Positions 1 to 64,000 of a stretch of DNA of 64,000 bases are shown here, in pieces. This stretch comes from Sphingomonas sp. R647 (GTDB taxonomy: Bacteria; Pseudomonadota; Alphaproteobacteria; Sphingomonadales; Sphingomonadaceae), in the NCBI RefSeq assembly GCF_020177055.1, contig NZ_JAIQXT010000006.1, forward strand, positions 1 to 64,000. The letters are read 5' to 3'. The notes below the pieces were generated by a model that did no database searches, was not told the DNA's origin, and saw nothing but the letters and a program-made list of their open reading frames with translations. Every line of letters begins with the position of its first letter. The stretch's first letter is position 1. A program made the position numbers and the translations under genes.

Positions 1-75
1 CCGCTCCCCCACCCGGCCACCCATAGAATACACTCGCGTTGGGTGGCCGGGTGGGGGAGCGGGCCGGTGCCGCGT
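1..75. repeat. Long palindromic repeat, copy 1
   Basis: Two 23-base arms, at 1-23 and 40-62, are perfect reverse complements and surround a 16-base loop starting TAGAATACACT. Downstream the sequence continues into a small TTCAGC/GCTGAA hairpin at about 75-89. A second copy at 12391-12474 has nearly the same arms, loop and flanking hairpin. It sits just past the 3' end of the minus-strand transglutaminase gene, so it may end or stabilise that transcript. The element is cut by the window edge, so its full length is unknown. Confidence 0.85.
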
Positions 76-96
76 TCAGCGCAGCTGAAAACGATT

Positions 97-975
97 CTAA
101 TCCAGCGGCTCGACGTCCACCGAGACGTGCATGTCCTGCGCGCCCGAGCCGAGCACGATGCCATCGATCGGGGCGATGTCGGTGTAATCGCGGCCGATCG
201 CGATAATGACATGGTCGCTCGCCATCCAGATGCCGTTGGTCGGATCGACCCCGACCCAGCCGCGCGCATGCCCGCACCATAAAAGCACCCAGGCATGGGT
301 GGCGTCCGCTCCAACGAGGCGCGGCTGGCCGGGCGGGGGCAGCGTGCGCAGATAGCCCGAGGCATAGGCGGCGGGCAGGCCCGCGGCGCGCAGGCCGGAG
401 ATCATGATCTGCGCGAAATCCTGACACACGCCGCCGCGCTTGAGGAACGCCTCACGCGGGGGGGTGTCGACCAGCGTCGCGGTGGGGTCGAACGCGAATT
501 CATTCTGGATGCGACAGGCGAGCGCGATGGCGGCTTCGAGCGCGCCGCGCGAAGGGTCCAATTCCTGCGCGCACCACTCGGCAATGTCGCGGTCGAGCGG
601 GATCAGCGGCGAGGGGAACAGATAGGATGCCGGGCTGGCAGGGCCCGCATCGCGGCTGGCGCGCGCTTCGGCGGCGACCTGCGCCAGCGTGGGATCGTCG
701 GGCGCGGGCATCGGCACGGGGCGATCGACGGTGATGGTGCAGCGGCTCTCGATCGTCAGGCTCTGCACCGCCTGGGTCACCACCAGCCGGACGACGTTGG
801 CGAGGCCCGCCTCCGCGCGTGCGGGCGCAGTGTCGCCGCCGGGCAGGATCGTCAGGCTGTAATCGTGCAGCTCCTGCCCCGACCAGTGGATCGGCTTGAG
901 GCGCAGGTTGCAGCGGGCGAACCCGACCGGCTCGGCATAGTCGAACCGTGTGACGTGGCGAATGGCGTAGCGCAT
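97..975 (-). CDS. Transglutaminase-like cysteine peptidase family protein
   Basis: A 292-residue protein with the usual bacterial transglutaminase layout: an N-terminal beta domain (about 1-120, opening MRYAIRHVTRFDY) and a transglutaminase core. The catalytic Cys is in GGVCQDFAQ, the His in DATHAWV and the Asp in GVDPTNG. Its start codon overlaps the stop codon of the upstream ATP-grasp/alpha-E gene (TGATG), so the two are translationally coupled. This trio (ATP-grasp, alpha-E, transglutaminase) is a known conserved neighbourhood predicted to make or trim a peptide or peptide-tagged substrate. The actual substrate is unknown. Confidence 0.9.
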   Translation of the reverse strand: MRYAIRHVTRFDYAEPVGFARCNLRLKPIHWSGQELHDYSLTILPGGDTAPARAEAGLANVVRLVVTQAVQSLTIESRCTITVDRPVPMPAPDDPTLAQVAAEARASRDAGPASPASYLFPSPLIPLDRDIAEWCAQELDPSRGALEAAIALACRIQNEFAFDPTATLVDTPPREAFLKRGGVCQDFAQIMISGLRAAGLPAAYASGYLRTLPPPGQPRLVGADATHAWVLLWCGHARGWVGVDPTNGIWMASDHVIIAIGRDYTDIAPIDGIVLGSGAQDMHVSVDVEPLD

Positions 976-3461
976 CAGCCGACAACAAGCCCGGCGGCGC
1001 GCAGCGGTTCCGATCCGTGGAGGAAATAGCGGCGGGCGACCGCTTCGGACAGCGCGGCGAGCTTGTTGCCGATGGCGTAGAGCTGATCGAGGTCGAAGCT
1101 GGCGGCGTGCGCCGTCGCGACCAGCGCGGCGAGTTCGCGGGCGATCGCCTGTTGCGGCTCGGCAAGGCCATCGTCGGAGAGGCGCGGCAATGCTTCGAGA
1201 TGCGCCGAGATCGCCTCCACCTGAAACGCGATGCCGCGCGGATTGCCGGGGTCGAGCGCGATCAGGTCGATCACCGGCACGCGGGCGATGCCGGTCAGAT
1301 AACGCTGGCGATAGCTGATCTGGCTGTCGGCAAGGTCGAGCAGCGCGGACAGATCGTCGCTCGTCGCCTCGACATGGCCGAGCACGCGCAGCGCGGCGAC
1401 GGTTGCGACGGCGCGCTCAACCCGGCGACCCAGGTCGTGGAAGCGCCAGGCGTCGGTGCGTCCCATATGCTCCGACGACAGGCCCGCGAGCGCGGAATAG
1501 CGGCGCTGCAGCGAGCCGGCGCGGTCGAGCGCGCTGCCGCGCGTCGGATAGGGCGCGTCGAGCAGCCGGATCATGTCGGCGGACAGCCGGTCGCGGCTGA
1601 CCGCACCGATCGCGCGCGCCTGACGGTTGATCGCGCGCACGCTGTACCAGCCATCGGTGGCGTCCATCGCCGCTTCGGCAAAGCGCGTGAGGTGCGCGCG
1701 GCCGAGGCTGTCGGGCTGTGGCCCCGCCCCGGCCTCGACCACCAGGCCTACCAGCCGCCCGACCGTATCCGCAGCGAGCGCGGCGCCGCTGTCGGCGCTG
1801 ATCGAATGGCCGAGCAGCGCGCGGATCACGCCGAGCCGCGCCTCGCCGCGCTCGAGATAGCGGCCAAGCCAGAAGAGATTGTCGGCGACGCGGCTGGGCA
1901 GCGTGCCGGGGTTTCGGCGCAGCTGGGTGGTGTCGCTGCGCTGGAGCAGGGTGACGGGCGCGACCGGTTCGCCGCCATGGATGACGACATCGGCGGACCA
2001 ATTGCCCTCCCCCATCACCGCCGCGCGCGCATCGGGCTTGTCGCCGATCTGCGCGAAGCCGCCGGGCATGACGTGCCAGCCGCCGTCCGCGCCGCGTGCC
2101 GCGAACACGCGCAGGGTGAAGGGGCGTGCTTCCAGCCGGCCGTCGCTGACCACGGGCATGGTCGACAGGCGCACGACTTCCTGCCCGACATAATCCTGCG
2201 GGCGACGTTCGAAATCGGCGCGTAGCGCGGCGCGCGTCTCGGGCGACATCGCCGATCCCAGCATCGCCCCGCCTCCGGGCAGCACGTTGGTCGCCACGCC
2301 GAACGCCGGGGCGATCACCATATTGTCGAGGTCGCCGGCAACTTCGGCGCATTCGCGCGGCTGGCCGCACCACCAGGTCGCGATATTGGCGAGCTTCAGG
2401 CTCTCGCCGGTCAGACGGGCGCAGACGCGCGGCAGGAAGGCGGCAAAGGCGGGCGCCTCCAACATCCCCGCGCCGGGCGAATTGGCGATCACCACCTCCC
2501 CCTGCGCCATCGCGTCGATCAGGCCGGGCACACCGATCGCCGAATGCGAATCGAACGCGAGCGGATCGATCATCCGCGGATCGACGCGCCGCCACAGCGC
2601 ATCGACGCGCTTCAGCCCAGCGATGGTGCGCAGATACACGCGGTCGTCGAGCACCGCGAGGTCGCCGCCCTCGACCAGCAGGAAGCCGAGATAGCGCGCG
2701 AGATGCGCCTGTTCGGCATAGCTGGGGGTAAGGCGGCCCGGGGTGAGCAACCCGATGCGCGGATCGCTGCGGCGACAGCGCGCGGCGATGCCTTCGCGGA
2801 AGGCGGCGAAGAACGGTGCGTGCCGCTCGATATTGAGCCGCCCCTGCAACCCGCCGAGCATCCGCGCGATCGCCAGCCGGTTCTCCAGCGCATAGCCAGC
2901 CCCGGCGGGCGCGCGCAGATGATCGGCGAGCACGCGCCATTCGCCCGACGGCCCGCGGCACAGATCGAACGCGACGAAATGGAGATGGCAGCCGCCGGGC
3001 GGCTCCAGCCCCATCATCGGGCGCAGGAAATAGGGGCTGCCGGTCAGCAGGGTCGCGGGCAGGCTGCCGCCGCGCACCAGATTTTGCGGGCCATAGCTGT
3101 CGGCCAGGATCGCCTCGAGCAGGTCGGCGCGCTGCGCGACGCCTTCCGCAATCCCCTGCCACTCGGCCTTTTCGATCAGCAGCGGGATTGGTGAAAGCGG
3201 CCAGGGCCGTTCCTCGCCCTCGCCGGGGATGCGGAAACCGGTACCGATATCCTCGGCATGGCGCTGCGCCCGCTCCCGCGCCGAGGCCAGATCTTCGCCC
3301 GCACGCTCGGCCAGTTCCTCGAGCGCTGCATTCCATGCCGGGTCATCAAGCCCGGCGGCGTAGAGCATGTCGGTCGCGGGGGTCGCGGCGCGATAGTCCG
3401 TCAGCCAGCGCCGCGCGATCGCCGCCGTGTCATAGCCGGTGTCCGCAACAGCGCTCGCCAT
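975..3461 (-). CDS. Circularly permuted ATP-grasp / alpha-E fusion protein
   Basis: An 828-residue protein fusing two families that are often separate genes. Residues of about 1-480 resemble the circularly permuted ATP-grasp family (DUF404/DUF407), with the typical segments GLLTPGRLTPSYAEQAHLARYLG, read here in part, and VIANSPGAGMLE. Residues of about 500-828 resemble the all-helical alpha-E domain (DUF403), with LPSRVADNLFWLGRYLERGE-type sequence at its start. ATP-grasp enzymes of this kind are predicted peptide ligases. The gene lies directly upstream of, and overlaps, the transglutaminase gene, so the fused protein and the peptidase probably act together. Substrate and product are not known. 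The start is an ATG after a likely AT-rich leader at 3462-3520. Confidence 0.88.
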   Translation of the reverse strand: MASAVADTGYDTAAIARRWLTDYRAATPATDMLYAAGLDDPAWNAALEELAERAGEDLASARERAQRHAEDIGTGFRIPGEGEERPWPLSPIPLLIEKAEWQGIAEGVAQRADLLEAILADSYGPQNLVRGGSLPATLLTGSPYFLRPMMGLEPPGGCHLHFVAFDLCRGPSGEWRVLADHLRAPAGAGYALENRLAIARMLGGLQGRLNIERHAPFFAAFREGIAARCRRSDPRIGLLTPGRLTPSYAEQAHLARYLGFLLVEGGDLAVLDDRVYLRTIAGLKRVDALWRRVDPRMIDPLAFDSHSAIGVPGLIDAMAQGEVVIANSPGAGMLEAPAFAAFLPRVCARLTGESLKLANIATWWCGQPRECAEVAGDLDNMVIAPAFGVATNVLPGGGAMLGSAMSPETRAALRADFERRPQDYVGQEVVRLSTMPVVSDGRLEARPFTLRVFAARGADGGWHVMPGGFAQIGDKPDARAAVMGEGNWSADVVIHGGEPVAPVTLLQRSDTTQLRRNPGTLPSRVADNLFWLGRYLERGEARLGVIRALLGHSISADSGAALAADTVGRLVGLVVEAGAGPQPDSLGRAHLTRFAEAAMDATDGWYSVRAINRQARAIGAVSRDRLSADMIRLLDAPYPTRGSALDRAGSLQRRYSALAGLSSEHMGRTDAWRFHDLGRRVERAVATVAALRVLGHVEATSDDLSALLDLADSQISYRQRYLTGIARVPVIDLIALDPGNPRGIAFQVEAISAHLEALPRLSDDGLAEPQQAIARELAALVATAHAASFDLDQLYAIGNKLAALSEAVARRYFLHGSEPLRAAGLVVG

Positions 3462-3520
3462 TCATTACCCCCTTGGACCTGATGTTCTGTGACGGGGTTA
3501 CTGCGCAGGTGCAACAAGGA

Positions 3521-5983
3521 TCAGATATCGGGCAGCACCTGATCCGCCTGACCCCAACCGGCGAGCGCGCGTCCAGTTGCACGCTCAAGCAGCAGGGCGG
3601 CGTCGCGCACGCTGAACAATTGCGCGCTATCAGCGTCGCGCAGCTCACTCCAGCTGACCGGCGCGGACACCGGGGCGCCGGGGCGGGCGCGGGCGACATA
3701 GGGCATCACCGCCGTGCTGCCGCGCTGGTTGCGCAGATAGTCGATGAAGATTCGGCCCTTGCGATCGGCCTTTTTGAGGTTCGCGGTGAAGCGGTCGGGC
3801 TCCGCCTGTGCCAGCGCGCGGGCGAAGCGATCGGCGAAGGATTTGGCGGCGGGCCATTCTGCCTGCGGGGTCAGTGGGACGACGACATGCACGCCCTTGC
3901 CCCCGGTCAGCATCGCGAAGCTGGTCAGGCCCATATCGGCGAGATGCTGTTTGAGGTCGGCCGCCGCCGTCTTCACCTTGGCGAAGTCGAGCCCCTCGTC
4001 AGGGTCGAGATCGAACACCAGCCGGTCGGGCTTTTCGACATCCTCCACCTGGCTACCCCAGCCGTGAAATTCGATCGTTCCCATCTGGACACAGGCGCGC
4101 ACGCCCTCGGCATCGTCGACCCACAGATAGGGTTCGGTCGATCCGTCCTTCTCGCGAATATCGACCTGATAGACGTGCGACCCGAAGCTACCCGCGTCAT
4201 GCTTCTGAAAGAAGCATTGCTTCGCGCGGCCCTGTGGACAGCGGACCAGGCTGATCGGGCGATGGGCGAGCCAAGGCAGCATGATCGGCGCGACGGCGGC
4301 GTAATAGTCGGCGAGGTCGCCTTTGGTGATCTTCGAATCGGGAAAGATCACGCGGTCGGGGTTGGTGATCTTCACATCGCTCTGCGGCGCAGATGGCGGC
4401 GGAGCGGCGCGTTCGGGGACGATTTCGGCGGCAGGCTTGTCATCGCGCAGGGCGATGAAGCTGGCGTGGCGGACGACATGTTCGGCGGTGAACTCGGCGA
4501 ACGCGACTTCGGCGACCAGTTTGGGCGTCACCCACTGCGCGCCGCGCGCCGCGACCTTGGGCACCTCGGCGGGCGGCGTCTTGCGTTCGATCCGGGCCAG
4601 CTTGTCCATCAGATCGGCCGAATTGGTCGCGTTGAACCCGGTCCCGACCTTGCCAGCGTAACGCAGCGCGCCATCCTCATGCACGCCGAGCAACAGCGAT
4701 TTCAGCCCGCGTCCGCTCGCGCTGCTGGGCAGCCAGCCGATGATCACGAATTCCTGCCGCCGCGTGCATTTGATCTTGAACCAGCTTTTGGTCCGCTTGC
4801 CGCGATAGGGGGCGTCGGCGCGCTTCGAGATGACGCCTTCATGCCCCTCGCGGCACATCGCCTCGAACAATTTCTCGCCCGCGCCGAGGACATGTTCGGA
4901 GAAGAGCAGGCGCGGATCGGCGCCGTCGAGCAGGGTGCGCAGCCGCTCCTTGCGCTCAATCTGGGGCAGGTCGGTCAGGTCCTCGCCGTCGAGTTCGAGC
5001 AGGTCGAAGGCGAAGAAGGCGAGGTCGCCGCTGCCGTTCGAGAGCGCGTCCTGAAGCGTCGAGAAATCGGGTTTGCCGTTTTTGAACGCGACCACTTCGC
5101 CATCGATCAGCGCGGAAGATGCGGGTAGCCCGCCCGCCGCCTCGGCGATTCCGGTGAACTTGTCGGTCCAGTCGAGCCCACTGCGGGTGTAGACGTGCGG
5201 CCCGCCCTTTCCGATCGCGACCAGCGCGCGATAGCCGTCATATTTCATCTCGTGCAGCCAGCCGTTTCCGGCGGGGACGGAGTCGACAAGGGTGGCGAGC
5301 TGGGGTTGGCGGAAGGCGGGCGGCTTGGCGTCGCCCCGGCGTAGGCCGGGGCCGCTTTGTTTTCCGCGATCACCTGGCGGCCCCCTCCTACGCCGGGGCG
5401 ACGGTTTTTTGCCCTCCGCAATCTCCTGCATCGTCCGCCCGGTCGCGACGCTGGTGAGGCCGGTTTCGACCAGCGCGTCGGTTGCGCCGGCATAAGCGTC
5501 GTCGATCTTGCGCAGCAGCCAGTTCTCGCGCTTTTCCCCGGCCCGCGGCTTGAGGCGGATCAGCAGCCAGTCGCCCTTCATCCGCTCACCGTCGAGCGTG
5601 AAGTGGAGATGGCCCTTGTCCAGATCCTTCGCGCTCTTGCCCTTGACCGGCGCCCAGCTGCCGCGATCCCACAACATCACCGTGCCACCGCCATATTCGG
5701 CTGCCGGAATCGTCCCCTCGAACGTCGCATAGGACAAGGGATGATCCTCGGTCCGCACAGCGAGGCGCTTCTCGTCGGGGTCGAGGCTGGGGCCGCGCGT
5801 CACCGCCCAGCTTTTGAGCACGCCGTCCACTTCCAGCCGCAAATCCCAGTGCAGCCGGGTCGCGTCGTGCTTCTGCACCATGAAGGTCCGCCCTTCACCC
5901 TTCGCGATTTCGCCGCGCGGCTCCGCTGTTTTCGCGAAATCGCGCTTGGCATTATAGCGTTCGAGCGGATCGGGCGTGGCCAT
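3521..5983 (-). CDS. ligD: Multifunctional DNA ligase D (NHEJ)
   Basis: An 820-residue protein with the order phosphoesterase, ligase, polymerase. The 3'-phosphoesterase (about 30-165) has HDATRLHWDLRLE. The ATP-dependent ligase (about 225-530) has the nucleotidyl-Lys motif EMKYDGYRA. The primase-like polymerase (about 545-800) has the metal-binding FDLDPDEG. With Ku, it repairs double-strand breaks by end joining. The linker between the first two domains (residues of about 194-218) is encoded by an imperfect palindromic repeat that keeps the frame open. The gene lies 3 bases downstream of ku on the same strand, so the two form an operon. Confidence 0.97.
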   Translation of the reverse strand: MATPDPLERYNAKRDFAKTAEPRGEIAKGEGRTFMVQKHDATRLHWDLRLEVDGVLKSWAVTRGPSLDPDEKRLAVRTEDHPLSYATFEGTIPAAEYGGGTVMLWDRGSWAPVKGKSAKDLDKGHLHFTLDGERMKGDWLLIRLKPRAGEKRENWLLRKIDDAYAGATDALVETGLTSVATGRTMQEIAEGKKPSPRRRRGPPGDRGKQSGPGLRRGDAKPPAFRQPQLATLVDSVPAGNGWLHEMKYDGYRALVAIGKGGPHVYTRSGLDWTDKFTGIAEAAGGLPASSALIDGEVVAFKNGKPDFSTLQDALSNGSGDLAFFAFDLLELDGEDLTDLPQIERKERLRTLLDGADPRLLFSEHVLGAGEKLFEAMCREGHEGVISKRADAPYRGKRTKSWFKIKCTRRQEFVIIGWLPSSASGRGLKSLLLGVHEDGALRYAGKVGTGFNATNSADLMDKLARIERKTPPAEVPKVAARGAQWVTPKLVAEVAFAEFTAEHVVRHASFIALRDDKPAAEIVPERAAPPPSAPQSDVKITNPDRVIFPDSKITKGDLADYYAAVAPIMLPWLAHRPISLVRCPQGRAKQCFFQKHDAGSFGSHVYQVDIREKDGSTEPYLWVDDAEGVRACVQMGTIEFHGWGSQVEDVEKPDRLVFDLDPDEGLDFAKVKTAAADLKQHLADMGLTSFAMLTGGKGVHVVVPLTPQAEWPAAKSFADRFARALAQAEPDRFTANLKKADRKGRIFIDYLRNQRGSTAVMPYVARARPGAPVSAPVSWSELRDADSAQLFSVRDAALLLERATGRALAGWGQADQVLPDI
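5330..5402. repeat. Palindromic repeat inside ligD
   Basis: Arms at 5330-5355 and 5377-5402 are reverse complements over 26 bases with two mismatches; the outer 15 bases (GTCGCCCCGGCGTAG) match perfectly. It lies inside ligD and is read as an Arg/Gly/Pro-rich stretch in the linker between the phosphoesterase and ligase domains, without breaking the frame. The sequence type (CGCCCCGGCGTAGGCCGGGG) is a common intergenic repeat in sphingomonads, which suggests insertion of a mobile or spreading palindrome into a tolerant linker. Confidence 0.85.
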
Positions 5984-5986
5984 GGA

Positions 5987-6874
5987 TCAGGCGCGCTTCT
6001 TCGCCGGAGTCTTGGCCGGCGCTTTCTTCGCGGCGGGTTTCTTTGCGGGAGCCTTTTCGGCGGGCGCCTTCTTTGCCGCACCGGGCTTTTCGAGGCTCTT
6101 CTTGAGCGCCGCCATCAGGTCCACGACATTGCCGCCGCGCGGGTCCGCGCCGCCATCCTTGTCGTCGATGATCTTGCGGTTGCCCTTCTGCTTCTGCTTG
6201 CGTTCGATCAGCCCCTTGAGCGCGTCGACATAGCGGTCGTGGAAGGTCGCGGGATCGAACTTCGCCGATTTCTTCTCGATCAGCGTTTCGGCGAGGCTCA
6301 GCAGATCCTCGTCCGGTTCGGCATCGGGGATGTCGCGGAAATAGCCCTGCGCCTTGTGCACCTCATCGGCGTAGCGCAGCGTTTCCAGCACCATGCCGCG
6401 CCCGCAGGGTTTGAGGCTCACCACATATTCGCGCCCGCGCATCGCGAGCTGGCCAAGCCCGACCTTCTTTGTCCGCTTTAATGCCTCACGCAGCACGACG
6501 AACGCTTCTTCGGCCAAATCGTCGGCGGGGACGACGAAATAGGGCTTTTCGTAATAGAGCACGTCGATCTCATGCGCGTCGACGAACTGGGTCAGCTCCA
6601 GCGTCTTCTTCGACTCGAGCTTCACCGCGTCGATCTCGTCCTGATCGAGCAGGACATATTCGCCCTTTTCGACCTCGAACCCCTTCATGATCTCATCGGT
6701 ATCGATCGCGCCGAGGCCGGGCACGACCTTTTCATATTTGATGCGCTTGCCGGAAGGTTCGTGGACCTGGTGGAAGGCGATCGAGGCGCCCGATCGGGTC
6801 GCGCTGTAGATTTCCACGGGAATCGAGACCAGCGCGAGACGAATCTGCCCCTGCCAATATGCGCGCGCTGCCAT
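5987..6874 (-). CDS. ku: Non-homologous end joining protein Ku
   Basis: A 295-residue bacterial Ku. The core beta-barrel (about 1-255) starts MAARAYWQGQIRLALVSIPV, the typical family opening, and contains HEIDVLYYEKPYFVVP. The C-terminal 40 residues are a Lys/Ala/Pro-rich tail of AKK-type repeats, as in many proteobacterial Ku proteins, probably for DNA binding. It binds DNA ends and recruits LigD, whose gene follows after 3 bases. Confidence 0.97.
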   Translation of the reverse strand: MAARAYWQGQIRLALVSIPVEIYSATRSGASIAFHQVHEPSGKRIKYEKVVPGLGAIDTDEIMKGFEVEKGEYVLLDQDEIDAVKLESKKTLELTQFVDAHEIDVLYYEKPYFVVPADDLAEEAFVVLREALKRTKKVGLGQLAMRGREYVVSLKPCGRGMVLETLRYADEVHKAQGYFRDIPDAEPDEDLLSLAETLIEKKSAKFDPATFHDRYVDALKGLIERKQKQKGNRKIIDDKDGGADPRGGNVVDLMAALKKSLEKPGAAKKAPAEKAPAKKPAAKKAPAKTPAKKRA

Positions 6875-6986
6875 CGGACATCCTTGTTGTTGCGAAGCCG
6901 ATTCAAAGCGCGAGCGCGGGAGTCGTTCCGTGAGCGCGCCGCAACTTGCCGCGTGACGTTGGAAACGCCTCTGCTACACCTTGGCT

Positions 6987-8510
6987 ATGATGCTGCATTT
7001 CGCCGCGCTCGACTGGATGGTGGTCGGGCTTTACCTCGCCGTGCTGGCCGGGCTGTCCTGGCACTTCAACCGGGTCGAGACGCGCAATGCGGGGGATTAT
7101 TTCCTCGCGGGGAACAGCGTGCCGGCGTGGTTGGCAGCCGTGTCGGTACTGGCCACGCAGCAATCCGCCGCGACCTTCCTCGGCGCACCCGATTATGGAT
7201 ATCGCAGCGATTACAGCTATTTGGGCGCAGTGGTGGGCGCGGTGCTCGCGGCGTTCTTCGTCGCACATGTGCTGATCCCGCGCTTCTACGCGCTGCGCGT
7301 CGCCACGGTCTATGAGCTGCTCGAGACGCGCTACAACGCGCGGGCGATGCGGTGGGCGGGGGGCATGTATCTGGCCGGGCGCATCCTGTCGGGCGGCGCG
7401 CGCGTGTATCTGGCGGCGATCGCGATTGCGATGGTCGGGTTCAACGCGATCGATGCCGGGTCGATCATCCTGTCGGCGGCGGCGGTGATGCTTGCCAGCC
7501 TTGCCTTCACCCTGCGCGGAGGGCTCAAGTCCGTCATCTGGAACGACTTCGTCCAGTTCATCGTCTATGCCGGCGCCGCCATCGCGGTGCTGATCTTCCT
7601 GCGCGCCGCGATCCCGCTCGACAACGCGGCGCTGATCGACGCGCTGCGCAACGCGCCCGATGGAACGAACAAGCTGCGGCTGTTCGACCTCTCAACCGAT
7701 CTGTCCAAGCCGTTTACTCTGCTCGCCGCGGTCACCGGACTGTTCCTGCTCAACACCGCAAGCTCCGGCCTCGATCAGGATACCACCCAGCGGCTGCTCG
7801 CCAGTCCGGATGCAAAGACCGGTGCGCGCAGCCTGATCATGTCGGCCCTGGGCAGCGTGCCCGTCATCGCGGTGTTCGTGACGATCGGGCTGATGCTGCA
7901 CATCTTCTACGACCGGCCCGATCTGATGGGCGCGACCAATGCCGTTTCGGCGAATTTCGCGGGCGAGAAGATCACGATCTTCGTCCATTTCATCCTGACG
8001 CAACTGCCCCCCGGCCTGCGCGGGCTGGTGACGATCGGGGTGATAGCTGCGGCGGTGTCGACCGTCACTTCGGCGCTCAATTCGATGTCGTCGGTGGTGG
8101 TCAGCGATTTCTACCGTCCCTGGCGCGAGGCGCGCGGCGGGGCGGAGGATCGGCATTATGTCCATGCCGGGCGCTGGGGCATGGCGGCGGTGGCGGTGGC
8201 AATGTTCGCGACCGCAGTGCTGAGCTATTATTGGCAGAAGCATAGCGACATGCCGTTGCTCGAATTCGTGCTGTCGGTGATGGTGTTTGCCTATGCCGGA
8301 CTGCTCGGCGTCTATGCCGTCGCCTTGTTCACGACGCGCGGCACCACCGCATCGGTGATCGCCGCGCTGATCACCGGATTCGTGACCGTGTTCCTGCTCC
8401 AGCCCTTTGCCTTCGGGCCACAGGGGCTCGCCTTCCCGTATCTGCTCTGCATCGGCACGCTGGCAGCGGCCCTTGTCGCCGCGATTCCGCGGGGCAAAAA
8501 ACCCGCTTGA
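6987..8510 (+). CDS. Sodium:solute symporter family protein
   Basis: About 507 residues, almost all hydrophobic, with roughly 13 predicted membrane helices as in the SSS/SGLT family. The N-terminus has the family pattern GLYLAVLAGLSWHF followed by AGDYFLAGNSVPAWL and TFLGAPDYGYRSDYSY. A central stretch NTASSGLDQDTTQRLLA also fits the family. It imports a small solute with sodium, but the substrate cannot be told from sequence. The start chosen is the ATG at 6987; a TTG lies two codons upstream. The gene is monocistronic. Its stop codon falls inside the operator region of the next gene. Confidence 0.92.
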   Translation: MMLHFAALDWMVVGLYLAVLAGLSWHFNRVETRNAGDYFLAGNSVPAWLAAVSVLATQQSAATFLGAPDYGYRSDYSYLGAVVGAVLAAFFVAHVLIPRFYALRVATVYELLETRYNARAMRWAGGMYLAGRILSGGARVYLAAIAIAMVGFNAIDAGSIILSAAAVMLASLAFTLRGGLKSVIWNDFVQFIVYAGAAIAVLIFLRAAIPLDNAALIDALRNAPDGTNKLRLFDLSTDLSKPFTLLAAVTGLFLLNTASSGLDQDTTQRLLASPDAKTGARSLIMSALGSVPVIAVFVTIGLMLHIFYDRPDLMGATNAVSANFAGEKITIFVHFILTQLPPGLRGLVTIGVIAAAVSTVTSALNSMSSVVVSDFYRPWREARGGAEDRHYVHAGRWGMAAVAVAMFATAVLSYYWQKHSDMPLLEFVLSVMVFAYAGLLGVYAVALFTTRGTTASVIAALITGFVTVFLLQPFAFGPQGLAFPYLLCIGTLAAALVAAIPRGKKPA

Positions 8511-8561
8511 CTCATGTCATGCTACCCTGACATATAGTCATCCGTGGATGACATAATGTCA
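8508..8561 (+). promoter_or_regulatory. Three phased TGAC-N4/5-GTCA operators
   Basis: Three palindromes with TGAC/GTCA arms lie at 8508-8519, 8528-8540 and 8549-8561. Their centres are 20-21 bases apart, about two helical turns, so they would face the same side of the DNA. The last is a perfect 15-base palindrome (ATGACATAATGTCAT). A possible -35 (CTGACA, 8527) and -10 (CATAAT, 8552) lie within the array with a long 19-base spacer. The array stands just upstream of a small XRE regulator, so autoregulation is likely. Confidence 0.6.
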
Positions 8562-8578
8562 TGGAGCAGTGACGGCCT

Positions 8579-8788
8579 GTGAAGAACCGCCTGAAAGTGC
8601 TGCGCGCCGAACGCGACTGGAGCCAGGCGGAGCTTGGCGGCCATCTCGGCGTGTCGCGACAGGCGGTGAACGCGATCGAGACGGGGAAATATGATCCCTC
8701 GCTTCCGCTCGCCTTCCGCATCGCCCGACTGTTCGACCTCAGCATCGAGGAGATTTTCGATGACGCGGAGCATGATGATGGCGAATGA
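8579..8788 (+). CDS. Small XRE-family transcriptional regulator
   Basis: A 69-residue protein that is essentially one helix-turn-helix domain. It starts MKNRLKVLRAERDWSQAEL and has the recognition helix in GVSRQAVNAIETGKYDPS. This class of minimal Cro/C1-like regulators is usually paired with a small membrane protein, as here. The start is a GTG. It probably binds the three palindromes at 8508-8561 and represses its own two-gene operon. The next gene overlaps its 3' end. Confidence 0.92.
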   Translation: MKNRLKVLRAERDWSQAELGGHLGVSRQAVNAIETGKYDPSLPLAFRIARLFDLSIEEIFDDAEHDDGE

Positions 8789-9200
8789 AGTGAAGGACGG
8801 TCTGGCCGCCGCCCGCGCCCGCACGCGGCGCCAGCGGATCATCCTGTTCACGCTGATGGGCGCCGGCGTGGTCGTCGGCTTCTTCTCGGCGATGTTCGAG
8901 GTCGAGGGCGGCGAATTCCTCGAGGGTATCCCCGCCGCCTGGGCGATCGCCGCGTCGCTGATCACCACGGTCGCGCTCGCTTATGGCGGTTGGCGCTACA
9001 ACCGCGTCACCGACGAGCTGGAGCGGCGCGACAATCTGTGGGCCTCGGCGATCGCGCTCAACTTCTACCTCGCGCTGTACGCCAACTGGTATCTGCTGTG
9101 GCGCGGCGGGCTGGTCCGCGAACCCGAGCACGAGCTGCTCGCGGTCGCGACCTTTGCGGTGATGATGCTGGCCTATGGCTACAAGAAATTACGTCCCTGA
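8760..9200 (+). CDS. Small membrane protein paired with XRE regulator
   Basis: About 146 residues with an Arg-rich N-terminus and four hydrophobic stretches (about residues 28-45, 58-75, 92-112 and 121-140), so a four-helix inner membrane protein. The ATG at 8760 was chosen because a strong GAGGAG ribosome binding site ends 7 bases before it; this start overlaps the regulator gene by 29 bases. No catalytic motif is visible. Regulator and membrane-protein pairs like this are common in Sphingomonadaceae, but their role is unknown. Confidence 0.8.
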   Translation: MTRSMMMANEVKDGLAAARARTRRQRIILFTLMGAGVVVGFFSAMFEVEGGEFLEGIPAAWAIAASLITTVALAYGGWRYNRVTDELERRDNLWASAIALNFYLALYANWYLLWRGGLVREPEHELLAVATFAVMMLAYGYKKLRP

Positions 9201-9231
9201 ACACCCTAACCCTTTGTAAGTGGAGATGTTT

Positions 9232-10149
9232 ATGAAGAAGTTCCTGCCCCGCGCAGCGACTGCGCTCGCCCTGTTGTTCGTCACCCCCGCCGCGCTTGCG
9301 CAGCAGGCAGCGGCCCCCGCCCCTGCGACACAGATGAAGGACGCTGATCCGGCGCTTTGGGTGGTCAAGGACGAGGACACGACCATCTATCTGTTCGGCA
9401 CGATCCACGTCCTGCCGGCTGGCCTGAGCTGGTTCGACGAGGCAGTGAAGAAGGCGTTCGACGAGAGCGGCGAGCTGGTCACCGAGATCGGCGATATGCC
9501 TGATCTCGCGACCGTGCAGCCGCTGATCATCAAGCACGCAGTGATGCAAACCGGGCCGCAGCTGAGCGAGCGACTTCCGGCCGACAAGCGGGAAGCGTTT
9601 GCCAAGGCGGTGGCCGATGCCGGCATCCCGGCGCAGGCAGTGGAGCGCTTCCGGCCGTGGTTTGCGGCATCGCAGCTGAGCCTGATCGCGCTGACCAAGG
9701 CGGGCTATAACCCGGCGTCGGGCGCGGAAACCGCGCTGACTGCGGCGGCCAAGGCGGCGAACAAGCCGATTTCCGGCGTCGAGACGCTGGACCAGCAGTT
9801 CGGGTTCTTCAACAGCCTGTCGGAAGCCGCGCAGGTGCAATTCCTGACCGAGACCCTCGCGCAGCTCGGCAATGTCGGGCCTGAGTTCGAGAAGATGGTC
9901 GCAGAATGGTCGGAGGGCGATGCCGAGGGTCTCGCCGCGATCATGAACGAGGCAATGCGCAGCTCGCCCGAGCTGAGCAAGATGCTGCTCGCCGACCGCA
10001 ACGCGCGCTGGGCCGAGTGGATCGACACGCGGCTCGACAAGCCGGGCGTCGTGTTCATGGCGGTGGGCGCTGGGCACCTGTCGGGCCCGGACAGCGTTCA
10101 GGTCATGCTCGACAAGCGCCAGATCAAGAGCCAGCGGATCGAGTATTGA
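9232..10149 (+). CDS. TraB/GumN family protein, exported
   Basis: About 305 residues. It has a clear signal peptide (MKKFLPRAATALALLFVTPAALA), so it is exported to the periplasm or held at the outer membrane. The mature part has the TraB/GumN signature: DTTIYLFGTIHVLP near the N-terminus, followed by conserved Glu in TEIGD and a C-terminal FMAVGAGHLSGPDSV. The family is distantly related to metal-dependent Tiki proteases, but the bacterial function is not settled. The ATG at 9232 is used because GGAG lies 6 bases before it. The gene ends next to a large hairpin element. Confidence 0.9.
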   Translation: MKKFLPRAATALALLFVTPAALAQQAAAPAPATQMKDADPALWVVKDEDTTIYLFGTIHVLPAGLSWFDEAVKKAFDESGELVTEIGDMPDLATVQPLIIKHAVMQTGPQLSERLPADKREAFAKAVADAGIPAQAVERFRPWFAASQLSLIALTKAGYNPASGAETALTAAAKAANKPISGVETLDQQFGFFNSLSEAAQVQFLTETLAQLGNVGPEFEKMVAEWSEGDAEGLAAIMNEAMRSSPELSKMLLADRNARWAEWIDTRLDKPGVVFMAVGAGHLSGPDSVQVMLDKRQIKSQRIEY

Positions 10150-10164
10150 TCCGTCACTCCAATT

Positions 10165-10309
10165 CCCCTCCCTGAAAGGGAGGGGTCAGGGGTGGGTTTA
10201 GCGGCGGCGAGGCTCGATGCCTCGTCGCCGCTCTGCGTTGCGCACCACGGGTATTTTTGAGCGCGCAGACGCGCGCACGCACCCCCAGCCCCTCCCTTTC
10301 AGGGAGGGG
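10165..10309. repeat. Compound three-hairpin element between convergent genes
   Basis: Two identical-stem hairpins, CCCCTCCCT/AGGGAGGGG with 3-base loops, lie at 10165-10185 and 10289-10309, and the flanks of the two also pair with each other as large inverted arms. Between them is a third hairpin at 10201-10231 (arms GCGGCGGCGAGG and CCTCGTCGCCGC, one mismatch). It fills the gap between two convergent genes and could act as a two-way terminator or mRNA stabiliser. It belongs to a different sequence family from the other repeats in the window. Confidence 0.8.
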
Positions 10310-10325
10310 AGCGCGTTGGAGGTGT

Positions 10326-11087
10326 CTAAAACAAGTCCGGCTGGCGGACCGGTTTGAATTCCGGGCCCCGGCCGCGGCGCCGTTCCAGCTCGACCTGCGC
10401 GGTGTAGCGAATGTCCTCGTCGCGATCCTGCAGGAAGGCGTCGAGCGATTCATCGTCGATCTCGCTCCATTCCTTGCCACGGTCCGGACCATAGCGGACG
10501 CGCGGCAACAGGCCCGGCAGCCTCGACCATTCGATCAGCTGCGCGACGCTCGCCTCGTTGAGCATGTCGCGCAGATGGTGCGCGGTGACATAGGCGTCGG
10601 GAAAGGCGCGATGCGCGGGCAGGCCGCGGTCATGCTCCAGCCCCTCGGGCATGCGGTAATAGCGCAGGAACTGGTTGGAAAATCCCGGACTGTCGCGCCA
10701 CAGCCGCAGTGCGCATTTATAGGTGCAAATCCAGTCGGCCCCGCGCGTCAGCGCCGGCGTGCAGAACTGCTCCTCGAAACTCGCGCGATGCGCCGCCAGC
10801 GCGACGCGGCGCGGCCAGGGGTCGAGCACGGGGCGCGCGACATCGTGCCACCAGGATGCGTCCGCGACATCCTCGTCGCGGATATGGTGGATCGCCATGG
10901 TCAACGGCGGGATCGGGCGGCCGGGATTGACCAGCCGGGCGCCGCCCTCGCCCTCCAGCTCCCAGCGCCCGTCCTTGCCCAGCGCGACATCCTGCCACCC
11001 GATCTCGCACACGCCATGCTGCGGCGGCGCTTGTCCGGTGGTTTCAAGGTCGATGACGCGGATGATCTGGGGCGGGGCGGGAGCCAT
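10326..11087 (-). CDS. DEDDh 3'-5' exonuclease family protein
   Basis: About 253 residues. The RNase T/DnaQ-type exonuclease fold is seen from motif I (RVIDLETTG) near residue 10, through AIHHIRDEDV and HRASFEEQF (motif II region), to PAHRAFPDAYVTAHHL (motif III, with His and Asp). The C-terminal 60 residues are Arg/Asp-rich and unassigned. It probably removes nucleotides from DNA or RNA ends; whether it proofreads or degrades RNA is not clear. The start chosen is the ATG at 11087, which places motif I at the usual distance; an ATG 15 codons upstream gives only a basic low-complexity leader. Confidence 0.85.
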   Translation of the reverse strand: MAPAPPQIIRVIDLETTGQAPPQHGVCEIGWQDVALGKDGRWELEGEGGARLVNPGRPIPPLTMAIHHIRDEDVADASWWHDVARPVLDPWPRRVALAAHRASFEEQFCTPALTRGADWICTYKCALRLWRDSPGFSNQFLRYYRMPEGLEHDRGLPAHRAFPDAYVTAHHLRDMLNEASVAQLIEWSRLPGLLPRVRYGPDRGKEWSEIDDESLDAFLQDRDEDIRYTAQVELERRRGRGPEFKPVRQPDLF

Positions 11088-11181
11088 GCCCCCATGTGGC
11101 CTGCCGCGCCGCGATTTGCCACCCCTGCGCAACCTTGCCTGTCAGAGATCGTCGCTGGCGCGGGGAGCGTAGGGCGATAGG

Positions 11182-12357
11182 ATGCGGCGCATGCACATCG
11201 TTCGCCGCCTGTTGCTGTTGCTGACCCTAGCCTTTGCCAGCCCGGCGCTGGCCGGGGTTTCGGCATTGCCAGCGACGGCACGGGCGCCGCGCTGCATCGA
11301 ATTGGCCGGGGGCGATGCGGCGCGGGCGCGCTACATCGCAGAGCGACGGGCGGAGCTGGCGGCGTGCGATCCGGCCAAGCCGACGCTGGAGTGCGCGGCG
11401 AGCTGGGGCAAGCTAGTGGTCGCGTCACGCGACGGCGGCGATCCCGCGCTGGCCGAGCGGTACGCGCCGCTGTTCCACACCGATCGCCGGCCGATGGCCC
11501 GCACGCCGCAGCTGGTTCGCACCTATCTGCATCTGGCAGGCGCGATGGAGCAGCAGGCCTGCTTCACCGAGGGCGAACCGCTCTATCGCCTCGCGCTCGC
11601 GCTGGTCGACGCGGGCAAGCCGGACCCCGGCGAAGTCGCCGACATCTATTACGCGCTGGCGTGGAATTTGAGCTATCAGGAGCGCCACAAGGAGGCCGAG
11701 GCGACGATGCGCGCCACGCTGGCGTTGTGGTCGCGCATCCTGCCAGCCGGGAACCGCGATATCCTGCAGGCGCAGCAGGACATCGCCTATATGCTCGAGG
11801 ATCAGGGCCGGTTTACCGAGGCCGAAGCACTCTATGCGCCTTTGCTGGCGGCGCGGGAAAAGCTGACCGACGAACGCGGGCTGCTCGATCTGGCGGTGAC
11901 CTACACCAATCTTGGCTACAACCTCGCCAGTCAGGGGCGGCTGGCCGAGGGTGAAGCGCTGTTCCGCAAGGGGCTGGATGCCGCCGCCGCGCGGGTCGGC
12001 GATTCAGACCCGATGATCGCCAAGGGGCGCAGCTATGTCGCCGGTATCATCGCGAAACAGGGCCGTACCGACGAAGCGGAGAGCTGGTATCGCCGCGCGC
12101 TCGCGGTGCTGATCCGCCGCCCGGCGATGGACCCCGATCGCGCGCGGGCGATCCTGGGGCTGGCGACGCATCTGCAGGCGAGCGGACGGGCCCCGCAGGA
12201 AGTGCGCGCACTGCTGCGCGTGGCCGCCGATGATGCGCGGCTGCGGCAACAGCTTCACACTGGCTTCTCACGCGATGCGCAGGCGGCGTTGCAGCGCAGT
12301 GCCCCGATCTATGCCGCGCAAGTCCGCGCGGCATGGGATCTGGCGCAACTGCGCTAG
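11182..12357 (+). CDS. Exported tetratricopeptide repeat protein
   Basis: A 391-residue protein with a signal peptide (about 1-25, ending SPALAG) and then helical repeats. At least four TPR-like units are visible between about residues 115 and 310, with patterns such as FTEAEALYAPLLAAREK, LAEGEALFRKGLDAA and TDEAESWYRRALAVL. It is probably a periplasmic scaffold for protein contacts. No enzymatic domain is seen and neighbours give no pathway. A long palindromic repeat follows the gene. Confidence 0.8.
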   Translation: MRRMHIVRRLLLLLTLAFASPALAGVSALPATARAPRCIELAGGDAARARYIAERRAELAACDPAKPTLECAASWGKLVVASRDGGDPALAERYAPLFHTDRRPMARTPQLVRTYLHLAGAMEQQACFTEGEPLYRLALALVDAGKPDPGEVADIYYALAWNLSYQERHKEAEATMRATLALWSRILPAGNRDILQAQQDIAYMLEDQGRFTEAEALYAPLLAAREKLTDERGLLDLAVTYTNLGYNLASQGRLAEGEALFRKGLDAAAARVGDSDPMIAKGRSYVAGIIAKQGRTDEAESWYRRALAVLIRRPAMDPDRARAILGLATHLQASGRAPQEVRALLRVAADDARLRQQLHTGFSRDAQAALQRSAPIYAAQVRAAWDLAQLR

Positions 12358-12390
12358 CGCGGCGCTAGATTCGTTTTCAGCTTCGCTGAA

Positions 12391-12474
12391 GCGGCACCGG
12401 CCCCCTCCCCCACCCGGCCACCCATAGAATACACTGTCGTTGGGTGGCCGGGTGGGGGAGCGGGCCGGTGCCGC
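12391..12474. repeat. Long palindromic repeat, copy 2
   Basis: Arms at 12391-12424 and 12441-12474 pair over 34 bases with one mismatch, around a 16-base loop beginning TAGAATACACT. The arms and loop match the copy at 1-75 almost exactly. A small TTCAGC-TTC-GCTGAA hairpin sits directly to the left. It lies between two convergent genes (TPR protein and phosphomannomutase), a typical place for such repeats, where it may end transcription in both directions. Confidence 0.9.
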
Positions 12475-12511
12475 CCTACTAAAAAACCGCGCTAGCGCGA
12501 CCGGCGGGCGC

Positions 12512-13894
12512 TCAATGCCCCGCCTGTGGCCCGCGCTCGAGCCCGCTGGCGGCGAGCTGGGCGTCGATCATCGCCAGCAGCCGGTCGAGCGCCGCCTGGT
12601 CCTTGGCCTCGGCGCGGGCGACCAGCACGTCCTGCGTGTTCGATGCGCGCAGCAGCCACCAGCCATCGGGGGTGTTGACCCGCGCGCCATCGGTGTCGTT
12701 GACGTCCGCGCCCGATTCCTTGAGCCGCGCCAGTACCTCGTCGATCACCGCGAACTTGCGGCTTTCATCGACCTGGAAGCGCATCTCGGGCGTGTTGACG
12801 ATCGCCGGCATCGCGCTGCGGATCTCGCTCATCGACTTGCCGATCAGGTGGACCGCGTTGATCAGCTGGACCGCGGCATAGTGCGCGTCATCAAACCCGT
12901 AATAATCCTGCGCGAAGAAGATGTGCCCGCTCATCTCGCCCGCGAGCGGCGCGCCGGTTTCCTTCATCTTGGTCTTGATCAGGCTGTGGCCGGTCTTCCA
13001 CATCAGCGGCTGGCCGCCCAGCTCGGCGATGCGGTCGTACAGCGCCTGGCTGGCCTTCACGTCGGCGATGATCGTCGCGCCGGGATCCTTGCGCAGCACA
13101 GGTTCAGCCAGAATGGACAGAAGCTGATCGCCCCAGATCACGCGGCCCTGCCCGTCAATCGCGCCGATCCGGTCGCCATCGCCATCGAAGGCCAGTCCGA
13201 AATCGAGGTTCTTCTCAGCGACCAGCGCCTTGAGGTGCGCCAGATTCTTTTCTTCGGTGGGATCGGGATGATGATTGGGAAAATTGCCGTCCACTTCGGT
13301 GAACAGCGTATGATGCTCACCGGGCAGGAGCTTCACCAGCTTTTCGATCACCGGCCCCGACGCGCCATTGCCGCAGTCCCAGCCGATGCGGAAGGTGCCG
13401 CCCGAATAGCCCGCGAGCAGGCGCCCCACATAATCATCGAGGATGTCGGCGTCGGAAACCGTGCCTTCGCCGTCCTCCCAATCGCCGTCAGCGGCCATGC
13501 GCCCCAGCGTCTGAATGTCAGCGCCAAAGAACGGACGGTGCTGAAACACCATCTTGAAGCCGTTATAGTCGCCGGGATTGTGGCTGCCGGTTATCTGGAT
13601 GCCGCCATCCACCTCTAGGATCGCCTCGGCATAATAGAGCATCGGGGTTGCACCGAGCCCGATGCGGACGACGTCGCAGCCCGACGCGGTCAGCCCCTCG
13701 ATCAGCGCGGCCTCCAGTACCGGGGACGAGACGCGCCCATCGCGGCTGACTGCGACACGATGCCCGCCGGCGCGGCGCAACAGCGTGGCAAAGCCGCGCC
13801 CGATCGCGCGCGCATCGTCCGGCCCCAGCGACTTGCCCACGATTCCGCGGATGTCATATTCGCGCAGCGAGGTCGGATCGAAACGATGGGTCAT
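12512..13894 (-). CDS. Phosphomannomutase/phosphoglucomutase
   Basis: A 460-residue alpha-D-phosphohexomutase with all four family motifs: the phosphoserine loop [12 protein letters not shown] (about residue 105), the magnesium loop FDGDGDRIG (about 240), the sugar-binding GEMSGHIFF (about 325) and the phosphate-binding RASNTQD (about 420). It interconverts mannose or glucose 6-phosphate and 1-phosphate, supplying nucleotide sugars for exopolysaccharide or LPS. It resembles AlgC/ManB-type dual enzymes, but specificity is not settled by sequence. It stands alone, convergent with the TPR gene. Confidence 0.95.
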
Positions 13895-13980
13895 TGGGCC
13901 TCCAGGGAAAATCGACGCGCTTTCATTTCGCGCGCGTTACGCAAAGTTCAACCGTCAAACGCAGCTGACAGGATTGCGTT

Positions 13981-14289
13981 TCAGTTTTTCGGCGCAGGCT
14001 TTGGTTTGAGCAGCGTGTCGCGCGCCGCATTGACCTGTCGCGTCAGCTCGGGTGAGCCGCCGCGATCGGGGTGGACGCTGGTAATCAGGCGGCGGTGGGC
14101 GGCGCGGATCTCATCCGGTTCGGCGCCCGGCGTAACGCCCAGAATCGCATAGGCCGCTGCTTCTTCCGGATCGCGGGGCTGCGGCGCGGGCGGCGGCTTG
14201 GGCGTGCCGGGGAGCGGACGGCCCCAGCCATGCCACAAGCGAAAGCCGAGCCAGCACACCAGCACCGCGATCAGGAATTTCGCGATCAT
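13981..14289 (-). CDS. Membrane-anchored J-domain protein
   Basis: A 102-residue protein. One N-terminal membrane helix (about 3-20) is followed by a Pro-rich linker and a J-domain (about 45-95) containing the essential HPD motif (SVHPDRGG). The small anchored layout resembles other alphaproteobacterial DnaJ-like membrane proteins. It would stimulate DnaK near the membrane or at an import site. Its first codon overlaps the stop of mipZ by 4 bases (ATGA), so the two genes are translationally coupled, an unusual pairing. Confidence 0.9.
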   Translation of the reverse strand: MIAKFLIAVLVCWLGFRLWHGWGRPLPGTPKPPPAPQPRDPEEAAAYAILGVTPGAEPDEIRAAHRRLITSVHPDRGGSPELTRQVNAARDTLLKPKPAPKN

Positions 14290-15086
14290 GCGAAGAGCGG
14301 CATCGCCGACTCCAGTTCGGGCAGGGCAAGGCCAGCCATCATCTCGCGCAGCTCCTGCCGCGCGGCGACATGGGCGAGGCCCATCTCACCGAATTCACGG
14401 CTGTCGAGCATGGTCAGCCCCTTGGGGAACAGTTCGCGATAGATCACGCGCTCCGAAAGCCCCGGGATGACCCGGAAACCGACGCGCTTGGCGAGCTGGT
14501 CGATCGCCTCCGACACGCGCTTCATATTGCGCGCCTCGATATGCTGCATACGGTTGCGCAGGACGACCCAGTCGATCGTCTGCCCGTCGGCCTTGGCGCG
14601 GCGCTTGCGCGAATCCCAGATCAGCTCGGAATAGAAGCTCGGTCGGGTCACGCGGAACGTGTCCGGATCGACCTGTCCGATCAGGTCGAAATCGACGAAG
14701 CTGTCGTTCATCGGCGTCACCAGCGTGTCGGCATTGGTAATCGCGATCCGCCCGAACTTGTCGTCGCGCCCCGGCGTGTCGATGATCAGGAAATCGGTAT
14801 CCTGCCCCAGCCGCTCCAGACTTTCGGAAAAGCGGGCGATATTCTCGCCGTCATGGGTTTCGTAGCGTGGCATCGGCAGCGGCCGCCCGACGCGCTCCAT
14901 CGTCTGACGCCGGTTGTCGAGATAGCGGCCCATCGTGCGCTGGCGATGGTCGAGGTCGAGGCACGACACGCGCGCACCCTTCATCGCCAGCGCGATTGCG
15001 GTGTGGACAGCGGTCGTGGATTTGCCGGTCCCGCCCTTTTCGTTGGCGAAGACGATCACGTGCAGCGAGTTCGTTGCGTCGGTCAC
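14286..15086 (-). CDS. mipZ: Division plane positioning ATPase MipZ
   Basis: A 266-residue ParA-family ATPase with the deviant Walker A motif FANEKGGTGKSTTAVH, a Walker B-like region FLIIDTPGRDDKFGR and the MipZ-specific SFVDFDLIGQ and WVVLRNRM segments. In Caulobacter, MipZ binds the ParB-parS complex at the poles and inhibits FtsZ, placing division at midcell; the same is expected here. It is transcribed away from panC, and the downstream J-domain gene overlaps its end. Confidence 0.96.
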   Translation of the reverse strand: MTDATNSLHVIVFANEKGGTGKSTTAVHTAIALAMKGARVSCLDLDHRQRTMGRYLDNRRQTMERVGRPLPMPRYETHDGENIARFSESLERLGQDTDFLIIDTPGRDDKFGRIAITNADTLVTPMNDSFVDFDLIGQVDPDTFRVTRPSFYSELIWDSRKRRAKADGQTIDWVVLRNRMQHIEARNMKRVSEAIDQLAKRVGFRVIPGLSERVIYRELFPKGLTMLDSREFGEMGLAHVAARQELREMMAGLALPELESAMPLFA

Positions 15087-15157
15087 TCAACATCCCTGAT
15101 TGAACAGCGGGCCTGCCCCCCATAGAAGGCCGCCCTTCGTTCCATATCCAAGGCCTT

Positions 15158-16006
15158 GTGCGCGTGCAAACCATCCGTCAGCTCTCCGAACTTCGCGATA
15201 CCGTTTCGGGATTCCGCGCCAATGGGGAACGGATCGCATTCGTGCCGACGATGGGCGCGCTGCATGCCGGGCATATGGCGCTGGTGGCGCAGGCGAAGCT
15301 GGCCGGACAGCGGGTGGTGGTGTCGATCTTCGTCAACCCCAAGCAGTTCGGGCCGAACGAGGACCTTGCCCGCTACCCGCGCAAGGAGCTGGCGGATTCG
15401 CGGATGCTGGCCGAAGCGGGCGTCGACCTGTTGTGGATGCCGCCGGTCGAGGTGATGTACCCTGAGGGGCATGCGACCAACATCTCGGTCGCTGGCGTCA
15501 GCGAGCCGCTCGACGGCGCGGCGCGACCGGGCCATTTCGACGGGGTCGCGACCGTGGTCGCCAAGCTGTTCAATCAGGTGAAGCCCGATGTCGCGCTGTT
15601 CGGCGAAAAGGATTTCCAGCAGCTCGCGGTGATCCGCCGCATGGTCGCCGACCTCGATTTCGATATCGACGTGCGCGGCGTGCCGACGCAGCGCGACGAT
15701 GACGGCCTCGCGCTCTCCTCGCGCAACGCCTATCTCGCGCCCGAGGATCGCGCTGCTGCGGTTGCCCTGCCCCGTGCGCTCGGCGTCGCGGTGCGCGCGA
15801 TCGAGAAGGGCGACGACCCTGCCGCAGCGCTCGCCACGGCGCGCGCGTCGCTGGAAGCGGCTGGATTCGATATCGATTATGTCGAGCTGGTCGATGCCGA
15901 CAGCCTGGGCGCGCCGGTCGCGGGACAGCCCCGCCGCCTGCTCGCCGCCGCGCGGATTGCCGGCACGCGGCTGATCGACAATGTTTCTGTGGCAGCCCCG
16001 GATTGA
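15158..16006 (+). CDS. panC: Pantothenate synthetase
   Basis: A 282-residue enzyme joining pantoate and beta-alanine with ATP to give pantothenate, the coenzyme A precursor. It shows the adenylate-forming motifs PTMGALHAGHMAL (HIGH-like), SIFVNPKQFGPNEDL, the FGEKDFQQL segment and SSRNAYL (KMSKS-like). A GTG at 15158 is used, 4 bases after AAGGCC; another GTG two codons later is also possible. No panB or panD is present in the window. Confidence 0.96.
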   Translation: MRVQTIRQLSELRDTVSGFRANGERIAFVPTMGALHAGHMALVAQAKLAGQRVVVSIFVNPKQFGPNEDLARYPRKELADSRMLAEAGVDLLWMPPVEVMYPEGHATNISVAGVSEPLDGAARPGHFDGVATVVAKLFNQVKPDVALFGEKDFQQLAVIRRMVADLDFDIDVRGVPTQRDDDGLALSSRNAYLAPEDRAAAVALPRALGVAVRAIEKGDDPAAALATARASLEAAGFDIDYVELVDADSLGAPVAGQPRRLLAAARIAGTRLIDNVSVAAPD

Positions 16007-16019
16007 CCGGATAACGCCG

Positions 16020-16034
16020 TTAACCATTTGGTTA
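16020..16034 (+). promoter_or_regulatory. CtrA-like box
   Basis: TTAA-CCATTTG-GTTA matches the alphaproteobacterial CtrA site TTAA-N7-TTAA with a single mismatch. It lies 58 bases before the ATG of the Sel1-like gene, where it could control transcription. Part of it also forms an inverted repeat (GGTAACC/GGTTAAC), so it could instead be a hairpin after panC. No binding data are available. Confidence 0.35.
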
Positions 16035-16091
16035 CCATGAATGCCCCACCTTCGCTGTCATGAAGAGAGCGATGAAAAGTGGGGCAATGTC

Positions 16092-16388
16092 ATGGGCAAC
16101 AGTCTTAAGAGTGCACAGTTCCTGATCGACAGCCGGCTGGCGGATGCGGCGCGCGGTAGCGCCGACGCGGCCTATGAGCTCGGGATGGTCTATTCGAGCG
16201 GCGCGTCAGGCGTCGACATGGACCTGATCGAAGCGCACAAATGGTTCAACATCGCCGCCCTCAAGGGCAGCGCCGAGGCGCCCTACATGCGCGCCGAAGT
16301 CGCGGAAGACATGACCGCGCGCGAGATCATCGAAGCGCAGAAACAGGCGCGCGCCTGGCTGCAGATGACGAGCCTGCGCGCGGCCTGA
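16092..16388 (+). CDS. Sel1-repeat-like small protein
   Basis: A 98-residue protein with one Sel1-type repeat: AYELGMVYSSGASGVDMDLIEAHKWFN is the key region (about residues 20-50), read here in full only by motif. Conserved Ala/Gly/Tyr positions and HKWFNIAAL match the family. The ATG at 16092 is preferred to an earlier in-frame ATG because the protein starts MGNSLKSAQF, a natural beginning, and a CtrA-like box lies upstream. Sel1 repeats bind other proteins; the partner is unknown. Confidence 0.8.
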   Translation: MGNSLKSAQFLIDSRLADAARGSADAAYELGMVYSSGASGVDMDLIEAHKWFNIAALKGSAEAPYMRAEVAEDMTAREIIEAQKQARAWLQMTSLRAA

Positions 16389-16392
16389 TCCG

Positions 16393-16803
16393 TCACACCG
16401 GCGGCAGCGCGATACACGCGTCGATGATGCGACGCTCCGACGCGCGAAGCGGTCGCCCGTCGCGGGTATAAACCCGGACAAGGCGCTCAAGACCGCGCTC
16501 CTCGATCTGGATCCGCAGCTTGCGAGCGTCATTCCGCGCTTCCCATATCGGGTGCTGGCCTTCGACGCTGAGCCACGTCGGCCCGCCTTGCAACACCAAA
16601 CCATGTGCATTCGGCTTATCAAAGCATCGCCGCAGCGCCGGGGCCGTTGCTTGCACGCGAGCGTCGATCACCAGCACCGATCGTTCGATGTCGGTCTGCG
16701 CGCCGCTCAATTTCAGCCAAACGCCGCCGCCGATCAACATCAGAAGCACCGCCGCCCACGACAGGACTGCCCATTTCGGAGGCGGCGGCATGATCGGTTG
16801 CAT
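16393..16803 (-). CDS. Hypothetical single-pass membrane protein
   Basis: A 136-residue protein with one N-terminal membrane helix (about 11-30, WAVLSWAAVLLMLIGGGVW) and a soluble domain predicted to be periplasmic. Its start codon overlaps the topA stop codon by one base, so it is translated with topA. No domain or motif was recognised. A single conserved-looking Cys pair (RRCFDK, DACIALPPV) could form a disulfide. Confidence 0.7.
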   Translation of the reverse strand: MQPIMPPPPKWAVLSWAAVLLMLIGGGVWLKLSGAQTDIERSVLVIDARVQATAPALRRCFDKPNAHGLVLQGGPTWLSVEGQHPIWEARNDARKLRIQIEERGLERLVRVYTRDGRPLRASERRIIDACIALPPV

Positions 16804-19346
16804 TACCCCTTCTTCGCCGCTGCCTTCTTCTTCGGCGCGGCTTTCTTCGCCGGTGCCTTCTTCGCCGGAGCCTTACGCCCGCCCTTTTTCTTGGCGGGGC
16901 CAGCGGCAGCCTTGGCGTCGATGAGCTGGACCGCTTCCTCCAGCGTCAGCGCCGCCTGATCGACCGTCTTGGGCAGCGTCGCATTGGTCGTGCCGTCGGT
17001 GAGGTACGCGCCGTAGCGCCCCTCCATGAGCTTGATCTCCGCGCCCGACACCGGATGCGCGCCAACGACCTTCAGCGGCTCACGCGATCCGCGCTGCGGT
17101 CGCCCGCCGCCCGCAGCCGCCTCGGCGAGCTTGACCACCGCCGCGTTCATGCCGGTTTCGAACACGTCGGTCGTCGAGGTCAGCCGCGCATATTTGCCGT
17201 CATGCGCGAGATAGGGGCCATAGCGGCCGATCGACGCGGTGATCGGGTTGCCCGTTTCCGGGTGGTTGCCGATCGTGCGCGGCAGGTTGAGCAGCTTGAC
17301 CGCCCAGTCCAGATCCAGCTCGGGAATATCCTTGGGGATCGACGCGCGCGCCGCCTCCTTGCCCTCGCCGCGCTGGATGTACGGCCCGAACCGGCCCGAG
17401 CGGCGCGAGATATCCTCGCCGGTCTCCGGGTCCTGACCGATCACTTCCGGTCCGCTGTCGCCGCCATCCTCGCCGCCGGGCTGGCCGAAGCGGCGGGTGA
17501 ACTTGCAGTCGGGATAGTTGGAGCAGGCGACGAACGCGCCGAACTTGCCGCCACGCAGCGCCAGCTTGCCGACCCCGCACGACGGGCAGAGGCGCGGATC
17601 GGTGCCGTCGCCCTTGTCGGGGAAGAGATAGGGTTCGAGGAACTTGTCGAGCTCGGCGGTGACCTCGCTCGGCTTTTGCTCCATCACTTCCTGCGTACGC
17701 GGGTGGAAGTCCTTCCAGAACGCGTCGAGCACCGCCTGCCAGCCGGCCCGGCCGCCGGACACGTCGTCCAGCTCTTCCTCAAGCCCTGCGGTGAAGTCGT
17801 AATTGACGTATTTCTCGAAGAAGCGTTCGAGAAATGCGGTCAGCAGCCGACCGGTTTCTTCGGCGAAGAAGCGGTTTTTTTCGACCCGCACATAGGCGCG
17901 GTCCTTGAGCACCTGAATGATCGAGGCATAGGTCGAGGGGCGGCCGATGCCGAGTTCCTCGAGCCGCTTGACCAGCGAGGCTTCGGAGAAGCGCGGCGGC
18001 GGCTGAGTGAAATGCTGTTCGGCGTCGACGCCCTTCTTGGCGGGCGTGTCGCCGTTGCGGATCACCGGCAGGCGGCGCGAATCCTCGTCGCCCTCATCGT
18101 CGCGACCTTCTTCGTACAGCGCGAGATAGCCGGGGAAGATCACCACCTGGCCGGTCGCACGCAGCGCGTCCTGACCGGTCGGCTCTTCCAGCTCGACCGT
18201 GGTGCGCTCCATCCGCGCGCTCGACATCTGGCTGGCCAGCGCGCGCTTCCAGATCAGGTCGTACAGCCGCGCATGGTCGCCCGACCCGGCCTTGTCCTTG
18301 CTGAAATCGGTCGGACGGATCGCCTCATGCGCTTCCTGCGCATTCTTCGCCTTGGTCTGGTACTGGCGCGGCTTGTCCGGAATGTAGCTCGCCTGATAGC
18401 GGTTCACGATCGCCTTGCGCGCCTCGTCGATCGCGCTGCCATCCATCTGCACGCCGTCGGTACGCATATAGGTGATCGCGCCATCCTCGTAGAGCGCCTG
18501 CGCGATCCGCATCGTATGGCTGGCGGAGAAGCCGAGCTTGCGCGCCGCCTCCTGCTGCAGGGTCGAGGTGGTGAAGGGCGGCGGCGGGTTACGCATCGCC
18601 GGCTTGGTCTCGACGCTGGCGACGGTGAAGCGGCCCTGTTCGACCGCGGCCTTGGCGCGCATCGCTACGCCCTCGGTGCCGATCGAAAGCCGGTCAAGCT
18701 TCTTGCCCTCGAACCGCACGAGGCGCGCGTCGAACGCGGTGCCGTCATGTTCGAGATGCGCGGTGACCGACCAATATTCCTGCGCGCGGAACAGCTCGAT
18801 CTCACGCTCGCGCTCGACGATCAGGCGCAGCGCAACCGACTGGACGCGGCCCGCCGACTTGGCGCCGGGCAGCTTGCGCCACAGCACGGGCGAGAGGGTA
18901 AAGCCGACCAGATAGTCGAGCGCCCGGCGCGCGCGATAGGCGTCGATCAGGTCGGTATCGAGCTGGCGCGGCGCGGCCATCGCGGTCAGCACCGCGGCCT
19001 TGGTGATCGCGTTGAAGGTGACGCGCTCGACCTCCTTGGGGAGCGCCTTCTTCTTCGCCAGCACTTCCTGGACGTGCCAGCTGATCGCCTCCCCCTCGCG
19101 GTCAGGGTCGGTCGCGAGGATCAGGCGATCGGCCTTCTTGGCCTCGTCGGTGATCGCCTTGAGCTGCTTGGCCTTGTCGGGATAGGTTTCCCAATCCATC
19201 GCAAAGCCGTCATCGGGCTGCACCGAACCGTCCTTGGCGGGCAGGTCGCGGATATGGCCGTAGGAGGCGAGGACGCGATAGTCCTTGCCGAGATATTTCT
19301 CGATGGTTTTCGCCTTGGCGGGCGATTCGACGATGACGAGCTGCAT
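16803..19346 (-). CDS. topA: DNA topoisomerase I
   Basis: An 847-residue type IA topoisomerase. The Toprim domain is at the N-terminus (LVIVESPAKAKTIEKYLG; ATDPDREGEAI), the active-site Tyr is in AITYMRTDG (about residue 293), one four-Cys zinc finger follows (CPSCG to CSNYPDC) and then several Gly/Tyr-rich C-terminal repeats (GRFGPYIQRG, GRYGPYLAHD, GRYGAYLTDG). The last 35 residues are a Lys/Ala-rich tail. It relaxes negative supercoils. The following membrane-protein gene overlaps by one base. Confidence 0.98.
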   Translation of the reverse strand: MQLVIVESPAKAKTIEKYLGKDYRVLASYGHIRDLPAKDGSVQPDDGFAMDWETYPDKAKQLKAITDEAKKADRLILATDPDREGEAISWHVQEVLAKKKALPKEVERVTFNAITKAAVLTAMAAPRQLDTDLIDAYRARRALDYLVGFTLSPVLWRKLPGAKSAGRVQSVALRLIVEREREIELFRAQEYWSVTAHLEHDGTAFDARLVRFEGKKLDRLSIGTEGVAMRAKAAVEQGRFTVASVETKPAMRNPPPPFTTSTLQQEAARKLGFSASHTMRIAQALYEDGAITYMRTDGVQMDGSAIDEARKAIVNRYQASYIPDKPRQYQTKAKNAQEAHEAIRPTDFSKDKAGSGDHARLYDLIWKRALASQMSSARMERTTVELEEPTGQDALRATGQVVIFPGYLALYEEGRDDEGDEDSRRLPVIRNGDTPAKKGVDAEQHFTQPPPRFSEASLVKRLEELGIGRPSTYASIIQVLKDRAYVRVEKNRFFAEETGRLLTAFLERFFEKYVNYDFTAGLEEELDDVSGGRAGWQAVLDAFWKDFHPRTQEVMEQKPSEVTAELDKFLEPYLFPDKGDGTDPRLCPSCGVGKLALRGGKFGAFVACSNYPDCKFTRRFGQPGGEDGGDSGPEVIGQDPETGEDISRRSGRFGPYIQRGEGKEAARASIPKDIPELDLDWAVKLLNLPRTIGNHPETGNPITASIGRYGPYLAHDGKYARLTSTTDVFETGMNAAVVKLAEAAAGGGRPQRGSREPLKVVGAHPVSGAEIKLMEGRYGAYLTDGTTNATLPKTVDQAALTLEEAVQLIDAKAAAGPAKKKGGRKAPAKKAPAKKAAPKKKAAAKKG

Positions 19347-19468
19347 GGGGTTTGGCGGTCCTTACGTGTACGCGCGAGGATGGGGAGGCTGAATAGCGGG
19401 CGTCAAGCGGAACGCCACCCCCTCTTAACCTGCATCGTCTATAAGAGTCGGCAGAGGAGGGTCCGGCA

Positions 19469-19915
19469 ATGGTTTCGGTCGAACGGTTGATTGACGAACA
19501 TGCGCAGATCAGCGCCCGCAGCGACGCGCTGATGCGGGCCGTCACGACCGCATCGCCGACGATGCTGCGCACGATGATCGTGGGGCTGGACACCGAACTT
19601 GCGGCCCATCTCGCGACCGAGGATCTGGAGGTCTATCCACACCTTCTGGCCAAGGGCGACCTGGCGCAGCGCGAGGCGGCGGAGATTGCGATGGGCGATT
19701 TCGACCAGCTCGCCGCGCAATGGCGCGCCTATGTCGACGAATGGACCGCCGACGAGATCGAGAGCGACCACGAGCTGTTCATCGAGGCGAGCAAGCGCGT
19801 CCTGTCCGCGCTGTCGGCGCGGGTGCGGATCGAGAACGAGATTCTCTACCCGCTCGCGCTCGCGTCCGGAACGATCACGCTGCGGGAGGCGAGTGCGCGG
19901 GTGATGGCGGGGTAA
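19469..19915 (+). CDS. Hemerythrin-like domain protein
   Basis: A 148-residue all-helical protein with His and acidic residues spaced as in hemerythrin HHE domains: DEHAQI near the start, HLATEDLEVYPHLL, DHELFIEASKR and RIENEILYPLAL. Such proteins bind a di-iron centre and may carry oxygen, sense it or bind other iron species. It is transcribed away from topA and alone. The iron-binding set is not complete enough to be certain of di-iron binding. Confidence 0.75.
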   Translation: MVSVERLIDEHAQISARSDALMRAVTTASPTMLRTMIVGLDTELAAHLATEDLEVYPHLLAKGDLAQREAAEIAMGDFDQLAAQWRAYVDEWTADEIESDHELFIEASKRVLSALSARVRIENEILYPLALASGTITLREASARVMAG

Positions 19916-19926
19916 GCACTGCAAAT

Positions 19927-20583
19927 TCAAGCAAATACCGCGCGGACATCGCTGTCGGGATCAAGCGTCTCCTGATAGACCGCCACCGACAAATAGATCG
20001 ACGCGACAAGCCCGATGTTTCCCAGAAGATTGATCGCCCCGTAGGTCAGCGGCGAGGCCGTCTCACCGGCCACTTCCGTGACGATGAGGACGAAGCTGGC
20101 GACGTTCGGGATGAATGTCAGCAGAAAGGCGGGCAGGATCGCCAACGCCTGACCCTTGGTGCGGCGCATGGCTTCCTCAAGGGCTTCGGTGGCATTCAAC
20201 CGCTCGGTCCCAAGAACCAGCGGCAAGGCCGGGGTCCAGCGCAACGCCAGGATGAGGGCCGGGATCACCAGCGCGATAGCGCCGAGCACCAACCCGATGC
20301 CGATCAGAATCGACGCGAGAATGAACGATCCGATGGCGCGATTGGGATGTTCGGCAAGCAAGCCGATCCGGCCGAGCGTATTGCGGAGCAGCAGATACTG
20401 GCCAACCGCCGACGCCACGCTGCTCAGGATCATCGCCTCCGCGTCCGAGCTGACGAGATCGGCGGCAGTGATCAGCAGAGTTAGCCCGACGACGGCGATC
20501 GTTGCAAGGACCGCATTGTCGAGCAGCAGGGCGGACAGGCGGGCAATGAGCTGCCCGGGCCGGATGGGTGTGACGGTCGCCAT
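19927..20583 (-). CDS. Polytopic membrane protein of unknown function
   Basis: About 218 residues with five or six hydrophobic helices. The middle shows an amphipathic segment NATEALEEAMRRTKGQ typical of the glycerophosphodiesterase-like membrane domain family. The chosen ATG at 20583 gives MATVTPIRPGQLI; an upstream ATG would overlap dprA. It follows dprA by about 7 bases, so it is probably cotranscribed. No function can be inferred. Confidence 0.75.
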   Translation of the reverse strand: MATVTPIRPGQLIARLSALLLDNAVLATIAVVGLTLLITAADLVSSDAEAMILSSVASAVGQYLLLRNTLGRIGLLAEHPNRAIGSFILASILIGIGLVLGAIALVIPALILALRWTPALPLVLGTERLNATEALEEAMRRTKGQALAILPAFLLTFIPNVASFVLIVTEVAGETASPLTYGAINLLGNIGLVASIYLSVAVYQETLDPDSDVRAVFA

Positions 20584-20590
20584 TGATCCC

Positions 20591-21676
20591 TTACCGCAGA
20601 CTGACCCGCCCGCCGGCATGCCGCTCCAGCCGGCCGGCGAGTTCGAGTTCGAGCAGCACCAGTTGCACCGCCGCGCCGGGCAGGGCGGATTGGCGGATCA
20701 GTTCATCAACCGGGACAGGCACCGGGCCGAGCAGCCCCTCCACCCGGTTGCGTTCGCCCGCGTCGGGTTCACGTCCTGGCTCTGCGCCGAAGCCCGAGAC
20801 CGGCGAGCGCACCGCGCGCGGATCGATCGGGCGGATCATTTCGAGGATGTCGTCCACGCCCTGCACCAGCGTCGCGCCCTCGCGGATCAGCAGGTTGCAG
20901 CCCTGCGCGCGCGGGTCGATCGGCGAGCCGGGGACCGCCATCACCTCCCGCCCCGCCTCCGCCGCGATCCGTGCGGTGATCAGCGAGCCGGAGCGCGGAG
21001 CTGCCTCGACCACCACCGTCCCTTGGGCGAGGCCGGCGATGATGCGGTTGCGTGAGGGGAAATGGCGGGCGAGCGGCTCGGCGCCCGGCGGCTGTTCGGC
21101 GATCAGCAGGCCGTGCTGCGCGACGCGTTCCTGAAGCTCCGCATTTTCCGGCGGAAAGGCGATGTCGATGCCGCTCGCGATGACGCCGACCGTGCCGCTG
21201 GCGAGCGAGCCGTGATGCGCGGCGGTGTCGATGCCGCGCGCCAGCCCTGAGACGACCGTGGCCCCCGCCTCGCCTAGCCCCTGCGCCAGCTGGCGCGCGA
21301 AGCGGCACGCGGCGGCGGAGGCGTTGCGCGCCCCGACCATTGCGACACAGGGCCGGGTGAGCAGCCCCATGTCACCGCGCACGATCAGCGCGGGCGGCGC
21401 ATTTTCCAGCTCACCCAGCAACGGCGGATAGTCGGGGTCGTCGAGAAACACATGCCGCGCGCCGAGTCGTTCGACCACCGCCAGCTCGCGCCGGGCAAGC
21501 GCGGGATCGGCCAGCGTCGGCGCCTGTCCGCCGCCGCGCAGCGCCAGGCCGGGCAGCGCGTCGAGCGCCGCCTGTGCGTCGCCGAAGCGGGCGATCAACT
21601 GGCGATAGGTGACCGGGCCGATCCGCGGTGACCGGATGAGGCGAAGGCGGGCGAGGCGCGCGGCCTCGTCAGCCAT
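20591..21676 (-). CDS. dprA: DNA-processing protein DprA
   Basis: About 361 residues. The Rossmann-like DprA core is clear: MVGARNASAAACRFARQLA, VVSGLARGIDTAAHHGSL, TVGVIASGIDIAFPPEN, FPSRNRIIAGLAQGTVVVEA and AVPGSPIDPRAQGCNLLIREGA, here by motif. A SAM-like N-terminus and a winged C-terminus flank it. It protects single-stranded DNA and loads RecA in natural transformation. The ATG at 21676 overlaps the end of plsY by 8 bases, a translationally coupled pair. Confidence 0.97.
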   Translation of the reverse strand: MADEAARLARLRLIRSPRIGPVTYRQLIARFGDAQAALDALPGLALRGGGQAPTLADPALARRELAVVERLGARHVFLDDPDYPPLLGELENAPPALIVRGDMGLLTRPCVAMVGARNASAAACRFARQLAQGLGEAGATVVSGLARGIDTAAHHGSLASGTVGVIASGIDIAFPPENAELQERVAQHGLLIAEQPPGAEPLARHFPSRNRIIAGLAQGTVVVEAAPRSGSLITARIAAEAGREVMAVPGSPIDPRAQGCNLLIREGATLVQGVDDILEMIRPIDPRAVRSPVSGFGAEPGREPDAGERNRVEGLLGPVPVPVDELIRQSALPGAAVQLVLLELELAGRLERHAGGRVSLR

Positions 21677-22274
21677 GCTTGCGGCCGATGCGCGGTTCGG
21701 TCCCGGCGAGCAGCCGTTCGATATTCTCGCGATGCTTCCACAGCACAATCAGCGCAAGCACGACGAGCAGCATGACGAGGTTGAACCGGTTCATCACCGC
21801 CGCGCTCACCGGCGCGCTGATCGCCGCCGCCATTCCGGCGACCGAGGAGATGCGCAGCGTTGCGAGCAACCCCAGCCACACCACGGCAAAGATGATCCCA
21901 GACGGCCAATGCAGCGCGAGGACGATGCCCATCAGCGTCGCGACGCCTTTGCCGCCATTGAACTTGAGCCAGACGGGGTAGCAATGGCCGATGAACGCCC
22001 CCGCCGCCGCGACGACGCCAAGGCCGGGCCAGATCGCCTGCGCGATCCACACCGCCGCCGCGCCCTTGAGCAAATCGAGCAGCAAGGTCGCCGCCGCCAG
22101 CCCCTTGCGCCCGGTGCGCAGCACGTTGGTCGCGCCGATATTGCCCGATCCGATCTGGCGCAGGTCGCCCGCCCCGGCGAGCCGGGTCAGCACCACCCCG
22201 AACGGGATCGACCCGAGAAGATAGCCAAGCGCGATGGCGAGCACCGGCGCGATCGTGGTGAGTTGCGTCTGCAT
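21669..22274 (-). CDS. plsY: Glycerol-3-phosphate acyltransferase PlsY
   Basis: A 201-residue integral membrane enzyme with the three PlsY motifs on its cytoplasmic loops: IGSGNIGATNVLRTG, GHCYPVWLKFNGGKGVAT and WKHRENIERLLAG. It transfers an acyl group from acyl phosphate to glycerol 3-phosphate, the first step of phospholipid synthesis. The start chosen is the ATG at 22274 (MQTQLTT), which begins before the first helix; an upstream ATG adds only a non-conserved stretch. It heads an operon with dprA, a common order. Confidence 0.97.
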   Translation of the reverse strand: MQTQLTTIAPVLAIALGYLLGSIPFGVVLTRLAGAGDLRQIGSGNIGATNVLRTGRKGLAAATLLLDLLKGAAAVWIAQAIWPGLGVVAAAGAFIGHCYPVWLKFNGGKGVATLMGIVLALHWPSGIIFAVVWLGLLATLRISSVAGMAAAISAPVSAAVMNRFNLVMLLVVLALIVLWKHRENIERLLAGTEPRIGRKHG

Positions 22275-22347
22275 GATCCCCCTTGCTTGGACAAAGGCTA
22301 GGGTCTTCGGTAAGCGCACGCAACAATCTCGATCAGCGGAACCCGTC

Positions 22348-23139
22348 ATGGCCGACACCCGGCCCCTTCTCTTATTCGATTCGGGCGTGGGCGGGCTGTC
22401 GGTGCTGGCGCCGGCGCGGGCGCTGCTGCCCGGTGCGCCGTTGGTCTATGCCGCCGATAGCGCGGGATTCCCCTATGGCACCCGCAGTGAGGCGGAGATT
22501 GCCGCGCGCGTCCCCGCGCTGCTCGGACGGCTGGCAGAGCGGTATAAGCCGCGGCTGATCGTGATTGCCTGCAACACCGCATCGACCATCGCGCTGCCGC
22601 ATGTCCGCGCCGCGCTCGACGTGCCGATTGTCGGGACCGTGCCCGCGATCAAGCCCGCTGCGGAGGCGTCCCGCACGCGGGTGATCGGCGTGCTGGGGAC
22701 GCAGGCGACGGTGCGCCAGCCCTATGTCGACGACCTGACCGCGCGCTTCGCCGCCGATTGCACCGTGCTGCGCCACGGCAGCGCCGAACTGGTGGAGCTC
22801 GCCGAAGCGAAGCTGCGCGGTGAGGATGCCGATCCGGCGCGGTATCGCGCGGTGCTCGATGGCCTGTTCGCACAAGCAGCGGGCGAGCGGATTGACGTGA
22901 TCGTCAACGCCTGCACCCATTTTCCGCTGGTCGAGGCCGAACTGGCGGCCGCGGCCCCGCATCCGGTGCGCTTCGTCGATGGCGGGCCGGGCATTGCGCG
23001 GCGAATCGCGCATCTCACTCAGGGGCAGAGCTGGCCCGACTCCCCAGCACCTGGAATCGCGGTGTTCACCGCGCAGCCCGACCCTGCGCTCGCTCCGGCA
23101 TTGGCGGGATATGGTCTCGATCAAATCGAGACGCTCTAG
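22348..23139 (+). CDS. murI: Glutamate racemase
   Basis: About 263 residues. It makes D-glutamate for peptidoglycan. It has the two catalytic Cys motifs, VIACNTAST (about residue 74) and NACTHFPLV (about 190), and the N-terminal FDSGVGGLSVL. The ATG at 22348 sits directly before MADTRPLLLFDSGVGG, the family start. It is transcribed away from plsY. Confidence 0.96.
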   Translation: MADTRPLLLFDSGVGGLSVLAPARALLPGAPLVYAADSAGFPYGTRSEAEIAARVPALLGRLAERYKPRLIVIACNTASTIALPHVRAALDVPIVGTVPAIKPAAEASRTRVIGVLGTQATVRQPYVDDLTARFAADCTVLRHGSAELVELAEAKLRGEDADPARYRAVLDGLFAQAAGERIDVIVNACTHFPLVEAELAAAAPHPVRFVDGGPGIARRIAHLTQGQSWPDSPAPGIAVFTAQPDPALAPALAGYGLDQIETL

Positions 23140-23166
23140 CCCTCCGCCGGCCGCGCCGACGCGGGT

Positions 23167-23334
23167 TCAGCGCAGCGGGAACGCCGGGGTTTCGGTCATC
23201 ACCTTGACGCGTTCGGCGTAGCCATTGGCCATCGCCAGATGGGCGTAGCGCGCGCTTGAATCATGCGCCTTGGCCGCGCAGTCACGCTCGGCCCGCTCGC
23301 GACGGGTGAAGTAATCGACATCGTTCTGCGACAT
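23167..23334 (-). CDS. Conserved small protein of unknown function
   Basis: A 55-residue soluble protein beginning MSQNDVDYFTRRERAERDCA, with a single Cys and many charged residues. The ATG at 23334 gives this compact form; the frame is open further upstream but that part looks non-conserved. Its size and composition match short conserved proteins common in sphingomonads. No domain was recognised. It is convergent with murI. Confidence 0.6.
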   Translation of the reverse strand: MSQNDVDYFTRRERAERDCAAKAHDSSARYAHLAMANGYAERVKVMTETPAFPLR

Positions 23335-23554
23335 CGTGGTTCTCCCAGATTTTTCTGAAGCGGGAGCGCGCTGGTCTCTCAGCCGCAGAAATGCCCGGAG
23401 TCCCGTTCCGCGGTGCACGAACCATAGCAGATTTCGCCCAGCGAGTCCTGATCTGGGGCAAGCGGATGCGCAACGACCGTCCGATCACAGTGATCGATAG
23501 GATAGGCAATTTGCCCTAGTGGCGTCGCGCCGCAAAAATCGCTAACGGGTCAAC

Positions 23555-24796
23555 ATGACCAGCGAGGCTTCCCCGCGCGCGGTAGATTATTCGCGCGTGT
23601 TCAACCAGGCGATCGACCGGCTGCATGCCGAAGGGCGATATCGCGTCTTTATCGACATTCTGCGCAACAAGGGCATGTTCCCCAATGCGCGATGCTTTGC
23701 CGGGCATAACGGGCCAAAGCCGATCACCGTATGGTGCTCGAACGATTACCTTGCGATGGGCCAGCACCCCAAGGTGATCGCCGCGATGGAAGAGGCGCTG
23801 CACGATGTCGGCGCAGGGTCGGGCGGTACGCGCAATATCGGCGGCAACACCCATTATCACGTGCATCTCGAGGCCGAGCTGGCCGACCTGCACGACAAGG
23901 AAGCCGCGCTGCTGTTCACCAGCGGCTATGTCTCGAACGAGGCGACGCTGTCGACGCTGGCCAAGGTGCTGCCCGGCTGCATCATCTATTCCGACGAACT
24001 CAACCATGCATCGATGATTGCGGGCATCCGCAATTCGGGGTGCGAGAAGCGGGTGTGGCGGCACAATGACCTTGAACATCTCGAGGAATTGCTCGCGGCC
24101 GACGATCCCAATGTGCCCAAACTGATCGCGTTCGAAAGCGTGTATTCGATGGATGGCGATATCGCCCCGATCCACGCGATCTGCGATCTCGCCGACAAGT
24201 ATAACGCGCTGACCTATCTCGACGAAGTTCACGCCGTCGGCATGTACGGCGCGCGCGGCGGCGGCATTTCGGAGCGCGACGAAGCGGCGCAGCGCCTGAC
24301 GATCGTCGAAGGGACGCTGGGCAAGGCATTCGGCGTGATGGGCGGCTATATCGCGGCCGATCGCATGATCATCGACGTGATCCGCTCCTATGCGCCGGGG
24401 TTCATCTTCACCACCTCGCTCTCGCCGGTGCTGGTCGCGGGCGCGCTGGCGTCGGTGCGTCACCTCAAGCAATCGAGCGAAGAACGCGACGGGCAGCAGG
24501 CAGCGGCTGCGCGGCTCAAGACGATGTTCGCCGATGCCGGGCTGCCAGTGATGGACAGCACGACGCACATCGTCCCGCTGATGGTCGGTGACCCAGTACG
24601 CGCCAAGAAGATCAGCGACATCCTGCTCGCCGAGTACGGCGTCTATGTTCAGCCGATCAATTATCCGACCGTCCCGCGTGGCACCGAGCGTCTTCGCTTT
24701 ACGCCAGGCCCGTCGCATGACGAGACGATGATGGCCGATCTCACCGCCGCGCTGGTCGAGATCTGGGAACGGCTGGAGTTGCGTGCTGCGGCCTGA
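23555..24796 (+). CDS. hemA: 5-aminolevulinate synthase
   Basis: A 413-residue PLP enzyme that condenses glycine and succinyl-CoA to 5-aminolevulinate, the first step of haem synthesis by the alphaproteobacterial C4 route. The family motifs are [17 protein letters not shown], the PLP aspartate in [11 protein letters not shown] and the PLP-binding lysine in [13 protein letters not shown]. Length and sequence match ALAS rather than the related AONS (BioF). It stands alone. A 12-base palindrome follows it but with no U-run. Confidence 0.97.
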
Positions 24797-24840
24797 CTTT
24801 ATTGTTTTTGTACCGCATCGATGCGTTATTAATTGGTAAC

Positions 24841-24869
24841 TTGTCAGCGGTACCTAGCAGGGTTAGGTA
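24841..24869 (+). promoter_or_regulatory. Possible promoter for the lasso precursor
   Basis: A TTGTCA at 24841-24846 could serve as a -35, with TAGGTA at 24864-24869 as -10 and a 17-base spacer. The -10 is a poor match. It lies 86 bases before the precursor ATG, in the AT-richer gap after hemA. Confidence is low. Confidence 0.25.
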
Positions 24870-24954
24870 AGCATGTGTGCAGCCTTCCGGCATGCGGGTA
24901 CGGGAACGACCGGCCGCCGCGTCCGGATTGTGCAAGATCTGAAGAGGGGAAAAC

Positions 24955-25107
24955 ATGACGGATCGTATCGGAACCGAACAGCCAGTGCCGGAACTGCGTA
25001 GCTGGATTGAACCCGAAATCTCGGTGCTCGCGATCGAGGAAACCGCTGGCTTTCCGGGTCGTGGCTTGGACGGCAGCGTGGTGGGCCCCGATTGCACGCA
25101 GTCGTAA
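24955..25107 (+). CDS. Lasso peptide precursor
   Basis: A 50-residue peptide with a strong GAGGGG ribosome binding site before its ATG. The leader has W17-I-E-P20-E-I22, matching the YxxPxL recognition motif of B1/RRE proteins with Trp for Tyr, and Thr at position -2 (EETA), the conserved cleavage determinant. The predicted 19-residue core is GFPGRGLDGSVVGPDCTQS. Gly1 and Asp8 would form an 8-residue macrolactam ring, leaving an 11-residue tail that contains a lone Cys and ends in Ser. Cyclase, protease and RRE genes are close by. The assignment comes from the motifs and context; core boundaries are inferred. Confidence 0.85.
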   Translation: MTDRIGTEQPVPELRSWIEPEISVLAIEETAGFPGRGLDGSVVGPDCTQS

Positions 25108-25169
25108 TTGGCTTTTAGCTCTCCACCGTGATCAGAGCGATCTGGTTGCGTCGAATGCCGGGCGTTCGG

Positions 25170-26081
25170 CTAACGGATCGGTATGATTACGGTGGGGGCG
25201 CCATCGACTTGAAGTTCGCGTACGGGTTTGTGCTGGTGATCGAGACAGACCAACAACCCGCCTAAAGTGGTGCGGTTTTCACGCGAAGCGAACTGCGAGA
25301 CGCCCACGACCCAGCCGTCGCGATGTGGCGCCAGCCCACGCGTCATTTGGTTGCTGACCGAGATCGCCGGGCCATTGCTCCGCAGCAGCTCGCCATCCTG
25401 CGATCCACAGTGCCACAGCACGCCTTCCCCGTCTTCGACAATGTCATGGCAGCCATAGCCAGCCAGTGTCTCAAAATGGGTGACGCGCCAGTCTGAATCG
25501 AGCCACGCCAACTCGCTGGGCCGCCGGGTCTGGCCGGCCCCGTTATGCAACATCAGAACGACCGCGCCCGCGACATGGGCGATCGAGTTGATGTGCCGAT
25601 AGCGCGGAGTCCGCTCCCCCCGTCGCACGATCCCAAGCGGGGTTTTGACATCGACGGCCGTACCATCCAGCGTAAAGCGGCGGATCACCTGGTTGGCGGT
25701 GTCGACCACGCAGACCAGATTATCGATCACCGCCAGCTGATGACACTGATTGTCGAGGTCGCGGGCGATGACCCGCGTGGCGGTGATGATGTCGCCTTCC
25801 AGATCGAGCGCAAGGATCCGACCCCGCTCGATGCCGCTATGCGGGACACCACAAGATTCGAAGACGAACACTGTGTCACGATGACGATGCAGCCCGAAGA
25901 AAAAGCCATGCGCGATCAGAGCCACGCCTTCGGAATTGGCAGCGAACAGACCGTTCCTGCTCGAGACCAGAATGTCGAAGTCTTGCAGATCGCGTACAAC
26001 CAGCCGAATCCGGTCCTGAACATACGCCTGGTGCGCGAGCGCCGCCCGAATTGCCCGCTCGCTTGCCCGTAGAATGTCCAT
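25170..26081 (-). CDS. Predicted beta-propeller protein in the lasso cluster
   Basis: A 303-residue protein without a signal peptide. It looks like a series of beta-blades: repeated short segments such as LAVIDNLVCVVDTANQVIRRF, HINSIAHVAGAVVLMLHN and GVLWHCGSQDGELLRS, seen here by motif. This pattern fits NHL/DUF4915-like propellers. It lies on the minus strand between the precursor and the cyclase, divergent from the cyclase with a 59-base gap. Role in the cluster is unknown; it could bind a substrate or a tailoring enzyme. It is not part of a minimal lasso gene set. Confidence 0.6.
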   Translation of the reverse strand: MDILRASERAIRAALAHQAYVQDRIRLVVRDLQDFDILVSSRNGLFAANSEGVALIAHGFFFGLHRHRDTVFVFESCGVPHSGIERGRILALDLEGDIITATRVIARDLDNQCHQLAVIDNLVCVVDTANQVIRRFTLDGTAVDVKTPLGIVRRGERTPRYRHINSIAHVAGAVVLMLHNGAGQTRRPSELAWLDSDWRVTHFETLAGYGCHDIVEDGEGVLWHCGSQDGELLRSNGPAISVSNQMTRGLAPHRDGWVVGVSQFASRENRTTLGGLLVCLDHQHKPVRELQVDGAPTVIIPIR

Positions 26082-26140
26082 CGCCGCAGTGATAGGCAGG
26101 GCCAGGGGCCAGTCAAGTTGCGTCGGAGCAGGGGGAAATC

Positions 26141-27874
26141 GTGGACCGCACCGGCCTTTACGGTCTGTTTGATCTGGGGGGCGCGAGCGTTGATGCGCGT
26201 GCCGCCGCGGTTCTTGGATTACTGGTCGATGCCGATACCGCGTCAGGGTTGGGCACGCCCGTGGACCTTGCCGATCCGGGCGCAGCTCAAATGGATCGCA
26301 GCGGCGCTCACCTTACCTTGTTCCTAGGTCGACTGGATGAAGCCGAACCGGTCGCGGCCCGGCTCGGCTTGCCCGGCGGGACCGGCGACCTCGAAATTGC
26401 CCGGGCGGCGCTGCTCCGTTTTGGCCCCGATGCCCGCAACATGCTATTTGGCGAGTGGATGATCGCGCATTGGGACGGGCGCGCGCTGGTGCTGGCCAGT
26501 TCAATCGCATTGCGCGATCCGCTATTCTACGCGGTGCGCGGGTCACGCATCGCGATCGGCCCCGACCTGCGCCAACTCAGCCAGATCGACTGGGTCGGCG
26601 ATCGCTTCGACCCGAGCGGCTTGCTTGCCGCGATGGGCTATGGCTGGGTCCGTGCCGCAATCGGCCTGCCAACGCCGATCGCCGGCGTGTGTGCGCTGCA
26701 TCCCGGAGCCTATGTGTCGATCGATCGCACGGGGACGCGCATGGCGCCGCCGCCGGTCATCGACGCCGTTACAGGCTGGCGTGGTGACCTTGAGAGCGCA
26801 ATGGCCGAAGCGGAGGCACTCATGCTCCGCATCGTGCGCCAGCGCATGGTCGGCGGGGCCTACAGCTGCCTGCTCAGCGGCGGGCTCGATTCGTCGACAC
26901 TCGCCTGGCTGACCGCGAACAATCTGCGGCCGGATGAGCAGCTGCACTTCCTGACCAGTGCCGCGAGCGGGCCGGGCCAGGTCGATGAGGTGCGCGAGGC
27001 GGCAATCGTTGCGGGGCATCTTGGCGTTTCGCATGTGCCGGTATGCGCAGCCATGGATGCTGGTCCGTACCGGCCCGGGGCAGATCATTTCCGGACGTCG
27101 AATGGTCCCAGCCTCAGTTTCCGTCACTATCTCTACGACCGGCTGATCGCAACGAGCCGCACGGTTGGCGCGCCGTTGCTATTCGATGGACTTTTCGGTG
27201 AACTCACCTTCACAAATTCACGGCCGCTGTACGGCGAACGCGTCGGTATCAGACAGGCGCTGCGTCGCATGCGCAACGCCTGGCGTGATCCCGGCATGAG
27301 GGGACCGGACGCGCTTTTCCACGTCAATCTTGCCCGCCATTGGCTAGACCGACTTCCACCGGACATTGCGGAGGCTAGCCGGCGTCGGCCCGGACCTGAG
27401 CGCCTGCCGTCGCGACGCGATCTATGGGGCGTGAGCGGTGCCTTTGCCAAAGCGCATCGGGCGACGGCGCAGCTTGACCTGGGTCGGGTGCGCCACGTGC
27501 TGCCGTTCCGCGATCCGCGGTTGATTGCATTGTTCGCGGCCTTTCCGGCGAAGATGCTGTATCCCGAGCCAGGCGCACGGACTCCGGCACGGCAGTTGCT
27601 GAGCGGCAAGCTACCGGATTCGATCCGGTTGCGGGGCAAGGGTCCGGGGATCGCGCCCGATTATGCAGAGCGCCTCAGGTCGGAAGCTGGCGCGGCCCGC
27701 GTGCGGATCCCCCTGTTTCGCCAGGCAGGCGCGGACGAGTGGATCGACCTTGCCGCGCTCGACCGCGGACTTGCGCGAAATGGGGCGGGAGTCAGTACCT
27801 TCGGCGAAGCGACCCGAACCCAGTTGACCGCCCTTGCCGGCGAGTTCTTCGTCTGGTGGCGCGGCCTGTCATGA
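26141..27874 (+). CDS. Lasso peptide macrolactam synthetase (asparagine synthetase homologue, C protein)
   Basis: A 577-residue asparagine-synthetase-like enzyme. The N-terminal amidohydrolase-like half begins MDRTGLYGLFDLGG and lacks the catalytic Cys2, as in lasso cyclases. The ATP-pyrophosphatase motif is S246-G-G-L-D-S251 (LLSGGLDSSTLAW). In lasso synthesis this protein adenylates the ring Asp/Glu side chain and closes the macrolactam on Gly1. GTG at 26141 follows a GGGGGA ribosome binding site. Its 3' end overlaps the convergent kinase gene by 6 bases. A primary asparagine synthetase is less likely given the missing Cys and the neighbours. Confidence 0.88.
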   Translation: MDRTGLYGLFDLGGASVDARAAAVLGLLVDADTASGLGTPVDLADPGAAQMDRSGAHLTLFLGRLDEAEPVAARLGLPGGTGDLEIARAALLRFGPDARNMLFGEWMIAHWDGRALVLASSIALRDPLFYAVRGSRIAIGPDLRQLSQIDWVGDRFDPSGLLAAMGYGWVRAAIGLPTPIAGVCALHPGAYVSIDRTGTRMAPPPVIDAVTGWRGDLESAMAEAEALMLRIVRQRMVGGAYSCLLSGGLDSSTLAWLTANNLRPDEQLHFLTSAASGPGQVDEVREAAIVAGHLGVSHVPVCAAMDAGPYRPGADHFRTSNGPSLSFRHYLYDRLIATSRTVGAPLLFDGLFGELTFTNSRPLYGERVGIRQALRRMRNAWRDPGMRGPDALFHVNLARHWLDRLPPDIAEASRRRPGPERLPSRRDLWGVSGAFAKAHRATAQLDLGRVRHVLPFRDPRLIALFAAFPAKMLYPEPGARTPARQLLSGKLPDSIRLRGKGPGIAPDYAERLRSEAGAARVRIPLFRQAGADEWIDLAALDRGLARNGAGVSTFGEATRTQLTALAGEFFVWWRGLS

Positions 27875-28780
27875 TGGCGTGAAGCTGCGACCCAGCGTCA
27901 GTGCATCCTGTGCACGCTGCTCATGTTCCGCGTGGCCACCCCTCGCCACACCCGGAAACCCGACGACCGGCAGAAAATCTGCCAATTTCAACAGCGCGCG
28001 CTGGCGTTCAGGATGGTTGGGCAGCGCTGCGAGCCAGGCCGGCCGAAAGAGATGGCGGGCGAGAAATTGCGCGCGGGCCACAGGCGCGAGGGTGCCGGGC
28101 GGAAGCCCGAGCGCGATCACCCCAGCCAGCGGATATGCCCCAGCATCGAACCGCGCGCGGAGCCTTAGCACCTGCTTGCCGCGCGTCTCCCGCAATGGCA
28201 GGTCCAGCACCTCGCCTTCGGTCCATGCGGCGACGACGGGATCAAGACGGATCGTCGTCCGTCCCGGCAGGATGACCGGATCCAGCGCATCGACAGGATC
28301 GCACCGGATCGCGGACAGGTCGTCGCTCAGCAGGCGCGCGCCCGCCGCGATCAGGCCGGCGGTAAGGCTCGATTTCCCCGCCCCGGCCGCTCCCGCGATC
28401 AGCAAGGCGCGCCCGTCGATCGCGACCGCACACGCATGCATCGGGATCAAGCCGCGCCACGCCAGCAGATGCGCAACGACGGTGCCATAAAATGCGTGCG
28501 GCAAGGCACCAGTCCAGGTCGGCCCAGGCAGATAATCGACCCGGTTTCCGTCGACCATGTCGAAAATCGCCTGATCCCGCCACGGGAACCGGGTGCCATC
28601 GGTAAACAAGGCGCCTGCGCGCACCGGGGCGACATGCTCCCGCTGCGCGAGCGCGGCGCTGCGCCGGATCAGGACATCGGCCGTTTGCGCATCATCGCCA
28701 TTGGCGAACTGAACCAGCGGAAGATCGCTACGCCACACCAGGCCATAGGCATGGCCGCAAAAGCGCGAGTCAGCCGGCAC
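27869..28780 (-). CDS. HPr-kinase-like protein 1 of the lasso cluster
   Basis: A 303-residue protein related to HPr kinase/phosphorylase. The P-loop is IAGAAGAGKSSLTAGL (about residues 129-144), preceded by an HACAV segment and followed by the acidic GARLLSDDLSAIR, typical of the family. Homologues in lasso clusters, for example that of paeninodin, phosphorylate the C-terminal Ser of the precursor. The precursor here ends in Ser, so it is a candidate kinase. It overlaps B1 by 11 bases and is last in the operon. Confidence 0.8.
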   Translation of the reverse strand: MPADSRFCGHAYGLVWRSDLPLVQFANGDDAQTADVLIRRSAALAQREHVAPVRAGALFTDGTRFPWRDQAIFDMVDGNRVDYLPGPTWTGALPHAFYGTVVAHLLAWRGLIPMHACAVAIDGRALLIAGAAGAGKSSLTAGLIAAGARLLSDDLSAIRCDPVDALDPVILPGRTTIRLDPVVAAWTEGEVLDLPLRETRGKQVLRLRARFDAGAYPLAGVIALGLPPGTLAPVARAQFLARHLFRPAWLAALPNHPERQRALLKLADFLPVVGFPGVARGGHAEHEQRAQDALTLGRSFTPS

Positions 28781-29039
28781 GTGCGAGCTGCTGCACCTCC
28801 ATCTCGGCCAGCGTGCGCTGGACCGCCGCTGCGCAGGCGTCAGGCGCGACCGCGAATTGCGCGGTCAGGCTTGCCGTGATCTCGTCCTGCGTGCTCGGAA
28901 CTTCCAGCGCGTTCCAGATCGCATGAGCCGTCTCGTTCAGCGAGACGTAGGCGCCATTGCCGATGTTCACCATCACGAAGCTGTCTTCGATCGCGGAGCC
29001 CACCCAGTCGTCGTTCCGCGTCCATTTTGCGTCGCTCAT
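28770..29039 (-). CDS. Lasso peptide B1 protein (PqqD-like RRE)
   Basis: An 89-residue PqqD-family protein with the recognition-element fold: a beta-hairpin region VMVNIGNGAYVSLNETAHAIW followed by helices in the second half. In split B1/B2 systems B1 binds the leader peptide, usually through a YxxP motif, and presents it to the B2 protease. The precursor carries W-x-x-P in the same place. It overlaps its upstream neighbour by 4 bases (ATGA) and the downstream kinase by 11, showing a tight operon. No PQQ genes are nearby, so a PQQ role is unlikely. Confidence 0.85.
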   Translation of the reverse strand: MSDAKWTRNDDWVGSAIEDSFVMVNIGNGAYVSLNETAHAIWNALEVPSTQDEITASLTAQFAVAPDACAAAVQRTLAEMEVQQLARAG

Positions 29040-29881
29040 TCGATCTCTTCCCCCATCCCGATCCGGTCAAGCAGTGTCCATTCCGCCGGGGTCAGCGGCG
29101 CCGCCCCCGCACGTCGCCGCCAGCTATAGTGCGGGATTGCGCCCGCGAGTAGGGTGGCATCGCGTAAAACCTCGGCCGTTCGGCCAAGCAATGCCGGGAC
29201 GCGCGGCCTGTGCCGGTGCGTGAGCAGGGACGCGACCGCCGCAACCGGATCAAGCCTTGCGAAACAGGCTTCGCCCTCGGTGCGCGCGTCGAGTTTCAGG
29301 ATCGCGGCAATCGGCGCGCTGGCGAGTGACTGACACGCATGCACCGATACAAACTGCCGCCCGCTTCCGGCATTGCGCGCGGCAAACCAGCCGCCGCCAA
29401 GCCCGCTCGCTCGCGTGCCGGTGTCGCGCGAAAAGGCGATCGTATCGTCGCCGATCAGCGCCGCACCTGCCCCGGTCAGCTGCGCCAGAATCGTCGATTT
29501 GCCGCTGCCCGATGCGCCGGCGATCGCAAGTGCGCCACCACCGCGAAGCCGAACCGCCCCGGCGTGCAGCACGAACCGGTCGCGCAACCACAACCAGGCG
29601 GGAAGCGCGGTGGCGACGAGCATGCCTGGCACTATGTCTAGAGGTGCATCCGGATCGGGGGCGACGGTGATCGCATGCGCCGAAATCCGATAGCTGGCGA
29701 CGCCGGGACATACAAAGCACAGGCCGTCATGCGTCAGCGCATAAACCGGCGCGTTTGCGGTCGATTGCGGCGGCTCCAGCCCGATCACGAGATCGGGCGG
29801 ACCGTCGCGATCATCCACGACTGCGCCGGGAACCGCGAGCTGCGACTCCAACCGCAGCCCGTAGCCGGTCAACCGCGGCAT
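29036..29881 (-). CDS. HPr-kinase-like protein 2 of the lasso cluster
   Basis: A 281-residue protein with an HPr-kinase-type P-loop, IAGASGSGKSTILAQL (about residues 120-135), preceded by VLHAGAVRL and followed by GAALIGDDTIAF. It is clearly related to the neighbouring kinase-like protein but diverged, especially at the ends. One may be catalytic and one accessory, or they may form a heteromer or act on different residues. It lies just upstream of B1 with a 4-base overlap. Confidence 0.78.
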   Translation of the reverse strand: MPRLTGYGLRLESQLAVPGAVVDDRDGPPDLVIGLEPPQSTANAPVYALTHDGLCFVCPGVASYRISAHAITVAPDPDAPLDIVPGMLVATALPAWLWLRDRFVLHAGAVRLRGGGALAIAGASGSGKSTILAQLTGAGAALIGDDTIAFSRDTGTRASGLGGGWFAARNAGSGRQFVSVHACQSLASAPIAAILKLDARTEGEACFARLDPVAAVASLLTHRHRPRVPALLGRTAEVLRDATLLAGAIPHYSWRRRAGAAPLTPAEWTLLDRIGMGEEIE

Positions 29882-29888
29882 CGACCGG

Positions 29889-31094
29889 TCAGCCCGGCCA
29901 GATGTCGAACGCGACGCAAATGCGCCGCTCGGCGGCGCCGTGCGGGAAGGTGCGGTGGTAGCAATGCGACGGGAACAGCATCACCGTGCCCGCAGTCGGC
30001 CGGACGATGGTGCTGCCGAATGCCTGTGCCGCATCGTCGCCGACCATGTCCTCGGGAATGCCGAAGGCGATACAGCCGGCCGCGTCGGTCCCGGTCGCGA
30101 TCCCCTCAGGGATCTGGACATAATAGACGCCACTCAACCAGCCAAACTGGTGGACGTGCCAGGTTTCGAACCCGGTGCTTTCGGTGATGACGCACCAGCT
30201 GTGCAAGATCCCTGCGCGGGGTTGGGCGCGCAGCCAGGGATGATCGTCCGCCGCCAGCGACACGAGATGCGCATCGATCGTCCCGGCAAGCCCATCGAGC
30301 AGTTGGCGGATGCGCGGTGACTCCCCCGTCGCAGGCGCATCGATCCGCCAGGTTTGTTCGGACGCGCTGCCGTAGCGTTCATAGCGCAGCCCCGGATGGG
30401 TCAGCAGTTCGGCGGCGAGTGCCGCGTTGAAGGTGTCGAGATCGTCGAACCCTGCGGGCGTGCCAAGCATGCCGCGATAGGCGAACCGATCCCACCCATC
30501 CTGTTCGCGCGCGGCGTCGATCCGGCCGAGCTGGGCCAGCGCCAGCGTCTGCGCCGCGAACAGGCGCGAATGGCCCACCCCCTGCGCATCGAGCTGCGCC
30601 ATCTCGTCGAGCACGCGTTCGGGAGCGCCGCTGTCGAAATAGAGGCTGGCGAGCCGCTTGCATGCATCCTTGTTGCGCGGATCATGCGCCAACGCCTGTC
30701 TCAGGCTCTGCTCCGCAGCTTCAATGTGGCCCAGGCGCCGCTGAGCCTTGCCGCGCGCGGCCAGCGCGGCGGCACGCTGAGGGCCCTGATCGGCGCGCTC
30801 GAACGCTACCGTCGCGAGCGCAGCGGCGCGCGCTGTATCGTCAGGTCGCTCCACCGACATATGCGCATTGGCAAGGACCAGCACTTCGGCGAAGTCGAGG
30901 CTGTCGGGGTCGATGTCGGCGTAGAGCGCGATGACATCGTCGAACCGGTCGTTGCGCATGAGCAGCACTGCCAGCCGGGCGCGCAACAGCGAAGAGGCGG
31001 GATTGCGGGCATAGGCGGTCTGCACCAGCGCGCATTCATCGGCCCCGGTGATCCGCTTGCCCACTTCATGGTCGATCGTCATATGATCGGTCAT
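29889..31094 (-). CDS. TPR / 2-oxoglutarate-Fe(II) oxygenase family protein
   Basis: A 401-residue protein. The first half has helical TPR-like repeats (about 15-190, e.g. RRLGHIEAAEQSLRQALAHDPRNKDACK). The second half is a 2OG-Fe(II) oxygenase domain with a His-x-His (TWHVHQFGWLSGVYYVQ) and a distal His and Arg (FPSHCYHRTFPHG) of the jelly-roll fold. Such enzymes usually hydroxylate their target. It is the first gene of the minus-strand lasso operon, 7 bases before the second kinase, so a tailoring step on the peptide is possible. The first metal ligand is not a textbook H-x-D, so activity is not certain. Confidence 0.78.
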   Translation of the reverse strand: MTDHMTIDHEVGKRITGADECALVQTAYARNPASSLLRARLAVLLMRNDRFDDVIALYADIDPDSLDFAEVLVLANAHMSVERPDDTARAAALATVAFERADQGPQRAAALAARGKAQRRLGHIEAAEQSLRQALAHDPRNKDACKRLASLYFDSGAPERVLDEMAQLDAQGVGHSRLFAAQTLALAQLGRIDAAREQDGWDRFAYRGMLGTPAGFDDLDTFNAALAAELLTHPGLRYERYGSASEQTWRIDAPATGESPRIRQLLDGLAGTIDAHLVSLAADDHPWLRAQPRAGILHSWCVITESTGFETWHVHQFGWLSGVYYVQIPEGIATGTDAAGCIAFGIPEDMVGDDAAQAFGSTIVRPTAGTVMLFPSHCYHRTFPHGAAERRICVAFDIWPG

Positions 31095-31212
31095 GCGCCC
31101 TCCGCCTCGCCCATTGGCACCGCACGATGGGCGGTGCTAGTGCATGCCGTGGAACCCCCGGCGTCACAAGCCGAAATGCAGTGGCCGATTTGCAGTGGAT
31201 GGAGATGGTTAC

Positions 31213-31710
31213 GTGTCGCGCACCGCGATAATTGCGCGCAAATTGGCCGTGGCGCGACGCCAGCCGGCCTTCGTGCTGCTGTGGCTGCTGCCCGCGTGGC
31301 TGCTGATCGGCATGTCATCCGCGTTGATCGCGATCGTGCCGTTCCGCCGCATCGCGCCGTTGTTGGGTGTCAATCTCGGCGCGACCGCGCATCGCCCAGC
31401 CGCGACGCCGCAGCAAGTGGCACGCGCACGGTTGATCGGGAGGGCCGTGTCGATCGCGGCATCCTACGCCCCGTTCCGATCGAACTGCCTGCCGCAGGCG
31501 ATGGCGGCGAAAGCGCTATGCGCCTTGTGGCGCGTGCCATGCGCGGTGATTTTGGGGATTGAGCGGGCGCGTCCCGAGGGCGAACTGCGGGCCCACGCCT
31601 GGACCAGTTGCGGCGACGCAGTGCCGACAGGCGGCGGACATTGCTTCACGACGCACGTGCCGCTGTCCTGCTTCGTGCCCGCCGGAGAGGCGGCGTCGCT
31701 TCAGCGCTGA
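31213..31710 (+). CDS. Lasso peptide biosynthesis B2 protease
   Basis: A 165-residue transglutaminase-like cysteine protease. The catalytic Cys (C92 in SNCLPQAMAAKAL) and His (H128 in AHAWTSCG) fit the lasso B2 family, which cuts the leader just after the conserved Thr-x pair. An N-terminal membrane helix (about 20-42) is visible. The GTG at 31213 follows GGAG by 8 bases; an upstream ATG at 31144 would only add 23 odd residues. The gene diverges from the oxygenase-kinase-B1 operon and overlaps the GNAT gene by 10 bases at its 3' end. Confidence 0.87.
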   Translation: MSRTAIIARKLAVARRQPAFVLLWLLPAWLLIGMSSALIAIVPFRRIAPLLGVNLGATAHRPAATPQQVARARLIGRAVSIAASYAPFRSNCLPQAMAAKALCALWRVPCAVILGIERARPEGELRAHAWTSCGDAVPTGGGHCFTTHVPLSCFVPAGEAASLQR

Positions 31711-32219
31711 ACCGGCGCGCGATGCATTTCGGCGAACGCGGCCCAAGGGTCGGGTTCGGTCTCAACGAACCCCAGTCTTTCGTAGATCTGACGCGCCGGA
31801 TTGCCGACCTGGACCTCCAGCGTCGCGGTTAAGCCATTCGCGTCGGCGGCCGCGAGCCAGGCGGCCAGCAGATGTCCGCCGGCGCCGATACCGCGATGCT
31901 CGGGACGTACCGCGATATCGACAAGATGCGTGCCCGCGCCGTGCCATGCGACCAGAATATGCCCGATCGGCGCGCCATCGCGGGTTACGATCCGGTGCAT
32001 TGCGTCGGGATGCGCCGCATCATGCGCTGCGCGCTGAAACTCGGCCTGCTGCACGAGCATCGCTTCGGAAAGAAGGCCCTGCATCGGCGAGCAGGCAATG
32101 GCGCAGGCGATCAAAAATTCCACGTCGCCTGATGTACGCGGTCGGCACTGAAGGTCACCGGCGCGCGCGCCAAAGGCGGCATCGAAGGCAGCGGCAGGGT
32201 CGGTTTCGAAATGGCTCAA
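31701..32219 (-). CDS. GNAT family N-acetyltransferase
   Basis: A 172-residue acyltransferase with the acetyl-CoA-binding loop VRPEHRGIGAGGHLL and the C-terminal NPARQIYERLGFVE of the GNAT fold. It would transfer an acetyl or similar group to an amine. The substrate is unknown. It converges on the B2 gene with a 10-base overlap, so it may belong to the cluster, but GNATs are common everywhere. Confidence 0.88.
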   Translation of the reverse strand: MSHFETDPAAAFDAAFGARAGDLQCRPRTSGDVEFLIACAIACSPMQGLLSEAMLVQQAEFQRAAHDAAHPDAMHRIVTRDGAPIGHILVAWHGAGTHLVDIAVRPEHRGIGAGGHLLAAWLAAADANGLTATLEVQVGNPARQIYERLGFVETEPDPWAAFAEMHRAPVQR

Positions 32220-32285
32220 CGATCAACCCTTGTACCGCGCGATCCGGCAGTTGATTGCGCCGAATTTCCATTTAGGGTGCGCGGC

Positions 32286-32600
32286 ATGACCACTGAACTC
32301 ATCCCCCGCCCGATGGTGATCGAGGAATTCCAGCCGCACGTCGGCAAGCTGTTCCGCCTCGATTGCGAACCGCGCAATGTCGATATCACGTTGTTGAGTG
32401 CGACGCCGCTGACCAACCATCGCCCGTCGATGCGACCGCCATTCCGGCTGATGTTCCATTCGGATCCGATGGTTCAGCTTGGTACCGGCATCTACGCGAT
32501 GCGTAGCGGGTCGTTCGGGCCGGATATGGTCTATATCGAGCAGACGATGCCCCCGGCCGACGCGGTTCCGGGCCATTATTATCAGGCCGTCTTCAACTGA
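32286..32600 (+). CDS. DUF6916-like small protein
   Basis: A 104-residue protein. The opening (EEFQPHVGKLFRLDC) and the closing segment (VYIEQTMPPADAVPGHYYQAVFN) resemble DUF6916, which is usually found next to tail-collar proteins, as here. Function is unknown. The ATG at 32286 gives MTTELIPRP. Confidence 0.65.
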   Translation: MTTELIPRPMVIEEFQPHVGKLFRLDCEPRNVDITLLSATPLTNHRPSMRPPFRLMFHSDPMVQLGTGIYAMRSGSFGPDMVYIEQTMPPADAVPGHYYQAVFN

Positions 32601-32602
32601 GG

Positions 32603-32626
32603 CCCGCCGGGATTTCTCCCGGCGGG
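32603..32626. terminator. Hairpin between convergent genes
   Basis: CCCGCCGGG at 32603-32611 pairs perfectly with CCCGGCGGG at 32618-32626 around a 6-base loop. It lies in the 33-base gap between the DUF6916-like gene and the convergent tail-collar gene. It could end transcription in both directions, although no U-run follows on either strand. Confidence 0.6.
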
Positions 32627-32633
32627 AAACGCT

Positions 32634-33227
32634 TCAGTTGCGCGACGGAAAGATACCGAACAGCGCGATGACCGGGCTCATCACCAGATAAGGCTGCATC
32701 GTCGAGTGCGGCTGGCTTCCGCCGGCGATCTGAGTGTTGCCTGCGACATTGACGCCAGCCAGCGGCACCTTCGTCGCAGGGTCCCCGGTCGCGGCTGGCA
32801 CGTAGAATCGGGGGATCATGTCCGGCGATGGTGCCGTGTCCACCCCGCGCGCGAGATAAGCGCCGGCCTGAGGCGACTGTTCGGTCGCCTTTAGATTAAC
32901 CGCGCTCAGCGTACCGGTCGCTCCAGCCATCGAGTGGGCGTGCATCGGCATCTGGGTGCTGGCCAACGTAACGTTCTCGGTACCGGCCACTTCACCCATG
33001 GAGTATGTGCTCAGCCCTGGCCCCGATCCCTGGCCAATCGCTGTCCGACCTTGCAGGTCGGGTAGCGCAAAGGTCGTCTGACCATTGCCACCGTAGGTCG
33101 TGCCGATTAGCGAAAACAGAGCAGTATTCTGCGCAATTGCCTGGATTTGGCCCGCACAAAACGCCCAGTTTCGCGGCGGGAAATTGTACGGAACGGTCAT
33201 GATTGTTGCAATGAACGGCGTTGCCAT
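32634..33227 (-). CDS. Phage tail-collar domain protein, copy A
   Basis: A 197-residue protein of the microcystin-dependent-protein/tail-collar family. Conserved pieces are PRNWAFCAGQ near the start, NTALFSLIGTTYGGNGQTTFALPDLQGR (by motif) and the C-terminal GGSQPHSTMQPYLVM. It is about 70% like the next gene. The family is found in phage tail fibres and in secreted bacterial proteins; here there are no other phage genes. The ATG at 33227 starts MATPFIATI. Confidence 0.88.
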   Translation of the reverse strand: MATPFIATIMTVPYNFPPRNWAFCAGQIQAIAQNTALFSLIGTTYGGNGQTTFALPDLQGRTAIGQGSGPGLSTYSMGEVAGTENVTLASTQMPMHAHSMAGATGTLSAVNLKATEQSPQAGAYLARGVDTAPSPDMIPRFYVPAATGDPATKVPLAGVNVAGNTQIAGGSQPHSTMQPYLVMSPVIALFGIFPSRN

Positions 33228-33313
33228 CGGAGCCCCCAATATTCATCGGACCGTTAAGGCCCATCTCCTGCGTAGATCAGTATCGCGCCGGCACATCGCC
33301 GGCCCGATGCAAA

Positions 33314-33907
33314 TCAGTTACGCGACGGGAAAATACCAGTCAGTGCGATACACTGGTTGAGCACCAGATACGGCTGCATCGTCGAGAAGGGCTGGCTGCC
33401 GCCCGCAATCTGGGTGTTCCCGGCAACATTCACGCCGGCCAGCGGGACCTTTGCCGCGGGATCACCCACAGAAGCGGGCAGATAAATTTCGGGGATCGAG
33501 TCCGGCTGTGGCGCCGTATCGACACCGCGTGCCAGATAGCCACCGGCCGGGGGATTCTGTTCCGTCGCCTTGAGGTTGATTGCGCTGAGCGTACCCGTCA
33601 CGCCCGAAAGCGAGTGGACGTGCTGCGGCATCTGGGTGCTCAACAGGGTCGTCGTTTCAGTGCCTGCCACTTCGCCGATCGAACGAAATGAGAGGCCCGG
33701 ACCTTGCCCCTGACCCAACACCACGCGACCGCGAAGGTCAGGAAGCGCGAAGGTCGTCTGACCGTTTCCGCCATAGGTCGTCCCGAGCAGCGAAAACAGC
33801 GCAGTGTTCTGCGCGATCGACAAGATCTGACCCTGTGCCAGCGCATAGCCTACGGGCGCAAAGTTAAACCCGAAGGTTGCAACCTGGCCAATGAACGGCT
33901 CCGTCAT
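33314..33907 (-). CDS. Phage tail-collar domain protein, copy B
   Basis: A 197-residue paralogue of the protein at 32634-33227, with the same length and the same motifs, NTALFSLLGTTYGGNGQ and GGSQPFSTMQPYLVL. The two are tandem duplicates 86 bases apart. Such pairs often sit with DUF6916, GNAT and sulfotransferase genes in proteobacteria, as here. Role is unknown; a surface or secreted binding protein is possible. Confidence 0.88.
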   Translation of the reverse strand: MTEPFIGQVATFGFNFAPVGYALAQGQILSIAQNTALFSLLGTTYGGNGQTTFALPDLRGRVVLGQGQGPGLSFRSIGEVAGTETTTLLSTQMPQHVHSLSGVTGTLSAINLKATEQNPPAGGYLARGVDTAPQPDSIPEIYLPASVGDPAAKVPLAGVNVAGNTQIAGGSQPFSTMQPYLVLNQCIALTGIFPSRN

Positions 33908-34068
33908 AGTGATCCCCCCAGAAATGAAGGCCGATCCCCGTGATCCGACCTTTGTTCAAATACTTAATCTGCATGACCTGCAAAGGCTTCCGCTAACACA
34001 ACGCGCGAAGGCCCATCGACGCGGGACCTTAGCGGGGACGCTAATCAAGTCAATAACATCGAAACCAT

Positions 34069-35289
34069 CTAGCCCTGCGCGCCAACACCGGTACGAAGCG
34101 CCTCGATCCGCGCATAGGGGGCCTCCAGATGCCGCTTTACCGCCGCAGCAATTGCCGGCGTGACCGCAGCACGCTTCTGCTCGGTATCATCCGCATATGC
34201 CTGATCCGGCACCTTGGAATTGTGGCGTGCGGCGGCGGCCATCGCGGCCAGTTCATCCGCGTCAGGATCGAACCCGAAATGCTGCGGGATGACCGACTCC
34301 ATCGCCGATCGCAGGTCGGCATAGTTGACCAGCAACCCGCCCCCGACCGAGGCATGCTCGATCGCGCAATCGAGATACCTGGCCAGTACTGCGGCACCCT
34401 GATCCTCGATCGAAAACACGTTGCCGGTATCGACCACCCCGAGCTCCGGGACGACGCCTGCGGAAAAATGAATTCCAGGCATCCCAATGTGGGACACCAT
34501 CACCTCCTCCGGCTTGCGATACAGGAATATCCAGGGGGTCGACGGGAACGCCGCACGGAACAGCGGCAGCGCCACGACATTCCACGCGTCGAGCTTAAGA
34601 AAAAAGCGCCGCGCGTTCCCCGAACGGTTGCGACCCAATGCTGCGACCAGCGCGCGAAGCGCCGCGACTTGCTGATCGAGCGGCGCGCCCGATGTCACCG
34701 CCCACTGGACGAGCACATCGATCGGCGCAGCTTCCGACGCAACGACATGATGCGGCACTGCGGCCAGCATCTGTGCGACCAGCGTCGAGCCGCAGCGTGA
34801 CATGTGGAAGACGATTCCGTCGGGGGCCAGCGTCGCTTCTCGCTCCGCGCCGGCGATCAACCCGGCAAGATCGGTGCGCGTGCGGAACATCCGGCTGAGC
34901 GGGCGCGACGCGACCCGGTTGACGCTGTCTTCGAACAACGGCTCGCTTAGCGCACGATCGCCGAACCAGGCCCAGTCGAATGCGGGAGCCCCATGCCCCG
35001 GCACCGCCCGCACCGGTAGCCAACCGATCTGCGGCCAGGTGTCGAGCGTGACCGGCGCACCTTGAAATCGCGAAATGCCCAGCGGATCGGGTGCCGGTAC
35101 TTCGATCGCCGCCGAAGCGGAATCGAGGCCCAGTTCCTCAGCAATCACACGCAGTTCCGCATCGAACTCGGCCGCATCGTAATAGGCGCCCAACCGGGCC
35201 TGAAGCGCCGGGCTGGTAAGGATCGCGCGCCAGAGTTTCTGCGCGTCGCCGTCGTCGCTCGAATACTCCGTCACGCTGTGTGCCCCCAT
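34069..35289 (-). CDS. Sulfotransferase family protein
   Basis: A 406-residue protein. Residues of about 150-400 match the sulfotransferase fold: the 5'-phosphosulfate-binding loop VFHMSRCGSTLVAQML and the later WIFLYRKPEEVMVSH. It would move a sulfate from PAPS to a hydroxyl or amine. The N-terminal 150 residues are unassigned. It is alone, after a 160-base gap from the collar genes. Whether it acts on the lasso peptide is speculation. Confidence 0.82.
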   Translation of the reverse strand: MGAHSVTEYSSDDGDAQKLWRAILTSPALQARLGAYYDAAEFDAELRVIAEELGLDSASAAIEVPAPDPLGISRFQGAPVTLDTWPQIGWLPVRAVPGHGAPAFDWAWFGDRALSEPLFEDSVNRVASRPLSRMFRTRTDLAGLIAGAEREATLAPDGIVFHMSRCGSTLVAQMLAAVPHHVVASEAAPIDVLVQWAVTSGAPLDQQVAALRALVAALGRNRSGNARRFFLKLDAWNVVALPLFRAAFPSTPWIFLYRKPEEVMVSHIGMPGIHFSAGVVPELGVVDTGNVFSIEDQGAAVLARYLDCAIEHASVGGGLLVNYADLRSAMESVIPQHFGFDPDADELAAMAAAARHNSKVPDQAYADDTEQKRAAVTPAIAAAVKRHLEAPYARIEALRTGVGAQG

Positions 35290-35396
35290 CGCGCCGCCGC
35301 TGTTCCCGACGTTTCCAAAATACTGCGATCTATCGTTGTTTCCGATCGCGCAAGTGGTTACGCTGCGTTAGTTACGTCTGATCAGGCGAGGGGGGC

Positions 35397-35840
35397 ATGT
35401 CGAACATGAACAACAATGAACAGGGCCAGGTGAGCCGCCGGTCGTTTCTTGGGCGCGCGGGCGCAGTCTCCGCAGCGGGCGTGGTTGCCGCAGGCGCGAT
35501 CAACCCCGCCATGGCCTTCGCTGGCAACAGCGTGCGCACCTACAAGGGCAAATATGCGGTCGATTCGCACCGCGTGATTGACGGCTTCATGGCGGTCCCC
35601 AAAGGCAAGTCCGATCTGGATGTGGTCGTTGTCGTTTCGGAAAGCGGCAAGCTCGATTCGACCGCTGAAGCAACCGCGCGTCGCTACGCAGCGTCCGGCT
35701 GGATCGCGTTCGCGCCGGATCTGGGGTCGACGTACAAGAGCACCGACAAGCAGGCGATGGTCGCCGCGCTGACGCGCGACCTGCCCCGGTTTAAGCGCCT
35801 GACGCTGAGCAGCGGCAAGGTCGCGGTCGTCGCGGCCTGA
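35397..35840 (+). CDS. Tat-exported small protein
   Basis: A 147-residue protein with a twin-arginine signal (QVSRRSFLGRAGAVSAAGVV, residues of about 11-45), so it is exported folded, perhaps with a bound cofactor. The rest (about 46-147) resembles only the first part of dienelactone-hydrolase-like proteins (SHRVIDGFMAVPKGKSDLDVVVVV), without the catalytic triad. It may be a complete small binding protein or a shortened hydrolase. It lies upstream of the T4SS genes but ends in its own hairpin. Confidence 0.75.
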   Translation: MSNMNNNEQGQVSRRSFLGRAGAVSAAGVVAAGAINPAMAFAGNSVRTYKGKYAVDSHRVIDGFMAVPKGKSDLDVVVVVSESGKLDSTAEATARRYAASGWIAFAPDLGSTYKSTDKQAMVAALTRDLPRFKRLTLSSGKVAVVAA

Positions 35841-35845
35841 TTTTC

Positions 35846-35874
35846 CCGTTACCCGCGCGATGCGTGGGTAACGG
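35846..35874 (+). terminator. Strong hairpin after the Tat protein gene
   Basis: CCGTTACCC at 35846-35854 pairs with GGGTAACGG at 35866-35874, extended inward by three more pairs (one G-T), around a 5-base loop. It starts 5 bases after the stop codon. There is no U-run, so it is a weak intrinsic terminator or a mRNA-protecting hairpin. It separates this gene from the virB cluster. Confidence 0.55.
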
Positions 35875-35898
35875 CCTAGTGCGTGAGGCGTTGGACTA

Positions 35899-36222
35899 GT
35901 GATCGCAACCTTGTGTCATCGGGCCGCAGCGACGTTCGCGGCCGCAACCGCGTTGGTCTGGTCGAGTGCCGCCGCCGCGCAGGAACTGGCCGATCCACAG
36001 GGGTCGGGCGCGATTGTCGGCGCGGTGCGCTGGCTTCAGGGGACGCTACTCGGCACGGTCGCGACGGTGGTTGCGGTAATCGCGGTCGCCGCCGTCGGTC
36101 TGTTGATGCTCACCGGCCGGATCAACTGGCGCTATGGCGCCACCGTCATCCTGGGCTGCTTCATCCTGTTTGGCGCCGCCAGCATCGTTGCGGGCATCCA
36201 GGCGACGGCCGGCGCGGGTTAG
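35899..36222 (+). CDS. virB2: VirB2 pilin of the type IV secretion system
   Basis: A 107-residue TrbC/VirB2 protein: a long signal peptide (cleavage likely after AAAA) and two hydrophobic helices in the mature part (about 50-72 and 83-100). It is the major pilin of the secretion channel. GTG at 35899 is the likely start. It heads the virB gene set, followed by virB3 after 7 bases. Confidence 0.85.
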   Translation: MIATLCHRAAATFAAATALVWSSAAAAQELADPQGSGAIVGAVRWLQGTLLGTVATVVAVIAVAAVGLLMLTGRINWRYGATVILGCFILFGAASIVAGIQATAGAG

Positions 36223-36229
36223 GGCCTGA

Positions 36230-36514
36230 ATGACCGGCCTTGACCGCGACACCGTATTCGTCGCGCTGACGCGGCCGCAGATGTTTGCGGGCGTCACCTA
36301 TACCTGGTTCATCGCCAATGCGGTGCTGGCGACCGAGCTGTTCCTGATCTTTCGGTCGGTGTGGGTGCTGATCGCCGCTGTGGCGATCCATGGCGCGGGC
36401 ATGCTGGCGTGCCTGCGCGAGCCGCGTTTCTTCGACCTGTGGATTACCCGGGCAAGCCGCTGCCCACGCGTCCCCAATCATCGGATCTGGCGGTGCAACT
36501 CCTACCGGCCCTGA
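36230..36514 (+). CDS. virB3: VirB3 inner membrane protein
   Basis: A 94-residue membrane protein with two helices and the VirB3 sequence features GLDRDTVFVALTRPQMFAGV at the start and LREPRFFDLW, ending WRCNSYRP as in many alphaproteobacterial VirB3 proteins. It works with VirB4 in pilus assembly. Its end overlaps the VirB4 start. Confidence 0.9.
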   Translation: MTGLDRDTVFVALTRPQMFAGVTYTWFIANAVLATELFLIFRSVWVLIAAVAIHGAGMLACLREPRFFDLWITRASRCPRVPNHRIWRCNSYRP

Positions 36515-38859
36515 CCCGCGACCGGCGGGTGATCGATCGTGAGGCGAGCGCGGGGCGGCATCTGCCCTATGCGCGCCATGTCGACGATGTGACGATCGCG
36601 ACGCGTGACGGCATGCTGATGCAGGTCATCCAGATCGGCGGGCTTCTGTTCGAAACGGCGGACAGCGAGGAGATCAATTATCGCAAGCGACTGCGCGATG
36701 CGACGTTGCAGGCGATCGGATCGTCACGCTTTGCGGTCTATCATCATATCGTGCGCCAGCGCGTCGAACCGGGGCTGGCGGGGGATTTCCCAGACGATTT
36801 CTCGGAGCGGCTGGACGCGGCGTGGCGCGGACGGCTGGCGCGCAAGCAGCTCTATACCAACGACCTGTTTCTGACGCTGGTGCGGCGCCCGCTGCAAGGG
36901 CGGATCGGCCTGCTCGACCGGCTGCGCGGCGGCCTTAGCGGGATTGAGGCCGAGGCGGCGCGCGCACAGGATCTGCGCGAATTGAACGAAGCGCGCGAGG
37001 CGCTGTTCGCGGCGCTCTCGGCTTATGGGCCACGGCTGTTGTCGGTCTATGAAACGCCGCAGGGGCCGGCGTCCGAACCGCTCGAATTCCTCTCGACGCT
37101 CTACAATGGCGAACTGCGCCCGGTGCTGCTGCCGATGCAGGATCTGGGCGAGTATCTCCCCTATCGCCGGGTGAGCTTTGGCCAGAATGCGATCGAACTG
37201 TCCCCGGCGGCGGGGAGCGGGACCGATTTTGTGGGCATGGTGTCGATCAAGGATTATCCGGGCCAGACCGCGCCGGGGATGCTCGACGATCTGCTCCGCC
37301 TGCCGCTGGAGCTGACGGTCACCCACAGCTTCGGCTTTGTTGATCGTCAGGCGGCGCTGTCGAAGATGAACCTTGCGCTGCGGCGGATGCGTTCGGCGGA
37401 GGACGAGGCGGTGAGCCTGCGCGCCGAACTGGGCGAGGCGAAGGACGAGGTGGCGGCGGGCCGCGCCGGGTTTGGCGAGCATCACATGACCGTCGCGGTG
37501 CGCGGCGCGTCGCCCGAGGCGGTCGATCAGGGTGTCGCCGAGGTGCAGGCTGCGCTGTCCGATCTCGGCATCATCGCGGTGCGCGAGGAGATTGCGCTCG
37601 AACCCGCATTCTGGGCGCAATTCCCCGGAAACTTCAAATATATCGCCCGGCGCGGGCTGATTTCGACCGGCAATTTCGCGGGGCTGGCGAGCGGGCATAA
37701 CTTCCCGGTCGGCAGCGCGAGCGGCAATCACTGGGGCGATGCGGTAACGCTGCTCGAGACGACCGCCGCCGGCCCCTATTATTTCAACTTCCACCATGGC
37801 GATCTCGGCAATTTCACCGTCATCGGCCCGTCGGGGTCGGGCAAGACGGTGGTGCTGAACTTCCTGCTCGCACAGGCACGCAAGTTCCGTCCGCGCATCG
37901 TGTTCTTCGACAAGGATCGTGGGGCGGAGCTCTTTATCCGCGCGATCGGCGGGCAATATGACGTGCTGCGCCCCGGTGTGCCGTCGGGGCTCAACCCGTT
38001 GCAGCTCGACGATACCGCCGAGCATCGCCAGTTCCTCGCCGACTGGCTCGCCCAGCTGGCGGGCGGGGTCGACATCGATGAGGCCGCGCGGCTGAAGGAC
38101 GCGCTGGACGCCAATTTCGACCAGCCGCGCGCGAACCGCCGCTTGCGCCATCTGGTCGAGCTGTCGCGCGGCGGCGAGCGACCGCATGGCGCCGACCTGT
38201 GGTCGCGGCTGCGGCCATGGTGGGGCGACGGCGAACGCGCCTGGCTGTTCGACAATGAAAGCGACACCACCGACCTGACCGCCGAGGCGGTCGGGTTCGA
38301 CATGACGCAAATCCTGGACGATCCCGCCGTCCGCACCCCGGCGATGATGTACCTGTTCCAGCGAGTCGAGGAGCGACTCGACGGATCGGCGGCGATCATC
38401 GTGGTGGATGAGGGGTGGAAGGCACTCGACGACGATGTCTTCGTGCGCCGGATCAAGGATTGGGAAAAGACGATCCGCAAGCGCAACGGGATCGTCGGCT
38501 TTGCCACGCAGAGCGCGCAGGACGCGCTGGAAAGCCGCATTGCCAGCGCGATCATCGAACAGGCCGCGACGCAGATCTTCATGGCCAATCCGAAGGCGCG
38601 CGCGGCGGATTATGTCGACGGGTTCGGCCTGACGCCGCATGAGTATGAGCTGATCCGCGCATTGCCGGACAATGCCCGCTGTTTCCTGATCAAGCATGGC
38701 GCCGAAAGCGTCGTCGCGCGGCTCGATTTGTCGGGCGAGCAGGAGATTCTGACCGTGCTGTCCGGGCGCGAGCGTACCGTGCGCCTGCTCGATACGATCC
38801 GCGCCGAACATGGCGACGATCCCGCCGAGTGGCTGCCGCGCCTGATGGAGGTCGCATGA
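36493..38859 (+). CDS. virB4: VirB4 ATPase
   Basis: About 788 residues. VirB4 is the largest channel ATPase. Walker A is VIGPSGSGKTVVLNFLL (about residue 445) and Walker B is AAIIVVDEGWKAL (about 635); the N-terminal half includes HLPYARHVDDVTIATRDG. No clear ATG exists at the N-terminus, so GTG 36493 (overlapping virB3 by 22 bases) is the most likely start; GTG 36529 is an alternative. The stop overlaps virB6 (ATGA). Confidence 0.95.
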   Translation: MQLLPALTRDRRVIDREASAGRHLPYARHVDDVTIATRDGMLMQVIQIGGLLFETADSEEINYRKRLRDATLQAIGSSRFAVYHHIVRQRVEPGLAGDFPDDFSERLDAAWRGRLARKQLYTNDLFLTLVRRPLQGRIGLLDRLRGGLSGIEAEAARAQDLRELNEAREALFAALSAYGPRLLSVYETPQGPASEPLEFLSTLYNGELRPVLLPMQDLGEYLPYRRVSFGQNAIELSPAAGSGTDFVGMVSIKDYPGQTAPGMLDDLLRLPLELTVTHSFGFVDRQAALSKMNLALRRMRSAEDEAVSLRAELGEAKDEVAAGRAGFGEHHMTVAVRGASPEAVDQGVAEVQAALSDLGIIAVREEIALEPAFWAQFPGNFKYIARRGLISTGNFAGLASGHNFPVGSASGNHWGDAVTLLETTAAGPYYFNFHHGDLGNFTVIGPSGSGKTVVLNFLLAQARKFRPRIVFFDKDRGAELFIRAIGGQYDVLRPGVPSGLNPLQLDDTAEHRQFLADWLAQLAGGVDIDEAARLKDALDANFDQPRANRRLRHLVELSRGGERPHGADLWSRLRPWWGDGERAWLFDNESDTTDLTAEAVGFDMTQILDDPAVRTPAMMYLFQRVEERLDGSAAIIVVDEGWKALDDDVFVRRIKDWEKTIRKRNGIVGFATQSAQDALESRIASAIIEQAATQIFMANPKARAADYVDGFGLTPHEYELIRALPDNARCFLIKHGAESVVARLDLSGEQEILTVLSGRERTVRLLDTIRAEHGDDPAEWLPRLMEVA

Positions 38860-40118
38860 CCTGCCCCGGCATCGTCGAGGGCGACGCATTCGTCGTGAGC
38901 ATGCTGGGCGCGGCGGACTGCCATGCCCGCGCGGTCGCGACGCTGGGCTATCAGGTGCTGGCCACGCCGGGGTCGAGCGCGTCGCTGCTGCTGACCGGCA
39001 TGCTGACGTTGTTCGTCGCGATCTGGGGCTATCGCATGCTGCTGGGCGAGACGCCCGGCATGCGCGACGGCGTGGTCGCGCTGGCCAAGGTCGGGATCGT
39101 GCTCGCGCTGGCGACGAGCTGGGCGACGTACCGCCCGCTGGCGCATGATCTGGTGTTCGGCGCACCGGGCGAGCTGGTCGCCGAAGTCGGTGGTGCGGCG
39201 GGGCTGCCCGGCACGCTGGGCGATCGCGCCGTGCGGATCGGCTATGTCGATCGCGGGCTGGCGCGGCTCGGTGAAGCGGGCGTCGGCAAGCGCGAGGGCC
39301 AGCAACAGGTGATGCGCCAGCGCAACATCAACGGCCGCAACGAGCTGGTGGTCGAGAACTCCCAGGATCCGGTCGGCGTGATCGAGCCGATCGCGCTTGC
39401 CGCGTCGCGCATCCTGTTCCTGATCTCGACGCTGGGCGGCATCGTGATGCTGCGCTTTGCCGCAGCGATCCTGCTGGCGCTCGGGCCGATCTTCGTCGCC
39501 TTTCTGTTGTTCGACGCGACGCGCGGCTGGTTTGCCGGGTGGCTGCGCGGGTTGATGGGGACGATGATCGCGAGCTTTGGCGTGGCGATCCTGCTCGGCA
39601 TCGAACTCGCGCTGCTCGAACCCTGGGTGGCGAGTCTGGTCGCTCGGCGGGCGGGCGAACAGACCATCGCGGGGGCGCCGGTCGAGCTGATGGCGGTGAC
39701 CGCGATCTTTGCGCTGGCGATGTTCGGCACGATCCTGCTGGCGCTGAAGGTCGCCACAGGATTGCGCCTGCCCGAAACATGGCGCGCCGCACCTGAGCGA
39801 TTCAACCGCGAGGTCGAGCGGCTGTTTCAGGGGCGGGGCGCAGGCGCGGCACCCGCCGGTGAGCCCGCCGTCGAGCGGTCGCGCGCGGCAGCGGTCGCCG
39901 ATGCGGTGATCGCGACTCAGCGGCGCGAATCGGGCGGGGCGGCGCCGATCACTGCTGCGGCGGTTCAGGGGATGGCGGCACCGGCGCGGACCAACCCCGG
40001 TGCGCGACTGGTTCCGAGGCAGGTACCCAACGCGCCGCCACCTTTGGGCCAGCGGGCCGCGCGCCGGTCGCGCAATCGTGTTACAGCCAGCGCCGGGCGC
40101 CGGGATCAGACGAAATGA
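38856..40118 (+). CDS. virB6: VirB6/TrbL inner membrane protein
   Basis: A 420-residue polytopic protein with about six helices and a central periplasmic loop, as in VirB6/TrbL. The segment MLRFAAAILLALGPIFVAFLLFDATRGWFAGWLRG, seen by motif, is typical. The last 100 residues are Ala/Pro/Arg-rich and probably disordered. It overlaps virB4 and virB8 by 4 bases on each side. Confidence 0.9.
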   Translation: MTCPGIVEGDAFVVSMLGAADCHARAVATLGYQVLATPGSSASLLLTGMLTLFVAIWGYRMLLGETPGMRDGVVALAKVGIVLALATSWATYRPLAHDLVFGAPGELVAEVGGAAGLPGTLGDRAVRIGYVDRGLARLGEAGVGKREGQQQVMRQRNINGRNELVVENSQDPVGVIEPIALAASRILFLISTLGGIVMLRFAAAILLALGPIFVAFLLFDATRGWFAGWLRGLMGTMIASFGVAILLGIELALLEPWVASLVARRAGEQTIAGAPVELMAVTAIFALAMFGTILLALKVATGLRLPETWRAAPERFNREVERLFQGRGAGAAPAGEPAVERSRAAAVADAVIATQRRESGGAAPITAAAVQGMAAPARTNPGARLVPRQVPNAPPPLGQRAARRSRNRVTASAGRRDQTK

Positions 40119-40903
40119 AGCAAAAGACACGCGCGGCGCTCGACGCCTATTACCGGGAGGGCGGAAGCTGGGCCGCGGACCGCGAGGCGCGGCTCGACCG
40201 GTCGCAGCGGCTTGCGTGGATCATCGCCGCCGTCGCCGTCGCGGTCGCGCTGGTCGTGGCGATCGCGCTGGTGGTGATGTTGCCGCTCAAGACGGTCGAG
40301 ACGCGGACGTTGCTGGTCGATCGCCAGACCGGTTATGTCCAGCAACTCAGCCCGATCAATCCAGACAAGATCGCGCCCGACACCGCGCTGACCCAGGCGT
40401 TTCTGGTGCAATATGTGATTGCGCGCGAGAGCTTCGACATCGACGCGCTCCAGCATAACTATCGCCACGTGGTGCTGTGGTCGGAGGGCCGCGCACGCAG
40501 CCGCTATATCGCCTCGGTACAGGCATCGAACCCCGAGAGCCCGCTCGCCAGCCTGCCGCGCAGCACGCTGGTTGAGACGCGGGTGAAGAGCGTCTCGCCA
40601 CTCGGCACCGGATCGGCGCTGGTTCGGTTCGAAACGCAACGCCGCGACGCGGCTGGCCAGACCGCCCCGGCGCAGCAGTGGGTTGCGGTGATCCGCTACC
40701 GCTATGCCGGCGAGCCGATGAAGCTCGAAGATCGCTTCATCAACCCGCTCGGCTTCACCGTATCGCACTATGCCCGCAACGCCGAAGCACTGCCCGCACC
40801 CGCTCCGGTGACGGCAGCGCCGGTTGGAGCCGCGCAGGCGGCCGCGCCGTCGCCGCTCGCCGCAACGCCCGCCCCCTCCCCAACCGCTCAGGTGGCACGA
40901 TGA
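40115..40903 (+). CDS. virB8: VirB8 inner membrane protein
   Basis: A 262-residue protein with one membrane helix (about 33-55) and a periplasmic NTF2-like domain (about 70-225) with family segments LVDRQTGYVQQL and QWVAVIRYRY. A Pro/Ala-rich tail ends the protein. It assembles the channel with VirB9 and VirB10. It overlaps virB6 and virB9 by 4 bases. Confidence 0.93.
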   Translation: MKQKTRAALDAYYREGGSWAADREARLDRSQRLAWIIAAVAVAVALVVAIALVVMLPLKTVETRTLLVDRQTGYVQQLSPINPDKIAPDTALTQAFLVQYVIARESFDIDALQHNYRHVVLWSEGRARSRYIASVQASNPESPLASLPRSTLVETRVKSVSPLGTGSALVRFETQRRDAAGQTAPAQQWVAVIRYRYAGEPMKLEDRFINPLGFTVSHYARNAEALPAPAPVTAAPVGAAQAAAPSPLAATPAPSPTAQVAR

Positions 40904-41607
40904 AGTGGGTCGCCGCCCTGCTGCTGCTCGCCGTGCCGCCCGCGGTGGCGCAAGTGCGCCCGCAGCCGGGTCCGGGCGATCCGCGTGTGCAGACGGTGAT
41001 GTTCGCGCCCGATCAGGTGGTGCAGCTTCAGGCGGCACCCGGATATCAGATCACCGTCGCGCTCAACCCGGACGAGCGGATCGAGAGCATCGCGCTGGGC
41101 GATGGCGGCGCGTGGCAGGCGAGCGCGAACAAGCGCGGCGATTATCTGTTCATCAAGCCGCTGAGCGCCGGGGTCACCACCAACATGGTCGTGATCACCG
41201 ATGTGCGCATGTACGCGTTCGAGCTGGTCCCCGCATACGGCCCGATGGAGACGCTGCCCTTCGCGGTGCGCTTCACCTATCCCGACAGCGCACCGCTGGC
41301 CGCGACCGGCACGGCGGCGCCAGCCGAGGCGGTGACCGCCGGGCGCTATCGGCTGAGCGGCGACAAGCTGCTCCGCCCGAGCGCGATGGCCGATAACGGC
41401 GTGCAGACCGAGATCGAATGGCCGGCGAGCGCGACGCTGCCGGCGATCTATGCGGTCGGTGACGATGGCGCCGAAGTGCTCGCCACCGGACAGGTCCGCG
41501 ATGGGCGCATCGTGGTCGATCGCATCGCGCGCAAGTTCATCTTCCGTCAGGACCGACGCGTCGCAACGGCGCTGCGCATGCCCGCTACATCCGGAGACGG
41601 CCGGTGA
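40900..41607 (+). CDS. virB9: VirB9 outer-membrane-complex protein
   Basis: A 235-residue protein with a signal peptide (about 1-18, ending AVA), a beta-rich N-terminal domain and a C-terminal domain that would bind VirB7 and VirB10 (PAIYAVGDDGAEVLATGQ; RKFIFRQDRRVATALR). The ATG at 40900 overlaps the virB8 stop. No virB7 lipoprotein gene is visible nearby. Confidence 0.92.
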   Translation: MKWVAALLLLAVPPAVAQVRPQPGPGDPRVQTVMFAPDQVVQLQAAPGYQITVALNPDERIESIALGDGGAWQASANKRGDYLFIKPLSAGVTTNMVVITDVRMYAFELVPAYGPMETLPFAVRFTYPDSAPLAATGTAAPAEAVTAGRYRLSGDKLLRPSAMADNGVQTEIEWPASATLPAIYAVGDDGAEVLATGQVRDGRIVVDRIARKFIFRQDRRVATALRMPATSGDGR

Positions 41608-42695
41608 GCGCGGTTGGCGATCCACGCCGCGATCCTGCGATACACGCGGCGGGTGACATCCGCCCGATGGTCGGTGCCGCGCCGCGCGGGCCGTCGATGC
41701 TGATTATCGGCGGCGGGCTGGGACTCGCCGCCATCCTGCTGTTCGTCGCGCTCGAGTCACGCCGCACTGCGCTTCAGGCACCCGCCGTTACGCGCAGTGC
41801 CGACGCACCGACTGCACTGCGCGAGCCGCCGCCGCTTTATATCCCGCCCGCTCCTGTTGCGGAGGCGTCCGCACCGCCGGTTGCGGTCGTCACAGCGCCG
41901 CAGACCGTTCCATTTGTGCTGCCCCAACCGCCGATGCGTCAGCAGCGCCCCGAGTTCATTCCTCAGCCGCCGCCGCCGGTGTACCCACAGCCCTTGCCCC
42001 CGCCGCCGATGGCAGAGCCCCGCGCCGCCGCGCCCGGTCCTTTGGTGCTCGACCGGTCGGGGCCGCAGGATGACGGTCCGGGGGTCGCGTCCGCCGACAC
42101 GCCAGCCGGCGCGCAGGCACCGGGGACACGTGTGACCGCTGGGTCGCTCGCCAACCGATCGACCACCATTGCGCAGGGGACGCTGATCCCCGCCGTGCTC
42201 GAAACCGGCTTTGATTCGACCAAGGCCGGATTCGCCCGCGCAATCGTGTCGCGCGACGTGCGCAGTTTCGACGGCACCCGCATCCTGATCCCGCGCGGAA
42301 GCCGCCTGACCGGCGACTATGCGGGCGGGGCTGAGGCGGGGCAAAAGCGCGCGATCATCAACTGGAGCCGGCTGGTGCGACCGGACGGCGTGACCATCGC
42401 GATCGGATCCCCAGCCACCGACGCGGTCGGGCGCAACGGCGTGCGCGCCAAGGTCAATTCGCATTTGCTCCAGCGGATCTTCCCGGCGCTGCTCCAGTCG
42501 GCGCTCGACATCGGCGTCAACCTCGCCACGCGCCCCGCCAACGGGTCGATTTTGTTGGCACTGCCCAACTCCGCCTCGAGCGCGACCAGCGGGCAGAATG
42601 GCCCCGCCCCGACGCTGAGCGTGCGGCCGGGCACGACGATCGCGGTGTTCGTGACGCGCGACCTCGACTTTACCGGGGTCGGGAATCCGCGATGA
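41604..42695 (+). CDS. virB10: VirB10 channel protein
   Basis: A 363-residue protein with one inner-membrane helix (about 32-50), a long Pro-rich periplasmic spacer (about 70-170) and a C-terminal beta-barrel domain with the motifs LIPAVLETGFDSTKAGFARAIVSRD (by pattern) and RILIPRGSRLTGDY. It spans both membranes and joins VirB9. GTG start at 41604 overlaps the virB9 stop. Confidence 0.94.
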   Translation: MSAVGDPRRDPAIHAAGDIRPMVGAAPRGPSMLIIGGGLGLAAILLFVALESRRTALQAPAVTRSADAPTALREPPPLYIPPAPVAEASAPPVAVVTAPQTVPFVLPQPPMRQQRPEFIPQPPPPVYPQPLPPPPMAEPRAAAPGPLVLDRSGPQDDGPGVASADTPAGAQAPGTRVTAGSLANRSTTIAQGTLIPAVLETGFDSTKAGFARAIVSRDVRSFDGTRILIPRGSRLTGDYAGGAEAGQKRAIINWSRLVRPDGVTIAIGSPATDAVGRNGVRAKVNSHLLQRIFPALLQSALDIGVNLATRPANGSILLALPNSASSATSGQNGPAPTLSVRPGTTIAVFVTRDLDFTGVGNPR

Positions 42696-43693
42696 CGGCC
42701 GAGCCGCCGGCGGCGGGCGTCTATCTGCGCGCCTATCTGGCGCCGCTCGCGCCGTTTCTCGACCGCGCCGATGTCACCGACATCTATGTCAACCAGCCCG
42801 GCGAGATCTGGGTCGAGACGCTGGGCGGGGCGAGCGAGCGGCACGATGCGCCGGACCTCACCGAAACCGCGCTCGAACGGCTCGCGCGGCAGGTAGCGGC
42901 GCTGACGCATCAGGGGATCAGCCGCGCCCACCCATTGCTGTCGGCCGCCCTGCCGGACGGCGCACGCGTTCAGGTGATCGCGCCGCCCGCGACGCGTGGC
43001 GGGATGGCGATTGCGATCCGCAAGCATGTGTCGGCCGATCTGGGGCTCGACGATTATGCGGCGGCGGGGGCGTTCGACGGGACGCGGCGCGGTAGCGCGT
43101 TGCATGGCGATGAGGGGATTGCGGAGTTGGCGGCGCTGCTAGAGGCGGGGAACCTCGCCGCGATGCTGCGGCAGGCGGTGCGGTCGCGGCGCAATATCCT
43201 GGTTTCCGGCGGCACCTCGACCGGCAAGACTACGTTCCTGAATGCCCTGCTGCGTGAGGTTGCTTCCGACGAGCGGTTGATCGTGATCGAGGATACGCCT
43301 GAGCTGCATCTGCGTCACGCCAATGCGATCGGCCTGCTGGCGACGCGTGGCGATTTGGGTGAGGCGCGGGTTACCGCCGATGACCTGCTCGGCGCGTCGC
43401 TGCGGATGCGGCCGGACCGGATCATCCTGGGCGAGCTGCGCGGCGAGGAGGCCTATGCCTTTCTGCGTGCAATCAACACCGGCCATCCCGGATCGCTGAG
43501 CTCGGTCCATGCCAACAGCGCAGAGGCGGCGGTCGAGCAGATCGCGCTGTTGATCCTCCAGCGCGGCACGCGGCTGAGCCGGGAAGACGTGACGCATTAT
43601 GTGCGCTCGACCATCGACGTGTTCGTGCAGCTCGAACGCGTCGGCGGGCGGCGGCGGGTTGCCGAAGTGCTGCTACCCGGCGCTGGCCGCTAA
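42692..43693 (+). CDS. virB11: VirB11 ATPase
   Basis: A 333-residue hexameric secretion ATPase. Walker A is LVSGGTSTGKTTFLNALL (about residue 170), the Asp box is LIVIEDTPEL and Walker B is DRIILGELRGEEAYAFL, followed by the His box GHPGSLSSVHAN. It powers substrate transfer with VirB4. Its 3' end overlaps the convergent hydroxylase gene by 21 bases. No virD4 coupling protein follows. Confidence 0.96.
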   Translation: MTAEPPAAGVYLRAYLAPLAPFLDRADVTDIYVNQPGEIWVETLGGASERHDAPDLTETALERLARQVAALTHQGISRAHPLLSAALPDGARVQVIAPPATRGGMAIAIRKHVSADLGLDDYAAAGAFDGTRRGSALHGDEGIAELAALLEAGNLAAMLRQAVRSRRNILVSGGTSTGKTTFLNALLREVASDERLIVIEDTPELHLRHANAIGLLATRGDLGEARVTADDLLGASLRMRPDRIILGELRGEEAYAFLRAINTGHPGSLSSVHANSAEAAVEQIALLILQRGTRLSREDVTHYVRSTIDVFVQLERVGGRRRVAEVLLPGAGR

Positions 43694-44281
43694 CATTTCG
43701 CCCAGCCAGTCATCGACCAGCGCGTCGATCACCAGATGCACCCGGTCGCTGGTGCCGCGATTGACCACCGAATGCGTGTCCATCAGGCGCAGATACCAGG
43801 CCTCCCCCGGCGCCATCGTCACCGGCGTTCCGTTGAGCAGGAATTCGACATCGGGGTTGGTGGTGATCGGGATATGCAGGCGGGCCACGCCATGTTCGGC
43901 GGCGAGGTCGTGGTCGTAATGCGGCTTGATCACCGATCCCGGGGTCAGCCGCATCAGTCGCACCACGGTCAGCGGGCATTTGAACGCCGCCAGCACTTCG
44001 CGGAAATAGGGCGTCGCGGCCAGCAGCGGCCCGTCGACGAACTCGGTCGCGGTGGGATCGGAGTAGATCATCATCACCGGATGCGTCGCGCCGGCCGTGT
44101 GGCGCAGCGGCAGGACCGACCAATTGCCCTCGTAATTCTGCTTCACCAGATGATCGATCCAGTCGCGATCGACCGCGTCGAGATCGGCCCGCAGCCGGTC
44201 GACGTCGAACGCCATGGGCAGCCGCAGCCGGTCGGGCAGCTGCCCTTCGGGAGGTGCGGATCGGATGACCTGATCGAGCAT
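43673..44281 (-). CDS. Aspartyl/asparaginyl beta-hydroxylase family protein
   Basis: A 202-residue 2OG-Fe(II) enzyme. The iron ligands are in KPHYDHDLA (His and Asp) and the distal His and Arg are in LMDTHSVVNRGTSDRVHLVID. It hydroxylates Asp or Asn residues, or a related small substrate. ATG 44281 is used; a GTG one codon upstream is also possible. It converges with virB11, so it is not part of the T4SS operon. Confidence 0.88.
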   Translation of the reverse strand: MLDQVIRSAPPEGQLPDRLRLPMAFDVDRLRADLDAVDRDWIDHLVKQNYEGNWSVLPLRHTAGATHPVMMIYSDPTATEFVDGPLLAATPYFREVLAAFKCPLTVVRLMRLTPGSVIKPHYDHDLAAEHGVARLHIPITTNPDVEFLLNGTPVTMAPGEAWYLRLMDTHSVVNRGTSDRVHLVIDALVDDWLGEMLAASAG

Positions 44282-44284
44282 CAC

Positions 44285-44582
44285 GCGAGGTTAGCGCCAC
44301 CCGACGCAGGTGCAAGCCGGATCAAGGCGCGGTGCGCGGCGGGACCCGCAGAAACAGGGGGTCGCGCCTGACACCTTCCGGCGAAGCTGACGAAAACATG
44401 CGGGTTGCGGGCCGACACGACGGGATGACACCCGCGAACGGCCCGGGACGCGACAGGTTCGCGGCACCTGCGCAACGGGAGCGCGACGGTCCCACGACTG
44501 GCGCGCGACCGCTCCACGACGCGATTGGGCCGCCAAAGGACTGGTGGGCGACGGCTTGTCGACAGAAGGCGACGGCGGGGCA
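44285..44582. other. Gap with no recognised gene
   Basis: About 300 bases between the hydroxylase start and the HTH gene end. Several reading frames are open but all are Arg/Pro-rich and lack any motif, as expected from high-GC sequence. No promoter, hairpin or repeat stands out. It may be decayed coding sequence. Confidence 0.4.
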
Positions 44583-44981
44583 TCAGCGGCGCGACGGCGG
44601 TGCGACCGGGGCGGACGCTGGCGCGCGAGCCGCGGCGGGGTCGCGCGGGGCGAGCGGATCGGGGCCGAAGGGATCGGCGAGCCGCGCCGCATGCAGTTCG
44701 AGCGCACGGCTCCACGCATAGTCAAACGGCGTGCCGGTCAGGCGATTGCGCAGCGCATGCGCGCTGGACCGCGACATGCCCGCGGCACGCGCGGACCGCG
44801 CAATGCTGCCGGTTTCGACAAGGGCGGCGAGGAAGACGCGCTGTTTGGCGGGGTCCAGTGCGCGCGGACGGGTGGGGTTTGCTGGGTCATCCGACAGGAT
44901 GAAGCGGATTGCGCGCGTGTAGGACAGGGTGTGGCGGGGGATGTTGGATGGATTTTTTGGCGGGGTGTGGCGCGGGGGCAT
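44583..44981 (-). CDS. HTH-domain protein, possibly shortened
   Basis: A 132-residue protein. The helix-turn-helix region is KQRVFLAALVETGSIARSARAAGMSRSSAHALRNRL (about 45-80, by motif), followed by FDYAWSRALELHAARLADP. The pattern is common in sphingomonads in proteins of 150-250 residues, so the C-terminus, which turns into Ala/Pro-rich sequence, may be cut short. It diverges from parDE. Function is unknown. Confidence 0.6.
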   Translation of the reverse strand: MPPRHTPPKNPSNIPRHTLSYTRAIRFILSDDPANPTRPRALDPAKQRVFLAALVETGSIARSARAAGMSRSSAHALRNRLTGTPFDYAWSRALELHAARLADPFGPDPLAPRDPAAARAPASAPVAPPSRR

Positions 44982-45003
44982 CCGTCAGGGGGCGCCGCGC
45001 TGC

Positions 45004-45032
45004 TTGGCAAGATTAGCGCAAAACTCTATACC
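45004..45032 (+). promoter_or_regulatory. Promoter of parDE
   Basis: TTGGCA at 45004-45009, a 17-base spacer and TATACC at 45027-45032 form a good sigma-70-like promoter. The parD ATG begins only 6 bases after the -10, so transcription would start at or next to the ATG and the mRNA would be nearly leaderless. Confidence 0.6.
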
Positions 45033-45038
45033 AGTCGT

Positions 45039-45317
45039 ATGGCCCAGATGAACATCTCGATCCCCGACACGCTCAAGGGCTGGGCGGAATCGCGTGTGGC
45101 CGAGGGGCGGTATAGCAGCACCAGCGACTATGTCCGCGACCTGATCCGGCGCGACGAGGAGCGCGAGACGGCCAGGGCACACGAGATTGCCCGGCTCCGC
45201 GCCGCCTGGGACGAGGGGCTGGCGAGCGGCCGGGCGGTCGATGCACCGAAAGACTGGGCCGATCGCGTGATCGCACGCGGCGAGGCACGGCGGCGGGGCG
45301 AGCCGGACGCCGCCTGA
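45039..45317 (+). CDS. parD: ParD-type antitoxin
   Basis: A 92-residue protein with the ribbon-helix-helix N-terminus MAQMNISIPDTLKGWAESRV and the ParD segment GRYSSTSDYVRDLIRRDEE. It would bind DNA and neutralise ParE. The ATG at 45039 was chosen because the promoter ends just before it. The stop overlaps the toxin ATG (TGATG). Confidence 0.93.
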   Translation: MAQMNISIPDTLKGWAESRVAEGRYSSTSDYVRDLIRRDEERETARAHEIARLRAAWDEGLASGRAVDAPKDWADRVIARGEARRRGEPDAA

Positions 45318-45607
45318 TGCGCGTCGCGATCCTACCGAGCGCGGATCGCGACCTCGATGCCATTTACGACTGGATCGCGGAGGACGACGCCGAGGCGGCG
45401 GCGCGGCATGTGCGGCGGCTGGTGGCGGCAGCGCTGAGCCTGCGCGACTTTCCGATGCGCGACATGGCGCGGCCGGAGATTGGCGCGGGGGCGCGGAGTT
45501 TGATCGTGGGGCGGTATCTGGTGCTGTATCGCGTGAGCGGCGAGCGGGTGGAGATTGTGCGCTTTGTGCACGGGGCGCGGGAGGTTGGCGGGTTGTGGGG
45601 GGAGTAG
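45317..45607 (+). CDS. parE: ParE/RelE-family toxin
   Basis: A 96-residue toxin with the family layout: DRDLDAIYDWIAEDDAEAAARHV, FPMRDMARPEIGAGARSLIVGRYLVLYRV and a final IVRFVHGAREV, identified by motif. ParE toxins act on DNA gyrase; RelE relatives cut mRNA. Sequence alone favours ParE because of the ParD partner. Confidence 0.93.
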   Translation: MRVAILPSADRDLDAIYDWIAEDDAEAAARHVRRLVAAALSLRDFPMRDMARPEIGAGARSLIVGRYLVLYRVSGERVEIVRFVHGAREVGGLWGE

Positions 45608-45705
45608 GACATCGGGCCGAAAGACGGTAGCCCGAGACTATCGATTACCCCCTGTGGATCACCGTGAGTGACGAGCAGATCGCTGCGCACCTCGCCGCAC
45701 AAATG

Positions 45706-46185
45706 TTACCCGCAACGCGGCACATCGATAGCTCTATAGTCAGCCGGCCTAGCCCCCGATTTATCGACAATCTCGATATTACAGCTGTTCGGCGCATTGG
45801 AAATTTGACGGATAGAGTAGGCCTCGCCGGCAATCGGTGTGAACGAAGCGCCTGAAACGCATGTACCGACGGTTGAGCTTACCGCACCGCTTGCCAGCGT
45901 TTCGCTTATCTCACCATAAACCGTAATGCGCTCGCCCGCCCGTATTGGCCTAGTTTTGCTTGCACCGTCCGACCACCCAAACAGGGCAAATTTCGTCAGT
46001 GATTTGCAGGAATCACCCTCAATCGAAAGATAGGATTGGCTTGCACCGGCAATCTGACCGAATCGATTGTCGTATGACTTCAAAAAGGTCAGTGATGCCA
46101 CCGGCTCACCTGCACTCGGCAGCGAATGTTGAGAATAGCAACCAGCAAGTGCCACACACAGCACCGAGACGCCAAAGCGCTTCAT
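45706..46185 (-). CDS. Putative lipoprotein
   Basis: About 159 residues. The lipobox LAGC lies at about residues 13-16, after a short basic and hydrophobic signal (MKRFGVSVLCVALAGC). The mature part has several Cys (about 5) that could form disulfides. No domain was recognised. The base composition is more AT-rich than its neighbours, which suggests horizontal transfer. The ATG at 46185 is chosen to give the signal; the frame is open further upstream. Confidence 0.65.
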   Translation of the reverse strand: MKRFGVSVLCVALAGCYSQHSLPSAGEPVASLTFLKSYDNRFGQIAGASQSYLSIEGDSCKSLTKFALFGWSDGASKTRPIRAGERITVYGEISETLASGAVSSTVGTCVSGASFTPIAGEAYSIRQISNAPNSCNIEIVDKSGARPADYRAIDVPRCG

Positions 46186-46358
46186 CATCCACATCCCCCG
46201 TTCCATCAAAACACACAAAAGACGCGTATTGAAATTTCGAGCCGAGAGCCACCCGCCACTCGCTGAGTAAGCGCCGGCAACGGGTGCGTGCCCGCCCGTG
46301 CCCAGTGACAGATCGCTATCCATCTGTGGGAAAGTAGCGCCTGTGGCCGCCATTCCGA

Positions 46359-46925
46359 TTATCCCCGCTTCGCCGGCGCGTGCCCATAGAAGCGCAACAT
46401 CTCCCACAGACGCTCAACGCTGATCCCCTGCTCCTGATCGATTGCCAGCCGATGGCCTGGGCTCACAACACGTAACGTGGGGCGCTGGCGGTCTGGCTGG
46501 GGGTAGACGTGCACACCCTCGGGGTCGGCGCCGATATAGGTTTCGAGCTGGTTGCAGAGCCAGCCGGTCCACGGACCCCAGTCAGCGAAATCGGCGTTGT
46601 CGAAGCCGTCGAGATATTTCTCGAAGTTCGCGCACGATAGCGTGGACCAGCAGCCGAAGCCGAACTTCTCTGCCTGTCCGTGAACCGGAATTTCCAGCAC
46701 GGCGCGGACGAAGAAATGACGGCCGGACATCACGCAGAAATCTTCGGACAGGAAGTCGCCGTCCAACCGCACGGCGCTGTTCGGTTCCTGTATTCGCTCA
46801 TGCGGCCACGGATCCGGCGCGAGGGCGGCGAGGTCCATCATTCCCTGATGGACCTCGCCGCACCCTGCGCAGGCCCAGCTTCCTGCGAATGGATTGGCAG
46901 GCTTTGCACGGCGGAACCAGCTCAT
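46359..46925 (-). CDS. DUF2199 domain protein
   Basis: A 188-residue protein with the DUF2199 pattern: CAGCGEVHQGMMDLAALAP near the start (a CxxC pair), SGRHFFVRAVLEIPV and CWSTLSCANFEKYLD, and WGPWTGWLCN. The family is widespread but of unknown function. It lies between the lipoprotein gene and thiC, all on the minus strand, with a 173-base gap on the lipoprotein side holding no clear feature. Confidence 0.85.
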   Translation of the reverse strand: MSWFRRAKPANPFAGSWACAGCGEVHQGMMDLAALAPDPWPHERIQEPNSAVRLDGDFLSEDFCVMSGRHFFVRAVLEIPVHGQAEKFGFGCWSTLSCANFEKYLDGFDNADFADWGPWTGWLCNQLETYIGADPEGVHVYPQPDRQRPTLRVVSPGHRLAIDQEQGISVERLWEMLRFYGHAPAKRG

Positions 46926-46956
46926 GCGCTAAGCTATGCCGATGCGTCGGTCCGGA

Positions 46957-48968
<2,012 letters not shown>

Positions 48969-49016
48969 TGGTTTGTCCTAGCGCGTCAGGAAGGGGCTGT
49001 CACTGGCGGGTGTTAC

Positions 49017-49083
49017 TTTCCGGACTGGAAACAAATAACTTGCCAATGTGGAAAGTGATGCGCTACTGTTTCCAGGTTGGAAA
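49017..49083 (+). promoter_or_regulatory. Three TTTCC-N5-GGAAA operators
   Basis: Two exact TTTCC-N5-GGAAA sites lie at 49017-49031 and 49069-49083. A third with one mismatch (TTGCC-N5-GGAAA) lies between them at 49040-49054. A possible promoter, TTGCCA (49040) and TACTGT (49064) with an 18-base spacer, is inside the array. It precedes a membrane-protein gene and a winged-helix regulator, so the regulator probably binds here and represses both. Confidence 0.6.
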
Positions 49084-49097
49084 GTCAGGAGCTTGTG

Positions 49098-49547
49098 ATG
49101 GATGTACGGGAGGCGCGCGCGGCGCTCGATGAGATTGATGCGGCGCGGCTTGCGCTGGCGCGGACGGGGCCGGCATATCCGCTGTGGCGGCATGCGGCGT
49201 TTGCTGCCGCGATCGCGGTGATGGTGGCGGGTCAGGGCTTTGGGCCGAAATTCGCGATCCCGATGCTGGTCGCGGCGATCGCGGGGATTGCCTGGCTCAC
49301 CACGGACGACCGCAAGCGCTATGGGCTGTTCGTCAGTGGCTATCGCTGGGGGCGGACGTTGCCACTGACGCTGGGACTGGTCGTGGTGATGCTGGGCGCG
49401 ATGGCCGCCGAAAACCATGCCCGGTCCGCGGGCCTGTCGATTACCGTGAAGCTGGCGATCGCCGCAGGAGCCTTTGCCATCGCGTTCGGAACGAGCCTGT
49501 TGTGGACGCGGCTCTATCAGCGCGAGTTGTCGGGGCGCGCGCGGTGA
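49098..49547 (+). CDS. Membrane protein paired with winged-helix regulator
   Basis: A 149-residue protein with four hydrophobic segments (about residues 33-50, 54-70, 87-105 and 115-135). It begins MDVREARAALDEIDAARLALA, a cytoplasmic helix. The ATG at 49098 follows AGGAG. The stop overlaps the next gene. No catalytic motif was seen. Confidence 0.8.
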   Translation: MDVREARAALDEIDAARLALARTGPAYPLWRHAAFAAAIAVMVAGQGFGPKFAIPMLVAAIAGIAWLTTDDRKRYGLFVSGYRWGRTLPLTLGLVVVMLGAMAAENHARSAGLSITVKLAIAAGAFAIAFGTSLLWTRLYQRELSGRAR

Positions 49548-49849
49548 GCGGGGCGAAGATCGACATGCTGCTCCATGCCCCCGCGCGGTTGCAGATCGCG
49601 GCCCTGCTCGATGCCGTCGACGAGATGGAGTTTTCGCGCTTGCGGTCGCTGGTCAGCGTCAGCGACTCCGTCTTGTCAAAGCACCTCGCAGCCTTGTCGG
49701 AGGCCGGCTATGTCGGCCTGCGCAAGGCGGCGGAAGCGGGGCGGCAGCGCACCTGGGCGTCGCTGAACCGTGCGGGACGTCGCGCGCTGCGCAGCCATGT
49801 TGCCGCGCTGCGCGAGATCGTTGCCCAGGTTCCGGCCGAACGCGATTAG
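49544..49849 (+). CDS. Winged-helix transcriptional regulator
   Basis: A 101-residue winged-helix protein with the HTH at about 30-60 (FSRLRSLVSVSDSVLSKHLAALSEAGYV, by motif). It resembles the ArsR/MarR-like small regulators that often follow a membrane protein. The GTG at 49544 overlaps the previous stop codon (GTGA). It probably represses its own operon through the TTTCC operators. Confidence 0.85.
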   Translation: MSGAKIDMLLHAPARLQIAALLDAVDEMEFSRLRSLVSVSDSVLSKHLAALSEAGYVGLRKAAEAGRQRTWASLNRAGRRALRSHVAALREIVAQVPAERD

Positions 49850-50703
49850 AAGGTCAGCGCGAGCCCTGCGCCTGCGGTCCACTGGTGCCGCGTGCCGGCG
49901 ATCGAGACGAGCGGCGAGTCCGCGAAGTCGCCGACCAGTTTCTTGTAGGTGCCGCCCGCGACCAGCGCGAGGCCCTTGGTCAGGTTGCCGGTGATCGCAT
50001 GGGTGAACATGCCGCCAACGGTGATGTCCTTCTGCCCGCCCTCGGGCCGGAATGCGGGGAGGCCGCTGGCGATGCTGCCCGCTGGGGTGACGCCGAAATA
50101 GGTGCGAGCGTAGCGGTCCTCGACGATCTCCGCCGAGGCGAACAGCGATACCAACGCTTTGGTGCTGAGCGGGGTGGTATAGTTTACCGACGGGGTGAAG
50201 ATGCCGCTGCGGTGGATCTTGGTGACGTCGTGGCGGTAGCTGAGGCTGACCGACAGCGTGTCGAAGTCGTGGATGATCCCCGTCTTGCCGAGGCCGACAT
50301 AGCCGCCGACTTCGACCGCCGTATCGATCTCGCCCAGCGCGGCGACGCGGGGATCCTTGATCGCGTCGCGATTGGTGCGGTTCAGGTTGATGACCGCGAC
50401 CGGGCCGAGCTGGAAGTTCCAGTCCTTGCCCGCAACATCGGGGATCACGTCGAGGCTGGCACGGTTGCCGAGCACGGTGAAGCTCATGCCCGCGACGGTG
50501 CCGTTGGCGGCGGGCGCCGGGATCCAGCGATTGTCGTCCGACCCCTCATAGTCCGGCAGCCACACCCCGCCGACAGCGACGGTGAGGCGCGCCCGCCCCT
50601 CTTGCGCGGCTTCCGCCTGTTCGGGCGTCGGGGCACTATCCTGCGCCAGCGCGGGCGTGGCGAGGGTGGCGGCGAGGAAGGCGGAAAGAACGCGGATACG
50701 CAT
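49846..50703 (-). CDS. MipA/OmpV family outer membrane protein
   Basis: A 285-residue protein with a signal peptide (about 1-20, ending TPALA), then a beta-barrel with alternating hydrophobic residues and a C-terminal aromatic (GLALTF). The MipA/OmpV pattern is seen in VGGVWLPDYEGSDDNRWIPAP. It may be an outer membrane scaffold or porin. The ATG at 50703 begins MRIRVLSA. It overlaps the regulator by 4 bases, convergent. Confidence 0.9.
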   Translation of the reverse strand: MRIRVLSAFLAATLATPALAQDSAPTPEQAEAAQEGRARLTVAVGGVWLPDYEGSDDNRWIPAPAANGTVAGMSFTVLGNRASLDVIPDVAGKDWNFQLGPVAVINLNRTNRDAIKDPRVAALGEIDTAVEVGGYVGLGKTGIIHDFDTLSVSLSYRHDVTKIHRSGIFTPSVNYTTPLSTKALVSLFASAEIVEDRYARTYFGVTPAGSIASGLPAFRPEGGQKDITVGGMFTHAITGNLTKGLALVAGGTYKKLVGDFADSPLVSIAGTRHQWTAGAGLALTF

Positions 50704-50791
50704 GAAGGTGATTCCCTGAACCTGTTTCAGGGGCGCAACGCTGCACTGCGGAATTGGATGCATGGCCCCATAAACGGGCTGGGCGATGGCC

Positions 50792-51205
50792 CTAAAGCAT
50801 ATACCGCATCTTCACCTGCTGCTTCGCCCCATCCAGCGGAAAGCATGCCGCCTTGAACTTGGGCGGGCCGAAGGTGATGACGGGGTTGCGGCTGAAGCCG
50901 AAGCCTTCCTTGGGGATGCCCATCATCGTGTCGAGCTTCTTGTTGCTGTTCGCGTCGTGGATCACCGCGACGGCATAGGTCGCGGTCGCCAGCCCCTCGA
51001 ACCGGGTGGCCGGATGCGCCGCCGAAATCGTGCGCGAGATCGCGCGGGGGTCGTCCTTACAGTCGGGGAAGCTGTCCGGCCGCGCGGTCAGGCAGATCTG
51101 CAGCACGCCCTTGGCATTGCGAAGGCCAGTGACCTCAAGGTCGAAGCTGGCCACCGGCGAGGCCGCCGGGAGGAGCAGAAGGGCTGCGGGCAGCAGCGCG
51201 AGCAT
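50792..51205 (-). CDS. DUF2141 domain protein, exported
   Basis: A 137-residue protein. It has a signal peptide (about 1-18, hydrophobic core LLPAALLLLPAA) and the DUF2141 domain (VTGLRNAKGVLQICLTARPDSFPDC, by motif, then TYAVAVIHDANSNKKLDTMMGIPKEGFGFS). The function is unknown. Its start at 51205 lies 71 bases inside the end of the upstream desaturase gene. Confidence 0.85.
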   Translation of the reverse strand: MLALLPAALLLLPAASPVASFDLEVTGLRNAKGVLQICLTARPDSFPDCKDDPRAISRTISAAHPATRFEGLATATYAVAVIHDANSNKKLDTMMGIPKEGFGFSRNPVITFGPPKFKAACFPLDGAKQQVKMRYML

Positions 51206-51926
51206 GTGCTTTCTGGAAATCGCCAATCCCCCGGTCGGTGCCGCACAGCCGGTCCCAGAAGCGGAAATAGAGACCATAGTTGCACCCATATTGCTCATGA
51301 TGCCGCTGATGATGGCTCGCGGTGATCAGCCACGCTCCCAGTGGCCCCCGCCACATCACCCGCGGAAATACTTCCCACCCCATGTGATTGGTCACACCCA
51401 TAACGGTCATGATTCCAAGCACCAAGCCCAATGCGCCAACATGAATAGGAATTGCGAAGACCAGTGACGGAATCACCACGGCGCCGGTCAGCGCCTCGAT
51501 CGGGTGAAAGCTCATCGCCGCCCATGCGGTGGGCGGGCGGCTGTCGTGATGGACGGCGTGCGCGATGCGGAACAGCCGGGGGCGGTGCATCCAGCGATGC
51601 GTCCAGTAGAACCAGGTGTCGTGCGCGAAGAGGTAGAGGAACACCGACAGCGGCAGATACCAGAGCGGATAGGCCGAGACATCGGTGTAGATCCGGGTCC
51701 AGCCGTGATTCTGCCAGCCCCAGGCGACGATGCCGGCGGGGATGCCATAGATACCGGCGCTGGCGAGGCTCCACAGCAGCTCGCGGCGCATCTGCCGGTC
51801 GAGCCCGGCATAAAGGCCGGGATGCCGGACGCGTGTTGCCCAGGCGAAGGCGCCCGAGACGATCAGATAGCGCACCCCGACGATCAGCGTCATCGCGAGT
51901 GCCGACAAGAGGATGGCGAGCCACAT
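51135..51926 (-). CDS. Sterol desaturase/fatty acid hydroxylase family protein
   Basis: A 263-residue membrane di-iron enzyme. The His clusters are HDTWFYWTHRWMHR, HAVHHDS and ASHHQRHHEQYGC, with three or four helices. It may hydroxylate a fatty acid, sterol-like lipid or carotenoid; the substrate is unclear. It overlaps the DUF2141 gene by 71 bases. Confidence 0.9.
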   Translation of the reverse strand: MWLAILLSALAMTLIVGVRYLIVSGAFAWATRVRHPGLYAGLDRQMRRELLWSLASAGIYGIPAGIVAWGWQNHGWTRIYTDVSAYPLWYLPLSVFLYLFAHDTWFYWTHRWMHRPRLFRIAHAVHHDSRPPTAWAAMSFHPIEALTGAVVIPSLVFAIPIHVGALGLVLGIMTVMGVTNHMGWEVFPRVMWRGPLGAWLITASHHQRHHEQYGCNYGLYFRFWDRLCGTDRGIGDFQKAHARAAARSPSAPPGGLAGGQLRP

Positions 51927-51977
51927 GCACCCGCTCTACATGAAACTGGTGCGTCGCAACAAACGGAGAAACCCGTA

Positions 51978-52913
51978 ATTTCACCTGTCGTCACCCGTTT
52001 CGCGCCAAGTCCCACCGGGCGGCTGCACATCGGCCACGCGTTTTCGGCGATTGCGGCGCATGATTTCGCGCGCGCGCGGGGTGGCGCGTTCCTGGTGCGG
52101 ATCGAGGATATCGACGGCACGCGCAGTCGGGCCGAGCATGTTGATGCGATTCTGGCGGACCTGAGCTGGCTGGGGCTGGAATGGGATGGCGAGGTGCTGT
52201 TCCAGTCTTCGCGGCTGGATACCTATCAGGCCGTGCTGGACGATTTGCGCGCGCGGGGGCTGATCTATCCATGTTTCTGCACCCGCGCCGATATCGCAGC
52301 GAGCGCGAGTGCGCCGCATGGGCCGGAGGGATTGGTGTATCCGGGGACGTGCCGGAGCTTGGTCGCGCCGGATTTGAGCGTGCCGCATTGCTGGCGGTTG
52401 GATGTGGGGGCGGCAATCCACTCGCTGGAACGTCACCCCCGCGAAAGCGGGGGCCCATCTCGTGCGATTGCGCCTGACCACGCCGGTGCTGCGGATGGAC
52501 AGTCCGGGAGATGGGCCCCCGCTTTCGCGGGGGTGACGGATGGGTTGTCGTTCACCGACTCGCGCTTCGGCACCATCCTCGCCGACCCCGCAGCGCATGG
52601 CGATGTCGTGCTGGCGCGCAAGGATGCGCCGGCATCCTATCACCTCGCCGTCACCATCGACGATGCGGCGCAGGGGGTGACCGATGTCGTGCGGGGCGAG
52701 GATTTGTTGGCGGCAACGCATGTCCACCGGCTGTTGCAGGCGCTGCTCGACCTGCCGGTCCCGCACTATCATCATCACGCGCTGCTGACCGGCCCGGATG
52801 GCGCGCGGCTGGCGAAGCGCCATGGCGCACCGACGCTGGCCGCCTTGCGTGAAGCGGGAGAGGATGGTCGGGCGCTGGCGGCGGCGTTGCGGCGGGGGGA
52901 AGTCCCCATTTGA
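51978..52913 (+). CDS. gluQ: Glutamyl-Q tRNA(Asp) synthetase
   Basis: About 311 residues. It charges glutamate onto the queuosine base of tRNA-Asp. The HIGH-like motif is RFAPSPTGRLHIGHAFSA and the KMSKS-like segment is LAKRHGA. Zinc ligands are in YPCFCTRA and YPGTCR. There is no ATG, GTG or TTG at the conserved N-terminus; ATT at 51978, 9 bases after GGAG, is the best start. Residues of about 152-187 come from an in-frame palindromic repeat of 36 codons, in a loop, with the frame kept open. Without it the protein is about 275 residues, near normal. Confidence 0.88.
   Translation: MSPVVTRFAPSPTGRLHIGHAFSAIAAHDFARARGGAFLVRIEDIDGTRSRAEHVDAILADLSWLGLEWDGEVLFQSSRLDTYQAVLDDLRARGLIYPCFCTRADIAASASAPHGPEGLVYPGTCRSLVAPDLSVPHCWRLDVGAAIHSLERHPRESGGPSRAIAPDHAGAADGQSGRWAPAFAGVTDGLSFTDSRFGTILADPAAHGDVVLARKDAPASYHLAVTIDDAAQGVTDVVRGEDLLAATHVHRLLQALLDLPVPHYHHHALLTGPDGARLAKRHGAPTLAALREAGEDGRALAAALRRGEVPI
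52431..52538. repeat. In-frame palindromic repeat inside the gluQ gene
   Basis: A perfect 30-base inverted repeat, arms 52431-52460 and 52509-52538, each containing its own CCCCCGCGAAAGCGGGGG hairpin. It is exactly 108 bases long (36 codons), starts at a codon boundary and encodes RHPRESGGP at one end and RWAPAFAGVT at the other. This peptide pair is a hallmark of a common proteobacterial repeat family. It sits between LDVGAAIHSLE and LSFTDSRFGT, two segments that are adjacent in normal GluQ proteins. Confidence 0.92.
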
Positions 52914-52988
52914 GGCCAGCGCGGCGGGGATGGACTGCACCCAAGTACAGGGCTTCAATCCGGCCACGATAAGGACTAGGTTACCACC

Positions 52989-53219
52989 ATGCAGCTGTTC
53001 CTTGTCCTTTTGCTCGTCGCCGCGATGCTGGCCACCCTCTTCGCTCTGATCAAGGGGATCGTCGCGTTTCTGCGCGTCACCGAGGCGGAGCTGAAATCGG
53101 GCGAAGGGCCGAGCCAGTCGGCGCTCAAGTCGAACAAGGCGATGCAGCAGCGCATCCTGTTCCAGGGCATCGCGATTGCGATCGTCGCGCTGCTGCTGCT
53201 GATGGCGAGCGGGAAGTAA
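52989..53219 (+). CDS. HIG1-domain membrane protein
   Basis: A 76-residue protein with two membrane helices (about 5-26 and 57-73) and a conserved middle KSNKAMQQRILFQG, as in the HIG1 family. HIG1 proteins help respiratory enzymes in mitochondria and some bacteria. ATG at 52989. It may be cotranscribed with the next genes up to the cobalamin adenosyltransferase. Confidence 0.85.
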   Translation: MQLFLVLLLVAAMLATLFALIKGIVAFLRVTEAELKSGEGPSQSALKSNKAMQQRILFQGIAIAIVALLLLMASGK

Positions 53220-53222
53220 CCA

Positions 53223-53660
53223 GTGCGTCAGGGGCGGGCCTGTGCGGTTCCGCCGCGCCGAACCCTCACCCTTCTGATCGCTGCATCCTGTCTGTCCGGT
53301 TGCGGAAACGCAGCGCCTGAACGCTTTTGCGGTATCAGCTTTTGCATCAAGGACGCCTCCCCTCAAGCGGTCAAGCGAGTCGATAGCCCGCCCGACTTTG
53401 CAGTCTACAGGCTCGCGACCACCGCCGGGACAGCTACGATCTACGAGGGCAATCATCCGCAGGATGTGACGCGGTCGCTCGACGATTTCGATACGCTGAC
53501 CGACGGGCGGCTACGCGCGTTTCAGAGGATCGAAGGAAGCGTTGCCATCACCTTTGTGAACGTCCGACCTGACCAGCCGCGCTATGTTGCTGTCAGCCTG
53601 CCATGCCGCCAAGGCATTTGTCAGATCGATCGCATTGCGGACCGGATCGTCAAGCAGTAG
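53223..53660 (+). CDS. Putative lipoprotein
   Basis: A 145-residue protein. The signal has a hydrophobic core (LTLLIAASCLSGC) and a lipobox LSGC at about residues 24-27, with other Cys that may pair. No domain was recognised. The GTG at 53223 starts 3 bases after the HIG1 gene, so it is probably cotranscribed. The next gene starts 11 bases after it. Confidence 0.65.
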   Translation: MRQGRACAVPPRRTLTLLIAASCLSGCGNAAPERFCGISFCIKDASPQAVKRVDSPPDFAVYRLATTAGTATIYEGNHPQDVTRSLDDFDTLTDGRLRAFQRIEGSVAITFVNVRPDQPRYVAVSLPCRQGICQIDRIADRIVKQ

Positions 53661-53671
53661 CCGGGAAGCAG

Positions 53672-54241
53672 ATGGTTAAACTCAACAAGATCTACACGCG
53701 CACCGGCGATGACGGGACCACCGGTCTCGTCGATGGATCGCGGGTCGCCAAGCATGACGCGCGGCTGGCGGCGATGGGCGATGTCGATGAGGCGAACAGC
53801 GCGATCGGGGTCGCGGTTGCGGCGATCGGGACGGGCTATCCCGCGCCGCTGCTGACCACCGTGCAGAATGACCTGTTCGATCTGGGCGCGGACCTCGCCA
53901 CGCCGGGCGAGGACTTCACGCCGGACGAGATGACGTTGCGCATCGTGCCGGCGCAGGTCGCGCGGCTGGAGGCGGCGATCGATTCGGCCAATGGCGCGTT
54001 GCCGCCGCTGACGAGCTTCATCCTGCCGGGCGGATCGGCGGCGTCGGCGGCGATCCATCTGGCGCGCGCGATCGTGCGTCGGGCCGAGCGCAGCGCGACC
54101 GCCGCAGCGATGGCGATGCCGATCAATCCGCAGGCGGTGATCTATCTCAACCGCCTGTCCGACCTGTTGTTCGTGCTCGCGCGCGAAATGAACCAATCGG
54201 CGGGTGGCGACGTTTTGTGGACGCCGGGGGCGCATCGCTGA
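53672..54241 (+). CDS. Cob(I)alamin adenosyltransferase, PduO type
   Basis: A 189-residue enzyme that puts the 5'-deoxyadenosyl group on cobalamin. The ATP-binding motif is YTRTGDDGTTGLVDGSR and the Arg-rich helix is IVRRAERSATAA. The ATG at 53672 is used. No other cobalamin gene is close. Confidence 0.95.
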   Translation: MVKLNKIYTRTGDDGTTGLVDGSRVAKHDARLAAMGDVDEANSAIGVAVAAIGTGYPAPLLTTVQNDLFDLGADLATPGEDFTPDEMTLRIVPAQVARLEAAIDSANGALPPLTSFILPGGSAASAAIHLARAIVRRAERSATAAAMAMPINPQAVIYLNRLSDLLFVLAREMNQSAGGDVLWTPGAHR

Positions 54242-54285
54242 GCTGAGGATTTGACCCTCGTCGCGTTTCGGGTTAGGAGAACGAA

Positions 54286-55545
54286 ATGCGAACGAAGGCG
54301 ATGCCCGCCGCGTGCTGCACAACGCTTGAAGCGCGGTTTCGCGCGGTGCGGGCGTTATCTGCCGATCTGGTTGCGCCGCTGTCCGATGCCGATGCGAGCG
54401 TTCAGTCGATGGACGACGCCTCGCCCGCGAAATGGCATCTGGCGCATACCAGCTGGTTCTTTGAGACGTTCGTGCTGCGCGATTTCGTGGACGGCTATCA
54501 GCTGCACGACGCGCGCTTTCCGTTCCTGTTCAACAGTTACTATGAGGCCGAGGGGCAGCGCCATGCGCGGTCGCGGCGGGGCATGGTGACGCGGCCGTCG
54601 CTGGCCGAGGTGCTCGATTATCGCGCGGCGGTGGATGCGGCGCTGGTCGCCGCGCTGCCGGATTTGCCCGAAGCGGCGTTGGCGCTGGTGGCGCTGGGAT
54701 GTCACCATGAGGAGCAGCATCAGGAATTGCTGCTGACCGATATTCTGCACCTGTTTTCGTGCAACCCGGTCGAACCGGCGATGTGGCCGGGCGAGCGCAA
54801 GATACCGGTCGAGATGCCAGGGCCGCTGCGCTGGATCGAAGGTCCCGACGGCATTGCCGAGATCGGCGCGCAGGGCGATGGCTTTGCGTTCGATTGCGAG
54901 GGGCCGCGCCATCGCGTGCTGCTGCACCCGCATGCGATTGCCGACCGCACGGTGACCAATGGCGAATGGGCGGCGTTCATTGCCGATGGCGGCTATCGCG
55001 ATCCGCGCCACTGGCTGTCCGATGGCTGGGCGTGGGTGAAGGCGCAGGGCGTCGATGCGCCGCTCTATTGGGAGCAGCGCGACGGCGGCTGGACGCGGTT
55101 CGGGCTCGATGGGCGGCGCGCGATCGATCCTGCCGCGCCGGTGACGCATGTGAGTTTCTTTGAGGCCGACGCCTATGCCAGCTGGGCCGGCGCGCGGTTG
55201 CCGACCGAGGCGGAGTGGGAGGTTGCTGCGAGCGGGCATGACGCGGCGGGCGGCAACCAGCTCGATCGCGCCGGGCCGGTCGAACCGCGCCCCTGCCCCA
55301 CCGGCCCGGCATTCTTTGGCGATGTGTGGGAATGGACCGGTAGCGCGTACCGCCCCTACCCCGGCTTTGCCGCCGCCGAGGGCGCGGTCGGCGAGTATAA
55401 TGGCAAGTTCATGAGCGGGCAGTTCATCCTGCGTGGCGGGAGCTGCGCGACGCCGCGCGGCCATGCGCGGGCGAGCTACCGCAATTTCTTTTATCCGCAC
55501 CAGCGCTGGCAGTTCACCGGCGTGCGGCTGGCGAAGGATCTGTAA
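54286..55545 (+). CDS. egtB: Ergothioneine biosynthesis protein EgtB
   Basis: A 419-residue non-haem iron sulfoxide synthase that joins hercynine to a Cys thiol. The DinB-like N-terminus has iron ligands in KWHLAHTSW and CHHEEQHQELL; the C-terminal FGE-like domain is seen in FGDVWEWTGSAYRPYPGF and ILRGGSCATPRGHARASYRNFF, by motif. Its stop overlaps the egtD start (TAATG). Confidence 0.96.
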   Translation: MRTKAMPAACCTTLEARFRAVRALSADLVAPLSDADASVQSMDDASPAKWHLAHTSWFFETFVLRDFVDGYQLHDARFPFLFNSYYEAEGQRHARSRRGMVTRPSLAEVLDYRAAVDAALVAALPDLPEAALALVALGCHHEEQHQELLLTDILHLFSCNPVEPAMWPGERKIPVEMPGPLRWIEGPDGIAEIGAQGDGFAFDCEGPRHRVLLHPHAIADRTVTNGEWAAFIADGGYRDPRHWLSDGWAWVKAQGVDAPLYWEQRDGGWTRFGLDGRRAIDPAAPVTHVSFFEADAYASWAGARLPTEAEWEVAASGHDAAGGNQLDRAGPVEPRPCPTGPAFFGDVWEWTGSAYRPYPGFAAAEGAVGEYNGKFMSGQFILRGGSCATPRGHARASYRNFFYPHQRWQFTGVRLAKDL

Positions 55546-56522
55546 TGCTCAAGCAGGAAATCGAGGATGGTCAGGCGGGCCTGGCCGATCCGGCGTTTCG
55601 CGCCGATGTACTGAATGGCCTGGCCGCGCGGCCACGGGCGATCCCCGCGCGCTGGTTCTATGACCGGCGCGGGTCGGAGCTGTTCGAGGATATCACGCGG
55701 CTGCCCGAATATTATCCGACGCGGACCGAGACGGCGTTGCTGGAGCGCGTTTGCCCGGAGGTGGCGCGCGAGACCGGCACTGGCGGGGCGGTGATCGAGT
55801 TCGGATCGGGATCGTCGGTCAAGACACCGCTGCTGCTGCGCGCGGTGCGGCCCGCTGCCTATGTTCCGATCGATATCTCGGGCGACTTTCTGCGCGATTC
55901 GGCGCGGGAGATCGCGGCGCAGTTCCCCGTCATGGCGGTCGAGCCGGTAGAGGGGGATTTCCTCAAGCCGCTCAAGCTGCCCGCCGGGATCGGGGGGCTG
56001 GCGCGGTTAGGCTTTTTCCCCGGATCGACGATCGGCAACATGGCGCCGGTGGCGGCGGTGGATTTGCTGCGTACGATGCGGACGTCGCTGGGCGAGGGGT
56101 CGTCGCTGCTGATCGGGATCGACCGGATCAAGGACCCCGCGGTGCTGGTCCCGGCCTATGACGATGCGCAGGGGGTGACGGCGGCGTTCAATTTGAACTT
56201 GCTCGAACGGATCAATGCCGAGCTTTCGGGCACGATCCCGGTCGAGAGTTTTGCCCATGTCGCGCGGTGGAATGACGATCGCGCGCGGATCGAGATGCAT
56301 CTCGAGGCGCAGCGCGCGGTGGCGTTCGAGGTCGACGGGCGCGGCTTTGCGATGGCGGCGGGCGAGACGATTCACACCGAGAACAGCCACAAATATGGCG
56401 ACCGCGATGCGCGGTTGCTGCTGGCGGCGGGCGGATGGACCGTCACGCGGGCATGGACCGACGAGGATGGGCTGTTCGCGCTGTATCTCGCGGAAGCGCG
56501 GGGGATGGAGGTCGCGCCTTAG
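55545..56522 (+). CDS. egtD: L-histidine N-alpha-methyltransferase EgtD
   Basis: A 325-residue SAM-dependent enzyme that trimethylates histidine to hercynine, the first step of ergothioneine synthesis. Motifs include RWFYDRRGSELFEDITRLPEYYPTRTE (by pattern), the SAM-binding VIEFGSGSSVKT, FFPGSTIGN and ENSHKY. Coupled by overlap with egtB. The desulfurase step (EgtE) is not here. Confidence 0.97.
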   Translation: MLKQEIEDGQAGLADPAFRADVLNGLAARPRAIPARWFYDRRGSELFEDITRLPEYYPTRTETALLERVCPEVARETGTGGAVIEFGSGSSVKTPLLLRAVRPAAYVPIDISGDFLRDSAREIAAQFPVMAVEPVEGDFLKPLKLPAGIGGLARLGFFPGSTIGNMAPVAAVDLLRTMRTSLGEGSSLLIGIDRIKDPAVLVPAYDDAQGVTAAFNLNLLERINAELSGTIPVESFAHVARWNDDRARIEMHLEAQRAVAFEVDGRGFAMAAGETIHTENSHKYGDRDARLLLAAGGWTVTRAWTDEDGLFALYLAEARGMEVAP

Positions 56523-56532
56523 GGCACAGTCG

Positions 56533-57738
56533 TTAGCGGGCAGCCCCAACCTCCGTTTGTGCTGAGCTTGTCGAAGCACCCTCCCACGACCAGTAATGGT
56601 GGGAAGCGGCCCTTCGACAAGCTCTGGGCAAACGGGTTGAATCCGGCTCCACATTGCCGCTCGCCCGCCAGCGGCCGCGGAGCAGCTTTGCAGCGAGGCC
56701 CGGCAGGCCCGGACGGACGAACAGCCAATCTCGGATCGCGGGGCCGGCGTCCGCGCCGATCACGCGCTTGTAGCCGCTGTCGCCCGCGCCCCAGTCGACA
56801 GTGGTGATGCCGTCTTCGAGCGCGCGGACGAGGTTGCGGTAGTAGAGCAGCTTGCCCGGCGATTGCTTGGCGACGCGCGGGTCGTAGCTGTTGGCGATGG
56901 CGTATTTGAGCGACCCGGCGTTGAGGTCGAACGAGAAGGCGGTCGGCTCGCCATCGATGCGCAGGACCGCGGCCCAGAGCATCTGCGCGATCACCGGATC
57001 CTGCGCCGCCGCGCGCCAGAAGGCGCCATGGCCGGATTCGGTGAACTTGGCGTCGCGGCCGTCGGTGCGGTCGGCGATCCAGCTTCTGCGCTCGATATCG
57101 GCGAGCGCGTCGAACGCCTGGCTCATCCAGTCCGCGCCGGACACGAAGCTCCAATCGGGCTCGCCATGTTCGGCGAGGTGCTTTTCGTGGAAGCGATTCT
57201 TGCGCAGCGTCGAGTTACGCGGCCAGGTGCCCTCGGCTTGTAAGGCTGCCATATCGAGCAGGAAGCTTTCGGCGACGAAGCGGTCGAGCGCGACCCAGCC
57301 GCGCGTGGCAGCGGCGGCGCGCAGCCCTTCCAGCGCGGGGTCGCCGTCATAGACCGGGCCGATGCGCAACGCATTGGCGTGGCGCGCGAGCAGGTCGAGC
57401 GCGACCTCGAATGCCTCGGTCCCGACGTCCTGCGCGACCGGAAAACTGCGGAACGGCCAGTAGCAGCCGGGCACTTGCGCAAGGCGCAGCGGCGCCGGCC
57501 CCATCGCAACCATCGGCAGCGCGAGCACCGGATCGCCCTCGCGTGCGACAGTCAGTGTGCGCGCCTCTCCGCCATAAGCATGGAGCGCCGCGGCGAACCA
57601 GCCATAGCGCAGGAAGCGATGCGTGGGCGCGGCGGATGCGGCGACGGCGTCGATCGCGCTCGCGAGGCCATCGCCGATGCTGGCGGTCAGCAACGGCGGC
57701 AGGCGCGTGAAATCGGCGAGCGGCATCGGCTTCGTCAT
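56533..57738 (-). CDS. GNAT/FemAB-like acyltransferase with repeat-derived tail
   Basis: A 401-residue protein of the BioF2-like/FemAB-related acyltransferase class. The C-terminal catalytic half contains RRSWIADRTDG, FSFDLNAGSLKYAIANSYDPRVAKQSPGKLL (by motif) and VDWGAGDSGYKR, which are typical. These enzymes move an amino acid or acyl group for cell-envelope or exopolysaccharide synthesis. The last 30 or so codons lie in a palindromic repeat, so the natural end may be about 30 residues shorter. Confidence 0.82.
   Translation of the reverse strand: MTKPMPLADFTRLPPLLTASIGDGLASAIDAVAASAAPTHRFLRYGWFAAALHAYGGEARTLTVAREGDPVLALPMVAMGPAPLRLAQVPGCYWPFRSFPVAQDVGTEAFEVALDLLARHANALRIGPVYDGDPALEGLRAAAATRGWVALDRFVAESFLLDMAALQAEGTWPRNSTLRKNRFHEKHLAEHGEPDWSFVSGADWMSQAFDALADIERRSWIADRTDGRDAKFTESGHGAFWRAAAQDPVIAQMLWAAVLRIDGEPTAFSFDLNAGSLKYAIANSYDPRVAKQSPGKLLYYRNLVRALEDGITTVDWGAGDSGYKRVIGADAGPAIRDWLFVRPGLPGLAAKLLRGRWRASGNVEPDSTRLPRACRRAASHHYWSWEGASTSSAQTEVGAAR
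56554..56634. repeat. Palindromic repeat at the 3' end of the acyltransferase gene
   Basis: Imperfect inverted arms (about 56554-56587 and 56599-56634) share the core GAGCTTGTCGAAG on opposite strands, the well-known sphingomonad GTGCTGAGCTTGTCGAAGCAC repeat. It fills the gap between egtD and the convergent acyltransferase gene and reads into the acyltransferase C-terminus. Confidence 0.8.
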
Positions 57739-57819
57739 GGGCGCGGGTCTATCGCGAAGTCGTTACCATAGCGTGGAAGTCGCTTGGCGGACGCGGGTGA
57801 GCGCCATAAGCTCTCACTG

Positions 57820-58281
57820 ATGCAGGCCCCCATGATCTCCACCGTCGCCGCGACGATCCAGATATCGATCGCCCCCGTGTTCCTGCTGGCGGGTATTGCG
57901 GGGATATTGAATGTGCTGGTCGGGCGAATGGCGCGGGTGGTGGATCGCGCGCGCAAGCTGGAGCAACTGCACCCGGTTTCGACCGGCGCGGAGCATGAGC
58001 GGCAGGTGTGGGAGTTGCGGCTGATCGACCGGCGGCTGTCGATCATCAACACGTCGATCTGGCTGTGCGTCGCGAGCGCAATTGCGATCTGTCTGGTCGT
58101 CGCGTTGCTGTTTGGGGCGGAGATTGTGCATCTCGACATCGGCGTCGTCGTCGCGGCGGCGTTCATCGCATCGATGCTGTTGCTGACCGCCGGGCTGGTC
58201 GCGTTTCTGTTCGAAGTGCGGCTGTCGGTGCAGGCAGTGCATGTCCGCGAGGAATTGCTGGAGCGCGACCGGCTGGGTTAG
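57820..58281 (+). CDS. DUF2721 membrane protein
   Basis: A 153-residue protein with three membrane helices (about 10-30, 75-98 and 105-128) and the DUF2721 pattern APVFLLAGIAGILNVLVGRMARVVDRARKLE, by motif. The function is unknown. Start at 57820 (MQAPMISTV); ATG four codons on is also possible. It converges with the DsbA-like gene, overlapping by 4 bases. Confidence 0.85.
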   Translation: MQAPMISTVAATIQISIAPVFLLAGIAGILNVLVGRMARVVDRARKLEQLHPVSTGAEHERQVWELRLIDRRLSIINTSIWLCVASAIAICLVVALLFGAEIVHLDIGVVVAAAFIASMLLLTAGLVAFLFEVRLSVQAVHVREELLERDRLG

Positions 58282-58919
58282 CGCCGCTCCCGCGCCTGCG
58301 CGACGGCGCGCTTGAGCGTGGGGAGGTCGACGAGGCCCGGGACGAGATAGGGGCCGACCATCATGCCCGGCGTACCCGACAGGCCCAGCATGCGGGCATG
58401 GTCGTTGGTGCGCGCGAGTAGGGCGTCGATCGCCGCCCTGTGCTTCACCTGATCGCGCTGCAGCCGCGTCCAGTCGACTCCGGCCGCATCGGCGGCGGCG
58501 CGGATTTTGGTCGTGTCGATCCGGCCCGACTGGGCGATCAGCGCGCGGTGGAAGGCGAGATGCTTTTTCTGAAAGCTGGCGGCGATGGCGGCGCGGGCGG
58601 CGGGGCCGGAGCCGCCGCCGAGGATCGGCCAGTCGCGATAGACGACTCGGACCTTGGCATCGCTCGCCATCAATGCGTCGAGCGTCGGGCTGAAGCGGCG
58701 GCAATAGCCGCATTGGTAATCCGAAAAGACGACGATGGTGACGTCATAGCCGCGCGGGGCAACAGTCGGCGCGAGCACGTCGTTGCGAATCTTTTCGCGA
58801 ATCGCTTCCGCGGCATCGCGGCGGCGGGTGTCGCCTGATTCGGACACGCCCTCGTCCTGCGCGGCAGTCGAAAGCGGGAGAGTCAGCGCGAGCGCGGCGA
58901 GCAGAAACTGGCGAAGCAT
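58278..58919 (-). CDS. DsbA-family thiol:disulfide protein
   Basis: A 213-residue exported protein. The signal peptide ends near residue 20 (STAAQ). The thioredoxin fold has the active site FSDYQCGYCRRF (CGYC) and the cis-Pro loop GLSGTPGMMVG. It belongs to the Com1/DsbA-like class, which makes or isomerises disulfides. It lies 10 bases downstream of the GntR gene. Confidence 0.9.
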   Translation of the reverse strand: MLRQFLLAALALTLPLSTAAQDEGVSESGDTRRRDAAEAIREKIRNDVLAPTVAPRGYDVTIVVFSDYQCGYCRRFSPTLDALMASDAKVRVVYRDWPILGGGSGPAARAAIAASFQKKHLAFHRALIAQSGRIDTTKIRAAADAAGVDWTRLQRDQVKHRAAIDALLARTNDHARMLGLSGTPGMMVGPYLVPGLVDLPTLKRAVAQARERR

Positions 58920-58928
58920 CCGCGCGCC

Positions 58929-59675
58929 TTAGCGCAAGCGCGCGGTCATCAGGAAGCGTTCGCGGCTTTCGGCCGACTTGCGGCGCAATTCGCTGATCTC
59001 GCGCTCTTCGGTCGCGTCCAGCATCGCTTCGAGCAGCCGGTTGAAATGCTGGCGCATCGCAATGCGCGCGGCGCCCGAATCGCCGGCACGCAGCGCATCG
59101 ACGATCGCGGCATGTTCGCGCTGGCGGGTGCGGCCGTCATGCTGGCAGACGCTGGCATAGGTGGTGCGCACCTCCGGCATTTCGGTGCGCATGCGCCACA
59201 GCTGCTTGATGACATGGATCACCGCCTGATTGCCCGAGGCAGAGGCGATCAGCAGGTGAAATTCCTGATCCGCTGCGGTCGAGGCGGCGTCATCGCTGTC
59301 GTCGCGGCCCATGATTTCGAGCAGTTCGTCGAGGCGAGCGAGCATTTCCCGCGTGACGGTCGATGCCGCGAGCGCGGCGGCTTCACTTTCGAACAGCGAG
59401 CGCGCCTCGGTCAGTTCGAATGCGCTGACTTGTGGCGGCGCGTCGGTCGGGGCGGGCTTGCCGTCGGTGACATAGACGCCGGAGCCGGTTTTGATGGCCA
59501 GCAGTCCTTGCGCCTGCAACGCGATCTCCGCCTCCCGGATCGTCACGCGGCTGACGCCGAGTTGCTCGGCAAGCTCGCGCTCACCCGGAAGCCGCGATCC
59601 CGGGGGGTAGGTTCCCCCCGCGATCATCGCGGCAATCCGCTCGGCAACTTCCTGAAACAGGCGGCGCTCTGCCAT
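58929..59675 (-). CDS. FadR-subfamily GntR regulator
   Basis: A 248-residue regulator. The winged helix at about 1-75 has LPGERELAEQLGVSRVTIREAEIALQ, typical of GntR. The C-terminal FCD domain (about 95-230) has the metal/ligand-binding DQEFHLLIASASGN and QREHAAIVDAL. Relatives such as ExuR/UxuR-like proteins sense sugar acids. The next locus has a matching operator, so it likely controls TonB receptor and esterase genes. Confidence 0.9.
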   Translation of the reverse strand: MAERRLFQEVAERIAAMIAGGTYPPGSRLPGERELAEQLGVSRVTIREAEIALQAQGLLAIKTGSGVYVTDGKPAPTDAPPQVSAFELTEARSLFESEAAALAASTVTREMLARLDELLEIMGRDDSDDAASTAADQEFHLLIASASGNQAVIHVIKQLWRMRTEMPEVRTTYASVCQHDGRTRQREHAAIVDALRAGDSGAARIAMRQHFNRLLEAMLDATEEREISELRRKSAESRERFLMTARLR

Positions 59676-59771
59676 GCAATCCCTCGGTTCGATCCGGTCC
59701 AGCGCTCCGAATGCCCCACCCGCCCAAATTTTGGAATAGGCTATTGGTCCGAAGCGCTGGTTACGGAGCGG

Positions 59772-62618
59772 TCAGCGCAGCCGCACGCGTACGCTCATGA
59801 AATATTGCGGCCCGTAAAATTCGACGTTCCGGGTGCTCCCGACCACCGGCATATATTCGATGCGCGGTTCGTTGAAGAGGTTGAGCGCTTGGAGCCGGAA
59901 ATCGACCTGACGGTTCAGGCGGAATGACGCGGTCATGTCGAACGTGTCGGTGCCCTCGACATAGCGCAGCTGCGTGTTGTTCGAGGTGAACGCCTGATAA
60001 TAGCGCGAGCGGTAGCGGTAGATGCCTTGCAGTGAGAAGCTGCCGACTTCATAGAAGCCCTGGAACGACAATGTGTGCTTCGAATAGCCGCTGAGCCCGG
60101 CCGTGGGAATTAGCCCAGGGGTAACGCTGCCGTCGGATTCGATCACATCGCCATAGCGGATGTCCTGCGTTTTGAAGTCTGACCAGGCGTAGTTATAGCT
60201 GAGCTTCGCGCCGAAGTTCTTGAGCGGACCGGGCAGCCAGGTGAAGCGGTTGGTCGCCGTCACCTCGATCCCGTAAAGGTCGCTTTGCTCGTCGCTGTTG
60301 GTCGTCTGCGTCACCGGAACCTGATAATCGACGCCACCGATGTTGAAGGTTTCGTCGGTGATGAACGGCATCAGGCCGCCGCTGAAGCGCTTGTAGTAAA
60401 GCGTCGCGGCGAGGAGCGTTTCCTTGTTCGCATAATATTCGAACGCGAGGTCACCGTTCCACGACATGGTCGGCTTGAGCCGCGGGCTGCCGGTCGCGGA
60501 AATATTGTCGATCGCCTCGGTTACCGAGGTGAAGCCGGTACCGGGGTCGACCTCAAGCGCGATGCGGCGGCCCGCGCCGAGCGCACTGGGGGCGGGGCGC
60601 GACATGGCGCGATAGATGCCGGTGCGCACCCGCATCTTGTCACTGAGGTCGAAGATCGCGTTGAAGCTGGGCAGCCAGCGTGTCGAGCTCGACTTGATCT
60701 GAACCGGGGTAAGGTCGTCGCCCGCCTCCAGCAGGATCGTGCCATCGGGGCGGGTGATCACGTCGAGATCCGCCCGAAACCCGTCGGAGGTCACTTCGGT
60801 GCGCACGCCGCGCACGCCGAAATTACCGCGCACCGGGATATTGCCAAGCTCGCCCGAATAGGTCGCCATGGCATAGCCGGCCCAGGTCTGTTCGGTGACC
60901 TGAGAATTGTCGACCGAGTCCAGATTGCCGCTGTTGCCCGGGTCCTCAGTGCCCAGATACTCCCTGAACTGGCATAGCACGTCGAACGTCGCATAGCTGC
61001 CGATCGATGGGCTCGAGGCGTCGGCGAGGAAGCCGGTCTGCGGGAAGGGCGTGCGACAAGCGAGGTTGACGCGACGATCCACCGCCAGGTCGGTCTGGTC
61101 GATGTTGACATCGTTGCTGTAGCCGAAGAACTTGCGGCTGGCCCAGCGCCCGCCGATGTCGATCCGCTCGATGAACCCATCCATCTTGTAGCTGGCGTCG
61201 CCGCGCAGCGACCAGATTTCGTCAGTACGCCCGTCCTGCGAGCGCGTCAGGCGCGCATCGTCGCTGAACAGGTCGTGATTGGTCGGATCGAACCGCGCAT
61301 CATACGTAAAGACCGGCAGATAGCCCTGGGTCATGTCGACCGAATATGGAATGCGCTGGTTGTTGATCTCGGTGCGCACGCCATAGATGTTGAACGGATC
61401 GGTGCGCAGCCGCACCTGCCGAGTGATGTCGAGCCGTTTGGTCCGCGAATAGCCGCCGTCGATGCTGACCGTCAGACGATCAGTCGGGGTCCATTCGATG
61501 TTACCGCCGACGCCGAGATAGCGCTCGTCGCGCTCGAACATGCCAGAGATCGTCTGGAGCGTGGCCGAGCCGGTGGCCGAAAGCATCTGGTTATTGTCGC
61601 CGATCACGACGTTGCGCAGATTGTAGCGCCCCTCTGCCGTGCCGAAATCGTTGCGGCGCTCGCTATAGTCGCGGCGCGAATATTGCGCGTCGAGATTGAT
61701 GTCGATCGTCGGGCTTGGCTGCCACTGGAGCGCGCCGAAGATCGCATCACGACGATCGGTCGTCGTCATCTGGCGATTGAGATACGAGTTGGACGCATGG
61801 AAGAACGGCGTGCCGGAATTGCCCTGCTCTCGCGTCACTTCGGTGCAATTGGTGCTCGACACCACCGCCGCGTTGCAGGTGAACCAGGTCGAACTGGTGT
61901 AGAAACGCTCGACGGGATCGTTGACGTCGTTGCGCTGGACGCCGATCGAGATGCCGACTTCGCCCAGCCCGCCCAGCTTGAACTGGTCGATATAGCTGGC
62001 GGTGCCGCGCCAGCCCCACGCGCCCTCCCCGGTGATCTTGTCCTGATAGGGATTGAAGTTCGCCTTGCCTTCAAGCTGGATCTGGCGGCGGCCATAATCG
62101 AGCGGGCGACGCGTCTCCATTTCGATCAGGCCGGCGACGCCGCCCTCGATCAGATTGGCCTGTTGCGTCTTGTAGATTTTGATCGCGTTGAACAGCTCCG
62201 ACGGGAACTGGCCGAAATTGACCGCGCGGTCGCCCGAGCCGTTGGTCGCCTCACGCCCGTTGAACGTGGTCAGGCTGAGGCCCGAGCCGAGGCCGCGGAT
62301 CGACACTTCGGTCGGGCCGTAATTGGCGCGGTCGATCGTCGCGCCGGTGATCGTCGCGATCACCTCGCCCACCGATTGGCCGGGAAGCTCGCCGATCTCC
62401 TTGGACGACACGGTATCGATGATCGTGTCCGACTGACGCTTTGCCTGGATCGAGGTCTGGATGGTCTCGCGAATGCCGGTGACGATGACCTCGTCTTCCG
62501 CGGTCGCGTCCTCCTGAGCCAGTGCGGGCGCCGCGACCAGCAGTGGCACGGCAGCTCCGGCGAGCAAGATGGTGCGGAATGCGCGCGACGTGCGCGCAGC
62601 GTTATCGAGCATGGCCAT
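59772..62618 (-). CDS. TonB-dependent receptor
   Basis: A 948-residue outer membrane receptor. The signal ends near residue 34 (PALAQ), then a TonB box-like EDEVIVTGIRETIQ and a plug (about 55-190), followed by a 22-strand barrel. The C-terminus (YFMSVRVRLR) is typical of the large Caulobacter/sphingomonad carbohydrate receptors. Given the neighbours it may take up oligosaccharides from pectin. The GntR gene lies about 97 bases downstream. Confidence 0.95.
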   Translation of the reverse strand: MAMLDNAARTSRAFRTILLAGAAVPLLVAAPALAQEDATAEDEVIVTGIRETIQTSIQAKRQSDTIIDTVSSKEIGELPGQSVGEVIATITGATIDRANYGPTEVSIRGLGSGLSLTTFNGREATNGSGDRAVNFGQFPSELFNAIKIYKTQQANLIEGGVAGLIEMETRRPLDYGRRQIQLEGKANFNPYQDKITGEGAWGWRGTASYIDQFKLGGLGEVGISIGVQRNDVNDPVERFYTSSTWFTCNAAVVSSTNCTEVTREQGNSGTPFFHASNSYLNRQMTTTDRRDAIFGALQWQPSPTIDINLDAQYSRRDYSERRNDFGTAEGRYNLRNVVIGDNNQMLSATGSATLQTISGMFERDERYLGVGGNIEWTPTDRLTVSIDGGYSRTKRLDITRQVRLRTDPFNIYGVRTEINNQRIPYSVDMTQGYLPVFTYDARFDPTNHDLFSDDARLTRSQDGRTDEIWSLRGDASYKMDGFIERIDIGGRWASRKFFGYSNDVNIDQTDLAVDRRVNLACRTPFPQTGFLADASSPSIGSYATFDVLCQFREYLGTEDPGNSGNLDSVDNSQVTEQTWAGYAMATYSGELGNIPVRGNFGVRGVRTEVTSDGFRADLDVITRPDGTILLEAGDDLTPVQIKSSSTRWLPSFNAIFDLSDKMRVRTGIYRAMSRPAPSALGAGRRIALEVDPGTGFTSVTEAIDNISATGSPRLKPTMSWNGDLAFEYYANKETLLAATLYYKRFSGGLMPFITDETFNIGGVDYQVPVTQTTNSDEQSDLYGIEVTATNRFTWLPGPLKNFGAKLSYNYAWSDFKTQDIRYGDVIESDGSVTPGLIPTAGLSGYSKHTLSFQGFYEVGSFSLQGIYRYRSRYYQAFTSNNTQLRYVEGTDTFDMTASFRLNRQVDFRLQALNLFNEPRIEYMPVVGSTRNVEFYGPQYFMSVRVRLR

Positions 62619-62706
62619 CGGCCGTCCTCCCCAAAGGTTGTTTTATGGCCGCATTGGTCGCCCGCTTAGGCGATTATGTCAACCGATTATTTAGTCCTGT
62701 TTTAGT

Positions 62707-62723
62707 AATTGGTCCTACCAATT
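62707..62723 (-). promoter_or_regulatory. FadR-type operator
   Basis: AATTGGTCCTACCAATT is a perfect 17-base palindrome with the FadR-subfamily core TNGT-N3-ACNA. It lies in the gap before the TonB receptor. A second, looser ATTGGT/ACCAAT pair with a 6-base gap is next to it, overlapping the esterase end. The regulator at 58929 is the best candidate to bind. Confidence 0.65.
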
Positions 62724-62725
62724 GG

Positions 62726-63589
62726 TCAGGGCACCAATTGCGAACCTAGCGCCGGAACCGCGCGGGCAAGGTCGTCGGCGATCAGGCGCGCGAAGACCCC
62801 GGCCCCGGTCTCGCCGAGATGGGTATAGTCGAACTTGCGCGTGTGCTGGCCGCGTGCGCCGCCGGGGCGGGTGGGCAGATCCGGCTCGCGCGCTTCTTCG
62901 GTCGAACGCTGTTTGAGGGTAGTGCCGGCCTTGGCGGCGGCGCGCTCCTCGGCGGTCGGTTCGGCCTGGGCGAGTGCCATCGAGTCTTCCGCCCCCAGCT
63001 TCTGCACCACGGCGGCGCTGCGGCGGTTGAGGTCGACCAGAGGCGTCTTGGTCGCAGCGGCGACCTTGCGCACCTCTTCCGACCATTCGTCGAGCGTGTT
63101 GTCGAGCTTGCCGTTCTTGAACACGCGGCGCGTCAGCGGGGTGACGAGCACGGGGATTGCGCCGGCCGCGCGAACTTCCTCCACCATTTTGGTCAGGTTC
63201 GCGGGGAATTCGGTGGTGCGATCGGTCCAGCGCTCAGACGCGCTCGACTGGTCGTTATGGCCGAACTGGATCAGGACATAGGTGGCGCGGTAGCCCGGCA
63301 CCTTGGCCTCGGCCAGCGCGATGTCCCAGCCGCCTTCCTGGCGGTAGCTGCGGGTCGAGCGCCCGCCGCGCCCGGCATTGAGGCACGCGACCGAGGATTT
63401 GACGTGGCGCGCGCAGAAGATCGACGCCCAGCCGCTCGCCACCGCCATCGTCGAATCGCCGACCAGCACGATCTTGTACGGCTGAAGCGGCGGCGCGTCG
63501 GTGCGTTCCTTCGTTTGCGCCTGAGCGGCGGCGGGAAGCAGCGCGAGTGCGGCGGCGACAAGGGCGGCGGTGGCGATCGTGCGGGTCAT
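62726..63589 (-). CDS. Rhamnogalacturonan acetylesterase-like SGNH hydrolase
   Basis: A 287-residue exported esterase with a signal peptide (about 1-24, ending AQAQ). The SGNH blocks are [11 protein letters not shown] (Ser), [10 protein letters not shown] (Gly), FGHNDQ (Asn) and DYTHLGE (Asp and His). It would remove acetyl groups from pectin-type polysaccharides. The ATG at 63589 overlaps the SDR stop by 4 bases. Confidence 0.88.
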
Positions 63590-64000
63590 GAGAAGGCGAG
63601 CCCCCCGTTGATGTCCATGTTGAGTCCGGTGAGGAACGCGGCGTCCTCCGAGGCAAGGAACGCGACGGCAGCGGCGACCTCGTCCGGATGGCCTTCGCGG
63701 CGCAGCGGGGTGTTGCCGGCGGTGGCGGCGCGACCCTCGGGCTTGGAGAAGGTGTCGTGGAAGCTGGTGCCGATCAAGCCCGGGCACAGCGCGTTAACGC
63801 GGATGCCCTGCGGACCCAGTTCCTTCGCCCAGCTGCGCGTCAGCGTGGTCATGGCGCCCTTCGACGCGGCATAGATGCTCGCACCCGGCCCGCCGCCGTC
63901 GCGTGCGGCCTGCGACGACAGGTTGACGATCGCCGACCCCTTGGCGAGGTGCGGGAGCGCGGCCTTGGTGACGAGGAAGGCGGACTTGAAATTGAGGTCC
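63586..64000 (-). CDS. SDR family oxidoreductase (partial at the window edge)
   Basis: The 3' 137 codons of a short-chain dehydrogenase; the 5' part is beyond the window. The Ser-Tyr-Lys catalytic set is in NLSSQA and IYAASKGAM, then [10 protein letters not shown] and the C-terminal [12 protein letters not shown]. It uses NAD(P)H and probably acts on sugar acids, given its neighbours. It is coupled by overlap with the esterase gene. Confidence 0.93.

Follow-up and report, generated by a model that had tools for sequence, protein, structure and literature searches.

We report that a 50-residue open reading frame (ORF) at positions 24955-25107 (+ strand) of a 64,000-nucleotide stretch of the Sphingomonas sp. 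R647 genome (contig NZ_JAIQXT010000006.1, positions 1 to 64,000; the window) very probably encodes the precursor (A) of a lasso peptide, and we put the probability of this reading, judged from the sequence, at about 0.83. Members of the cyclase (C), PqqD-type RiPP recognition element (B1) and leader peptidase (B2) families are all encoded within 7 kb of the ORF, with which they form a predicted complete lasso set. These adjacent genes, together with a Thr at -2 and an Asp at core position 8 in all 19 precursors of the family that we describe, support the earlier proposal of an eight-residue Gly1-Asp8 ring.

The ORF starts with ATG at 24955, ends with TAA at 25105-25107 and comprises a 31-residue leader (24955-25047), MTDRIGTEQPVPELRSWIEPEISVLAIEETA, ending in E-T-A, followed by the core (25048-25104), GFPGRGLDGSVVGPDCTQS. 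It is located between a gene at 23555-24796 on its 5' side, which we take to be 5-aminolevulinate synthase-like (hemA) and which matches the Pfam family aminotransferase class I and II, and a convergent gene encoding a 303-residue protein. The marks from which a sequence-only reading had recognized a precursor, i.e. W-x-x-P, Thr(-2), Gly1 and Asp8, were all present in this ORF. On motif alone the window precursor stands out only a little: one ORF in the window fits a loose lasso pattern, compared to a mean of 0.31 per simulated window, while a strict pattern, devised post hoc when the window sequence was known, fits one ORF compared to none in 150 simulated windows. These motif-only statistics are weak and we do not rely on them; conservation and gene context, as read from the sequences, exceed chance. 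With about 0.3 chance short ORFs carrying the loose pattern per simulated window, the ORF might be spurious, or the true gene might be the overlapping antisense ORF at 24741-25097 (118 residues). This we consider extremely improbable, given that homologous ORFs are present at 19 loci and that substitutions fall mostly at third codon positions in the + frame; comparing the window precursor with that of locus L097, identity at codon positions one, two and three is 42/49, 40/49 and 27/49, respectively. Based on homology and codon-position evidence both a chance ORF and an antisense gene were rejected, and that 24955-25107 is a real gene is in our judgement nearly certain.

Comparison of the DNA of the window and L097 gave identities of 73/93 for the leader, 38/60 for the core plus stop, 105/158 for the upstream spacer and 33/65 for the downstream spacer. 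The core is no better kept than the upstream spacer, which indicates that it evolves fast. The upstream spacer (24797-24954, + strand) carries a Shine-Dalgarno-like purine-rich stretch, GAAGAGGGG, directly adjoining the ATG, and its first part (approximately 24810-24870, delimited by eye) is well conserved in L097 and L098 and may, judging from this sequence, hold a promoter; a sigma-70 promoter scan of 24797-24954 gave no match. For eight homologues, compared over 35 codons from the Trp to the ORF end, dN/dS was 0.04-0.23 in the 24 of 28 pairs for which it could be computed (the window and L027 were excluded for length, and genus loci added later are outside the set), and the codon changes thus point to purifying selection on the precursor.

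To what extent the pathway is distributed was addressed by several searches. Searching 397 genomes of the bacterial family with the 50-mer, the three best non-self matches (E 5.6e-5, 0.0014 and 0.0014) came from exactly the three other family genomes that have a cyclase match (E ≤ 1e-20), and 16 further family genomes gave weaker 50-mer matches (E 0.003-0.1), none of them with a cyclase match. Within the genus the cyclase is present in 18 of 295 genomes, the window's own genome counted. An alignment-based cyclase scan of genome contigs yielded eight loci, including Sphingomonas hylomeconis, S. aurantiaca and a Porphyrobacter MAG; a single-cyclase query against the same contigs returned no relative, and a cyclase search of plasmids gave no match. 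After removal of duplicates (L036 repeats L028; L089, L091 and L093-L096 repeat L030-L034 and L037) we counted 21 distinct cyclase loci, window included, some of which belong to close relatives. Profile searches identified the precursor at 19 and a beta-propeller gene at all 21 of these loci. By the standard of the sequence-only reading itself, orthologous clusters holding a different precursor in this position would have refuted it; of the 21 loci checked, 19 hold precursors that are homologous, and none was found at the remaining two, L035 (a 4.7-kb contig) and L099 (20 kb searched), which are kept in the denominator of 21.

The 19 precursors, the window's included, comprise 16 distinct cores of 17 to 20 residues. 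All have W-x-x-P in the leader, and in all of them Thr(-2) follows the Trp by 13 residues and core residue 8 is Asp; since the Thr was chosen by script as the one with Asp or Glu nine residues on, Asp8 is part of that choice, and the constant Trp-Thr spacing is not. A second Asp is found four residues before the last residue in all 19, while residue 3 is Pro in 17 (and Ser only in L029). The second Asp is followed by Cys in 17 precursors and by Ser in the other two (L030 and L103), and the last residue is Ser in 18, L102 ending in Val. The lone Cys and the C-terminal Ser had been regarded as unusual; as both are common to the family neither is odd within it, both being instead family hallmarks. 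The C-terminal Ser moreover corresponds to the phosphorylation site reported for kinase-associated lasso peptides in the available part of PMC9266682.

The reading of a Gly at the start of the core as a precursor mark holds for the window precursor and only in part for the family: Gly1 is present in the former, and among the 19 precursors residue 1 is Ala in seven, Leu in five, Gly in only four, and Gln, Arg and Asn in one each. Gln, Arg or Asn at this position is unusual for lasso peptides, and these three precursors are awkward for the lasso reading. The variation at residue 1 (G, A, L, Q, R, N) would also fit a genuine peptide that is cleaved elsewhere than after Thr-Ala, with the start of the ring shifted by one residue in either direction (giving a 9- or 7-membered ring). 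We consider such a shift very unlikely, the distance from Thr to Asp8 being constant in 19/19, and Thr(-2) being stated, in the accessible text of PMC10368454, for all lasso precursors reported before BsfA.

Against NF033524, the paeninodin-family model, five of six scanned precursors match weakly (E 0.0006-0.1), all below the cut-off of 27 bits, with 19.6 bits as the best score. The window precursor has no match to this model, nor to any other NCBIfam or Pfam model, and the family is therefore not filed as a member of the paeninodin family. Another lasso-like precursor ORF was observed in genome G260 (L070:8928-9059, - strand), where it lies between PqqD and Transglut_core3 genes and has a Y-x-x-P-x-L leader and Thr(-2) followed by Gly-Gly.

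Downstream of the precursor, and beyond the beta-propeller gene (25170-26081, - strand), the cyclase gene (26141-27874, + strand) encodes an Asn_synthase domain (PF00733, E 6.7e-14). Its SGGLDSS motif is invariant in four aligned cyclases and an N-terminal Cys is absent from them, as it is, to our knowledge, from lasso cyclases. It matches the lasso cyclase model NF033535 with E 5e-10, which is far below the cut-off (38.6 of 525), and a cyclase profile searched against the PDB matched only three asparagine synthetases (E about 4e-7). B1 (28770-29039, - strand; PqqD, E 1.2e-15) scores 45.6 of 80 against the curated lasso model, i.e. far below cut-off, and matches lasso recognition elements of known structure, namely 9x90 ('Lasso peptide biosynthesis PqqD family chaperone', E 2.7e-5) and TbiB1 (E 7e-4). 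B1 is flanked by two HprK-type kinase genes, kinase 1 at 27869-28780 and kinase 2 at 29036-29881 (both - strand), with the motifs H..G..GAGKS..DD and H..G..GSGKS..DD, respectively. For both proteins the PF07475 match is below the Pfam cut-off and the kinase motif is intact; both are among the 31 of 38 kinase ORFs from the loci that fit H..G..G.GKS..DD, the motif listed for lasso kinases in the available text of PMC10368454. B1 and at least one kinase were identified for 19 of the 21 loci and at least two kinases for 18 (L068 and L069 counted with their genomes); neither B1 nor a kinase was found in the stretch examined at L090 and L035, and the one at L030 holds one kinase. A gene at 29889-31094 (- strand) encodes a putative hydroxylase consisting of TPR repeats and a 2OG-Fe(II) oxygenase domain (PF13759, E 2.4e-20), and a counterpart is present for 21/21 loci when a second locus in genome G205 (L068) is counted with the first.

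B2 (31144-31710, + strand) is a Transglut_core3 protein (E 2.2e-20), in which one Cys and the His of an AHAW motif are kept in 11 aligned proteins; no match was obtained against PDB sequences. Transglut_core3 is present over the cut-off in all 20 cyclase-bearing genomes searched (4/4 and 16/16), compared to 29 of 96 other relatives (33/100 relatives minus four cyclase bearers; Fisher p 2e-9, a comparison set that includes 39 order-level relatives of unchecked cyclase status) and, within the genus, in 18/18 compared to 25/57 (p 1.2e-5), bearing in mind that both tests ignore relatedness. In ten of the 20 genomes no more than about 11 kb separates B2 from the cyclase, and in the other ten the distance is greater or the two are on different contigs. 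In genome G205 the pathway is split: the precursor, propeller and cyclase genes are at 2.03 Mb (L027) and the oxygenase, kinase, B1 and B2 genes at 2.34 Mb (L068), approximately 300 kb apart. Such a naturally split pathway can show which genes go together as modules, and this genome could be used in pathway reconstruction.

The host genome has 14 PqqD, 18 Asn_synthase and two Transglut_core3 places. Within ten stretches (L130, L131 and L133-L140, on contigs C1, C5, C6, C8, C9 and C11), HprK, PqqD and Asn-synthase genes occur together eleven times with no B2 alongside, and several of these sets have short ORFs with W-x-x-P leaders; of the two Transglut_core3 genes one is in the window and the other is next to an Asn-synthase gene in L132. 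The host thus holds many related cryptic RiPP-like loci but only two Transglut_core3 genes, and the eleven sets may make other RiPPs or share B2 in trans. A sister precursor in L131 (2983-3156, - strand) has a leader, WTAPVLQELDLRETA, closely similar to that of the window precursor and a tail ending in VDCS, and its first core Asp is at position 10. Sets lacking an adjacent B2, one of them with a similar leader and Asp at 10, mean that the leader type alone is no proof of a lasso peptide, and by sequence the machinery belongs to a wider family whose members may not all make lassos. A second family of peptides, in which a W-x-x-P leader is accompanied by a K-A-A-E-G stretch, was also noted (L130:10092-10250, L133:9702-9881 and L110:11344-11523; all - strand, stop to stop) in loci with PqqD and HprK genes, and it is found in another family of the class as well.

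The host sets, with acidic residues at other positions in some of the W-x-x-P peptides, could favour a macrolactam RiPP without threading, for which recognition element, kinases and cyclase would give a branched-cyclic phosphorylated peptide, or the ATP-dependent enzyme would form another amide. The variable core residue 1 is compatible with such a product, and threading is not revealed by sequence. Arguing against it are the presence of B2 within the window cluster and of Transglut_core3 in each of the cyclase-bearing genomes searched, and the constancy of Thr(-2) and Asp8, and we regard the non-threaded product as unlikely.

L097 and L098 keep the whole gene order of the window: hemA, precursor, propeller, cyclase, kinase, B1, kinase, 2OG oxygenase, B2, GNAT, DUF6916, two tail-collar genes and the sulfotransferase-like gene. 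Among the last of these, the GNAT acetyltransferase gene (31701-32219, - strand) is present in 5 of 23 stretches searched (the 21 cyclase loci plus L068 and L069) and the Sulfotransfer_3-like gene (34069-35289, - strand; below the Pfam cut-off) in 11 of 23; the roles of both are uncertain. The DUF6916 gene (32211-32600, + strand) is a neighbour that is probably not specific for the lasso pathway, and the two genes for tail-collar domain proteins (32634-33907, - strand) are neighbours of uncertain role. As DUF6916 is present in 68 of 201 genus genomes compared to 18 of 295 for the cyclase, the collar and DUF6916 genes were dropped as pathway members. Genes for DUF6916, tail-collar and sulfotransferase-like proteins do recur by lasso genes, joined less often by GNAT (31701-35289 in the window; L027, L069, L031-L034, L037 and L097-L100), and in genomes G622 and G649 a DUF6916 gene lies less than 1 kb from a Transglut_core3 gene. 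Two genes that follow the cluster encode a DLH-like protein, which is short (35397-35840), and a VirB4-like one (36361-38859, PF03135); by eye, the ORFs next to the latter, within 35397-42695, resemble type IV secretion genes, and the order of this stretch is the same in L027.

No Pfam family was matched over the cut-off by the 303-residue beta-propeller protein. Its confidently predicted structure (pLDDT 84.3, pTM 0.85) is aligned by VIA-align first to LRP-type YWTD propellers (Z 24.2, 234 residues, rmsd 2.6, 14% identity), which are six-bladed, while Foldseek ranked cobalamin-binding surface lipoproteins first. Such generic propeller matches reflect a shared fold only, and we rejected them as a guide to function. 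Five His residues (H114, H163, H179, H212 and H224) are invariant in nine aligned propellers, and that the protein provides a metal site or a scaffold is a guess. In a class-wide search it was present in four of 385 genomes, i.e. that of the window and three from a single genus of another family; in the latter (L109-L111) HprK genes adjoin the propeller gene and the cyclase profile gave no match within 20 kb, which hints that the propeller serves the kinase pathway and not ring closure.

Known lasso systems allow a comparison. The leader of paeninodin has Tyr where the window family has Trp. From the accessible portions of the papers cited here and below, precursor, cyclase, split B1 and B2, HprK-like kinase and C-terminal Ser are shared with the paeninodin type (PadeK, ThcoK and SyanK; PMC9266682). 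The window family differs in that 18 of the 19 genomes with any HprK-like protein have two of them, in a beta-propeller and a TPR-2OG oxygenase throughout, in a D-[CS]-x-x tail and in precursors that score below the NCBIfam cut-off, and no transporter or nucleotidyltransferase was recognized among the window cluster genes scanned. The bsf cluster of Bradymonas sediminis (PMC10368454) likewise has discrete B1, B2, C and kinase genes, the same kinase motif and a proposed eight-residue Gly1-Asp8 ring; in contrast, the residue phosphorylated by BsfK is Ser3, in the ring, and the bsf leader combines Y-x-x-P-x-L with Ile(-2), where the window family has W-x-x-P, Thr(-2) and mostly Pro3. Sphingomonadales precursors with Ile or Val at -2, as opposed to the Thr found here, are mentioned in the same paper. 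Canucin (PMC9266682) also has a 2OG oxygenase in its cluster and an Asp near the C-terminus as possible target; the window enzyme has TPR repeats and is a member of PF13759, and its target site is putative. Sphingocin, of the isopeptidase type (PMC11006600), is another sphingomonad lasso peptide without an ABC transporter; its cluster includes an isopeptidase and a TonB-dependent receptor, neither of which was recognized in the subset of window ORFs scanned, and by eye its precursor looks unrelated to ours. In the part of PMC9716278 available, antiSMASH lassopeptide clusters are listed for an Antarctic Sphingomonas, with no precursor sequences to compare with the window family.

By analogy with characterized families, B1 would hold the precursor by its W-x-x-P leader, Ser19 at the C-terminus would be phosphorylated by either HprK-type kinase or by both, and B2 would cut between Ala31 and Gly32, right after Thr(-2)-Ala(-1). 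The cyclase would then use ATP to activate the Asp8 side chain and join this with the amine of Gly1 around the tail, where the ring is predicted and the threading is guesswork, as are the role of the propeller and any bioactivity of the peptide. Because of the adjacent kinases the C-terminal Ser is a likely phosphorylation site, as in paeninodin, and phosphorylation of Ser19 appears somewhat more probable than its absence; according to the available text of PMC9266682, PadeK phosphorylates a precursor that is still linear, at its C-terminal Ser, and at that residue ThcoK and the Sphingobium yanoikuyae kinase SyanK each add several phosphates. While still linear, the precursor may be hydroxylated by the TPR-2OG oxygenase, with the invariant Asp15 as a candidate site by guesswork; CanE, a 2OG enzyme, beta-hydroxylates a C-terminal Asp of the canucin precursor, aided by B1 (PMC9266682, in part), and from this analogy hydroxylation of Asp15 is conceivable and on balance doubtful. 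A speculative and rather improbable extension is that the Asp-[Cys/Ser]-x-x-(Ser) tail forms a metal- or cofactor-binding end, in which beta-hydroxy-Asp made by the TPR-2OG oxygenase is combined with either a free thiol or a second Ser and with (poly)phospho-Ser made by the two kinases, with maturation aided by a dedicated propeller. If true, the lasso peptide would resemble a metallophore, its tailoring set would be one undescribed in the literature searched, and the two kinases would have different targets.

Five peptide strings from the family cores had no match in the main texts of the literature searched, where nothing was found that links lasso peptide, HPr kinase and Sphingomonas. Within the reach of these searches the family is new, as a predicted lasso family of the kinase type in which the Asp-[Cys/Ser]-x-x tail is invariant and two kinases are usual. 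Its propeller and TPR-2OG oxygenase are constant, and neither was met as a constant partner in the portions of the lasso literature covered. The precursor sequence gives exact mass targets for detection of the product, with a calculated monoisotopic mass of 1829.84 Da for the core less one water ([M+2H]2+ 915.93; 79.97 more for each phosphate and 15.99 for each hydroxyl) and 1847.85 for the linear core. Finally, Sphingomonas and its relatives would have a coherent kinase-type lasso family, defined from sequence, with a tail motif that is conserved and testable.
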